Source: Liolophura sinensis
Taxonomy: Eukaryota > Mollusca > Polyplacophora > Chitonida > Chitonidae
DNA: 64,000 bases
Direction: 5' to 3'
Assembly (NCBI RefSeq): GCF_032854445.1
Contig: NC_088306.1
Location: 10,192,193 to 10,256,192 of the forward strand
Shown here: positions 1 to 64,000 of the stretch, in pieces
Numbering within the stretch: position 1 is the first letter of the stretch
How the letters are laid out: every line of letters begins with the position of its first letter
Made by a program: the position numbers and the translations under genes
Notes under the pieces: model-generated
What the model was told of the DNA's origin: nothing
The model's input: the letters and a program-made list of their open reading frames with translations, nothing else
Databases searched by the model: none

Positions 1-1945
1 ACCTGAGTCGGATAGACTTTGAGGTAAGTGACTCAGCTAGCCCAGGAAATGTACAACACAAACATGTTATATCAACTCATACAGAACCTCAGTCGGATAG
101 ACTTTTGAGGTAAGTGACAGCTAGCCCAGGAAATGTACAACACACACTTGTTATATCAACTCATACAGAACCTCAATAGGATAGACTTTGAGGTATGTGA
201 CTCAGCTAGCCCAGGAAATGTACAACACACACATTATATCAACTCATACAGAACCTCAGTCGGATAGACTTTGAGGTAAGTGACTCAGCTAGCCCAGGAA
301 ATGTACAACACACACTTGTTATATCAACTCATACAGAACCTCAATAGGATAGACTTTGAGGTATGTGACTCAGCTAGCCCAGGAAATGTACAACACACAC
401 ATTATATCAACTCATACAGAACCTGAGTCGGATAGACTTTGAGGTAAGTGACTCAGCTAGCCCAGGAAATGTACAACACACACTTGTTATATCAACTCAT
501 ACAGAACCTCAATAGGATAGACTTTGAGGTAAGTGACTCAGCTAGCCCAGGTAATGTACAACACACACATGTTATATCAACTCATACAGAAACTCAATAG
601 GATAGACTTTGAGGTAAGTGACTCAGCTACTCCAGGAAATGTACAACACAAACATGTTATATCAACTCATACAGAAACTCAATAGGATAGACTGTGAGGT
701 AAGTGACTCAGCTAGCCCAGGTAATGTACAACACACACATGTTATATCAACTCATACAGAAACTCAATAGGATAGACTTTGAGGTAAGTGGCTCAGCTAG
801 CCCAGGTAATGTACAACACACACGTTATATCAACTCATACAGAACCTCAGTCGGATAGACTTTGAGGTGAGTGACTCAGCTAGCCCAGGAAATGTACAAC
901 ACAAACATGTTATATCAACTCCTACAGAATCTCAGTAGGTTAGACTGTGAGGTAAGTGACTCAGCTATCCCAGGAAATGTACAACACACACGTTATATGA
1001 ACTCATACAGAACCTCAGTCGGATAGACTTTGAGGTGAGTGACTCAGCTAGCCCAGGTAAAGTACAACACACACGTTATATCAACTCATACAGAACCTCA
1101 GTCGGATAGACTTTGAGGTAAGTGACTCAGCTATCCCAGGAAATGTACAACACACATGCTATATGAACTCATACAGAACCTCAATAGGATAGACTTTGAG
1201 ATAAGTGACTCAGCTAGCCCAGGTAAAGTACAACACACACGTTATATCAACTCATACAGAACCTCAGTCGGATAGACTTTGAGGTGAGTGACTCAGCTAG
1301 CCCAGGAAATGTACAACACACACATTATATCAACTCATACAGAACCTGAGTCGGATAGACTTTGAGGTGAGTGACTCAGCTAGCCCAGGAAATGTACAAC
1401 ACAAACATGTTATATCAACTCATACAGAACCTCAGTCGGATAGACTTTGAGGTAAGTGACTCAGCTAGCCCAGGAAATGTACAACACACACTTGTTATAT
1501 CAACTCATACAGAACCTCAATAGGATAGACTTTGAGGTATGTGACTCAGCTAGCCCAGGAAATGTACAACACACACATTATATCAACTCATACAGAACCT
1601 CAGTCGGATAGACTTTGAGGTAAGTGACTCAGCTAGCCCAGGAAATGTACAACACACACTTGTTATATCAACTCATACAGAACCTCAATAGGATAGACTT
1701 TGAGGTATGTGACTCAGCTAGCCCAGGAAATGTACAACACACACATTATATCAACTCATACAGAACCTGAGTCGGATAGACTTTGAGGTAAGTGACTCAG
1801 CTAGCCCAGGAAATGTACAACACACACTTGTTATATCAACTCATACAGAACCTCAATAGGATAGACTTTGAGGTAAGTGACTCAGCTAGTCCAGGAAATG
1901 TACAACACATGTTATACTCATGCAGAACCTGAGTAGGATAGACAA
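1..1945. repeat. 85-bp minisatellite array (truncated by window edge)
   Basis: About 23 head-to-tail copies of a unit of about 85 bp; variants of 81-84 bp lack a few bases around ACACATTATATC. Each unit contains GAGGTAAGTG followed directly by ACTCAGC. Alternating unit variants recur as blocks (the order near 100-420 resembles that near 1440-1780), so local block duplication has occurred. The array lies upstream of the first visible CAB39 exon, so it is probably intronic. It stops about 600 bp before that exon. Confidence 0.95.
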
Positions 1946-2546
1946 CAACCATGATATTTATCGCTTGATTTATGGCGTTTACAGTGCAATTACAATAATT
2001 AATGTTGGTGTATCGGTATGAAATAAATCTATATTATTCTAAAACCCATGTTTGGCATCTTGAAGGTGTAAAGTGAGTGTGATGGGAAACACAGTCCACA
2101 AGGCTATGATACACTGCGCATTTGCTTTGCGCATCTGGTGTTTATTTCAGAAACGCTTGTTATACCTGTTGAAACTGGCTCCCGACTACCAGCATGGATA
2201 ATATCTGGGCATGCGACCACTAGGGCAAACAACTCTGATGCTGTTATTGTTTTAATGAAGATAGCATACACATGTGGTTTGAACCTGATATTTTTACAAT
2301 AGGGCATTTGATATTCCAGGAAATTTGTATTTGATTTCTTATAATTTTTGGTCGTTTGATTTTATTGTCATACCCTGGTCGGATCATGGCTTGGTGTTGG
2401 TATGCCCCTGATGGGGTGTCATGTCTAGTGTGTTCAGCATGGTGTTTCATTGAGGCAGCATTATGTATACCTGTTACATGTATAAGGAGTCCTTGGACAA
2501 TAAAGTACCTAAGGTGGTAATGTTCATGTTTCTTGTCTTATTTTAG

Positions 2547-5500
2547 GGCCGTAAAGACGTGGGTGCTATTTTTAACAACTTACTCCGCAGGCAGATTGGT
2601 ACCAGAAGTCCAACTGTGGAATACATCTGTTGTAAACCAGAAATACTGTTTGAACTCATGAGAGGGTAAGTGTTAGATTTGTTAGATTGGGCAAAATATT
2701 CAAAGTTCATCTGAGACCATTGGTTTCCTTCAGAAACACTGTGGAGTATGGCATAAAACACAAATGAAATTGTCCAAGCAAGGGCTGATTCCTTGGAATT
2801 TTAAGTCTGTGAACATTGTGGATGTCACGAGGAAGGCAGCACATTTGAAATCAATGGGCGACTCGAGGAAGAGCTACGCAGAAGCATAATGACCCAGGAG
2901 TCTCTCACCAATGCGGTCGCCTTGAGTTAAAGTCCAGCTCATTCTGGCTTCCTCTCCGGTTGTACGTGGGAAGGTCTGCCAGCAACCTGCGGATGGCCGT
3001 GGGTTTCCCCTGGGCTCTGTCCAGTTTCCACCCACTATAATGCCTGGTGTTGTCGTATACGTAAAATATTCTTGAGTATGGCGTAAAATACCAATCAAAT
3101 AAATAAATAAATTGAACATTTTAGATCAAATATATCTTTATGGTTGGTTGGTTGTTTTTTTGGGGGTTTTTTTTGTCGTCCACCAATTGTGTGTCTGTTT
3201 GTAGGTTTGAGACTCAGGAGATTGCCCTGAACTGTGGCAACATGTTGAGAGAGTGCTGCAGATACGAGGCTCTGGCTAAGATCATGCTGAACTCACCACA
3301 GTTCTATGACTTCTTCCGCTATGTTGAATTGTCCACCTTTGACATAGCATCTGATGCCTTTGCCACGTTCAAGGTATGGAAATAATTATTGTGTATGTTA
3401 TTATATCGTGACAAAAATTAACAATCTTGCGGAATGCTTGCGGAAAACTTGCCTGGAGATCAAAAGCTTGGTTCCTTGGTCATGTCGGTGGTAGTTTTTC
3501 AGCAATAATGTAGTTAAGAAATTTGAAATAATAAACATATAAGTAATAATTTAGAAAGGACGATATTACCAAGATATTTTGTAAAACACTGATCTGTTAA
3601 TAAAGAAATTTCGTAAATGTCCTGATGGTATCTTGTCATTTGTCAAAGAAAGGACCAGGACATTGCTATGTTCTTTAGCTGAGATGGTTATATCCAGTAT
3701 ACTACAGTAATTCTTCAACTTTTTTGCATGCATTGAGTTTATTCAAGGCTATGTGAGTTTCCCCCGGGCTCTGTCTGGTTTCCTCCCACCATAGTGCTGG
3801 TCGCCATCGTATAAATGAAATATTCTAGAGTACGGTGTAAAACACCAATTAAATAAATAAATAAATAAATAAATATTCAAGAATATTTGAGAACATTATT
3901 ATGCAAGGACTGATAAAATTATACTTTTTGTTAAATCCAGAAATTTGTCAACCTATTAAACCAATGTATGTTGTCTCTGAAATCAAAGTAAAAAAGTTTA
4001 TAAACTGAAATTTGCACATTCATGTCCGAAAATGTTGAGGAATGAGGGTAGCCCGAATTTTGGACTCATTTTGTACGGTACTGTCTATGATCATCTTTAC
4101 AAGTTCCAGTTAGCTGTGCAGGCATGACAGTACTCTCTGAAAACATGAAAATATTTTTCTAGTACTGCATTGAACAAAATTAAATATAATCCATGACTTT
4201 GGTCTTTCCTCTTTCCTCCCACTAATTCATGTTCAATGTTTCACAGGAATTGTTAACAAGACACAAAATACTATGTGCGGAATTCCTTGAGGCAAACTAT
4301 GATAAAGTATTCCTAGCGTACCAGAATCTCCTCAACTCTGACAACTATGTCACTCGACGACAAGCGTTGAAGGTAAGACAAGCTAGCTTCTCTCATCTTT
4401 GCAGTTCAACAGTTTACGCATTTTAACCTTTGTGGTAATTTAACGTATTCTTTCCTCATCTAAAGCCGACTTGTCTCTGGAGCATGTTGTTCAACATTGC
4501 ACTAGTATTAAACATGTTTAGGACAAATGTTTTTTTTCTGACTTTTTAAAACAATGACTTGTATTTGATTGACTAGACATGTACATGTTCCTGTCAAGTA
4601 AATAGTATTTTCTTGTTTTTTTATGAATAATTTATCAGGTTGGAGAGAAGGATTCGAAGTGTCATTTAACTCCGCTTGCGACCTTAGCTTTGATTGGTTT
4701 TATGATCTATTATTGAGCAGTAACTGCAGACGTCATTAATTTAAGATATAATTGTGATGCATGTACAGTTCATTAGTCAGCAGATTGAGTTAATGCATGT
4801 TCATTCTAAAAGTAATAACCCCCAACCCCACTTAAATTAACACAATTTTATGGTGGTTCTAAAAGTTGCACCCCACCCCTCACCCCACTTAAATGAACAC
4901 AGTTTTATGGTGGTTCTATTCGTTGCACCCCACAGGATTTTATGGTTGTTCTAATCGTTGCACCCCACCTCCCACCCCACTTAAATGAACACGATTTTAT
5001 GGTGGTTCTAATCGTTGCACCCCACAGGATTTTATGGTTGTTCTAATCGTTGCACCCCACCTCCCACCCCACTTAAATGAACACAATTTTATGGTGGTTC
5101 TAAAAGTTGCACCTCACCCCTCACCCCACTTAAATGAACACAGTTTTATGGTGGTTCTATTCGTTGCACCCCACAGGATTTTATGGTTGTTCTAATCGTT
5201 GCACCCCACCTCCCACCCCACTTAAATGAACACGATTTTATGGTGGTTCTAATCGTTGCACCCCACAGGATTTTATGGTTGTTCTAATTGTTGCACCCCA
5301 CCTCCCACCCCACTTAAATGATCACAATTTTATGGTGGTTCTAATCGTTGCACCCCACAGGATTTTATGGTTGTTCTAATCGTTGCACCCCACCTCCCAC
5401 CCCACTTAAATGAACACGATTTTATGGTGGTTCTAATCGTTGCACCCCACAGGATTTTATGGTTGTTCTAATCGTTGCAGCCCACCCCCAACCCCGCTTA

Positions 5501-7203
5501 AATGAACACGATTTTAAAGCTGTGTGATTTGTTAACAGTTGTTAGGCGAGTTGCTGTTGGACAGACATAACTTTACTACGATGACAAAGTACATAGGACA
5601 CCCCGAGAACCTCAAGTTGATGATGAACATGCTCCGAGAGAAAAGCAGGAACATACAGTTTGAAGCTTTCCATGTCTTCAAGGTAAATATATACATGGCC
5701 TAGTGATTAGCACAACACAGTGACACAGGAGCCGGTATAGACAGCGTTACATAAGCTGTGGGGTACCAGTATGTATTACTCCCACTCTCCCACTGCTCAT
5801 GACCGGCCCCGATTGTACAGTTAGTAGAGCATCCACTTCAGGAGTGGTAGATCCAAGGTCAATCCTGGGTCGAGTCACACCCAAGACCTTAAAAGAGGAA
5901 GTTGTAACTTCCTCGCTTGCCGATCAGCATGAAGGGGATAGTGCAACGACTGGTTGACCAGTATCAGTATAATGCCTTGAGCTGGCCAGCTTACTTGCCT
6001 TTGGTAATGCGTCTCAGTGAAGCAGCACTAGATAGAAGAGTGGTGGAAATCCGTCCTGCAACAAGGAGGCACATTACATGCACTCTAAGGATTCCTTTGT
6101 CGTCGTATGACTGAAAAATTGTTAAGTACAACGTTAAACCCCAAGCACTCAATCACTCACTCACGCTACTCATGAGGCCTTGGTGACAATAAATGAGTAC
6201 ATGTGTGTCTGTATATTATATATGAGAAAATTACCAAAGGTAGTTGGTGCACTCTGATTTCTTTCACTCATAAAAGTGATGACCATGATATAAGTTAAAA
6301 ATTCTGTAGTTTTGCATTAAACAGTGAAAGGAATTAATAATCCAACAATGTTACAAAACAAAGTTTCATTTTTGAGGCATATATTATATTTTTTGGATAA
6401 CCCATCTATTTTATGGATATTTTCAGAAATGAAAAAAAAAATATTCAGAAATGACTTTAATGAACACACTGGAAATGGGGGACCATTTCCATTTGCCTCC
6501 TTAATTAAAACTTATTGATCGTTGTTTGGGATATTCCATCATTGATGCCCTGTGTTTGTTGTCATTACCATGAATTACAAACTTCTTGCCTTTTTAAAGC
6601 TTTGTTATTATTTATTTATTTGATTGTATTTTACGCCGTACTCAAGAATATTTCACTTATACAACGGCAGTCAGCATTATGGTGGGTGGAAACCGGGCAG
6701 AGCCCGGGGGAAACCCACGACCATCCGCAGGTTACTGGCAGACTTTCCCACTTATAGGAAGACAGCATGAGCTGGACTTGAACTCACAGCGACCACATTG
6801 GTGAGGGATTCCTGGGTCATTAAAAACTTTAAGATAAATCTCAAGACAAGTGTGGTATTTCACTAAGTCATGACTAATCACATCTGTGTTTTGAGCTTGA
6901 GAGATTTTCTAAGTTTCTTCCACTCCCAGAAACCTTGTAGTTGGCTGTAATGTATTCACTAATGTACTTGTGTATCCATCGTTGTTTCTATATTTTATAC
7001 TTAGTGTCTTTTTGCCTCAGGTATTTGTGGCGAATCCGAACAAGCCGAAACCCATCCTGGACATCTTGTTACGTAACAAAGAAAAACTGGTGGAGTTTCT
7101 AACCAACTTCCACACAGACCGATCCGAAGATGAACAATTCAATGATGAGAAAGCATATCTTATAAAACAGATTAGGGAATTAAAGTCCCTAGATGATTCT
7201 TAA
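2547..7203 (+). CDS. CAB39: CAB39/MO25 scaffold protein, C-terminal five coding exons (5' partial)
   Basis: Coding exons 2547-2665, 3205-3373, 4247-4372, 5539-5682 and 7021-7203 (TAA at 7201-7203) join in frame with GT-AG introns. They encode 246 residues, matching roughly residues 96-341 of the usual 341-residue family. Recognisable segments include [42 protein letters not shown] and [18 protein letters not shown]25 proteins are cytosolic helical-repeat (armadillo-like) scaffolds. They bind the STRAD pseudokinase to activate LKB1, and they also activate several STE20-type kinases; this is family knowledge. The N-terminal ~95 residues and the promoter lie left of the window, beyond the 85-bp array. 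Introns hold SINE copies and a 92-bp array ending about 25 bp before the 5539 exon. The sequence is conserved with no frame breaks, so the gene looks functional. Confidence 0.95.
2881..3112 (+). mobile_element. SINE family A copy
   Basis: tRNA-derived SINE in a CAB39 intron. It has the family's conserved core (GCAACCTGCGGATGG, then GGGTTTCCC, then ATATTCTTGAGTATGGCG) and the (AAATA)n tail. The head retains a B-box-like stretch near 2930. Orientation is given by the tail. Confidence 0.85.
3748..3875 (+). mobile_element. SINE family A fragment, 5' truncated
   Basis: Core from GTTTCCCCCGGGCTCTG through the diverged ATATTCTAGAGTACGG, then AATAAATAAATAAATA. The tRNA-like head is missing. It lies in a CAB39 intron. 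Confidence 0.8.
4813..5514. repeat. 92-bp composite minisatellite
   Basis: About 7-8 copies of a composite of a ~35-bp half (CACCCCACAGGATTTTATGG) and a ~57-bp half (ACCCCACTTAAATGAACACG). Both halves end in GTTCTAATCGTTGCACCCC. The array is in a CAB39 intron and ends about 25 bp before the exon at 5539. Confidence 0.9.
5801..6164 (+). mobile_element. SINE family B copy, near full length
   Basis: tRNA-like head with degenerate A box, and a B box near GATCCAAGGTCAATCC. The body contains AAAGAGGAAGTTGTAACTTC and CAGTATCAGTATAATG. The end reads AAATTGTTAAGTACAACG, then CCCCAAGCACTC and a CACT-repeat tail. It lies in the last CAB39 intron. The short open frame inside it is not a gene. Confidence 0.85.
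6607..6820 (-). mobile_element. SINE family A copy
   Basis: Reverse orientation: the tail complement TTATTTATTTATTTGATT begins at 6609, followed by the conserved core and a tRNA-like head (TTGAACTCACAGCGACC on the + strand). In the last CAB39 intron. Confidence 0.85.
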
Positions 7204-7953
7204 TGCAAGGCCCAAAGGGAGTGAACTCCACTCTGAACTGTTGCGCCTCCCTAGTGAAGCTGATGTCAAGGGCCTAATGTTGTGAACTGTGGAGGGAGGA
7301 GCCTCTACTAGCTACTCTGCTGTACATAAACCAGTGACGCTGCCTGTGTCAGGTAACCCAGGCAGACACTGCATCCTGGACAGGACAGAAAGCGTAGTGT
7401 CTGTAAATATTAACTGTTTAAGCACCTGCAGCTGCCAAACAACTGGATATCTATACTTACATATTAAACATGTAAATCAACAACCAAATTCAGCTTTGGC
7501 CAGCCACCGTGCTTTATTTCTTATCCACATGTGATGCTACTAACTCCTGTGGAGTTACCTCCCCCGTTGTTGTCGAGTTGTCTCCCTTCGAAGTGGAGGC
7601 CTCCTTTTTCCTTCTGTTAAATATAATGTGACAGTGCAACCTTATAGCTCGAGTGACCTGATAATGTTGCCTCTTGCAAAAAGAACGCCTTTGACAGGTG
7701 ATTTAAGCTTGTCTACCTATGTTTGTATGTTTGTCAGTATTGTGTAAGTGGTTTGAATTTTTACAGAATTATTGTCCAAAAGTCCAAGCCTTGATGCTCT
7801 TCATGCCAAGCTACCTGTTCATTCAATTTGTAAATTCTCTGTGACACCCATGTCTTGTGGCATAGAGGTAATGTATGTTGGGTTAAGTTACAGGTGACAC
7901 TTGTAATGAAAATGTGAAAATGTTAATTAAGCGCTGTAGCTCTCAGTACTTGT

Positions 7954-7959
7954 AATAAA
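7954..7959 (+). promoter_or_regulatory. CAB39: Candidate poly(A) signal for CAB39
   Basis: AATAAA lies about 750 bp after the CAB39 stop codon, inside an AT-rich short palindrome (AATAAATATTTATT). The choice of this signal over later ones is a guess. Confidence 0.3.
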
Positions 7960-8984
7960 TATTTATTATTATGTAAACCTGTATAACTGGCATTATATGT
8001 ATCCTCTCTCAGCATGAGCATGTGTACTTGTATTAATGCTACAACAGGAAATAGCTCTGTAAACTTCACCTTTAACCTTTGTTTTATCAAGTGCGTCAAA
8101 TGGAATACACCCTTATGCTGCACTGCAAGAATGCCTGCACAACGTCACCGAGATGCGTAAATAGTACGTCACTACAGATTGGCGCTGTACACATTTACCT
8201 GCTTTGACACACAGTATACAAACTTCTGACTCTGCTTGTTCTACACTGGTTATTGTCAGTACTCAGGTTTACTACATGTAGGAGACAAAGAGATGTGATT
8301 TATTGAAATATGGAGAAAAGAAAGTATGGCAGATGGTTCTCCCTCATGACATTTCATGCTTTGTTTGCCAAGCATTAGTGAAACATTTCTGATGGATTTT
8401 TTCACTGGGCCCAATCATGGGTTGTGTGTTTTGTAACAAGATGAGTATTCTTTGATTGGAACTTTGATTGGATTGCAGTGCTACATGTATGTGTAACAAT
8501 GAGTGATATGGCTGGGTTGTCTTTGAATAACACCTAACTTCTAGGCTTGCTATGATAGGTATTGCTTCAGTAAGGCATTTTACAGGGTATTCAAATTAAA
8601 AAGCAACTGACTGTGCTTGAAGTGATCAAAACTGAAGAGTATTACGTGGTACAGGCTAGTGTGTTGTAGTTGTTGGATGTTGTGTATCATGTAGAGAAGC
8701 ACAGTGCTGAACATTGTATGTACTCGTATATATATTCTATTGGTTATAGTAATGGGCAGTTCAGATAGATATGTGACATTCAACAAATGCAGAGCAGTGA
8801 CAACCGTTATGGCAGAAGATGTGTACGGCCTCCCCACCTGCTGAGCAGGCTTAATTGTACAAGATTTGCACTCGGGAATGCGAGAGGTATTCGTAAGTGA
8901 CTGATGCGAATCAGTTCATGCGTTTGTAAGGGGTACGCATTCATCCCTTGTATGTCAAATGCTGTGGTAATGCATATGTTACTG

Positions 8985-9195
8985 CTGTGTATATACAGTG
9001 TACATTTATCACATGGTATGTCACACTCTGTGCACATATTACTATGGATGTGTTACTTGCAATATCACATTCTGTGCATATATTACATGTGATTTCAAAT
9101 GCTCTGCATATATGACATGTAGTGCCATATGCTCTGCCTATATTACATGCGATATCACATGCTCTGCATACTTTACGCATAGTGTCACATGCTGT
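8985..9195. repeat. Degenerate ~30-bp tandem repeat
   Basis: Six to seven diverged units built on CACATGCTCTGCATATATTA. Copies are 70-85% alike by eye. The overlapping open frames on both strands result from the 30-bp period. Confidence 0.7.
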
Positions 9196-11739
9196 GAAGA
9201 AATGGAATACTGTAGGTGGGATTTTTCCCCTGGTGGGATGTACATGTTAGAGGGGATGGGTTTCAGCATAAGCAGTGTGGAGAGGCATGCAATAGGGGAC
9301 AACAGGGCCTGGCTGCATGAAACTTCCTGAGTGTGTTTACACGTTGTTTGGCTTGGGCAAAGAAGGTTGGACTGCACCAAAAAAAACTACTGTCTTAAGG
9401 AAATTATTGCTGTTAGGAAATGTCATGAAACGGAGCCCAGCAAACTGAAAAGACAAACGATTCGAACAGCGGATAAAGTAAAGACCTGATAAGTTTACTA
9501 AATAATTTAGTGAGAGGTGAAGGCATCTGAGCTTGTCGCTTTTGTAAATGAGTGTACAACCTTACCAGGAGAAAGGAGGAAGGAAGCCACATGTGACTTG
9601 GATGGTACATGTGCATGTATGTATTTGTTGAGATTTTAATATTATTTTTGTTGTAGATTCAGGGTGATAGTACTTGGGAATACTGCAATCCAAGTATAAG
9701 TTAAGAGCTAGTGAAGATATTACCCCAGTGTCCTCAGACACAGTTATCCGTGGTGTATTGCATGCCCCTTTAAAATGATGTTTTGTTTTCTGCTTAGTGA
9801 TAAGCAAGTTCAGGGCAGTGGTGTTTAAATTGTTTAGTTTCCTAAAATTTTGCTGGTTGCTTAGGAATGTATTAATAATATAACCCCAAAACCTGTCATC
9901 CAGGAGCTCTTCTTTCCTATGCTAAAGAAAACAATATGTCCTGCTCCGCACATAATTATAGAAGTAAAGTACGCTTGTGTTTTTTTTTTTTTTTTTTTTT
10001 TTTATATTTTTTTTACAAGCATTGCGATCCTAGCTAATTTTAAAGACAAATGTGCCGAAATGCTTAATGTAAGTTGTTATCAAAGAGGAAGTTATTTTGT
10101 GTCTTAAAAACGCATTGTATTGGAAAGCTTTGTCTAAGGTAAAATGCATGCAATCCTGAGTAGAACTGTACAGAATGTATATGGGTACAGTAATGGGAGC
10201 TATTTTGGTAAGGAAAACAATTCGTTATAATTAACATTATCTAATGGCTGAAGCAGTGTGATGGTTCACTTATTGGTGTGAAGAATTCAGGGGTTGTAAT
10301 GATCAAGGTTTTCTGTGAGGAATACTGTAGCCTAGCACAGTTATGTTTGTGGCTAAACCTGCCCTGTGTTACGGGGTTTGAAGAGAGATAAAAGGCAAAC
10401 AGAATAATGTAGGATAGGTTATGGAGTTTTTGGTTGTAAATACATACATGTACAACCTAGAGTACTGGGATCTTGTACTGCAAATAGTGCAGAAACTATA
10501 CTGAGGAAATATTTTTAAGTGTCGCTCACTTCCAAAGGTAAATAAAGCCAGAAATCAAAAACATTACATAAGTCGTTTAGACGTGGTAGAAAAAGCAAAG
10601 CAGAGAAGCATGTGGAAAAAAACTGACAAATCTGACTGACAGAATGGTGTAGTGGATCTGTACATCAGATCTGTTAACAGAGGTTGTCTATGAGTTCTTG
10701 GATAGAAAAGTGCCACTCAAATGCTATTGTAGTCTGTATGTGAAACATCCTGATGTTGAGGTCACCTCTTACTCATTTTCAAACCCAGTAATGGCTACAT
10801 GTAGTTTGCAGGAGGTTGTTGTGATTCACAGTTTGTTTGATAGAGTATGCCCGCGGTGACCTTGCATGCCTTGGTGTAGTCGTGCACATGTTGCTGTGGT
10901 TGTTGATGGGGAGTGCATTTTCCTCTGGTCTGGTTAAGGCACCTCTGGGTGATGAGACTGGACTGGAACTTTATGATTAACTCTGAGCAGAAGTATGATG
11001 TTCTAAGATGTGGACACTGAACTCTTTCAATATTTTTGCTGCATGTTTGTGGAAAGAAAAGCAAAGCGGTGGAGAACATAGTACATTATGTCATGATGAT
11101 GCGCTGTGTTGAGTGATGATGGACAGGTGGTACATGTATTTAGAGATGTGTGTTTAGAAGAGATCTGCAAAACTAAAGCTGTGTTATAAAAGTACTTGAT
11201 AAAGCACTGACTTGGTCAATGCAGTGCTGTGGTATCTAATCTATTGTATAAATAGGGAATATTATCTGAAGGACAACATGTGTTCATGCAGAATGCTGCA
11301 GCGTGAAGTGACAACGATTCACCTGGTGTCGTATGTAATAAAGGAAACCCTGTAGACGCTGTTGAAGCAGTTGTGGCGATTACCATGCTGTATGTTGAAA
11401 TTCAGAGCTCCTGTACAGCTAGCCTGAACCATGAAAAGTGTATATAGATAAAAGACATCCCGTATATATGTGTCTGTATTTTTACTGGCTGTATTTAATG
11501 TTACATAAATGCAAAGTGCACCAACAGAAATGATGTGTTTGATGTGTGTTTATCAAATGACCGAAGACCGAATACAGGTTAAGACTCGCCAATGTTGTCT
11601 TTTGACTGTTGCCATAACACATACCATAGAAGTCTTGGAAATAACAAGTTGGCTGACTAGCCTAAGTATCTCTTCTCAGTAACCCAAAAGGCAATATGGC
11701 TCTCCTTTAACCAATGAAGGTTCACTCGCTCTCACTGTT

Positions 11740-11995
11740 GGTAGGGCCTTGGTGGCAGTATACAGCGGACAATGCTCACACATGCATTTTGATGTTTGTT
11801 AAAAACCACTTTCCCTTCCACCAATATTGTGGGCATGTCTAACTGGGTATACATGGGAATGATCTTCGTAACTTGCCAAAGGTCGGTAACTTTTCCCTGG
11901 GCACCTCCGGTTTCCTCCATCCATAAAACTTAATATGGCTGTAAAAATGAAAAATTTTAGAGTATAGCATTGAACAATGGTCAAATAGATAATTA
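11740..11995 (+). mobile_element. Diverged SINE family C-like fragment
   Basis: CTCCGGTTTCCTCCATCC followed by GAAAAATTTTAGAGTATAGC and a weak AT-rich tail resembles the SINE core-and-tail layout, but it is much diverged. A similar fragment (TCTGCCAAGTTTTCTCCACC, then ACCAATCAAATAAATG) lies near 12425-12555. Confidence 0.4.
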
Positions 11996-12104
11996 ATCTT
12001 GAGATTCTAAGTGAAATATCCTAACTTGTTGGCTGATTTTTATTTTCTGACCCTTGACATTCGGGTCAGTTGCGAAACCAGTTAACTCACAGGTTAAGCT
12101 CGGA

Positions 12105-12320
12105 AGTAATGTTTCCTTGCTGGCCAACAACACTGAAGGTTTCTTGCAGAAGTTGGTTATGGCCAAGAACATTGAAGGTTTCTGTTAGATGTTGATTATG
12201 GCCAACAACACTGAAGATTTCTGTCAGAAGTTGGTTATGGCCAAGAACATTGAAGGTTTCTGTTAGATGTTGGTTATGGTCAAGAACACCGAAGGTTTCT
12301 ATCAGAAGTTGGTTACCGTT
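12105..12320. repeat. 39-bp minisatellite
   Basis: Five to six units of about 39 bp built on GAACATTGAAGGTTTCTGTT and GGTTATGGCC. Because 39 is divisible by three, the - strand stays open for 87 codons. There is no other sign of coding. Confidence 0.8.
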
Positions 12321-12869
12321 CAGCTTTAACCAATGAAGTTCTTTCCACAAAAATGTTGTTTCAGCTGAAGCTTAAACGTGGCTCTACCATAAGTGCACCC
12401 TAAACCTTTTTAAGTTCATGACTCTGGGTCTGCCAAGTTTTCTCCACCCATAAATACTTAAGGGTGTTACTTGAATAAGATTATCAGTGAGCAATGTACA
12501 ATGATGCACATGTATATATACATGAGTATTGTGTAAATCACCAATCAAATAAATGAATGCAAATCTGAATAAGTGTTGAAGGTACCATGTGGAAAATTTC
12601 ATCGTTTATCTCTTTCTTTTTAGAATGTCGTAATGTCTTTGGCAGTGCCTGTCATTCATGTTTAAAAAAAAAATGTACCAATTTTTGGGCCGTTCTGTTG
12701 CTAATGGTCAAATGAATGAACCAGGGTCGGTTTGACATGTTAACATTCCAAAATTCGAGATGAACAAACCATGGCTTTTTAATCAGATTAAGAGACTGTC
12801 CACATTTGCATGGTTTATTCTTAAAATAATAGTAACAAAATAAGAGACAAATCTCTCACAAACTGTTCG

Positions 12870-13150
12870 GACTGGCCCTTATGTAGAGTGTCCGCTTCAG
12901 GGGCTGTAGATCCAGGCTCAATCCTGGGTCAGGTCACACTTAAGACCTTAAAAGAGGAAGTTGTGGTTTCTTTGCTTGGTGTTCAGCATTAAGGGACAGT
13001 GCCACAACTGGTTGACCCGTATCAGTATAATGGATCGGGCGGGCCCGCTTACTTGTCTTCGGTAAGGCGTCAGTGAATCTGCTCTTTGTTAAGTGTGACG
13101 TCAAACCCTAAGCACTCACTCACTCACTCACTCACTCACTCTCTCACTCA
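12870..13150 (+). mobile_element. SINE family B copy
   Basis: Head with GATCCAGGCTCAATCC (B-box-like), body AAAGAGGAAGTTGTGG and CGTATCAGTATAATGG, and a tail of about nine CACT units ending near 13150. Internally deleted relative to the copy at 5801. Confidence 0.8.
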
Positions 13151-13514
13151 CAATCTCTTCAGGTCACCTTTAAATACTGTAATTCTTGTAATTAATAGGA
13201 GAGATATGAGTAATGATGAAAGCAAAAAATTACATTTCTCTCAGTTTTTTTTCTTCAGAAAAGTAAAGTTATGTTTGGACTATAACCATGTGGGAAAGAA
13301 GAAATCATGTATTCCTGTTACAAGTTCATGTGTATTGGTTGAAAAGAGCAGGTCAGATGTCCCAAAAATTAGAAAAATTACAGCAAGTCTGAACTGTGCT
13401 GTGGTCTCTCTGGTTATCTTTCCAAGCAAGCTGGTTATCTTTGCAGGCAGGCTTTGAGTAAGCTGTTGATACTTCATGTCTCAGTATCTGGCATGGAACT
13501 GTTATCATCTGTAG

Positions 13515-14228
13515 GGTTGGTTACTGTCATATTCTGCATGGTTACTGTTATCATCTGTAGGGTTACTTTTATCATCTGCATGGTTAGCATTGTCATGTGC
13601 ATGGTTAGTGTTATCATCTTACATGGTTACTGTTATCACCTACATGGTTACTGTTATCATCTTACATGGTTACTGTTATCATCTACATGGTTACTGTTAT
13701 CATCTGCATGGTTAGTGTTTATCATCTGCATGATTACTGTTATCATCTTACATGCTTACTGTTATCATCTTACATGGTTACTGTTATCTTCTCCATGGTT
13801 ACTGTTATCATCTGCATGGTTACTATTATTATGTTACATGGTTATTGTTATCATCTTACATAGTTACTGTTATCTACATGGGTACTGTTATCATCTACAT
13901 GGTTACTGTTATCATCTGCATGGTTACTGTTATTACCTACATGGTTACTGTTATCATCTACATGGTCACTGTTATCATCTACATGGTTACTGTTATCACT
14001 TACATGGTTACTGTTATCATCTGAATGTTATCTGTTATCATCTTACATAGTTACTGTTATGTACATGGGTACTGTTATCATCTACATGGTCACTGTTATC
14101 ATCTGCATGGTTACTGTTATTACCTACATGGTTACTGTTATCATCTACATGGTCACTGTTATCATCTACATGGTTACTGTTATCACTTACATGGTTACTG
14201 TTATCAACTGAATGGTTACTGTATAAAT
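13515..14228. repeat. 21-bp minisatellite
   Basis: About 34 units of 21 bp (GTTACTGTTATCATCTACAT plus G), with 18- to 23-bp variants. A block near 13890-14030 recurs at 14065-14200, indicating local duplication. Open frames on both strands (up to 198 codons) follow from the 21-bp period. Confidence 0.92.
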
Positions 14229-14651
14229 GTAAAATAATCTCGCTAGAATTAATTATACTGACACTAGGCCAGTGACAATCTTCAGACATTAGATGAGCAA
14301 AGACCTCTTAGTAATGAGCAACGAAGTCAATATCTACAAGAATGAAGAATTTAATCAACAGTATTGGTAGATGTTCTGTTAACATTTGCATAATTTTTCA
14401 TTTCATCTCATAAACACAATTAGATCTGGGAGGAAACTCTTGTTACCTTGTATTCACTTTTTTCTTCCCACATCTATCTGGAATTCCCTAAAAAGTAAAG
14501 CTTTTTACAGGTACCTTCTCCAAAAATCAAGGTTAGAATTAAAAATGCGAATTTCAATATCATATTTCTATATGAATTAACTGACCATTTTTTCAAGAAG
14601 AAGTGTATGTACAAAAGTTGGATCTTTTGACAATTGCAACTGCTTTGCACT
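14229..14651. other. Unassigned sequence, likely 3' UTR of the methyltransferase gene
   Basis: AT-rich and non-repetitive, directly downstream (on the - strand) of the methyltransferase stop codon. I found no canonical AATAAA on the - strand here, so the transcript end is not located. Confidence 0.3.
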
Positions 14652-17600
14652 CTACATAGTTTTCAATCTAGACATTTCTTTTCTAATTTGTGCAATGTCA
14701 GCAGGATAGACTTGACAACAACCACCAATCCAGGTAGCGCCTAGAGACAGCCAATCAGGGACGAATGTTTGAACTTCTGCGCATTTCTCCTTCCCATACC
14801 ATCTGTAACAGAAATGATACTCCATCACTACTGATGCTATCACTACACAACTACTGATGCTGTCACTAGACAACCACTGATGCTGTCACTACACAACCAC
14901 TGATTATCACTACACAACCACTGATGCTATCACTACACAGCTAGTGATGCTGTCACTACACAACCACTGATGCTGTCACTAGACAACCACTGATGCTGTC
15001 ACTACACAACCATTATTATCACTACACAACCACTGATGCTATCACTACACAGCTAGTGATGCTGTCACTACACAACCACTGATGCTGTCACTACACAACC
15101 ATTATTATCACTACACAACCATTATTATCACTACACAACTACTGATGCTCTCACTACACAGCTAGTGATGCTCTCACTACACAACCACTGATGCTGTCAC
15201 TACACAACTACTGATGCTCTCACTACACAACCACTGATGCTGTCACTACACAACCACTGATGCTATCACTACACAACCACTGATGCTGTCACTAGACAAC
15301 CACTGATGCTGTCACTACACAACCACTGATTATCACTACACAACTACTGATGCTATCACTACACAACCACTGATGCTGTCACTACACAACTACTGATGCT
15401 ATCACTACACAACCACTGATGCTGTCACTACACAACCATTATTATCACTACACAACCATTATTATCACTACACAACTACTGATGCTCTCACTACACAGCT
15501 AGTGATGCTGTCACTACACAACCACTGATGCTGTCACTACATAACCAATGATGCTATCACTACACAACCACTGATGCTGTCACTACACAACCACTGATGC
15601 TGTCACTACACAACCACTGATGCTGTCACTACACAACCACTGATTATCACTACACAACTACTGATGCTCTCACTACACAACTACTGATGCTCTCACTACA
15701 CAACCACTGATGCTGTCACTACACAACCACTGATGCTATCACTACACAACCACTGATGCTGTCACTACACAACTACTGATGCTGTCACTAGACAACCACT
15801 GATGCTGTCACTACACAACTACTGATGCTGTCACTACACAACCACTGATGCTGTCACTACACAACCACTGATGCTATCACTACACAACCACTGATTATCA
15901 CTACACAACCACTGATTATCACTACACAACTACTGATGCTCTCACTACACAACTACTGATGCTATCACTACACAACCACTGATGCTGTCACTACACAACT
16001 ACTGATGCTGTCACTAGACAACCACTGATGCTGTCACTACACAACTACTGATGCTGTCACTACACAACCACTGATGCTGTCACTACACAACCACTGATGC
16101 TATCACTACACAACCACTGATTATCACTACACAACTACTGATGCTGTCACTACACAACCACTGATGCTGTCACTACACAACTACTGATGCTGTCACTACA
16201 CAACCACTGATGCTGTCACTACACAACTACTGATGCTATCACTACACAACTACTGATGCTGTCACTACACAACCACTGATGCTATCACTACACAACCACT
16301 GATTATCACTACACAACTACTGATGCTATCACTACACAACCACTGATGCTGTCACTACACAACTACTGATGCTATCACTACACAACCACTGATGCTGTCA
16401 CTACACAACCACTGATGCTATCACTACACAACCACTGATTATCACTACACAACCACTGATGCTATCACTACACAACCACTGATTAATACTACACAACTAC
16501 TGATGCTATCACTACACAACTTGACCACTCATCTATAACAGAAACGTCACTACAGGTAGCACTAAATGCCTGGATAAATGCCATTAAAGGCCCTCACCTC
16601 AATGAATAACACTGAAAGGTCCTTGCCTTAACCAATGCCATTAAAAGACTATTGCTTTGACAAATGCCACTGAATGGCCATCACCTCGATCAGTGTTACT
16701 CAAACATCCTTTCCTAAATCAATACCACTAAGAGGCCCTCATCTCAATCAACGGCCGCTGAATGGCCATCACCTTGATTAGTGTTACTCAAAGGTCCTTT
16801 ACGAAATCAATGCCACTGAATGGTTAACACCTTGATCAGTGTTACTTAAAGGTCCTTTCCTAAATCAATGCCACTAAGAGGCCCTCATCTCAATCAATGC
16901 CACTGAATGGCCAACACCTCGATCAGTGTTACTCAAAGGTTCTTTCCTAAATCAATGCCACTGAATGGCCATCACCTTGATCAGTGTTACTCAAAGGCCC
17001 TTTCCTAAATCAATGCCACTGAATGGCCAACACCTCGATCAATGTTACTTAAAGGCACTTTCCTAAATCAATGCCATCAAGAGGCCCTCATCTCAATCAA
17101 TGCCGCTGAATGGCCATCACCTCAATCAATGTTACGTAAAGGCCCTTTCCTAAATCAATGCCACTAAGAGGTCATCATCTCAATCAATGCCAATGAAAGG
17201 CTTTTTCCTTGTCCAATGCTACTGAATGCTACAATGCACACGTGAAAATTTCAGAAGGAAAAAAAAGTGGATATCAATCAATTACCCTTTGCCTGCCTCA
17301 TACTGTTCTCCGCTGTTAGGTTTGGCTATAACAGCCTTTTTGATTGGCTGGTGCTGGATGCTTCTCAGTAGTGAGGTCACATGACCTGGAGCTGTACAAT
17401 TCATGCCCACCCCGATGAAACACTCCGACTGGATGGCTGGTAAGATAGCATTTGCAAAGGTTTCCCCATGACATGTGTGACATCCATCCTGTAGAAAAGT
17501 GGAAGGATTAAATAAACATAAAATATTAGAAATTCATATTTGTGAGGGTTTCACTCTGTGACATGTGTATAAGTTCATGGCAAACAAAATCCAGGGAGAT

Positions 17601-20600
17601 GAGATAGCTGATCAGAAGTTATACATGTGGCTGTTGTGTTAACTGGAGCACACCCACCTCTGTCACAAATATGCACGGTGCCTGTCCAGATACAAGGCTT
17701 AGTGACAGCAGCACACCCACCTCTGTCACAAATGTGCACTGTGCCTGTTCAGGTACAGGGCTTGATGACATGGGCACACCCACCTCTGTCACAAATATGC
17801 ACTGTGCCTGTCCAGATACAAGGTATGATGACAGCAGCACACCCACCTCTGTCACAATTGTGCACTGTGTCTGCCCAGATACAAGGTATGATGACAGGAG
17901 CACATCCACCTCTGTCACAAATGTACACTGTGCCTATCCAGATGCAAGGTATGATGACAGGAGCACACCCACCTCTGTCACAAATGTGCACTGTGCCTGT
18001 TCAGATACAAGGTATGATGATAGGAGCACACCCACCTCTGTCACAAATGTGCACTGTGTCTGTCCAGATACAAGGTATGATGACAGGAGCACACCCACAT
18101 CTGTCACAAATGTGCACTGTATCTGTCCAGATACAAGGTATGATGACAGGAGCACACCCACCTCTGTCACAAATGTGCACTGTGTGTGTTCAGATATAAG
18201 GTATGATGACAGGAGCACACCCACCTCTGTCACAAATGTACACTGTGTCTGTCCAGATACAAGTTATGATGACAGGAGCACACCCACCTCTGTCACAAAT
18301 GTGCACTGTGTCTGTCCAGACACAAGGTATGATGACAGGAGCACACCCACCTCTGTCACAAATGTGCACTGTGTGTGTTCAGGTACAAGGTATGATGACA
18401 GGAGCACACCCACCTCTGTCACAAATATGTACTGTGACTGTGCCTGTCCAGATACAAGGCTTGGTGACAGCAGCACACCCACCTCTGTCACAAATGTGCA
18501 CTGTGTCTGTCCAGATACAAGGTATGATGACAGGAGCACACCCACATCTGTCACAAATGTGCACTGTATCTGTCCAGATACAAGGTATGATGACAGCAGC
18601 ACACCCACCTCTGTCACAAATGTGCACTGTGCCTGTTCAGATACAAGGTATGATGACAGGAGCACACCCACCTCTGTCACAATTGTGCACTGTGTCTGTC
18701 CAGATACAAGGTATGATGACAGGAGCACACCCACCTCTCTCACAAATGTGCACTGTGTCTGTCCAGATACAAGGTATGATGACAGGAGCACACCCACCTC
18801 TCTCACAAATGTGCACTGTGTGTGTTCAGATGCAATCCTTGATGACAGGAGCACACCCACCTCTGTCACAACTGTGCACTGTGTCAGTCCAGATATAAGG
18901 TATGATGACAGGAGCACACCCACATCTGTCACAAATGTGCACTGTGTCTGTCCAGACACAAGGTATGATGACAGGAGCACACCCACCTCTGTCACAAATG
19001 TACACTGTGTCTGTCCAGATACAAGGTATGATGACAGCAGCACACCCACCTCTGTCCCAATTGTGCACTGTGTCTGTCCAGATACAAGGTATGATGACAG
19101 GAGCACACCCACTTCTGTCACAATTGTGCACTATGTTTGCCCAGATACAAGGCTTGGTGACAGCAGCACGCCCACCTCTGTCACAAATGTACACTGTGTC
19201 TGTCCAGATACAAGGTATGATGACAGGAGCACACCCACCTCTGTCACAAATGTGCACTGTGTGTGTTCAGATATAAGGTATGATGACAGGAGCACACCCA
19301 CCTCTGTCATAAATGTGCACTGTGTCTGTCCAGATACAAGTTATGATGACAGGAGCACACCCACCTCTGTCACAAATGTGCACTGTGTCTGTCCAGACAC
19401 AAGGTATGATGACAGGAGCACACCCACCTCTGTCACAAATGTGCACTGTGTCTGTCCAGATACAAGGTATGATGACAGCAGCACACCCACCTCTGTCCCA
19501 ATTGTGCACTGTGTCTGTCCAGATACAAGGTATGATGACAGGAGCACACCCACTTCTGTCACAATTGTGCACTATGTTTGCCCAGATACAAGGCTTGGTG
19601 ACAGCAGCACGCCCACCTCTGTCACAAATGTACACTGTGTCTGTCCAGATACAAGGTATGATGACAGGAGCACACCCACCTCTGTCACAAATGTGCACTG
19701 TGTGTGTTCAGATATAAGGTATGATGACAGGAGCACACCCACCTCTGTCATAAATGTGCACTGTGTCTGTCCAGATACAGGGTATAATGACAGGAGGACA
19801 TCCACCTCTGTCACAATTGTGCTCTGTGTCTGTCCAGATACAAGGTATGATGACAGGAGCACACCCACCTCTGTCACAATTGTGCTCTGTGTCTGTCCAG
19901 ATACAAGGTATGATGACAGGAGCACACCCACCTCTGTCACAAATGTACACTGTGTCTGTCCAGATACAAGGTATGATGACAGCAGCACACCCACCTGTGT
20001 CACCATTGTGCACTGTGTCTGTCCAGATACAAGGTATGATGACAGGAACACACCTACCTCTGTCACAAATGTGCACTGTGTCTGTCCAGATACAAGGTAT
20101 GATGACAGGAGCACACCCATCTCTGTCACAAATGTGCACTGTGTCTGTCCAGATACAAGGTATTGTGACAGGAGCACACCCACCTCTGTCACAATTGTAC
20201 ACTGTGTCTGTCCAGATACAAGGTATGATGACAGGAGCACACCCACCTCTGTCACAAATGTACACTGTGCCTGTCCAGATACAAGGTATGATGACAGGAG
20301 CACACCCACCTCTGTCACAAATGTACACTGTGTGTGTTCAGATACAAGGTATGATGACAGCAGCACACCCACCTCTGTCACAAATATGCACTGTGCCTGT
20401 CCAGATACAAGGTATGATGACAGGAGCACACCCACCTCTGTCACAATTGTGCACTGTGTCTGTCCAGATACAAGGTATGATGACAGGAGCACACCCACCT
20501 CTGTCACAAATGTACACTGTGTCTGTCCAGATACAAGGTATGATGACAGGAGCACACCCGCCTTTGTCACAAATGTACACTGTGTCTGTCCAGATACAAG

Positions 20601-23600
20601 GTATGATGACAGGAGCACACCCACCTCTGTCACAAATGTACACTGTGCCTATCCAGATACAAGGTATGATGACAGGAGCACACCCACCTCTGTCACAAAT
20701 GTGCACTGTGCCTGTCCAGATACAAGGTATGATGACAGGAGCACACCCACCTCTGTCACAATTGTGCACTGTGTCTGTCCAGATACAAGGTATGATGACA
20801 GGAGCACACCCACCTCTGTCACAAATGTACACTGTGTCTGTCCAGATACAAGGTATGATGACAGGAGCACACCCGCCTTTGTCACAAATGTACACTGTGT
20901 GTGTTCAGATACAAGGTATGATGACAGGAGCACACCCACCTCTGTCACAAATGTACACTGTGCCTGTTCGGATACAAGGTATGATGACAGCAGCACGCCC
21001 ACCTCTGTCACAAATGTACACTGTCTGTCCAGATACAAGGTATGATGACAGGAGCACACCCACCTCTGTCACAATTGTGCACTGTCTGTCATGATACAAG
21101 GCTTGATGTGTGCTCCTCTATTTAAGCTTTACTATTTTAATCTGGTCTGCCATAAATTGAGCAACAAAAGCATTCTTTCGTTAAACTGGTGAGAATTTCT
21201 GGGCTGTTTTTAGTGCTTGTGCCATCGACTGTTGTCCTGAACAGACATGGTGTACAATGTACTATTCATATTGTAGACGATGATGATAATGTGCATATAT
21301 AAACTCATCACATGACGATAATGTGAGTAAATGAGTTAGTGAGTAAGTGCTTGGGCTTTAATGTCTTACTTAACAAGACATATGACGACGAAGGAATCCT
21401 TAGAGTGCATGTAATGTGCCTCCTTGTTGCAGGGCGGATTTCCACCGCTCTTTTATCTAGTGCTGCTTCACTGAGATGAATTACCGAAGGCAAGTAAGCT
21501 GCCCTGCCCGAGCCATTATACTGATACGAGTCAACCAGTGGTTGCACTATCCCCTTCAAGCTGAGCGCCAAGCGAGGAAGTTACAACTTCCTCTTTTAAA
21601 GTCTTAGGTGTGACTCGACCCAGGATTGATCCTGGATCTACCGCTCCCGAAGCCATCTCATGATGATAATGTGCATATGTAAACCCATCACATCATGGTA
21701 ATGTACACCTGTAAACTCATCACATGATGATAACATACAGCTATAAACTCATCAGATGATGAAAGGTACATATAGAAACTCATGACATGATGATAATGTA
21801 CATATATAAACTCATGACATGATGATAATGTACATATAGAAACTCATGACATGATGATAATGTACATATATAAACTCAAGACATGATGATAATGTACATA
21901 TAGAAACTCATGACATGATAATGTATATATATAAACTCATGACATGATGATAATGTACATATAGAAACTCATGACATGATGATAATGTACATATAGAAAC
22001 TCATGACATGATGATAATGTACATATAGAAACTCATGACATGATGATAACGTGCATATATAAACCCATCACATGATGATGATGTATATATATATAAACTC
22101 TTACAAGAAGACATCAGGCAAGCTTCGGTGTTACACAATACTTTACCTTACAAGAATAAGTCAGATAAGCCTTGGTGTTTGGGAATTCAGTTTGAAGCAA
22201 TCCTATGACAGCTTCAGCCTCTTTCTGAGCAGGAATAGTCTCCACACCCAAAATGTCCACTCCAGACTCGACTAGAGCTTGTATACGAGGAAGATGCCAA
22301 TCCTGCAGTTCCTGTATAACAAACAAAACTCATAAATAAATCTTCTGACATCACACAGGTTCACAGGTAGCTATTTAAATGTATTCATTTATTTGATTGT
22401 TGCTCAACACCTTAATCAAGAATCTTTCACTACTACCATGGTGATCAGGTAGGTGTTGTAAACCAGAGTGCCAGGAGAAAACAACTGACCATCAGCAGGT
22501 ATCTGAAGAACATCCTACATTTCTTATTTATGTATTCGTTTGGTGTTTTACGCTGTGTTCAAGAATATTTCACTTATACGGCGATTGTGGAAGGAAACCG
22601 GGCAGAGCCGGGGGAAACCCATAATCATTCACAGGTTTCTGGCAGACTTTCACACTTTTGCCAGGATGGGCTAGACTTGAACTCACAGCGACTGTACTGG
22701 TGAGGGGCTCCTGGGTAATTACGCTGCGCTAGCACGCGAACCAGCTGAGCTGCAGACGCCACCATCCTACATGAAAGCTGCGGCAAAAACAGCAAGAACT
22801 TGATTTGAACATGTGACCTTACTGGTCAAGGGTGTGACAGTCCCAGGCAGCTTTAACCATCTGAGCCAGCAAACATTATCTCACCAAACAGAATTATGCC
22901 AACTGATACAGAGTTATATTCCTGGCATCACAAACCAACTGAGAAAGTTCTGCATCTATGAACATGTGTGTATGTGTGTTTGAATGCTGGGGATTTTTAT
23001 GTCATACTTAACAATTATGAACTAATTGTGATGCCGGCGGAGGCAACGGTGGTGGTGGAGGCCAGTTTGGCTTTTGGCCAGTCATAGGGTTGCAGTGGCC
23101 ACCCATAGTGCACAGATAACCAATCATTGGTATAGTGATTTGCATATCAAAGACTAAGGAAGTCTTTTATCTCATACCTCAGAATTTTTGCTCAGCTATT
23201 CACAGGGTTCCAATTGCCTTCCATAGTACATGGATTGCCAAATGCAGTTTGTGATTTGCATATCAAAGACCTCTGTGGTAAAGTTGTGCACTAAGTCCCC
23301 CACAGTGTGTTTTAGCACCACAATGATTTACAACTCCACAACATATGAAGTCACTGCTCAGCCATCCTTATGAATGCAATAAAAAGTCATAATTGTGACA
23401 ATATAATAATTTCGGTCTTTCTTGTTGATTTAACGGCAAGATTTTAGCACTATATAATTAGAGGAGGATATCTGTGTACGGCAGTATCAATCATTATACT
23501 TCGTTTTGGTTTTGAGGTCAATATTTGAATGCATCACATGACCTGAGCATTATGCAGTTTCACTGGCTGCCTCAATCAGGCAAGTCGCAGGTATTTTCTG

Positions 23601-26582
23601 AATGCACGTGGAAAGGTCAGCCAGAAGCCTGCGGATGGTCGTGGGTTTCCCCTAGGCTCTGCCCGGTTTCCTCTCACTATAATGCTGGCCGCTGTCGTAT
23701 AAGTGAAATATTCTTGAAATAAATAAATAAATACCGGTAATAAAAAAGAACAAATCAAATAAATAAATAAATATTTTCTGAATGAAATGTTCTGCCCCCA
23801 GCAAACCCACGCCACATGTTTCTACACACATATTCCTACACAACAGATGTATATATACTTACCTGCACAGTGAGATATTCAACGTATTTTCCCGTGTATT
23901 CCGAGCCATCATGACAACAAGCACCATACGGACCAACGGAGCCGGCCACTAGAACTTTAGGGGTCTGGATTCCTGTAAACAGTCATACAATGTCAAACAA
24001 TCATTTCTGGTAGCTTTGTTAGGGAACAGAACAAAAATAAAGGCTATGATACTAATAATAATCAGCACAAAACTAGGAACCGGCACAACTGCCCTCAAGT
24101 CTCAGAATGGAACAGAACCCACGATATCCTATCTCCAGTCACAGCCAATCAGTGTTCAAATGCCATTAGGTATGTATGCACACTTTGTCTCCCAAAGCTA
24201 AATATGTTTACAAGAATGAAGTAGAGAATTTACTTTTTTTTGTTACTTATCATTACTATATGTAGTCGCTGGGAAACTAGCTTATGGGGGCATTGACGCA
24301 ACATAATTTTTATCGTAGACTTAATATGCCTGAAAAATTTGAACACAGAAAGAAAACAAGCTCTGGAGGGCACATTTGAGATTTTAGGGAGCACTTGCAA
24401 GGGTGCTTGTTTTGCTATCATTTCAAACAGCTCCAAACTGAAATTTGAAAGGCTGATAGCGAATGTCAGTCAACTAAAAAAAATAATTGAAACCTTTCAA
24501 TACAGTAATAAAAATGAGCTGATTACTATATAACAGATGCCTAGCCAACTTGTCATACAGGTCTGTCAGCAACCTGCAGATGGTTGTGGGTTTCATCCCG
24601 GCTCTGCCCGGTTTCCTCTCACTATAATGCTGGCCGCCGTCATATAAGTGAAATATTCTTGAGTATGGCGTAAAATACCAATCAAATAAATAAATAAATA
24701 AATTTGTCATACACACAAATAGTGACATATAATAATGTATATAGCAAATCTGCATGATGAAAAATACTGCGTACCGTTACACAGAAAAATATTATGAACA
24801 CTACAACATTAAGATATCAGTGTCATTAAAGAGAAATATGTCCTAAAATATTTTTTTCTTTTACTATGTTTAAATACTTTAAGTGAAGGGCATTTACCAG
24901 GATCTTGTGATAAAACATCTGAACAGGCCTTTCGAGCTAGAGATGTGCTTCTTTTTATCAGGTCAATCGCTTCATTTTCTGTTATTCTGAGATGCTCCCT
25001 AAATCCTGGCACACTTGCTTGATAACTGGCAGTCAGAATGACACTGGCGCCTGCCTGCAAAAAACTGGTGTAACAAATGTATCTCTTGATATTTATTTGG
25101 TTTATATGTTTCATGTCGCACTTAAGAACTTAATATTGCAAGGCATGCAGCCAAACTCGTGTTTCATTTGTGGTGAAAAAAAAACAAGGCATTTAATCCC
25201 TGCTATGCAGAAACAACTTTACAACTTGGAGTGGAGCAGCTTAGACTTTTGTCAGACTATTATATACGTTCCGGTAATTGACATTTTTCAGGCAATAATT
25301 TCATTCTTTTTCTTTTTTTTTTTTTTAATGATTTGAAGATCTTTTCAACTTGCCTGACAAAATGCAATATCATTCAGATGGCTTTAAGTATTGCATAAAA
25401 CAAAGACAAGGAATTGCATGCACCAGTTGGACTTAAAATAGAAAACAGAAAAAAATATTTAAAATGTTCTACTATACAACAACCTCATGTTGCCTTGAAT
25501 AAGACCCAAACTTTCCAATCTTCTTGTCAAATTAAAAACATTTAATCACATAAAGTATTTAATATTTAGCATTCACCCTGACATATGATTTCTTATTAAC
25601 TGCAACTATATAGGCCTACATTAAATGAAAAAGAATTTGAAATTTTCAGCAGCATCAGTGAGAACTCACACCTTAATCATAATGACTGAAAAATTTGATT
25701 CTAATACTCCCTGTAGATGTTAGTCAGTTAGGACTAACTAGACTGAGAGCGTATCTGCCCACAAGCACCATGGTGCGAAATCACGGTGTCTCATAGCCTT
25801 ACCTCTTATGAGCTGATATGATGTAGTCAGGGTCCGTGTGTAAAAGTCGTGCCGTCCATAAAGGGTCAGCCTGAAATATGTTGTGCAAAAAGGATTAAAA
25901 TTATATTCGAACCCATGAGACATTCAGTCGTTCACCTCTATGACACTTCATTTTCTTTCTCGTCACAACTTTATTATTGAAACCTAGGTGTGGTAGGCAG
26001 TACAATTTTTCACAATCATTTTTGTGCTATTTGGGATGAATTCATCTCTTGCAACAATTTCTGGCAGAAATGAAATGAAATAAAAAGTCATTGTGAGGTA
26101 TTAAGAGTGATATTTGTTTAATAAGCCAAATAAGTTTATTTAATTTCTATACTACAGGAAATTAACATTGCTTCTTTTTATTATATCTTTTCCTGTTTTT
26201 AATTACACAGCTTACTTTTGACAAAATTCACTCTTTGAAATATGTATTAATATCACGTTATTTACGAAAAACAAAAAGAAAAATGCAACCGCTGATGAAG
26301 CCTCCGAGGGGATTCGAACCCATGACCTCCAGTTTACTAGACTGGCGCTCTAACCAACTGAGCTACGGAGGCTTCCATGCTGCACTTCATTTTTAAGCGG
26401 AGATATACTTTGTATACCGCTAAGCGCGCTGCGCTCGACTGATTCTGCGTAAACTGTTTTTCTTTGTGTGGTGATTTTGTGACTCTTACATCAATTTTGA
26501 TGTTCCCAATTCGCTCCACAGTGTAAGCGAGCCCACCATCAAGTACTCTAGGCGTCGTATCCATGTCCTCCACACACAACAT
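14652..26582 (-). CDS. Homocysteine S-methyltransferase, seven exons, complete
   Basis: Coding exons in transcript order: 26582-26490, 25870-25803, 25064-24898, 23972-23863, 22311-22147, 17488-17286, 14802-14652. All junctions are GT-AG with matching phases, totalling 957 nt (318 residues plus stop). Landmarks are LDGGLA (14-19), ASVILTASYQAS, VAGSVGPYGA, DGSEYTG, DILGVETIP, VGMNCTAP with Cys232, KPNSGEQY, and IGGCC with Cys297/Cys298. These are the three zinc ligands of the family. The enzyme should be cytosolic and transfer a methyl group to homocysteine to form methionine. The layout fits the S-methylmethionine-type (mmuM-like) branch better than betaine-type BHMT, but the donor is not proven. 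The first in-frame ATG after a stop is 26582; an ATG at 26564 is an alternative. Introns hold 23-, 58-, 63- and 32-bp arrays, SINEs and a tRNA gene. Confidence 0.93.
14814..16522. repeat. 23-bp minisatellite in methyltransferase intron 6
   Basis: About 75 units of 23 bp (CTGATGCTGTCACTACACAA plus CCA). Variants include GCTATC, GCTCTC and shortened GATTATCAC forms. Multi-unit blocks recur (for example around 15700-15960 and 15960-16150). The array begins about 10 bp from the splice acceptor of the last coding exon, so it supplies almost all of the 3' end of the intron. Confidence 0.95.
16545..17225. repeat. 58-bp composite minisatellite (29-bp half units)
   Basis: Diverged units of AATGCCACTGAATGGCCATC followed by GATCAGTGTTACTCAAAGG. 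A second half-unit form (CACTAAGAGGCCCTCATCTC) gives a 29/58-bp composite pattern. It lies in the same intron as the 23-bp array and ends about 60 bp from the exon at 17286. Confidence 0.88.
17640..21105. repeat. 63-bp minisatellite array, about 55 copies
   Basis: Unit of 63 bp carrying GACAGGAGCACACCCACCTC, TGTCACAAATGTGCACTGTG and TGTCCAGATACAAGGTATGA. It lies in intron 5 of the methyltransferase gene. A block of seven units (441 bp) is repeated: 18826-19257 matches 19267-19698 almost exactly. Because 63 is a multiple of three and the unit lacks stops in several frames, open frames of up to 1124 codons appear on + and over 350 on -. These are by-products of the repeat. Confidence 0.97.
21283..22100. 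repeat. 32-bp minisatellite, interrupted by a SINE
   Basis: Units of 32 bp (AAACTCATGACATGATGATA plus ATGTACATATAG) run from 21283, break at the SINE B copy (21322-21656), and resume to about 22100. In intron 5 of the methyltransferase gene. Confidence 0.9.
21322..21656 (-). mobile_element. SINE family B copy inserted in the 32-bp array
   Basis: Reverse copy: AGTGCTTGGG-like tail side on the left; GCACTATCCCCTTCAAGC, CAACTTCCTCTTTTAAAG and the B-box complement GGATTGATCCTGGATC towards the right. Array units flank it on both sides (GATAATGTGAG before, GATGATAATGTGCATATG after), so it inserted into an existing array. Nearly full length. Confidence 0.88.
22384..22890 (-). mobile_element. SINE family C copy, split by a nested SINE A
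   Basis: On the - strand the head reads GGCTCAGATGG (A-box-like) then GTTCAAATC (B-box-like). The 3' part at 22384-22510 ends in CAATCAAATAAATGAATA. The two parts are separated by the SINE A copy at 22521-22762, which is flanked by the direct repeat CATCCTACAT. Confidence 0.75.
22521..22762 (-). mobile_element. SINE family A copy, full length, nested
   Basis: Complete element: tRNA-like head on the - strand (AGCTCAGCTGGTTCGCG, GCTGTGAGTTCAAGTC), core, and tail complement at the left end. Exact 10-bp target-site duplications CATCCTACAT lie at 22511-22520 and 22763-22772. Confidence 0.92.
23063..23604 (+). mobile_element. Dispersed repeat D, copy 1 (unclassified)
   Basis: Shares blocks in the same order with 55890-56176: TTTTGGCCA with CATAGGGTTGCAGTGG, TTGATTTA-CGGCAAG-type, ATATCTGTGTA, TCAATCAGGC, and TATTTTCTGAATG. 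Copy 2 lacks about 250 bp present here. Family unknown, non-coding. The SINE A at 23605 interrupts its end. Confidence 0.7.
23605..23771 (+). mobile_element. SINE family A copy with 13-bp target-site duplication
   Basis: 5'-truncated element (core from GCCTGCGGATGG, ATATTCTTG, then a double (AAATA)n tail). It is bounded by exact 13-bp repeats TATTTTCTGAATG at 23592-23604 and 23772-23784. Inserted in dispersed repeat D. Confidence 0.9.
24560..24703 (+). mobile_element. SINE family A copy, 5' truncated
   Basis: Core GCAACCTGCAGATGG to ATATTCTTGAGTATGGCG plus (AAATA)n tail. Exact 10-bp direct repeats TTGTCATACA lie at 24550-24559 and 24704-24713. In a methyltransferase intron. Confidence 0.9.
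25065..25802. other. Methyltransferase intron 2, nothing recognised
   Basis: AT-rich unique sequence with a T tract near 25310-25326 and no repeat or exon that I can identify. Confidence 0.5.
26300..26372 (-). tRNA. tRNA-Thr (anticodon AGT)
   Basis: A 73-nt cloverleaf on the - strand. Acceptor stem GCCTCCG pairs with CGGAGGC. The D arm contains the A box TAGCTCAGTTGG. Anticodon stem CCAGT/ACTGG encloses loop CTAGTAA (anticodon AGT). The B box is GGTTCGAATCC. A Pol III terminator (TTTTT) follows within about 20 bases. The T stem ATGGG/CCCCT has one T-C mismatch, so mild degeneration is possible. It lies in intron 1 of the methyltransferase gene, on the same strand. Confidence 0.92.
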
Positions 26583-28221
26583 CTGGCTACTATTGATAAA
26601 TTTCACTGAAACTCACATCTTCCACTCCGATCGAAAATGAAAACTACACAGCGGGGTTCAAGAAGGTTGTGTACACTTTAACGACTGTGATCCATTTATC
26701 TGAATCTTTTATTGATTCAGTGCAAAATCGTTTATTAAATTTAACTGAAAAATAATTTTAAACGATCCAGATTTCAAATTAGTGGAAACAAATGTGATAG
26801 CTGTTGGAAGGAAATTTTTTCCATGATATCTTACCATCAGGACCCTCAAAATGTCCCGCGCATTTGACCGGCTCGCCAACAAGGTTACGTCCCTTGTCAC
26901 TCAGGCCAAGAGCATGTGGGTCGGCTGTGTTTAGACTTGTCATTTGTTTTTCTTTTGTTGATTATATTTTCAAGCCATCTTTGTCTGCTTCAAAATGTGA
27001 TGATGTAAAACCCCTGGTCCTTTTCCACGTGCGATAGCTCAAGTGGGAGAGGTAAGATTAAGCCAAAAATGATTATGTACACAATAAGATGAAAACATCA
27101 CATACAAACGCAACAACTTATCTGTGTTGAGGACGCGTACATCAAGTGCCTGGACGTAGATGTTTTTACGGTAGCCTTACATGAACGGCATTTAAAGTCA
27201 ACGTATATTTTCATAGTCTTTTAATGATATTATAAAGCCTGTTGACACAATACCACAGCCAAAATACATATGAATACAGTAAAAATTAGAAGTTAGGTAG
27301 AGCCTACAGACATCTGTTCTGGTCTTTAGGGTGATCTGTATGCGCAGAGTAAACCCTACAGCCATCATACTTTATAAATTACAAGCTGTCATTTAACAGA
27401 AAAATCAATTCAGAGAAATGAGTTTTCGTGAATTAAAAATATTTTTAAATGCAAAGCTGAAAACTTAAGAAAGAAAATAAAAATTGATTTTAACACCAGA
27501 GTTATACTTCAACATTTAATTTAAATGAATTATTTAAAACTCTCATGTTAAATTACTTCGATTTAAATTCCTGCCAAATTTACCAAAGGATGTGAAATAG
27601 AAGACCTTATGTACAAAAATAGTTAAGTTTATTGAAGTAAGCCCATGTAGCCAGGTTATACTTGTTCACTATGATTAAGTATAGCCTGATTAAGTGGTCT
27701 ACCTGAAGTGTACTACCTGAAGTGTTAATTGATAATAGTATGTAGATTAGCCACATGTCAGATTCCTGCATCATTAATTTAGCCCAGTGTTCAAAACCCA
27801 AATTATTTATTTATTTGATTGATATTTTATACTGTACTAAAGAAATTAATATCTCACTTATATGTCGGCAGCCAGCATTATTGTGGGAGCATAAAGACCA
27901 TCTGCAGGTTGCTGACGGACCTTTCTCACATACGACAAAGCGTAATTAAATTAACGCTGAAATTTTTCAAAGCAAAAAATATTATTCTTATTTATCTCCA
28001 TACGTATAATAATATAATTAATTTATTCTATAATAATAAATCGTACTAATGCAACATTTGCCAGTGTTTTGCGTATCTATCTATGTAAAAACACTAATTT
28101 TGTATGCAACACAGAAGTTATGTATGTTATGTATACCAATAAATAAACTGAAACTCAAAAGGATTTAAAAAAAAAAACCTTGACTTAACTTAAATGTCCA
28201 CTACTGTTGTGTCGTCTGCAG
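26583..28221. promoter_or_regulatory. Probable shared promoter region between the methyltransferase and C5orf34 genes
   Basis: The two genes start head to head, with the methyltransferase ATG at 26582 (-) and the C5orf34 ATG at 28222 (+). The latter is immediately preceded by a splice-acceptor-like TCTGCAG, so C5orf34 probably has an upstream non-coding exon in this interval. A 27-codon frame at 26851-26934 (+) could sit in such a leader. No TATA box or clear CpG island is visible. A SINE A copy lies at 27801-27936. Confidence 0.35.
27801..27936 (-). mobile_element. SINE family A copy, diverged
   Basis: Tail complement TTATTTATTTATTTGATT, then core GCCAGCATTATTGTGG and CATCTGCAGGTTGCTG. The head is missing. 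Confidence 0.8.
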
Positions 28222-31200
28222 ATGCCAGCTTTCCCTGTGTTGATGGTTCAGTATATAAATGACACAACAGAAGTTCGTTATTCTGACGGATCAAGACTTG
28301 AGCTGTCCCCGTGTGGATCAGTGTTCCAGTATGAGGAGGCGAGGCCAGAGTCACGGCACCCTGTACAGGGTAGGTGTTGTGTGTCATGTGTCGTTATGAG
28401 GGGTTGTGCTGGGTATATCTTCAATTGTTCAATAATATAACTCCCGCCCCTGTTATTTGTTTTGATTGACCTAGATGTCACAGAGCGTGGCCTGGTAATG
28501 TTACAAAGTGCAGTCACTAGCAACCTCATCACTAATCTCTCCTTGTGTCCTTTTGCATAGAATTTCAGACTTTCATCATGAAAACTCATACCTGCCTAAA
28601 GTTTAGAAAGTTCCCGTCATTGTGATACCAAGCCAGCACCTATACCCAAAAATAAGAGGCTGGCAGGGAAAAAGACTACACCGTAAAATTCACAGAATTA
28701 CAATTTGTCCAGAAAAACAGAAGTGCTAATAGGGTACTCTGTTCCTGCTAGTGTCTTTCCACTTTGTTATAGTATTTATGTATTTATTTATTTGATTGGT
28801 GTTTTGCGCCGTACTCAAGAATATTTCACTTATATGATGGCGGCCAGCGTTATAGTGTGAGGAAACCGGGCAGAGCACGGAGGAAACCTACAACCATCCG
28901 CAGGTTGCTGGCAGACTTCCCACTACTTTGTTATAGTAAAGACCCGAATATATGAAAGGCGATAGAGCCTTATATTTCATATGATAGAGCCTTTTATTAA
29001 CTGAGGTCCCATTGGTATGCAAAATGCTTAGCTCACAATTTAGAAACAGGATTCCACAAGTATGCAGAATGCTTAGCTTACAATTTAGAAATAGGATTCC
29101 ACCAGTATGCAGAATGCTTACCTTACAATTTAGAAATAGGATTCCACCAGTATGCAGATTGCTTAGCTTACAACTTAGAAAATAGGATTCCACCAGCATG
29201 CAGAATGCTTAGCTTACAACTTAGAAATAGGATTCCACCAGTATGCAGAATGCTTAGCTTACAACTTAGAAATAGGATTCCACCAGTGTGCAGAATGCTT
29301 AGCTTACAACGTGGAAATAGGATTCCACCAGCATGCAGAATGCTTAGCTTACAACTTAGAAATAGGATTCCACCAGCATGCAGAATGCTTAGCTTACAAT
29401 TTAGAAATAGGATTCCACCAGTATGCAGAATGCTTAGCTTACAACGTGGAAATAGGATTCCACCAGCATGCAGAATGCTTAGCTTACAACTTAAAAATAG
29501 GATTCCACCAGCATGCAGAATGCTTACCTTACAACTTAGAAATAGGATTCCACCAGCATGCAGAATGCTTAGCTTACAACTTAGAAATAGGATTCCACCA
29601 GCATGCAGAATGCTTACCTTACAACTTAGAAATAGGATTCCACCAGCATGCAGAATGCTTACCTTACAACTTAGAAATAGGATTCCACCAGTGTGCAGAA
29701 TGCTTAGCTTACAACGTGGAAATAGGATTCCACCAGCATGCAGAATGCTTAGCTTACAATTTAGAAATAGGATTCCACCAGCATGCAGAATGCTTAGCTT
29801 ACAACTTAGAAATAGGATTCCACCAGCATGCAGAATGCTTAGCTTACAATTTAGAAATAGGATTCCACCAGTATGCAGAATGCTTACCTTACAACGTGGA
29901 AATAGGATTCCACCAGCATGCAGAATGCTTAGCTTACAACTTAAAAATAGGATTCCACCAGCATGCAGAATGCTTAGCTTACAACTTAGAAATAGGATTC
30001 CACCAGCATGCAGAATGCTTAGCTTACAACTTAAAAATAGGATTCCACCAGCATGCAGAATGCTTAGCTTACAACTTAGAAATAGGATTCCACCAGCATG
30101 CAGAATGCTTACCTTACAACTTAGAAATAGGATTCCACCAGCATGCAGAATGCTTAGCTTACAATTTAGAAATAGGATTCCACCAGTATGCAGAATGCTT
30201 AGCTTACAACGTGGAAATAGGATTCCACCAGCATGCAGAATGCTTAGCTAACAACTTAGAAAAAGGATTCCACCAGCATGCAGAATGCTTAGCTTACAAC
30301 TTAGAAATAGGATTCCACCAGTATGCAGAATGCTTAGCTTACAACGTGGAAATAGGATTCCACCAGCATGCAGAATGCTTAGCTTACAACTTAGAAATAG
30401 GATTCCACCAGCATGCAGAATGCTTAGCTTACAACTTAGAAATAGGATTCCACCAGCATGCAGAATGCTTACCTTACAACTTAGAAATAGGATTCCACCA
30501 GTATGCAGAATGCTTAGCTTACAATTTAGAAATAGGATTCCACCAGTATGCAGAATGCTTAGCTCACAATTTAGAAATACGATTACATTTACATCACCTC
30601 TCTTGTGCCTGATTCAGGAGTGGTAGATCCAGGGTCAAATCCTGGGTCAGGTCACACCTAAGACTTTAAGAGAAGGAGTTGCAGCTTCCTGTCTTGGCGT
30701 TCAGCCTGAAGGGGATGGTGCAACTGCTGGTTGACCCGTATCAGTATAATGCCTCGTGCGGGTTGGCTTACTTGCCTTCGGTAAGGCGTCTCAGTGAAGC
30801 ATCACTAGATAAAAGAACGGTGGAAGTCCATCCTGCAACAACCCCAAGCACTCACTCACTCTCTCGTGTAATTTGGGGATGTGTATTTTTTTTTTTTTTT
30901 TTATGTAAGCTTATGGGTTTTGGTATCAAAAAATATAAATATCCTGCATTATAAATTTTTCATGTATTATAGCTATTTATTACAAGGGAATATTTATCAG
31001 CATTCAGACTTTAACGCATGTGTAACCATTTTTTTTAACGCTAGGAGTGGATGTTATTCAGCAGAGGTCTGCATTTGTCACCAGCCAGTATCGAGACAAA
31101 CTCATCGAGGCTCTAGACTTCCGAAATCGTTTTGCGGAGCGACCCTATATTTGTCAGGAACTGTTCTCAAAGGAGGATATTGTGGTAGGTTTGTTTGAGA

Positions 31201-34200
31201 CAGTGTTAGGTGCACAGAGATGCTTTGTTTACGTGGTAAATACTCCATTGTCTTAAGTCATATGCAGTCCACCTTGATGATCCATCTATGAGTAACACAT
31301 TTTTCATGACATGAAATCTGACATGTTTTGTCATAGATTTTATGACGTATTTGTGAAACTTTGCTTTCAGACGTGACATGAAGAGACATTTCGTTAGTTG
31401 TTGTTATAAATTTTTGATGAAATCTACTAATATTAATTAGTAGGTATGAAAGATACACTAGTTTATCTTGGTGTCAGGAGATATCATTACTAATTCTCAC
31501 GTAATTGTCATAAATTGTAAACAGTACATTCATCTCTGTGGCTTCTTTGGGGCCTCTTTGGCTCAGTTCGTAGGGTAATGACCCTGGAGTCACTTACAGA
31601 TGTTTTTGCTGTGAGTTCAAGTCCAGCTTATGCTGGCTTCCTCTCTAGCGGTAAGTGAGAATGTCTTGCAGCAACCTGCGGACGGTCGTAGGTTTCCCGG
31701 GGCTCTGCCCGGTTTCCGCCCACCATAATGCTGTCATATAAGTGAAATATTCCTGAGTACGGCGTAAAACACCATTCAGGAAAATAAATAAATAAATCTC
31801 TGTGTCTGATTCTTTTTTAATGATATGTTCTTTTTGGAATAAGTATTGTTTTAAAGCAAAAATCAGTGTATGTGTTTGTGAGAGAAAAAAAAACAAAAAT
31901 GTCCAAAATGCTTGTTTTTAGATAAAGTGTTGTATTCTTGATTCCTTTCTAGCAACTTTACTCCAACATTGTTGAAGCAGCCTGGCCCAGTACTACAGAT
32001 GATGCAGAAGTATTACAAGATGGCAGCATACGGTTGACATCACAGGATGAGTTTGCTAGTCTCGTTTTCTCTCCTCACGGGCGAGATTTCACTGTCTGCT
32101 ACCTCTCCAAAACCAGCACCTGTCCTCCGTCTTCCCAGCTGGCAATACCAAAACGGCAGCATAGCAGTCCTGTGGAAACTCGAGTTAGACATGTGTCAGC
32201 AGGGAGTAACTCTGGTGTTTCTGATAAGTCAGATGGCAGCTTTAAGTTACCAGGGAAACCATCTAAAAGGAAAGGGAGCAGTAGGCGGAAACACAAAGGC
32301 TCTCAGTTTGGCAGCTTGACGGTAGAGCCTTCAGCGACATCCGCTTTTGTGGCCATTGTACCAGCGCAGCGCCCGCATCAGCATCGACGGCAGTCCAGTA
32401 ATCCTCGGTACTCAGACGGAGAAAGCAGCTCTCACTCTGTTCAGAGTTATGATTCGTTGACATCGTCGATAGAAGACGAGCTTTGCTCAAGCTATCACGA
32501 TCTCAACATCCAAGCTGCCTCAAAGTCCCGGCAAAATCCCAGCGCTGCTACCTCAAGTGTTCTAAAATCCCGTCCTCAAGGTCGCCGTGGTAACCAGGAG
32601 AACTTCTGTCCTCATGTCTCCCCCGGTGTTAGTCCAATTAGCAAAGATCTCAGCCCGCTACACACAGGTACGGCATGGTGCTCGATAGATGGCGGTGCTT
32701 CTGGAGAGAACCAATCAAAATGCAGACAGTATTATTGCTGGGTAACTCAGCATGTGTCATGTTCGGACTGCCCCCGATACTGGGAGCACCCTGCCCGGCT
32801 TGTTCAGGAGAAGTGGCGAAAACTGCAAGCTCAGGCTGATGATTCAGGTATATATGCAAAAATACATTGATTTTTTTCGTGTGATTGGTGTCGTCAAGAA
32901 GTTTTCATTGACATGACAGGGTTCAGGTTTATGGGTGTGGGAGTTTCACTGATATGACAGTGTTCAGGTTTATGGGTGTGGGAGTTTCATTGATATGACA
33001 GGGTTCAGGTTTATGGGTGGGGGAGTTTCATTGATTTGACAGGGTTCAGGCTTATGGGTGTGGGAGTTTCATTGACATGACAGGGTTCAGGTTTATGGGT
33101 GTGGGAGTTTCATTGATATGACAGGGTTCAGGTTTACGGGTGGGGGAGTTTCATTGACCTGACAAGGTTCAGGTTTATGGGTGGATGAGTTTCATTGACA
33201 TGACAGGGCTCAGGTTTATGGGTGGCTAAGTTTCATTGACATGACAGGGTTCAGGTTTATGGGTGTGGGAGTTTCATTGACATGACAGTTTTCAGGTTTA
33301 TGGGTGGGGGAGTTTCACTGATATGACAGGGCTCAGGTTTATGGGTATGGGAGTTTCATTGATATGACAGGGTTCAGGTTTACGGGTGGGGGAGTTTCAT
33401 TGATTTGACAGGGTTCATTTTTATGGGTGTGGGAGTTTCATTGACATGACAGGGTTCAGGTTTATGGGTGGGTGAGTTTCATTGATATGACAGGGTTCAG
33501 GTTTACAGGTGGGTGAGTTTCATTGATATGACAGTGTTCAGGTTTATGGGTGTGGGAGTTTCATTGACATGACAGGGTTCAGGTTTATGGGTGTGGGAGT
33601 TTCATTGTTATGACAGGGTTTAGGTTTATGGGTGTGGGAGTTTCATTGACATGACCGTGTTTAGGTTTATGGGTGTGGGAGTTTCATTGACATGACAGGG
33701 TTCAGGTTTACAGGTGTGGGAGTTTCATTGTTATGACAGGGTTTAGGTTTATGGGCGTGGGAGTTTCATTGACTTGACAGGGTTCAGATTTATGGGTGTG
33801 GGAGTTTCATTGACATGACAGGGTTCAGGTTTATGGGTGTGGGAGTTTCATTGACATGACAGGGTTTAGGTTTACAGGTGGGGGAGTTTCATTGTTATGA
33901 CAGGGTTCAGGTTTATGGGTGTGGGAGTTTCATTGACATGACAGGGTTCAGGTTTATGGGTTTGGGAGTTTCATTGACATGACAGGGTTCAGGTTTATGG
34001 GTGTGGGAGTTTCATTATTATGACAGTTTTCAGGTTTATTAGCCTGAAGAAAATTGTGTAACATTGTATTAAATATGAACTAAAGCTGCTGCTGTTATAC
34101 TTTGTCTTTGGAAATAATACAGGTGTAACACCCAGTATTAGCTAATAGATTTTTGAACAGCTGGGGCCATTACTTGATTGGTGAAGGACTGTGTAATCGC

Positions 34201-37200
34201 ATTTAGATATCTCTTTAGATCATGTGAGCCAAGGAGGCCTCGAGATGTTGCTTTAAATGGAACCACTGTAGATGAAAAACTGCACTGTCAGCAGTATTGA
34301 TAATTCTTGTGACTTTTTGTCAGTAGCTGATTCATCTTATATTTGTTCGGGGCGGTTGCTGCGAGTTCAGTCCAGCTCACGCTGACCTTGTTTCCAGTCG
34401 TACCTCTGGCAGCATATGGTCATGGGTTTCCCCCCGGCTCTGCCCGCTTTCCTCCCACCATTATGCTGGTCACCGTCATACAAGTGAAATATTCTTGAGT
34501 AGGTGTGAAACAACAATCGAATAAATAAATAAATATATTTGTTCCATCAGGTGAAGTGAATTGTCTTTTAATTTGCGTATTGCTTTTTAAAGGTAAATGC
34601 CTTCAACTCAAAGATTAGGCATGAAGTATACACTGTGTAGAAATTAGCTTAAATCATTGATAATGGATAGACAAAACAATCAATATTTCAATTTCAGATT
34701 AATTACCATCGTTATTAGTGGAATGATATAGAAGTCATGTGGTCAGCATTTCTTTGGTTGTTTGCTTTGAATCAGTTGCAATAATTCATGAGGTTTTTTC
34801 ATGAGGCATTTCACTTCCCAGATCATGAGAAAGAAACCAATGGCAGTGACCCATCCAGTCTATCATGTGGTCAAAGGGACACAATCCAGAATGATGACAA
34901 AAGTCAAGTTTGCATGTGTGAATTACCTCCCCCTGTTGCACTGACCTGCCCTGGACAACACCTGCACTCCTGGTCACCATCTACTGACATAGACCTCAAG
35001 GGAAAGGTCAAAGTTGTCATGTCCGAAGGGGTTATTTATAGGTAAATCATAAAAGTTCATTGACTTAGACATGTAAGTGTGGAAATGGGAACAGGAAATT
35101 TCAACATTTGTTCATCTCATAAAGTTCTCTTATAATCACTATATCAGACATGGCTTTCATAGCTCAAAGTCATCCTTGTCTTGCATATGGCTCCAAGGTG
35201 GGTATTTCACAAAGTTTGTAAAAAAAACAGCTATGAAATAAAGATGAAACAATGTATGATGAATGAAGCATTGTGACAAATCACTTATTCATCGTCAATA
35301 TATTTTGGAATAAAAAAAAGTTTATTCATTGAAGAATTTTCAACACAGTTTGAGAAATCCAGCACTGGAAAGCTGCTCCTTAGATGAATTTGTTCAGGGG
35401 AGATAATTGTAGTGTTCAGGGTGTCACATACTCCTCAGAGCAATGGAACCACTCTTTAAGTTGCCACTGCTAGCAAATTTTGCACAGATATCTTGAACAA
35501 TGCCACGGTCACTGGGGTCACGGTGAGGAGGCATAAGATGATATCAGAAAGCTTAAAAATCTGTATCTCAACAACTGTTTCTGTCAATACTTGATGGACA
35601 TGCATTGTGTCTATCTGAAGTTTACACAGCATGATTCTGACTGACACACAATTAAAACTAAATCTACCGTGAAGTGTAAACAAGCCTGTCAAAGGTCAAG
35701 TTTATGACAGTAATGTGAAGCAAGCGCTGTAAGGACTAATGGCATGTAATGGCTGGCGTCATGGCTGGTGTCATGGCTGGTGTCATGACTAGAACTCAAG
35801 AGCGCTCACATTGGTGAGAAGCTCATGGAACATTGTGCTGTGCTAGCACACTAAACCACTAGGTCACGCAGTTCTGTAATAAACACATAAATATCTGGCT
35901 GCACTTTCAGAAGTATTCTGAAAAGTGGAGAAAACCTAAAAATTACTTCAAGGCTGGATGAAAGAGTGTGAAAATGTGGTCTTCAACATTTGTTTTGATT
36001 TTTCTTTAGAGAGAAAGAGACCTGTGAAAATATTTTTCGTACAGTGGGTATTTGGGTTTATGTTGTCTTTGTGTAATAATGTTATTAGCGAAGATATAAC
36101 ACATGTTTAATATTTATGTCTGCACTAGAATTTGGTCTTTTTAGTCAACAAATATATTCAACTTGGATTTTGGTCATGGTTATATTTTAATATATTCATA
36201 AATACTATCACAATTCATATTAAACACATGTGTTTGGTTATAAACAAAAAAAAATTTACATTGAAATAAATTAATAAGACATGCTTCTTATCCTTATTTA
36301 GAACATTATTATGCAAAGATGACATTTTCCAAGAGGTGGATCCAAATAACTACCATACAAAAATATTTACAAGTTTTTTTTCAGTATTTTTATGTTTTGT
36401 TCTCCTTCATGTACAACTGTATGTGCATATAGTGCATTGCAGGGGCTGTATTTCATCAACCAAAAGTACGTGTTAAAGTCACATTTCATGTTTGCTCTTA
36501 AAAACTGGCTTTGTTAAGTACCTCCGATCCTGATGCAAAGGGTGGTGAGAAAGTAACATGTGTCACTTATGAAACAAGCATTAAAACTTTTTATTATGTG
36601 TGCATAAACCCAATCAACAGTTAGGGGGTCTCAGGAGTTCATGCAGATTTAGTCGCCACTGGGCGGAGTTTCTTGAAAACTACCACAGCTAAAAGACGGG
36701 ATTTTACAGTATGTGTCAGCAGCATCGTTGAGTTGATGGACAGATGCTCATCCAGTCACGGCTTTTACCAACGTTAGTTTACTTTAGCCCTTTCTTTGTC
36801 TTGTCTTTATCTGGGTGAACTTGTGAGTCCCCTTTGTATGCCGATTGGGCTTATTTACTATGTTTTTCTCCGTGATACGTGTTTGTAGACTTGTTGGCAG
36901 CTCTTCCTTACATCAAGTGGAGATTTACCCGGGAGATAACTCTGTCCTCACATCCCAGGGCCTCACAGGCCATTTCTTCCTTCACATCATACCAAGGGCA
37001 GACAACCCAGCAGTAAGTAAATGTGATCTGGCTCACATTTGTAGCTCATACTTATGAATGGATATTAAACAAAGTCTGTTTCATGTGTTTTGAAATTCCA
37101 TTTCTCATTTTGAAGATGCATCTCTTTTTGATACTGGGCAAATCTTACTTTAGTTCGTGAGTCTGCCTTAAAGGGACTTACCTTAACGTCAGACACTGTG

Positions 37201-40200
37201 TAGTGTTGTAATTACTTGGTTTACCATGTAACTTTAGTTCTGCTGTGCAAATCGTTGGCAAATTACGAATACTTTATAAAGCATTATTGATAGATAAAAA
37301 GATCATATTTGGTTTACTAGAGTTTCAATCTATTGGATAGTTAACATGTGCAGTCCACGAGAGAATGTTGCATTATGGGAATCCTTGCAGTGCCTAATTT
37401 GCATGTTATCCTGTCAGGTGGACAGTTTAGACCAGTAAACTGTCACAGTATGACAGTTTTTGTTGATTTATTTCTCACAGTATGACAGTTTCTGTTGATT
37501 TATTTCTCACAGTATGACAGTTTTTGTTGATTTATTTCTCACATTTATGACAGTTTTTGCTGATTTATTTCTCACAGTGTGACAGTTTCTGTTGATTTAT
37601 TTCTCACATTTATGACAGTTTCTGTTGATTTATTTCTCACAGTGTGACAGTTTTTGTTGATTTATTTCTCACAGTATGACAGTTTTTGTTGATTTATTTC
37701 TCACATTTATGACAGTTTTTTTTGATTTATTTCTCACTGTGTGACAGTTTTTGTTGATTTATTTCTCACAGTATGACAGTTTCTGTTGATTTATTTCTCA
37801 CATTTATGACAGTTTTTGTTGATTTATTTCTCACAGTATGACAGTTTTTGTTGATTTATTTCTCACTGTGTGACAGTTTCTGTTGATTTATTTCTCACAT
37901 TTATGACAGTTTCTGTTGATTTATTTCTCACAGTGTGACAGTTTTTGTTGATTTATTTCTCACAGTATGACAGTTTTTGTTGATTTATTTCTCACATTTA
38001 TGACAGTTTTTTTTTATTTATTTCTCACTGTGTGACAGTTTTTGTTGATTTATTTCTCACAGTATGACAGTTTCTGTTGATTTATTTCTCACATTTATGA
38101 CAGTTTTTGTTGATTTATTTCTCACATTTATGACAGTTTTTGTTGATTTATTTCTCACAGTATGACAATTTCTGTTGATTTATTTCTCACATTTATGACA
38201 GTTTTTGTGGATTTATTTCTCACTGTGTGACAGTTTTTGTCGATTTATTTCTCACATTTGTGACATACTGTCATATTTTGAGAAATAAATGAACACAGAC
38301 AGTGTACTATTCCTTGATACTCGTGGATAAAACTCTTGACATTTTTGTGACATTTTTCAAGAGTTATTATATAAAAAAAACTAATTGATGTACTGTTTGT
38401 TGCAGGCGTACCTGGTGGAAGAGAAAACTTACTCTGTGAAAGTCCCTCCTCAGGATTTCCCCGGGGAGGCGTACTCCCTGGCCAAGCTCATCAGTAAAGG
38501 AGCGCAGTACTTAGCCACCTGTGACGTGGATGTCCAGTTTAAATCCCATGCTGAAGTTTTCTGCTGGAAGGTCTGATAGCCCTCTGAAACTGTGATGATT
38601 TAAGAGAGCTAGTACCATATTGTTTCTACTAAATGTGGAATGTAGCTGATATAGTAAAGTGTGAAATCACCTTATAACCAGAAACCCAGCTCGGATTATA
38701 CCAAAGATTTTAAAAAATGGTACTTGCGAGCAAGGAAATAGGACTGGTGTCAGTATATTGAAATAGGACTGGTGTCAGTATATTGAAATAGGACTGGTGT
38801 CAGTATATTCAAATAGGACTGGTGTCAGTATATTCAAATAGGACTGGTGTCAGTATATTGAAATAGGACTGGTGTCAGTATATTCAAATAGGACTGGTGT
38901 CAGTATATTCAAATAGGACTGGTGTCAGTATATTGTGACTGGGTGGGGCCTCATGTCTGGTTAGTGGTGGCAGCACTTTGGTGGCATGGAGGCGCCCTGC
39001 CACGAGAAGGCACAGTATGTACATGCACCTAATGACTTCTCATGGTCGTATTTCTGAAAAATTGTGAAGTACAATTTCATACATATACTAACATGTACAT
39101 ATACATACCTAATAACCAGGCACACAAAGTTCAGGTTCAGTCCCGGCCTTGGTCTGGGAATTCATAGTCATGGGGTTACCAGTCTGCCTGTCTGTCTGTC
39201 TGCCTGCATGTCTGTCTGTCTGTCTGCCTGCATGTCTGTCTGTCTGCCTGCCTGTCTGTCTGTCTGCCTGCATGTCCATCCAAGTGAATGGGTGAATTGC
39301 AACACCATTGTTACAGGGACTCCCTGTTTTCAGGGCTATCTATATTGCAGATATGGAGGAAAAGAAGAGGTTTTGGGGAATCCCTGCCCAGACAAAATTA
39401 CCAATCTCATGCACATTTTGGCTCACCTCCTGTTTATAGATTTCCTTACTCATAAATGCCTGGCTGAAAAGACTTTTAAAAATCGAAGTAGGCAGCTCTA
39501 TGTAGACAACATAAAGCTATGCATAAATATACTTGCATTTATTTTTTTTTTTTTTGTGATTTTTGTGGAAAGAGTTGTGAAACACTTGAATTCTAAGGTG
39601 GACTTTATGGCCCATACTATCGGAGCTTAAGGAGGTGAAGTCATAGAAAATTTTTCCTACTCAAATCACGACACTGAATGTTGGAATAACTGTTCTTACC
39701 CATGAGTTAAAGATAATAGATATAATGTAAAAAAAAAGGTGATGTGACGTCAGAGATTCTAGATAATTGTCAGTATGGCTCATAAACCCCACAGTAGTAT
39801 TCAAATATTTGAATACCTTTCAACACTTTTAGCAAAAAAATCTGAAAAAAATAAACATAAGTATTTTTTCACATAGTTTTCAGTTGTCTGTATGATGAAC
39901 CTTACTTCACATTTTAGCTTTCTTTTACTTTAAGTTATGACAACATGTTGGGAATGACTGTCTTGCAGGTGTTTACATAATCGTCTGTTCATTGAAGACC
40001 ATCCACCTGTATGACAGGCAAGTCTGTACATTAGTCGAAGGAAAGTCTCTCAGTGGCTTGCCAGAGATTGTTGGTTTTACTCAGGGCACTCTGTCTCCCT
40101 CCACAGAACACATAAAACTCACAGCTATCCTACATGTAAAGAAAAAGTTCTGGGCTCACCCAAAGTATGGGATAAAGCAACAAAATCAAATAAATAAATA

Positions 40201-43200
40201 TACAGACCTATGACATACCTTCAACCTGTTAACGGGAGTGAGTGTCTTCGGTTTCCTCCCACCATTACGCTGGCTGCCGTTGTATAAGTGAAGTATTAAC
40301 ACCAATCAAATAAATAAATAAAAATAAGATACCTTAGACCAGAGAGCGCTGTGTTCCCACAGTATGTTGATATTCACAACTTCATATATGGACACCTCTT
40401 GTTAAATCACAAGAATACATGTTATTTTGAAATCGATGTCAAACACCTTACCTTGCGTGTACAAACGAGTCCTGCCATAAAGACTCTCCATATTGCAGAG
40501 GAGAAAATAGAAGAAAATACCTAAATAAATAATATTTTTTGTTTTTGTTTGTTACAGTACAACCAGGAGAAAACTGCGCCTAACATCTCTGAAGCACGGT
40601 CAACGGTGAAATGTGAACATAACATTCCAGGCTTGGGCAAATTCCTGGCTTATACGAATGGAAAGATTAGAATCGTATTTGCTGACCGGACAGCCCTGGA
40701 CATGATGTCAGAGAGCTGTAAGGATGGAAGTCCTTCTGGTTCCTATGGCGATGGAGATGGCTCACAGCCAAAGGTACAGCTTCAAGATTTGATTTTTAGC
40801 TCACGGTTTTTAGGCACAGCTTACGTAATACCCCTAGCATGATGTGAGTATGAATGCTTCAGGTTTAACGCCATACTCAACACAAGTTTTCAGTTGCATG
40901 CTGAAGTTTCATGCCAAAGACAAAAGACAAAGACACTGTTTCCTTGTTCTAACCTCTCAGTGCTGAGCGCCAAGCAGCAAGTACCATTTTTAAAGTCTTT
41001 GCTCTGACCAGAACTCTCGCTTGCGCAAAGTAGAGGGCTGCAGTGCCCCGCCCCTCTCAACATGCACTCTGCCCCCCTAGAGGGCAGGGCTGTAAATAAC
41101 AGCCCTGCCCTTCGTAGGGCTAATGAGACTTATTAACCAGAGGCCCCTGTCTGGCCAGACTGTAGTTATCCTGTCTGCTTGTTGTTAACTATACCTGGTA
41201 CCGGAAATCCGCCATCATAACTTCTGTTTGTAATCAAGCACTGGTTCATTTTATTAACTATGTGTGTTTTAAGCTCAGCAGTGCCTACATTAAGCTGTCG
41301 CGCTTAATTTTCTGTCTTCTGGCCATCATAAATTTGTTACGAAATCAATTCACACATGGTGGTTAGGTGGCAAAAGTATCCCACCATAGTTGTTTTATAG
41401 TCTATAATTAGAACAGTGATGCTCATTGGACATTAGTCTCGATTGCACCAATGGGTAAACCGGTTAGAAATGCATACATAACAGCCTCGTTTTCATTACT
41501 TTCATTTTTCAGTCAAGTCCGTCAAATTGGTCCTGTCAGATAATAAAGCGTTTGTAGACTCATTATTTGTTTAAAATTAAGAGTAGAACAGGCTGCAGAT
41601 TACCGCAAATTATTAAGATTAGGCAAGTTCAGAGTATTTTTGATTTGTTAAGTTGTTTAAGCTCAGCTGTTTCTCAGCTGAAGAACCGACCACCAGTTGG
41701 GCCAGTATCGGTTCTCTGTTTGTTTTGATTCACTTTTTCGTTGAGAAAACATTCATGGTTATAAATTATTGTTGATTTCAAGTCAGAGACCTGGTACAAG
41801 CATAATACTGGAATAAGCAGTCTTGTGAAATAGGAAGTTTTACCTCAATGGGCCATATTTTCATTTTCCTCCATCAGATTTCCGTTTTTATGCTAGGTGG
41901 GCATTCAGTCGTGGATTTAAATGGGTGGAAAATGGGGCACAGTCAACATTTTCATGATTTTTGTTAACTTTACATAGTGTTTTAATTAAACAATAATATG
42001 TCTAGAATTATGAGTTTTCGTATATTTTGGTAAATAAAAATTCAAAGTACCCATTTTGAATAATAAGAGAGTTGCCTTTATTTTTATAACAAAGTCTCAA
42101 GTTTTTATGGAGTATGCATACACACATATTGCAGACAGGCGTCATATTTTATTGACAATTTCAAGACAAAATTATCTTATCTTATTTAGTCACGAACTAC
42201 ATCTAGCATCTGTAACCAATGTCTGTAATTTAAAATCAGTAGTAAACCTTTTTTTTACTAGTTATTTTTAATGATCAATAGTTTTATTAATTATTTGCTT
42301 TGCCTGTTTGGGATAATACCCTAAAGCAGGAAACACTTGCTGTGAACACACACTCTGCAATTCTTCTATTTTTTGGGACATTTTGCCTGGTTTTGATAAC
42401 CAGTATGCCCTGTAGTTGCAAAAGGGATATATATTTTTCCCCACATGGTTAGTACATTCAAGGAATAACATATAATTGGTCTTTACTTCTCTGAAAAACT
42501 GAGAATTGCAATTTTCTGCTTTAATCACTTCCAAGTAACATATCCTGAAAATTAGAAGGGTTACAGGATACAAATGTGTAGTTGAGTGTTGAGGTGGCTA
42601 TTTTNNNNNNNNNNNNNNNNNNNNNNNNNNNNNNNNNNNNNNNNNNNNNNNNNNNNNNNNNNNNNNNNNNNNNNNNNNNNNNNNNNNNNNNNNNNNNNNN
42701 NNNNNNNNNNNNNNNNNNNNNNNNNNNNNNNNNNNNNNNNNNNNNNNNNNNNNNNNNNNNNNNNNNNNNNNNNNNNNNNNNNNNNNNNNNNNNNNNNNNN
42801 NNNNTTTTTACTGCTAAATCTCTTTTGAATATTTATTTACCACATTCATTATTAAAGACGCAAGCAGGAAATAGTGCACTTTAAAGGTATTATTCGCACT
42901 GAAAAGTGCCCCGTTTGGAAAAATTCCACCCTGCCCATTTTTGTTTAAAAATAGGGGCCTGGTAATGATTGGGCAACCAATGTGGTACCCCAAGGCATTA
43001 GCATTGACATGAAATAACATGTAAAACACAATGGCAGGAGAGAGATGTTCCATCGTTGAGGCCTTATAGGCATATGAATAAATGTTAATTACAAATTCTT
43101 GATTTTAGCCTCAAGTTTATATTCAGTATTAAGTTTCCAAGTGTATAATTTATATTTTAGGGTCAAGTGAATCTAAACAGTACTACAATGTGATGACATG

Positions 43201-46200
43201 AGTAGGAATGGCACAACTCGATGAGGTTGTTGATGTTTTGTCAAAGCTATATTACTCTCTCTCTTCTAAAACATAGGCAGTGTCGGCTGTCAAGATGTTT
43301 GATTGATACCTGGTGATGCAGTTATTTTTCCTTTGATTTACTGTTTTTTGGGGTTTTTTTTTTCATCCAAAAACCTGTCAACCATCTAGTAAATAAAATA
43401 CATGTATGGTAAAATGATTGGTCAGTTCCTTATGGTCAGGCTGCTCATGATAAGGTCTGACAGCAACATGCAGATAATCGTGGGTTTCCCCAGTGCTCTG
43501 CCAGGTTTCCTTCCACCATAATGTTGTCCACAGTTGTAGAAGTGAAATATTTTTGAGTGCGATGTAAAACACGTAAACAAATAAACAAATACATCAATCA
43601 GTCAGTCAGTCAGTTTTATTATTGTCTGTTTATAACTTTTATATACCGTTCTGGTACTATTATTAAACGTTGTTAAACATGACTAAATTACTGATGTTGT
43701 ACAATGCCAGGTGACATGTGACAGTGTTTACCGCAGCCAGAAGGCCCGGGTGTGGGGTGAATTAATCCCCGCCGGTCACTGCCGCCTCCTCCTGCCCTCG
43801 GGGCAGTACACCCTGGTCAAGCTTAGCAGCCCTGGTCCGTACAAAACGTAAGTATCTTTGTGTAGCCACCCTCTGGCAGTGTAGTCCAATCACATGGAAT
43901 TGAATGGCTAAGTTAACAAGAAATATATGCTTTCCAAGCAGTCTCTTCAAGTGTGTTCAGACAAGTTTAGGCTAGAGATAAGAGATAACATAGAGATAAG
44001 GAAGGGACTCTCCCAAACTAATGCGACTTACAGTAGTTGCTAACGTTGCCAGTGTAAAGCCGACAGACCTGATTATGCAAAATATATATTCAATGAAGCA
44101 GCTACAGTGTGACAGCTCCCACCTCGTCTTGCCCGAACCAGCTTGAACTGGTGCGATTTCCCGAAATGCTCATTCACCTTATTCACACATCACCTGTTTT
44201 TTTTTCCCCCTTCAACTAAGCACCCTTCCATTCTATAGTTCAGACAGCAGGGTGATTAGATGACAATAAATTCCATGAATTTCTAAATGATGGATTCTGT
44301 ATGTAATACCTCTGTCTGAATCTTCAGGTGTGTGGATTATGCTCTGGAGTGGTGTGCCTGGTGTAATACACCTGTCAGAGATAGGACTCAGTTCTACGCC
44401 AATGCCACCCTCCCCAACTCCTCCAGAGATGTGTAAGTGGAAAACAGTATTTTTTTGATTTCTGTTTTAAGTTTTTTCTATTTTACTTTTATGTCCTAAT
44501 ATGCACTGAATCAGAGAATTTCACGGTATTGGTGCTAGTTTGAGTTGAGTTATGTTTGCGGATAGCCTAGGGGAGTTTTGAGCTTGAACTCTTTTATTGA
44601 TAGAGGTAGAAAAAGTCCCAACTGTGCCGTGTGACCTGTCAAAATTGTTATGCAACTATTTTTGATCACTCATACTGTAACATGGGTGTCCTTAAAAAGT
44701 TTAGAGTAGACGTGTGATGAAGAAAATTGAGAAGCTGAACGTTTTATGAACTAGAGAAGCTCCCAAAGGAAAGAGGTATTATTTGTGCCTCAGGAAAAGG
44801 ATGAGACAGGTGATCAATAAATTAATGTCAACAAAGGTGGCCTGACATTTTTCACAAGTCACATGGCACAGTAGGACTATTTTTACCTCTGATGACAAAA
44901 GAGTTTCAACACGAACCTCCCCTATTGGCAAGCATGGGATCATGTTTACCATCAGCAGTGTAAAGATGTTATTTATATTTTTTCATTTATTTGATTGTTC
45001 TTTACGTCACACTGAAGAATTTATTTTTCAGTCAGTATAGTTGGTAGATGAAACCAGAGTGCCGTGGAAAAATCACCCACCTGTGGCTAGTTCCTGGTGA
45101 ACTTCACACATGTGACAGTACAAATAAGCACACCTCTTTGGTGGAAGACAAAATGTTGGGCTCCACAAACAACCACATGGGTGCTGGTGATGGCAAGTGG
45201 CCACGAAGACTCTTTTGAATGAAAAGCAAGCACCTTCAACCCTTTAGGCCGTGGCCCACTCCTTATAATACCCTTAGTATTTATCTTATTAGAACTGTTT
45301 TTATGGTTGAAAGGCATTTGCCGTAGAAAGTGACCGGCCCGGTTCTTAGAGTGTCCGCTTTGGGAGTTGGTAGGTCCAGGGCCTATCCTGGTCACACCTG
45401 AGATCTTAAAAGAGGAAGTTGTAGCTTCCTTGCTTGACGTTCAGCATTTAGAGGATAGTGCAGCGACTGGTTGACCGTATTAGTATAATGGCTCGGACGA
45501 GGCGGCTTACTTGCCTTCGGTAAGCTGTCTCAGTGAAGCAGCACTGGATAATAGAGGGGTGGAAATACTCCTTCGTCATCATATGACTGAAAAATTGTTA
45601 AGTACGATGTTAAACCCCAAGCACTCACTCACTCTATAGAAAGTGTTGTTTCAAGTTAAATGCTCCAAATCAACAACGTTCATGTTTTTTTTTTGTTTTT
45701 TTTTTAATAGAGATGGTAATAAATAGTGGATATGATGAAAATGATAATTAAAATATAATTTAAATATTCAAACATCGAGTACTACGTAGAATACATACGT
45801 CACACAAACAAATCGAAAAGTAAATAAAATCCAAGAGTTGTAATTGTCTCTCTATTTTTGGTTTCCTGCAGATCTCCTGATACCGAGTTAAGGAAAATCA
45901 ACTGCTTTAACTGTATCCTTTGCGACTTTATACTGTAACCATGGTTGTGGTGCTTGTCTTGTAAGGCTTGTTATGGTGTTCTAGTGGCACTTTTCTGTAA
46001 CAATGTGTATTCTCCATTGCCTATCCGTTACACCAAGTCAGTTATGTTTTTTACAGTTTATTGTCTATTTGTCTGTCAGCTTTGTGGTTGTGTTTATTCG
46101 TCCACCACACGCTGTCAGTTACATTCTTGTCTGTGTATTCTTCATCTTCTAGTTTTCACCATTGTCTAGTTATCACCATTGGCGAGTTATCACCATTGCC

Positions 46201-49200
46201 TAGTTATCACCATCATCTGGTTATCACCATTGTCTAGTTATCACCATTGCCTAGCTATCACCATTGCCTAGTTATCACCATTGTCTAGTTATCACCATTG
46301 CCTGGTTATCACCGTTGTCTAGTTATCACCGTTATCTAGTTATCACCGTTGCCTAGTTATCACCATTGTCTAGCTATCACCCAATATCCAGCGGATTCTT
46401 TGCTATTTAACTCCCTTTGTGTGGCATGCAGCACCCTGTGTTGGCATTCTTCGTCATTCTCTCCCCATCGTCTGTTATTCCAGGTCTATTCCATTCTTTG
46501 TTCTCTATTATTCATTCTCCATCCTGTGCTGATTGCATTCTTCGTCATTCTCTCCCCATCTGTTATCCCAGGTCTATTCCATTCTTTGTTCTCTATTATT
46601 CATTCTCTATCCTGTGCTGATTGCATTCTTTGTCATTCTCTCCCCATCGTCTGTTATCCCAGGTCTGTTCCATTCTTTGTTCTCTATTATTCATTCTCCA
46701 TCCTGTGCTGATTGCATTCTTTGTCATTCACTCCCCATGGTCTGTTATGCCAGGTCTGTTCCATTCTTTGTTCTCTGTTATTCATTCTCTGTCCTGTGCT
46801 GATTGCATTCTTTGTCATTCACTCCCCATGGTCTGTTATCCAGGTCTATTCCATTCTTTGTTCTCTATTATTCATTCTCCATCCTGTGCTGATTGCATTC
46901 TATGTCATTCTCTCCCTATCGTCTGTTATCCCAGGTCTATTCCATTCTTTGTTCTCTATTATTCATTCTCCATCCTGTGCTGATTGCATTCGTTGTCATT
47001 CACTCCCTATCGTTTGTTATTCCAGGTCTATTCCATTCTTTGTTCTCTATTATTCATTCTCCATCCTGTGCTGATTGCATTCTTTGTCATTCACTCCCCA
47101 TCGTCTGTTATGCCAGGTCTGTTCCATTCTTTGTTCTCTGTTATTCATTCTCCATCCTGTGCTGATTGCATTCTTTGTCATTCACTCCCCATGGTCTGTT
47201 ATCCCAGGTCTATTCCATTCTTTGTTCTCTATTATTCATTCTCCATCCTGTGCTGATTGCATTCTTTGTCATTCACTCCCCATCATCTGTTATCCCAGGT
47301 CTGTTCCATTCTTTCTTCTCTGTTATTCATTCTCTGTCCTATGCTGATTGCATTCTTTGTCATTCACGCCCCATCGTCTATTATGCCAGGTCTATTCCAT
47401 TCTTTGTTCTCTATTATTCATTCTCTATCCTGTGCTGATTGCATTCTTCGTCATTCACTCCCCATGGTCTGTTATTCCAGGTCTATTCCATTCTTTGTTC
47501 TCTGTTATTCATTCTCCATCCTGTGCTGATTGCATTCTTTGTCATTCACTCCCCATGGTCTGTTATTCCAGGTCTATTCCATTCTTTGTTCTCTATTATT
47601 CATTCTCCATCCTGTGCTGATTGCATTCTTTGTCATTCACTCCCCATGGTCTGTTATTCCAGGTCTATTCCATTCTTTGTTCTCTATCATTCATTCTCCA
47701 TCCTGTGCTGATTGCATTCTTTGTCATTCACTCCCCATGGTCTGTTATTCCAGGTCTATTCCATTCTTTGTTCTCTATTATTCATTCTCCATCCTGTGCT
47801 GATTGCATTCTTTGTCATTCTCTCCCCATCGTCTGTTATCCCAGGTCTATTCCATTCTTTGTTCTCTATTATTCATTCTCCATCCTGTGCTGATTGCATT
47901 CTTTGTCATTCACTCCCCATCGTCTATTATGCCAGGTCTGTTCCATTCTTTGTTCTCTATTATTCATTCTCCATCCTGTGCTGATTGCATTCTTTGTCAT
48001 TCACTCCCCATCGTCTGTTATGCCAGGTCTATTCCATTCTTTGTTCTCTGTTATTCATTCTCTGTCCTGTGCTGATTGCATTCTTTGTCATTCACTCCCC
48101 ATGGTCTGTTATCCCAGGTCTATTCCATTCTTTGTTCTCTATTATTCATTCTCCATCCTGTGCTGATTGCATTCTATGTCATTCTCTCCCTATCGTCTGT
48201 TATCCCAGGTCTATTCCATTCTTTGTTCTCTATTATTCATTCTCCATCCTGTGCTGATTGCATTCGTTGTCATTCACTCCCTATCGTTTGTTATCCCAGG
48301 CCTATTCCATTCTTTGTTCTCTATTATTCATTCTCCATCCTGTGCTGATTGCATTCTTTGTCATTCACTCCCCATCGTCTGTTATGCCAGGTCTGTTCCA
48401 TTCTTTCTTCTCTGTTATTCATTCTCTGTCCTGTGCTGATTGCATTCTTTGTCATTCACTCCCCATGGTCTGTTATCCCAGGTCTATTCCATTCTTTCTT
48501 CTCTATTATTCATTCTCCATCCTGTGCTGATTGCATTCTATGTCATTCTCTCCCTATCGTCTGTTATCCCAGGTCTATTCCATTCTTTGTTCTCTATTAT
48601 TCATTCTCCATCCTGTGCTGATTGCATTCGTTGTCATTCACTCCCTATCGTTTGTTATTCCAGGTCTATTCCATTCTTTGTTCTCTATTATTCATTCTCC
48701 ATCCTGTGCTGATTGCATTCTTTGTCATTCACTCCCCATCGTCTGTTATGCCAGGTCTGTTCCATTCTTTGTTCTCTGTTATTCATTCTCCATCCTGTGC
48801 TGATTGCATTCTTTGTCATTCACTCCCCATGGTCTGTTATCCCAGGTCTATTCCATTCTTTGTTCTCTATTATTCATTCTCCATCCTGTGCTGATTGCAT
48901 TCTTTGTCATTCACTCCCCATCATCTGTTATCCCAGGTCTGTTCCATTCTTTCTTCTCTGTTATTCATTCTCTGTCCTATGCTGATTGCATTCTTTGTCA
49001 TTCACGCCCCATCGTCTATTATGCCAGGTCTATTCCATTCTTTGTTCTCTATTATTCATTCTCTATCCTGTGCTGATTGCATTCTTCGTCATTCACTCCC
49101 CATGGTCTGTTATTCCAGGTCTATTCCATTCTTTGTTCTCTGTTATTCATTCTCCATCCTGTGCTGATTGCATTCTTTGTCATTCACTCCCCATGGTCTG

Positions 49201-52200
49201 TTATTCCAGGTCTATTCCATTCTTTGTTCTCTATTATTCATTCTCCATCCTGTGCTGATTGCATTCTTTGTCATTCACTCCCCATGGTCTGTTATTCCAG
49301 GTCTATTCCATTCTTTGTTCTCTATCATTCATTCTCCATCCTGTGCTGATTGCATTCTTTGTCATTCACTCCCCATGGTCTGTTATTCCAGGTCTATTCC
49401 ATTCTTTGTTCTCTATTATTCATTCTCCATCCTGTGCTGATTGCATTCTTTGTCATTCTCTCCCCATCGTCTGTTATCCCAGGTCTATTCCATTCTTTGT
49501 TCTCTATTATTCATTCTCCATCCTGTGCTGATTGCATTCTTTGTCATTCACTCCCCATCGTCTATTATGCCAGGTCTGTTCCATTCTTTGTTCTCTATTA
49601 TTCATTCTCCATCCTGTGCTGATTGCATTCTTTGTCATTCACTCCCCATCGTCTGTTATGCCAGGTCTGTTCCATTCTTTGTTCTCTGTTATTCATTCTC
49701 TGTCCTGTGCTGATTGCATTCTTTGTCATTCACTCCCCATGGTCTGTTATCCCAGGTCTATTCCATTCTTTGTTCTCTATTATTCATTCTCCATCCTGTG
49801 CTGATTGCATTCTATGTCATTCTCTCCCTATCGTCTGTTATCCCAGGTCTATTCCATTCTTTGTTCTCTATTATTCATTCTCCATCCTGTGCTGATTGCA
49901 TTCGTTGTCATTCACTCCCTATCGTTTGTTATTCCAGGTCTATTCCATTCTTTGTTCTCTATTATTCATTCTCCATCCTGTGCTGATTGCATTCTTTGTC
50001 ATTCACTCCCCATCGTCTGTTATGCCAGGTCTGTTCCATTCTTTGTTCTCTGTTATTCATTCTCTGTCCTGTGCTGATTGCATTCTTTGTCATTCTCTCC
50101 CCATGGTCTGTTATCCCAGGTCTATTCCATTCTTTGTTCTCTATTATTCATTCTCCATCCTGTGCTGATTGCATTCTTTGTCATTCACTCCCCATCATCT
50201 GTTATCCCAGGTCTGTTCCATTCTTTGTTCTCTGTTATTCATTCTCTGTCCTATGCTGATTGCATTCTTTGTCATTCACGCCCCATCGTCTATTATGCCA
50301 GGTCTATTCCATTCTTTGTTCTCTATTATTCATTCTCTATCCTGTGCTGATTGCATTCTTCGTCATTCACTCCCCATGGTCTGTTATTCCAGGTCTATTC
50401 CATTCTTTGTTCTCTATTATTCATTCTCCATCCTGTGCTGATTGCATTCTTTGTCATTCACTCCCCATCGTCTGTTATCCCAGGTCTATTCCATTCTTTG
50501 TCCTCTATTATTCATTCTCCATCCTGTGCTGATTGCATTCTTTGTCATTCACTCCCCATCATCTGTTATCCCAGGTCTGTTCCATTCTTTCTTCTCTGTT
50601 ATTCATTCTCTGTCCTATGCTGATTGCATTCTTTGTCATTCACGCCCCATCGTCTATTATGCCAGGTCTATTCCATTCTTTGTTCTCTATTATTCATTCT
50701 CCATCCTGTGCTGATTGCATTCTTTGTCATTCTCTCCCCATCGTCTATTATGCCAGGTCTGTTCCATTCTTTGTTCTCTATTATTCATTCTCTATCCTGT
50801 GCTGATTGCATTCTTTGTCATTCTCTCCCAATGGTCTGTTATTTCAGGTCTATTCCATTCTTTGTTCTCTATTATTCATTCTCCATCCTGTGCTGATTGC
50901 ATTCTTTGTCATTCTCTCCCCATCGTCTGTTATCCCAGGTCTATTCCATTCTTTGTTCTCTATTATTCATTCTCCATCCTGTGCTGATTGCATTCGTTGT
51001 CATTCACTCCCTATCGTTTGTTATTCCAGGTCTATTCCATTCTTTGTTCTCTATTATTCATTCTCCATCCTGTGCTGATTGCATTCTTTGTCATTCACTC
51101 CCCATCGTCTGTTATGCCAGGTCTGTTCCATTCTTTCTTCTCTGTTATTCATTCTCTGTCCTGTGCTGATTGCATTCTTTGTCATTCTCTCCCCATGGTC
51201 TGTTATCCCAGGTCTATTCCATTCTTTGTTCTCTATTATTCATTCTCCATCCTGTGCTGATTGCATTCTTTGTCATTCACTCCCCATCATCTGTTATCCC
51301 AGGTCTGTTCCATTCTTTGTTCTCTGTTATTCATTCTCTGTCCTATGCTGATTGCATTCTTTGTCATTCACGCCCCATCGTCTATTATGCCAGGTCTATT
51401 CCATTCTTTGTTCTCTATTATTCATTCTCTATCCTGTGCTGATTGCATTCTTTGTCATTCACTCCCCATGGTCTGTTATTCCAGGTCTATTCCATTCTTT
51501 GTTCTCTATTATTCATTCTCCATCCTGTGCTGATTGCATTCTTTGTCATTCACTCCCCATGGTCTGTTATCCCAGGTCTATTCCATTCTTTGTCCTCTAT
51601 TATTCATTCTCCATCCTGTGCTGATTGCATTCTTTGTCATTCCACTCCCCATCATCTGTTATCCCAGGTCTGTTCCATTCTTTCTTCTCTGTTATTCATT
51701 CTCTGTCCTATGCTGATTGCATTCTTTGTCATTCACGCCCCATCGTCTATTATGCCAGGTCTATTCCATTCTTTGTTCTCTATTATTCATTCTCCATCCT
51801 GTGCTGATTGCATTCTTTGTCATTCTTCCCCATCGTCTATTATGCCAGGTCTGTTTCCATTCTTTGTTCTCTATTATTCATTCTCTATCCTGTGCTGATT
51901 GCATTCTTTGTCATTCTCTCCCAATGGTCTGTTATTTCAGGTCTATTCCATTCTTTGTTCTCTATTATTCATTCCTCCATCCTGTGCTGATTGCATTCTT
52001 TGTCATTCTCTCCCCATCGTCTGTTATCCCAGGTCTATTCCATTCTTTCTTCTCTATTATTCATTCTCTATCCTGTGCTGATTGCATTCTATGTCATTTC
52101 TCTCCCCATCGTCTTGTTATCCCAGGCCTATTCCATTCTTTGTTCTCTATTATTTATTCTCTGTCCTGTGCTGATTGCATTCTTTGTTGTTTATTCTGCA

Positions 52201-53123
52201 CTGTGTAGTGTACCCTGTCAGTATATTATAGCTGTCATTATAATTATAGCTTTCTATTTCCGAAGATCGAAAAATATTCTGTTAACATCCTACTTTTCCT
52301 GCACAAAATTCCTATACTTACACTATGTGTTTTGTCCAAAGTGGGCTGAGATCCCTGTTCTGGTTATCCAAATACTGTCACTGGTTGTCTGAGACATTAT
52401 ATGTGGTGTCCAAGACATCATATTTGGTGTCCGAGACATCATATGTGGTGTCCGAGACATCATATGTGGTTGTCCGAGACATCATATGTGGTGTGCGAGA
52501 CATCAAACACGTATGTGGTGTCCGGGGACATCGCATGTGGTGTCCGAGACATCATACACATATGTGGTGTCCTAGGACATCACATGTGGTGTCTGAGACA
52601 TCATATGTGGTGTTCGAGACATCATACACGTATGTGGTGTCCAGAAATGCTGTAAATGTTGCAGTATTGAAACCGCCTTTTTGTAGGATATAGCTTTGTG
52701 ACCATGTCAAATAATTTTGACCCCAAAATAAAAAAGTTCAAATGATATAATGTAGATTTAGCAATGTGGCATGAATTAAAACTATAAACCAACAAACAGT
52801 CCGAATCTGAATATTGAGTTATTTAATCTGGATATGTCAAAATGAAACTGATTATTGAGTGACTTAACTCTGATATCTTAGATGTTGTGGAGAACACTGT
52901 TTTGAAACACCAGAGCCTTGGGGTGGGCCCCTCGGGAGATGGTTGCCGTTTTGCTCCTCTTGACGGACTCTGCTACAGGACCTCAGATGCCCCTTCAGTC
53001 ACAACTTCCACAAACAGTTCCGACAACGATCAGATTAAGAGTTTTGATGACGTACGCAGAGCCCTTCAGAAAACGTCCAGGGTTATCAGTGATATCGATT
53101 CCTTGTTGTCCGCACGCAAGTAA
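28222..53123 (+). CDS. C5orf34: C5orf34 homologue (DUF4524/DUF4520-type), eleven coding exons, complete
   Basis: Coding exons: 28222-28369, 31045-31184, 31953-32847, 34822-35041, 36889-37012, 38406-38570, 40558-40773, 43711-43847, 44328-44432, 45872-45912, 52882-53123. Every junction keeps phase; the sum is 2433 nt, giving 810 residues and TAA. The N-terminus (EVRYSDGSRLELSPCGS, ALDFRNRF, EAAWPS) matches the conserved start of vertebrate C5orf34. Exon 3 adds a long Ser/Arg-rich, probably disordered stretch. Exons 4-9 carry the second conserved region (cysteine- and aromatic-rich). The C-terminus (FDDVRRALQKTSRVISDID) looks helical. Molecular function is unknown. It is longer than the human protein (about 640 aa), mainly through the disordered middle. 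Intron 6 has a poor donor (GTCTGA), the last intron is U12-type, and an N gap lies in intron 7. Exon 10 is only 41 bp and is the least certain. Confidence 0.9.
28775..28924 (-). mobile_element. SINE family A copy with 14-bp target-site duplication
   Basis: Reverse copy with tail complement, core, and a truncated head. Exact 14-bp repeats ACTTTGTTATAGTA lie at 28761-28774 and 28925-28938. In C5orf34 intron 1. Confidence 0.92.
29005..30590. repeat. 45-bp minisatellite, about 34 copies
   Basis: Unit of 45 bp containing ATAGGATTCCACCAGCATGC, AGAATGCTTAGCTTACAAC and TTAGAA. Variants alternate (ACGTGGAAA, TTAAAAATA, CTTACC) and multi-unit patterns recur. In C5orf34 intron 1. The multiple-of-three unit leaves frames of 433 and 348 codons open on +; they lack start context, splice logic or compositional variety and are not genes. 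Confidence 0.96.
30608..30872 (+). mobile_element. SINE family B copy
   Basis: Starts where the 45-bp array ends. Head GTAGATCCAGGGTCAAATCC, body GGAGTTGCAGCTTCC and CGTATCAGTATAATGCC, end CCCCAAGCACTCACTCACTC. Internal deletion near the 3' end. In C5orf34 intron 1. Confidence 0.85.
31541..31795 (+). mobile_element. SINE family A copy, full length
   Basis: The tRNA-like head (CCTCTTTGGCTCAG, GTGAGTTCAAGTCC), core and (AAATA)n tail are all present. Direct repeats ATCTCTGTG lie at 31532-31540 and 31796-31804. In C5orf34 intron 2. Confidence 0.9.
32905..34040. repeat. 41-bp minisatellite, about 27 copies
   Basis: Unit of 41 bp (TGACATGACAGGGTTCAGG, TTTATGGGTGTGGGAGTTTC). In C5orf34 intron 3, starting about 60 bp after exon 3. 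Confidence 0.95.
34349..34533 (+). mobile_element. SINE family A copy with 11-bp target-site duplication
   Basis: Partial head (GCGAGTTCAGTCCAGC), core and tail. Direct repeats TATATTTGTTC at 34338-34348 and 34534-34544. In C5orf34 intron 3. Confidence 0.9.
35042..36888. other. C5orf34 intron 4, mostly unique sequence
   Basis: A short threefold repeat (ATGGCTGGCGTC-like) at about 35745-35785, and a SINE A head fragment on the - strand at about 35788-35873 (CAAGAGCGCTCACATTGG, TAGCACACTAAACC). Otherwise nothing recognised. Confidence 0.5.
37435..38285. repeat. 32/33-bp minisatellite, about 26 copies
   Basis: Unit TATGACAGTTTTTGTTGATT then TATTTCTCACAG, with a 33-bp variant ending CACATT. In C5orf34 intron 5, ending about 120 bp before the exon at 38406. 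Each unit reads like a branch point, pyrimidine tract and acceptor on the sense strand. Confidence 0.95.
38733..38935. repeat. 25-bp minisatellite, 8 copies
   Basis: Near-identical 25-bp units (GGACTGGTGTCAGTATATTG plus AAATA, with a TTC variant). In C5orf34 intron 6. Confidence 0.93.
39180..39275. repeat. CTGT/CTGC tetranucleotide microsatellite
   Basis: Runs of CTGTCTGTCTGC with CATG interruptions. The preceding GGTTCAGTCCCGGCC looks like a tRNA B box, so a further SINE may end here. Confidence 0.85.
40245..40323 (+). mobile_element. SINE family A 3' fragment
   Basis: GGTTTCCTCCCACCATTACG to ACCAATCAAATAAATAAATA. Only the 3' part remains. Another tail remnant (AAATCAAATAAATAAATA) lies at about 40185-40202. 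Confidence 0.75.
40774..42604. other. C5orf34 intron 7, left of the assembly gap
   Basis: Unique sequence apart from a GC-rich patch near 41020-41115 with a perfect hairpin (41081-41111). No exon or known element seen. Confidence 0.5.
41081..41111. other. GC-rich perfect inverted repeat (13-bp arms, 5-base loop)
   Basis: AGGGCAGGGCTGT, loop AAATA, ACAGCCCTGCCCT. Pairing can extend outward imperfectly (CCCCCCTA against TAGGGC). It stands out in an AT-rich intron and could be a small foldback element or hairpin RNA source. No function is claimed. Confidence 0.8.
42605..42804. other. Assembly gap of exactly 200 N
   Basis: The round size shows a scaffold join of unknown true length. C5orf34 exons 7 and 8 on either side join in frame, so order and orientation across the gap are supported by the gene. 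Confidence 0.99.
43453..43592 (+). mobile_element. SINE family A copy, diverged
   Basis: CAGCAACATGCAGATAATCG, GTTTCCTTCCACCATAATG, ATATTTTTGAGTGCGATG and an (ACAAATA)n tail. In C5orf34 intron 7. Confidence 0.78.
44985..45260 (-). mobile_element. SINE family C copy
   Basis: Reverse copy: tail complement CATTTATTTGATTGTTC, then GAAACCAGAGTGCCGTGG, matching the family C body at 22440-22490. The head side is near 45245. In C5orf34 intron 9. Confidence 0.65.
45330..45635 (+). mobile_element. SINE family B copy
   Basis: Head with GTAGGTCCAGGGCCTATCC, body AAAGAGGAAGTTGTAGC and TATTAGTATAATGGC, end ATTGTTAAGTACGATG, CCCCAAGCACTCACTCACTC. In C5orf34 intron 9. Confidence 0.85.
46148..46385. repeat. 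17-bp minisatellite
   Basis: About 14 units of TAGTTATCACCATTGCC, with TGTC, CGTT and CATC variants. In the last C5orf34 intron, just before the 91-bp satellite. Confidence 0.9.
46425..52195. repeat. 91-bp satellite, about 63 copies, with higher-order structure
   Basis: Unit of 91 bp with CAGGTCTATTCCATTCTTTG, TTCTCTATTATTCATTCTCC, ATCCTGTGCTGATTGCATTC and TTTGTCATTCACTCCCCATC. Units are highly alike, differing at a few variable sites (TCACTC/TCTCTC, CATGGT/CATCGT, ATCCC/ATTCC/ATGCC). Variant order repeats at 1638 bp (18 units): translations beginning at 46893 and 48531, and at 47257 and 48895, are identical. Shorter 14- and 12-unit block shifts occur further right. The 90-codon open frames every 91 bp are artefacts of one TGA per unit. 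Single-base indels cluster in the last six units. Confidence 0.98.
52383..52640. repeat. 21-bp minisatellite
   Basis: About 11 units of ATGTGGTGTCCGAGACATCA plus T, some with a 5-6 bp ACACGT insertion. It ends about 240 bp before the last C5orf34 exon. Confidence 0.9.
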
Positions 53124-53560
53124 TTTCTTGAAGGATTAAGATATTTGTATATGTTAACCGACCAATATTTTAGCTAGTTTCAGGGAAGTGTTTTATGAAA
53201 AACATTCTGTTTCATTGCTGTGTTTTAAGTCTAGTTCTGTGTAGTGCTAGCACTTTCTGGCTGATGAACGGTAGCATTTTTTTGTGCGTAAAAGTGAAAG
53301 GTGCTTTACACTGACTGTGGCTTTTGGTGTGGAATAGAAAACACATGTTCACTGCTGGTAAGTCCTGGACATGTGGAAAATGGCAGTGTCTCAGTATGAT
53401 ATTAAATAACAATTTCTGATTTATATCTTGGTGATGGCATGGGCAATTTTTCATCTGAATGAATTCGAAACCTTTCTGCTTTTCTTGTGTTTTGAAAATG
53501 GTTGCCAGAGTGCTTTTATATTTCGCCTGCTCTGAAAGTGACCTTATTGTATTTGCATTT

Positions 53561-54258
53561 TTAATCATGATTAGAGGGTATGCAGACCTTTGGTTAAAAT
53601 ATCGCTGCCTTGGTGTAGGTAAATGCCCCGGTTTGACTCTGGGAACAGATTATCTAAGTTGAATTACTTATTGAATTAATCATGATTAAAGGGCATGCAG
53701 ACCTTTGGTTAAAATATCGCTGCCTTGATGTAAGTAAATGCCCTGATGGGACTCTGGGAACAGATTATCTAAGTTGAATTACTTATTGAATTAATCATGA
53801 TTAAAGGGTATGCAGACCTTTGGTTATATTATCGCAGCCTTGATGTAGTTAAATGTCCTGATTTGACTCTGGGAACAGATTATCTAAGTTGAATTACTTA
53901 TTGAATTAATCATGATTAAAGGGCATGCAGACCTTTGGTTAAAATATCGCTGCCTTGGCGTAAGTAAATGCCTTGATTTGACTCTGGGAACAGATTATCT
54001 AAGTTGAATTACTTATTGAATTAATCATGATTTAAGGGCATGCAGACCTTTGGTTAAAATATCGCTGCCTTGGTGTATGTAAATGCCCTGATGGGACTCT
54101 GGGAACAGATTGTCTAAGTTGAATTACTTATTGAATTAATCATAATTAAAGGGCATGCAGACCTTTGGTTAAAATATCGCTGCCTTGGTGTAGTTAAATG
54201 CCCTGATTTGACTCTGGGAACAGATTATCTAAGTTGAATTACTTATTGAATTAATTAT
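53561..54258. repeat. 115-bp tandem repeat, 6 copies
   Basis: TTAATCATGATTA recurs at 53561, 53676, 53791, 53906, 54021 and 54136, an exact 115-bp spacing without indels. Units contain GGGCATGCAGACCTTTGG and ACTCTGGGAACAGATTATC. Just downstream of the C5orf34 stop, so possibly in its 3' UTR. Confidence 0.95.
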
Positions 54259-54744
54259 TTTACTCATGCTGCAGATTCTGTAGAGAAAAGCAAATGGAGA
54301 ACCTCATCAGTCGTTTGTAGACATTTTTCCAAAGATGGAAAGCTTTAATATGGCGTATTGAATGTGTTTTTTTGTTATCTATTTCAGCTGAAAGCAATTG
54401 TGCTTCTAACTTATTTGAAAGAAATGGTTATTTGTAGGCTATAAGGAAGACAGTAACTTTCTATACACAGTATAGCTCTTCCAAAAAGCATACTGAATTG
54501 ATGATTGGCTGAGAGTGGAGATAGTCCATCCAAGGTTAAAGCATGTAACAATGGTCACAATATCGGCAAATGACCTAAAATTTCTCCCCCAAAACTACAT
54601 TTTTAGAGGCTCATGAATGTTATAAAATCTTTCTCCTAGTGCTGAAACTTCCGTAGTAAGATATCATCCCACTTTCCAGACAAACCTCAGAATGGCAATC
54701 TTGACCAATGCTATTCAGGAATCAGGTAAAATGTACAAAAAAAT

Positions 54745-55325
54745 TGTAGAACGCACCAAAGTATGAACACACCACACACCAAAGCATGAATGCACCACTT
54801 ACCAAGCATGAACGCACCACATAGCAAAACATGAACTCACTTGTTACCAAAGCATGAACGCACCATGTGGTACCAAAGCATGAAAGCACCACATACAAAA
54901 GCATGAACGCACCACGTACCAAAGCATGAATGCACCACGTACCTAGGCATGAGCGCACCACGTACCAAATTATAAATGCACGATGTACCAAAGCATGAAT
55001 GCACGACGTACCAAAGCAACGACACACCACATACCAAAGCATGAACACACCACATACCAAAGCATGAACGCACCCCATACCAAAGCATGAACGCACCACA
55101 TACCAAAGCATGAACGCACCACATACCAAAGAATGAACACACCAAGGACCAAAGTATGAACATACCAATTACCAGAGTATGAACACACCAGCTATCAAAC
55201 AATGAACTCACCACTTACCAAAGCATAAACGTACCACTTTTCATAGGATGAACACACCACGTATCAAAGCATGAACACACCACATACCAAGACATGAACA
55301 TACCACTTAGCAAAATTTTAACCAA
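54745..55325. repeat. 23-bp minisatellite
   Basis: About 25 units of ACCAAAGCATGAACGCACCA plus CAT. The - strand stays open for up to 148 codons by chance. Lies 3' of C5orf34. Confidence 0.93.
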
Positions 55326-55889
55326 TACTTTCTGAACCATCGACTAGCGCTCATTCAGTATTGTTTTTTTTTTTTTTTAATTTATACTTTTTTGTTTTAT
55401 TACAGTGCACTAGTTGATTTTTGATAGCCAAAGCTACTCAGTGGGATTTATCATTTCATTATATTATAAATAATATATAACTTATTTTATTTTTCTACTT
55501 TCGTTCATGCCATGAACAAGGGATATTTTACCGATTAGAACAGCTTTTTGGCTTACGGCCAATTGTCCAGATTTGTGTAAAATGATAGTCGAGATTGAAA
55601 GTTTAATATCGCACTAAGATCATACTGCGCCATAACGAATTCCAAGAGGTTAGTTAATATCAACTTCAAATGTCACTACAGATTTTCAAAAGAGCAGGGA
55701 ACTGGCGACATTTAACCCAATGAAATTGTGTTGTAAAGATTCTAGTCAACAATAACATGTGTTTTTACCTCTTGAAAACTTTAGTCAGGAACCAGTGATT
55801 CACTTTTTTTAAAATCATTTTTAGCTCGCCTGTACGAAGTAAAGAGAGGTATTATGAGAAGGGGTTAGATAGTGTCGGTGGCGGTGTCC

Positions 55890-56176
55890 ACTTTCGTTTA
55901 AGTTTTTGGCCAAGCATAGGGTTGCAGTGGCTCTGCAGTCCTTACGCATACAATAAAGTTATACCTGTGACGGTATAATATTTTTGGCCTTACCTGTTGA
56001 TTTAGTGGCAAGATCTTAGCACTGCCTGATTAGAGAATAATATCTGTGTATTGCAGAGTCGTTCATTCTACTTTATTTTCATTTAGAAGTCATTATTTGA
56101 ACGCATGACATGATTTGAACATAATGCCGTTGTACGAACTGCTCAATCAGGCCAGCTACCGTATTTTCAGAATGCT
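55890..56176 (+). mobile_element. Dispersed repeat D, copy 2 (uninterrupted end)
   Basis: Same block order as 23063-23604 but about 250 bp shorter. It begins after an AGCTCGCCTGTACGAAG stretch and ends in GTATTTTCAGAATGC without the SINE that splits copy 1. Family unknown. Confidence 0.7.
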
Positions 56177-56382
56177 TTGTTTTATGTCCTGTCTTAATTT
56201 TCTATTCTTGAGTACGAGAAAGTAAGAGCTCCTCTGATTTTCTAGAGATGACGAATAATTGACCTTGACTAAGTTTCTGAAGGTCATGAATTCCAGTATT
56301 CTAGACCTCCGCCATCAGGGCAATTGTCATTTTACTTGCACTTACCCTGAGTAACATGGAAATGAATACGAAAGTCGGCTTC

Positions 56383-56503
56383 AGGTCTGCCAGCATCCTG
56401 CGGATGGTCTTGGGTTTCGAACCCGGTTTCCTCTCAACATAATGCTAGGCGGCGGCGTGTAAGTGAAATATTCTTGAGTACGGAGTAAAACACCAATCAA
56501 ATG
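56383..56503 (+). mobile_element. SINE family A copy, 5' truncated
   Basis: AGGTCTGCCAGCATCCTGCG, ATATTCTTGAGTACGGAG and ACCAATCAAAT, with almost no tail. Flanked by imperfect 12-bp repeats (AAGTCGGCTTCA / AAGTCTGCTTCA). Confidence 0.85.
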
Positions 56504-57165
56504 ATGAAGTCTGCTTCACAGTCTCAAAGTCCAAAGATAACGTACGCTTTTGTTGCCGTTCTTAATTTACACATGGAGCGTTATTGTCCTATCGTTCGGG
56601 CATCCTATAATTTCAGGTTATTATCAGCCATAGTTCACAGAATATGATCCAGTGTTGTTCATTTCCTTATACCTTCCCGTCTCATTTTCACCTCTGTCAT
56701 TACCTCAAGTGAACTGCGCTGTCTTGTTTCCCCTGTATGTCCTCTATGTTCGACTACATGAATTGCAAGACTCGTTCTATAGTTATGTGGCAAAACCCAG
56801 TTCCGACCTTGACCTATTTTTAGTTGAAGTTAGATTACAACATAGGATTGTAAATACATTAGCATTTATATCCCTGAAATGGTCTTTGGGAACATAGGGC
56901 CTAATACTGATATTGAATCGAGCTTACGACTGACGGGTGCCTACGTTGGACTTATTTTTCTTTGTATAACAACGATGTTGTTGCACAAAAGAATATTCAC
57001 AATTTGTATATATAAATATTTGTAATAAGATAGTTTCAACTAAAATGCTCGTTTCATATGTATATAAAAATCTTTTCCACTTCAAACTTTGTTACTAGCG
57101 ATTTTCCGCTCTCTTCCTCAAATTGTACATACTTGTTATCTATTTTGTAGAAGAATTTAAAATGG

Positions 57166-57171
57166 AATAAA
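57166..57171 (+). promoter_or_regulatory. Candidate poly(A) signal
   Basis: AATAAA is followed about 35-45 bases later by a T/G-rich stretch (GTTTTATTGTTTGTGTG), the usual arrangement of a cleavage site. It could end a long C5orf34 3' UTR or an unrecognised transcript. Confidence 0.35.
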
Positions 57172-57369
57172 ATTTGTTTTATCGAGTAATACTTCACTCT
57201 CGGGCGTTTTATTGTTTGTGTGTCCACTTTACTCTTCCGTTTGCTCAGCCTTTGTCATATGGCACTTTACCACGTCCTATAGCACTTCTGATCAACTGGC
57301 CTAGCTTCTAGTGACAGATCAAGTTATCGCTAGGCACTTTCCTTTTAATGGCCGTCTTTAGTTTTGTAT

Positions 57370-57815
57370 CATACTCGAGTGTCCCGGAGACAACTGGCCA
57401 TTGATCAGTGAGGCGCCATCTATTTGGGTGTCCCGGAGACCACTGGCCGTAGACCAATGAGGAGTCCTCTTTTGGGACCTCCCTGAGACAACTGCCCATT
57501 GACCAATGGGGAGTCATCTACTGGGACGTCCCTGAGATAACTGGCATTGACCAATGAGGTGTCATCTACTGGGACGTCCCTGATACAACTGGCCATAGAC
57601 CAGTGAGGTACCATCTACTGGGGTGTCTCAGATACAACTGGCCATTGGCCAATGAGGCGCCATCTACTGGGGTCTTCCGGAAACCACTGGCCATTGGCCA
57701 ATGAGGAGTCATCCACTGGGCTTTCCCAGAGACAACTTGCCATTGACGAATGAGGTGCCATTATTCAGACGTCCCGGAGACAACTGGCCATTGATCAGTG
57801 AGGTGCCGTCTATTT
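57370..57815. repeat. ~50-bp degenerate minisatellite
   Basis: Eight to nine units of about 48-60 bp (CAACTGGCCATTGACCAATG, AGG-GTCATCTACTGGG, GTCCC-GAGA). Adjoins the 33-bp array. Confidence 0.88.
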
Positions 57816-57819
57816 GGGT

Positions 57820-58650
57820 GTCCAACATTACAGCGAGGCTAATCTGACACATGACCAACATTACATCCAGCCGTATCGGTCGCACGACCAACATTACATC
57901 GCGAGTATCTGATGCACAACCAACATTATATCACGTACCTGACGTACGACCAACATTACATCAGATCATATTTGACGTGCGATCAATATTACAGCGAGTT
58001 TTATTTGAAGCACAGTCAATATTACTTATTTGAAGCACGAATAACATTACAGCGACCCTTATCTGACGCACGACCAACATTATAGCCAGTCTTACGTGAC
58101 CCACGACCAACATTACAGGGAACCTTATCTGACGCAGGACCAGCATTACACCGAGTCTTATCTGACGCATGACCGACATTACAGCCAGTCTTTCCTGACG
58201 CACGGCCAACATTACACCTCTTCGTATCTGACGCACGACCAACGTTACATCACATTGTATTTGACGCACGGCCAACATTACAGCCAGTCTTGTCTGACGC
58301 ATGCCCAACATTACAGCCACTCTTGTCTGACGCATGCCCAACATTACAACCAGTCTTATCTGACGCATGACCAACATTACAGCCAGTCTTATCTGACGCA
58401 CGACCAACATTACAGCCAGTCTTATCTGACGCATGACCAACATCACATCGTGTCGTATCTGACACACTGTCATCATTACATCAGATCATGTCGTATCTGA
58501 CACACTGTCATCATTACATCGAGGCATATCTGACACATGACCAACATTACACCGCGTCTTATCTGACGCATGACCAACATTACACCGTGTCGTATTTTAC
58601 GCATGACCAACATTACACCGCGTCGTATCTGACAAGGAGTCTCACCTCAC
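57820..58650. repeat. 33-bp minisatellite, about 25 copies
   Basis: Unit CTTATCTGACGCACGACCAA plus CATTACAGCCAGT, with ends more diverged than the centre. Open frames of up to 171 codons on - and 134 on + follow from the 33-bp period. Copies abut with no unique spacers, so it is not CRISPR. Confidence 0.95.
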
Positions 58651-59137
58651 TCACGAACCCATTTCTTACTCGCACTTGACCTTGGAACGTGCATGGTTTT
58701 TAATGTTACTGACTCAGATCCATCTTTTTTTCCCCGACAAACTGCTGAGTTCCGCGTTCACACTTGTATCCAAATGAAAATAAAACTGACATGACTTCGT
58801 GAAATTCCAACCACTTATGTGAACGTTTCTTATGAGATTGTTCTGTTTTCGTTCCACTAGTCGAAACGAAAAATCGATCAGTGTGAACATGGCTTTAGGT
58901 TATAGATCTGGTCTGATGATGAGCTCAGTAACCCTCGTAAACACCATTCGGGTCGTGAATTTGGTGGGAGAAACGAGGCGGAATCATTCGGACAATTTCG
59001 CCAGTCGTGTCTACGAAACAAGATGGCGACCGAGTATGCGGTTCGTTCTTCTGTCCTGCTGGCAGCGAGTAGCTTATAGCTTTTATTGTTTTACCACAGT
59101 GACATCGAGGACATGTGTGGGCAGAGGATGAGAAGGT

Positions 59138-59383
59138 TTATAAATTGTTAGCCGACATCTGAGTAAACTTTTCACGGGCCTGTTTTGTGCTAAACTTCCC
59201 AAGGTGAAGGTCACAAACTCGATCCGTCAGATAACTTTCGAGTTCACGAATTGTATTTACGAGTCGTGAGGTCGTGAATTCGAAAATACGACTTGCAGGT
59301 ATGCTACCGAACGCAGCAACAGCATTTCTCCAAAACGTTACAGGCTTAATCTCTGTCGTCTTTGATATGACTTCACGCGACAT
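59138..59383 (-). CDS. Unidentified 81-codon open frame
   Basis: Starts at ATG 59383 and ends at a TAA. The translation is not obviously repetitive (contains KPVTFWRNAVAAFGSIPASR and RELESYLTDRVCDLHLGKF) and resembles no family I know. It lies in the CpG-richer patch. Part of it is similar to a + strand frame nearby in opposite orientation (both read LVNTIR), which favours an inverted-repeat element over a gene. Confidence 0.15.
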   Translation of the reverse strand: MSREVISKTTEIKPVTFWRNAVAAFGSIPASRIFEFTTSRLVNTIRELESYLTDRVCDLHLGKFSTKQAREKFTQMSANNL

Positions 59384-60338
59384 TTGATGGAAGATGGCTT
59401 TTTTTCACATGGTGAGCTAAGTAACAACACAGAAACGCCATTTTTCTTACAACTCAATGTTGACCCATGGCTTTTATTTTTGTACAGATGTAAATGTGTT
59501 CACATCTTCACATATATCATATTTCACTCGTATTCATTTACATAAATATTTGGGAAGATAGTTAAATGGTCCATTCAAAACAACAGAAAAGTGGTATGAA
59601 ATAATATGAATGGAAGTCATGGTGGATTTATTACGTGTGAAAGGATAGCGGGCTTGTCATTTTTTAAAACTTTGCTCTTCCTGTTCGATTGCAATCAAAG
59701 TCCAATCTGCAACTAGCGCTGTAGGTGAAGCAAAGGGCTACAAAATTTCAGGAAGTAACCTTCCTGGGAATTGATTTTTCCATCTCGCCACGGCTCTTGC
59801 TTTTAATTTTTGAGAAGGTCTACTCGTATAGGGGTGCTTAAAAATAGTGTGAGGCGATATAAGTTTCTTGAGTCATTTTAAGTTTCTTGAGTCATTTTTT
59901 TCTTTGCTTGACCGACCCCGGTATATATAGTATACATCTCACTATTCCTCTTTTTAGCCAACTAATGGTAAAGTTTAATAGGCCAAAATGTGTGTCATAA
60001 AACAATTTCTCAAAGCCGCCGAGCTTAACGCGTTTCTCGATTGGCTTAGACGTTATGCTATCTTCTCATGAATATTTATATAGATCCTATAAGGTTTGAA
60101 TGGTTGAGACAAACAAACATGCGAAAAAGGGAAGAATTGTGGACAATTAACCCCTATGCGCAAATGTAGACAACTTAATTTAGAATTTGACACGAAATCA
60201 AAATTTACCACCCAAATATCACAGCCAGTAATCTTTAGACATTCTACAGTCTTAATATTCACGACGAACAATATAAATGTACAATAGCCACTTGCCTACA
60301 TGGATGTGGCTTCCGCTTTTAAGATAATAGATCACGTG

Positions 60339-60351
60339 GTCGCCTAGCAAC
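60339..60351. promoter_or_regulatory. X-box (RFX) motif next to a CACGTG E-box
   Basis: GTCGCCTAGCAAC fits GTNRCC-(0-3)-RGYAAC exactly. CACGTG abuts it at 60333-60338, and CAAGGTCA, a nuclear-receptor half site, follows at 60358-60365. No start codon of a recognised gene is close. Confidence 0.5.
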
Positions 60352-60989
60352 AAAGGCCAAGGTCATCTCCATGATCAAAAGACCGGTTAATGTGTAATGT
60401 TTTGGAAGCGGTAATTTCTGTTATATGTAAGGATACCATGTGTCATAAATATATCTGGCTGATAGCCAGTTAACTATGATATGGTACTGAAATGATCTCT
60501 GTTTATAGTGTACGGTTGGGTCGGAATATTATAATACAGAGGAAAATGGTGATCTACAGAACACAAAGATGCTCCACTTTTAAGGGAATGCGCTGATGTA
60601 TGGGGCAGAAAATTTATCAAAATAAACACAAAATTTATCCAACAGCTAAGGGAAAAGCCTAATATGTAGAACCCTAAGTTAAGCAACAAAACACAACATT
60701 CATCCACATTTAAGGAAATTAACTAAAAAAAACAGAACAAAGTTTGATCACAGAAAAAAAGAAACATCAGCAGAAGTAGTGCCCAAAGTTAAACGTTTTT
60801 AGAGAGAAAAAATTCTTATTTTTGAATGTGGAAGTTCACTTGTAAATTAGGTGTCTTATGCTAAAGCCTTCCGACAACAGGCTAAAGTTGCTGATAATAT
60901 ATTTAGCAAACCAAAATGTTTACGATGTGAGAGCAAATTATTCTGTCTGCAAATCTCCCCTCCCAAGAAACAAAATGTGTCTAAAATAT

Positions 60990-61076
60990 TTACATTTATT
61001 TATGTGTATGATTAAATTCTTACGCCGTACTGAAGAATATTTAACTTATACGACGGCGACCAACATTGTTGTTTGA
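60990..61076 (-). mobile_element. SINE family A 3' fragment
   Basis: TTACGCCGTACTGAAGAATA and ACTTATACGACGGCGACC on +, i.e. the complement of the family core, after a weak tail complement. Confidence 0.75.
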
Positions 61077-61476
61077 CGGAAAATGCTTTACAAAAATATA
61101 TGCATACTTAAAGCCTTTTAAAACGAAAAATACTTTACGAAATCTAGATCTTGGATACCCTTGAACAGTATCAGATATGGCGTGGTAGACGAACTACCCA
61201 CCAGTCAGTTTTCGGGTGCGACTCAGATCTCCAGGCTGAATGTTTGAGTTTTTTCAGAGGCTCATGTACTGGACAAAGTTACTGACATAGTAGACGCTTA
61301 AACCAAATGATTATATTCGTCATACTGGTGGAGTAACTGTCAATTTTCGTCATGTATTCAAAATGTTGGGTTTCTCCATATTGCAAGAGTTTAAACGGAT
61401 GCTATGGAAACAGGGACCGGAAGTGACAAGTGAATTAAAGCGGAAGTATACAAGCACTTATCGCTGACTGGTTGAC

Positions 61477-62658
61477 TTATGCACCAATGGCGAGCGCAAT
61501 AATGAGAGCAAACGAGAGTGCTATCCACTCAGCTTGGGTTCGGCTCACAGAACTTGGCTGTTTCTGCGCGTCTTTCACGTGTTGAATCATCTCGTCCACC
61601 GCATCCTCCATCACCTGGAGAGGGACAGCGGCCAACCCAAGGATTACGTCGTGGAATTGCTTCAGATTAAACTTGTCACCTGAAATCACAAATGAACGTG
61701 GAAAAGCCATTTACGCTCATGAAAAACTGAAATTCTGCTGGAAAAGTTCGTCAATTACTTGCTAGTGGTCGATGGTTTACTCCAGTCTCGCCACGAGACC
61801 GACTGACTTCGTGTTTAAGTGAGTATTCTTAATTAAGGCATTTAACACCAATGAATCATATCATATCATATATCATTATATTTTATGCAGAAAAACTGAG
61901 TTTATACCTAAAAACTCTTCTATTACACAAACATAAACGAAAATAAATCGCTCACAAATAATTTTCATCAAATTGAGACAGCACCGTTCACCATCATTTC
62001 ATGGAACTCATCTTCTGGTCGAGCGAAATATTTTGTTTAATTTTTTTTTATTAAAAAGTTTAAAGATTTCCTACTCAATGAGTCCGTGACCAGTGTTTCT
62101 GAGAGTAGACTAAAACACTAAAAAACAAAAAAACAAGAACAAACAAACCTAGTTCCAGTTGAGCTTTTCGACGTAGTTCCAGTATTTTTATCTCGCCGTA
62201 CTTGTATGCGCATGCCTGTCCAGGCCACGTGATGTATCTGTCGATCTCCACCTCGATGTCAGGACGGTCCGATGACGTGTAGTTTAACATGTACTGTATG
62301 GCTTCTTCTCTTTCCCAGCTACATCAACAACAGTGGTTTTACTTTAGAATAAGGGATTACTTTAGAATAAAGAAATTAAAAGACTATAGGTACGTAATTG
62401 TATTTCATAAAAAAATGTCAAAGACACACTGAGGTCGCTCTGTATGTTTCAGCGGTTCAGAAAACCTCCATTGTTATGGAAATACTCTAAATACTTAACC
62501 AAAGATTTGAAATCACCGAGTCGAAGCCGGAAAACATATACTGGCTTACTTCTTCATTACTGCGTAAGTACCCGGATTCAACCTACCCTAGAGAATGGAG
62601 TCCAGTGTCCACCACTAATCTGCAAGCACGGTAGATCTCTCCAGCATATCGACCCAGT
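61477..62658 (-). CDS. DUF885-family protein, C-terminal three exons (5' partial)
   Basis: Exons in transcript order 62658-62587, 62318-62149 and 61679-61477 (stop at 61477-61479) join in phase (GT-AG; the middle donor GTTTGTTT is weak). Motifs typical of the C-terminal part of DUF885 proteins: DTGLHSLGW, REEAIQYM, EIDRYITWPGQACAYKYGEI, FNLKQFHDVILG. The family is mostly bacterial, resembles metallopeptidases, and has its HE-type metal motif upstream of the visible part. Eukaryotic copies are poorly characterised. After the domain comes a short polar linker and a terminal hydrophobic segment (WIALSFALIIALAIGA) with no cytosolic tail, consistent with a GPI-anchor signal or a C-terminal membrane anchor. 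The 5' exons must lie beyond 63999, since none was found in 62659-63999. Confidence 0.87.
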
Positions 62659-63630
62659 CTGAAAGGGCAAGCAACGATAACTCATGTGCGACTTGTTGGT
62701 CTATGTTCTGTGCTTCGTAAGCTTTTGCCCTCTACACGTGGTGCGGGGGACCGGATATAAAATTTCTTTTCTGATAAGTTGTCTGTGAGGAGCTGCTTCC
62801 GCAAAACATACAGTGATAATCGTTTTTCACATAAGTCTGTGGTGGCTGGAACATTTCACGCTTTTGTTTATGTCCATTAATATCCTTTTTAAAAAATCAC
62901 TTAAATTTTGACTTCGTTTATCTCTCTCTGTATCCTCCTCATGAGTTTACTTTAGCATTTCTCATATTGCTGCATGTAGTCAATGTCAATGCCGGCATAA
63001 TAACAATGCTATCTTACTGGAATGTCAATGTTGAAAGACACCCGGCTTGAACCTACATCAGACACTGTGTAGGCCACTGACACCAGGCCACCGGTAGTAA
63101 GAATGTCTGTTATTCAGAGTGGTAGGTCTGGATTACAGGAAATGTTAACGTCCCTGGCATTACATAGATCTGGACTCAACTTTTCAGTTTTAGCGATTTA
63201 GCTTCAGAAAGAGGTTGTGCAAAGATTAGTAGTCTGTTGTAATCAGAAGTACGGGCTGGGGAATTGAACCAGTGATCTCTTAGAGTCCAGCCCACACGTT
63301 CACCAGTGGAGTAAAGGGAAATTCCCTCCAGGCCAGAGGTTGATAACGCTAATATCATATCAGTAAGAGTATAAAGAGTGGCTATGGATGAAATCAGCCT
63401 ATTGGAACTGTTCATCTTTTATATAGCTGAAATCACACCTTTATCTATTCAGTGTTTTGGAGCAGCCTGAGATTTTACTTATCTTCTGTACGTTTTGTGG
63501 TACAGCTCAGCCATAGGTCTAGTTGGATGTTAAGAACGGTTAGTCCTTTACTGGTATGTCTATCCGTCCGTCATTCCGTATAAAAACACCTTGTGTTTTT
63601 TTTTCGTAACTATTCAACATGTTTGATTGA
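62659..63630. other. DUF885 gene intron, nothing certain
   Basis: Unique sequence. On the - strand at about 63240-63320 a degenerate tRNA-like stretch occurs (CTCCACTGGTGAA, then GGTTCAATTCCCCAGCCC), probably an old SINE head or tRNA pseudogene. Confidence 0.4.
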
Positions 63631-63849
63631 ACACAGGAGCCTATCACCAATGCGGTCGCTGTGAGTTCAAGTCCAGCTTTTGCCGGCTTCCTCACCAGCC
63701 GTACGTGGGAAGGTCTGTCAGCAACCTGAGGATGGTCGTGGGTTTCCCCCCGGCTCTGCCTTGTTTCTACCCACCATAATGCTGGCCGCTGTCGTATAAG
63801 TGAAATATTCTTGAGTACGGTGTAAAACGCCAGTCAAATAATTAAATAA
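63631..63849 (+). mobile_element. SINE family A copy
   Basis: Partial head (GCTGTGAGTTCAAGTCC), core (GCAACCTGAGGATGGTCG, ATATTCTTGAGTACGGTG) and tail. Imperfect flanking repeats TTTGATTGA / TTTGACTGA. Confidence 0.88.
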
Positions 63850-64000
63850 ATATTTGACTGAAACTTGGTATATGGTTTGATCATGATAAGTTATAAAGAT
63901 CGAATGTGATTGTCCGGCCTTTGCTTCTGTTTCGGACAAAATTATGGCTGTTTTTGTTTTGTTGTGGACTTTGACATGGCTGTAATTCTGCCGGCTCAAA

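Follow-up and report, generated by a model that had tools for sequence, protein, structure and literature searches.

A probable U12-type intron in the C5orf34 homologue of the chiton Liolophura sinensis, expanded by a diverged minisatellite

The last intron of the C5orf34 homologue of Liolophura sinensis (intron 10, 6969 nt) is very probably a true intron of the rare U12 (minor) type that has been inflated by local amplification of a dispersed 47-bp minisatellite, the resulting array most likely being a passenger. Positions below are those of the window, by which we mean the whole stretch of 64,000 nucleotides that was analysed. A preliminary description of this DNA had called the gene a C5orf34 homologue with matching exon phases, and had given it an intron of about 7 kb, mostly 91-bp satellite, with a U12-consensus donor and a branch site about 14 bases from the acceptor. 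All of these points are borne out here: the predicted product carries four C5orf34-type Pfam domains, all over cut-off and in order, intron 10 is in phase 1 in a full 11-exon model, its donor matches the consensus at 9/9 positions and its branch site has a CTTAAC core with the A at 14 nt, and the 91-bp array (46444-52187) fills most of its length.

The C5orf34 homologue and its exons

The spliced gene model has 11 exons and 2421 nt and encodes 806 amino acids, with one stop codon, at the very end, and GT-AG ends in all ten introns. Its features, with those of intron 10, are as follows.

28222-53123, + strand: coding part of the C5orf34 homologue, a single open frame
28222-28369, 31045-31184 and 31953-32847, + strand: exons 1-3 (gene model)
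34822-35041, 36901-37012 and 38406-38570, + strand: exons 4-6 (gene model)
40558-40773, 43711-43847 and 44328-44432, + strand: exons 7-9 (gene model)
45872-45912, + strand: exon 10, 41 bp, with U2-type acceptor TTTCCTGCAG upstream and predicted U12-type donor downstream (frame continuity)
45913-52881, + strand: intron 10, 6969 nt, phase 1, joining exons 10 and 11
45913-45921, + strand: predicted U12-type 5' splice site GTATCCTTT, 9/9 match to consensus
52860-52869, + strand: TGACTTAACT, predicted branch site of U12 type (7/9 match, CTTAAC core), with the branch A at 52867
52880-52881, + strand: acceptor AG of intron 10 (gene model and splice signals)
52882-53123, + strand: exon 11, the last, with the stop codon; frame open from exon 10, phase 1

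The 806-amino acid product matches PF15025, PF22833, PF22834 and PF15016, each over almost the whole length of the domain; the domains lie in the order C5orf34-like_N, C5orf34_2nd, Polo_box_4 and C5orf34_C, with 94.9, 53.1, 69.8 and 66.5 bits, respectively (cut-off 27 for each). When nine single frames of the window were scanned against Pfam, six matched one or another of these domains (one of them below cut-off), and the other three, including the frame of the last exon, had no Pfam match. A search of the genome with the PF15016 profile gave one match. The assignment of the host gene as a C5orf34 homologue is thus supported by its sequence. The exon 10/exon 11 junction lies downstream of the last Pfam domain, so the support for this junction comes from the frame (phase 1) and the splice signals; the last exon may resemble the C terminus of human C5orf34. 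A run of 200 N within intron 7 (42605-42804) is either a gap in the assembly or a stretch that was withheld.

Splice signals and the class of intron 10

Splice sites were scored against the donor consensus RTATCCTTT and the branch consensus TTCCTTRAC; the scoring covered the donors of eight of the ten introns (1-3 and 6-10) and the acceptors of introns 1-3, 5, 6 and 8-10. The donor of intron 10 is the sole 9/9 match among the 8163 GT sites on both strands of the window (nine sites reach 8/9), and the donors of the seven other introns score 3 to 5 of 9. The 9-mer is insufficiently rare by itself, since a second RTATCCTTT is present on the + strand at 62880 (ATATCCTTT, which has the form of an AT-AC U12 donor) and shuffled + strands contain it 1.03 times on average (60 shuffles). 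At the other end of the intron the branch site, TGACTTAAC, matches at 7/9 positions with CTTAAC intact, and its A lies 14 nt upstream of the G that ends the acceptor AG. Of the 7586 AG sites of the window, 267 have a branch site scoring at least 7/9 at the tested distance, AG 52880-52881 being the sole one of these within intron 10; just 17 of the 7586 have CTTAAC at -24 to -8. A 9/9 donor at the frame-joining site together with a branch core at its partner acceptor is hard to obtain by chance. U12-type introns are expected to have no polypyrimidine tract ahead of the AG; the pyrimidine content at positions -20 to -4 of the intron 10 acceptor is 65%, within the range of seven real U2 acceptors of the gene (59-82%).

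Pairing energies were calculated with the U11 and U6atac RNAs of this genome and with the U1 5' end. The intron 10 donor pairs better with U11 (-5.3 kcal/mol) and U6atac (-6.5 kcal/mol) than with U1 (-1.3 kcal/mol). Its U6atac pairing is the best of the eight donors tested in the gene (+3.1 to -2.3 kcal/mol at the seven others) and its U1 pairing the weakest (-4.3 to -11.6 kcal/mol at the seven others). Two of the pairings do not discriminate between intron 10 and the U2 introns of the gene, namely that with U11 (-0.1 to -7.2 at the U2 introns) and that of the branch site with U12 (-5.9 at intron 10, -3.4 to -6.6 at the U2 introns). The 609-Mb genome contains genes for U12, U11, U6atac and U4atac, all over the Rfam cut-offs, with five matches for U12 (four over cut-off), two each for U11 and U6atac, and one for U4atac.

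Could intron 10 be a U2-type intron, or one spliced by both machineries, that resembles a U12-type intron by chance? PMC10853781 lists certain human introns with GTATCCT-like donors as misclassified U2-type introns, and a RTATCCTTT is expected about once per strand, as noted above. In the same source, AG precedes the donor in four of the six table rows examined, whereas exon 10 ends in ...AACT, which places CT before the donor with no G at exon position -1, and GT-AG U12 introns are described there as biased against G at this position. The weak U1 pairing and the scarcity of CTTAAC cores placed like that of the partner acceptor likewise argue against a U2-type intron, and we regard this explanation as highly improbable. 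The predicted U12-type class of intron 10 is well supported by sequence, and the intron is probably functional; the minor spliceosome would remove it using GTATCCTTT as donor and, as branch site, the CTTAAC core whose A lies 14 nt upstream of the last base of the acceptor AG.

Proposed origin of the repeats in intron 10

Three tandem arrays together occupy 6235 of the 6969 nt of intron 10 (89%), and a degraded unit of the 47-bp family lies to the left of the largest.

46148-46381, + strand: 17-bp tandem array, 13.8 copies (tandem-array scan)
46360-46420, + strand: degraded 47-bp family unit, left of the 91-bp array (nhmmer E 1.4e-4)
46444-52187, + strand: 91-bp array, 63.1 copies, 93% matches, apparently a diverged dimer of the 47-bp family
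52386-52642, + strand: 21-bp tandem array, about 11 copies

When the genome was searched with two 91-bp units, 88 matches were obtained, which comprise the array itself and at least 15 other places with 67-78% identity. One of these relatives, used as query, yielded 184 matches, and those listed include at least 14 further places; the two lists rest on 17 and 40 scored candidates, respectively, and are lower bounds. Tandem Repeats Finder reports a 47-bp period at 14 of the 15 related loci, and at the remaining one (L027) it reports no array, yet two short 47-bp family matches are present. Aligned to a dimer of the 47-bp unit, the 91-bp consensus is identical in 70 of 94 columns, and the alignment scores 91, versus at most 27 in 500 shuffles. 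The 91-bp unit thus corresponds to two diverged units of a dispersed 47-bp minisatellite. The commonest long exact duplication inside the array is 1638 bp, or 18 units.

The 47-bp period at the relatives, the dimer alignment, the degraded unit on the left and the 18-unit duplications together suggest a stepwise origin of the array. The dispersed family would have deposited units in intron 10, the two halves of one two-unit copy would have diverged, and this 91-bp copy would then have been amplified locally in steps, by unequal exchange and block duplication, expanding the intron from about 0.7 kb to 7 kb; this order of events is what we infer. Dispersed minisatellite families are a known kind of repeat in animal genomes. 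The present one is like them in that its 47-bp unit recurs at many loci and shows local homogenisation along with higher-order duplication; the intron 10 copy differs, its repeat unit being a 91-bp dimer.

We considered whether a transposon carries the array, and rejected this, as no common flank stands at a fixed place in the masked flanks of the 15 family loci (best 80 of 348 matches). The same best 80 of 348 flank matches are mostly to a dispersed repeat of about 260 bp, whose distance and orientation vary, and include matches between L018 and L019, which are mutual copies. The repeat of about 260 bp lies near many of the family arrays (L024 7405-7672, with similar stretches in L015-L018, L020 and L023), and the two mutual copies are about 41 kb apart on C7, with 47-bp family arrays that stand head-to-head. 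Another dispersed repeat, SINE-like by eye and ending in ACTCACTCACTC, is present in intron 9 (45330-45640) and has matches in 3 of the 15 family loci and in 5 of 10 control loci; the idea that it is the repeat of about 260 bp was rejected, as it fails to match the stretch in question. The 15 family loci contain 302 open frames of at least 60 amino acids, and a Pfam search of ten of these gave one match over cut-off, a laminin EGF exon in L016 that lies 2.6 kb past the main array and 0.8 kb past a second piece, in the same orientation.

Possible decoy splice sites and the relation of the array to its intron

The U12 signals are at the two ends of intron 10, outside the array, so the array is most likely a passenger, and probably a neutral one. 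Parts of its sequence resemble splice sites. One half of the 91-bp unit has CAG (CCCAGG) where the family consensus has CAT (CCCATG). The notion that AG is unique to the intron 10 array was rejected, its 11.0 AG per kb being ordinary among 16 arrays (0.5 to 30.2). We scored acceptor-like sites with a strict, home-made filter (70% pyrimidine, a YAG without another AG shortly before it, and a yTnAy branch). On the sense strand 59 of 63 AGs of the array pass this filter, which only one of seven real U2 acceptors passes when tested at the right base; this is 10.3 sites per kb, compared with 1.06 per kb (62 sites) on the + strand outside the array and none on the antisense strand of the array. The array also contains 18 CAGGTCTGT donor-like sites with a U1 energy of -6 or better, as have three of the seven real U2 donors tested; none reaches -7 or better, and intron 10 outside the array has no donor at -6 or better. 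Two other arrays of the window are rich in donor-like sites with a U1 energy of -7 or better. An 85-bp array at 1-1909 (22.7 copies) has 23 of them, about one per unit and on the + strand only, of which GAGGTAAGT is the commonest (14 of 23), and a 63-bp array at 17645-21108 (55 copies) has 45 on the - strand, 40 of them with GAGGTGGGT.

In the accepted scheme U12 donors are not joined to U2 acceptors, so it is the U2 donor of exon 9 that would make the decoys a risk, by skipping exon 10 and joining into the array. If this happened when minor splicing is weak, the acceptor-like sites would compete with normal splicing in a manner dependent on copy number, and an exonised 91-nt unit would change the reading frame. 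Such an effect would fit the concentration of acceptor-like sites on the sense strand and the 18 donor-like sites, and PMC8329584 describes cryptic U2 sites near U12 introns that become active upon failure of minor splicing. The array donors, however, do not reach -7, the filter is an ad hoc one that most real acceptors of the gene fail, and similar densities elsewhere speak against a special role, both in other family arrays (L020, 10.2 per kb, 7 sites; L025, 8.9 per kb, 17 sites) and in the following array of the same gene.

37443-38265, + strand: array of 97/65-bp period in U2 intron 5, whose sense strand has 10 acceptor-like sites (12.2 per kb); it stands 140 nt upstream of the true acceptor (38405)

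The preliminary description had also argued that splicing may be sensitive to the length of the array, and this is not supported as stated, since mouse data are partly against it. According to PMC6717393, 150 retained minor introns of the mouse are shorter than 467 that are never retained (a point against competition by the array), alternatively spliced minor introns are longer (a point in its favour), and an Arabidopsis minor intron was spliced more efficiently once lengthened. In PMC10639083, the median length of minor introns tracks that of major introns across species and is 4019 bp in the fly Hermetia illucens, so 7 kb is not necessarily an extreme length for a minor intron of an invertebrate. 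On balance, an effect of the array on splicing seems unlikely. A further candidate function is that of a sponge, in which the pyrimidine-rich array RNA would bind a PTB-like protein. The array contains 317 YTCTYY/YYTCTY motifs (the PTB motif), or 55 per kb versus 4.8 per kb on the + strand outside it; base composition accounts for most of them (278 +/- 20 in 50 single-base shuffles), and the sponge is extremely improbable.

The word "host" in the preliminary description suggests a special relation between array and intron that the data do not bear out, given the dispersed family and the arrays in four U2 introns of the same gene, which take up 59% of intron 1, 58% of intron 3, 823 of 1393 nt of intron 5 and 10% of intron 6. 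Five of the ten introns, counting intron 10, contain arrays. Tandem arrays make up 35% of the window and 4 to 53% (mean 17%) of ten 8-kb genome samples placed at arbitrary round coordinates. Nothing was found in support of a tie between the array and the U12 class, and a single U12 intron cannot show an association. More speculatively, U12 introns might shelter repeats with a likeness to U2 3' splice sites: as a U12 donor is normally not joined to a U2 acceptor, a decoy array (one per 91 bp) could grow freely there, would be selected against in U2 introns, and could later turn into a trap, its strength set by copy number, wherever minor splicing is limiting. We consider this very improbable, and the array of U2 intron 5 speaks against a tolerance of decoy acceptors specific to U12 introns.

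Intron 10, then, read as a U12-type intron with a passenger array, combines two known things in an unusual way and is not a new system. It is like other U12-type GT-AG introns in its donor, its branch core, its branch-to-AG distance and the presence of the snRNAs in the genome, and it differs in being 89% tandem repeats. The IFI6 (6-16) minisatellite, reportedly described by Turri in 1995 as having multiple splice donor sites, is similar in that its repeat units carry splice signals. The IFI6 units are used as donors, whereas those of the chiton only resemble acceptors in sequence; PMC4526556 likewise has the minisatellite supply multiple splice donor sites. Kilobase-long minor introns are known as well (PMC10639083). 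Our literature search, mostly judged by title, yielded no paper that connects minor introns with minisatellites or satellites in this way and none naming C5orf34 together with "U12-type" or "minor spliceosome", and the main text of PMC6717393 mentions no C5orf34 minor intron. Our findings add a probable minor intron to C5orf34, a polo-box-domain gene without such an intron in the literature searched. Intron 10 also offers a natural setting in which to ask whether minor splicing is disturbed by the growth of repeats and by decoy U2 acceptors, and if it were true genome-wide that decoys are tolerated in U12 but not in U2 introns, this would amount to a new restriction on the places open to satellites.
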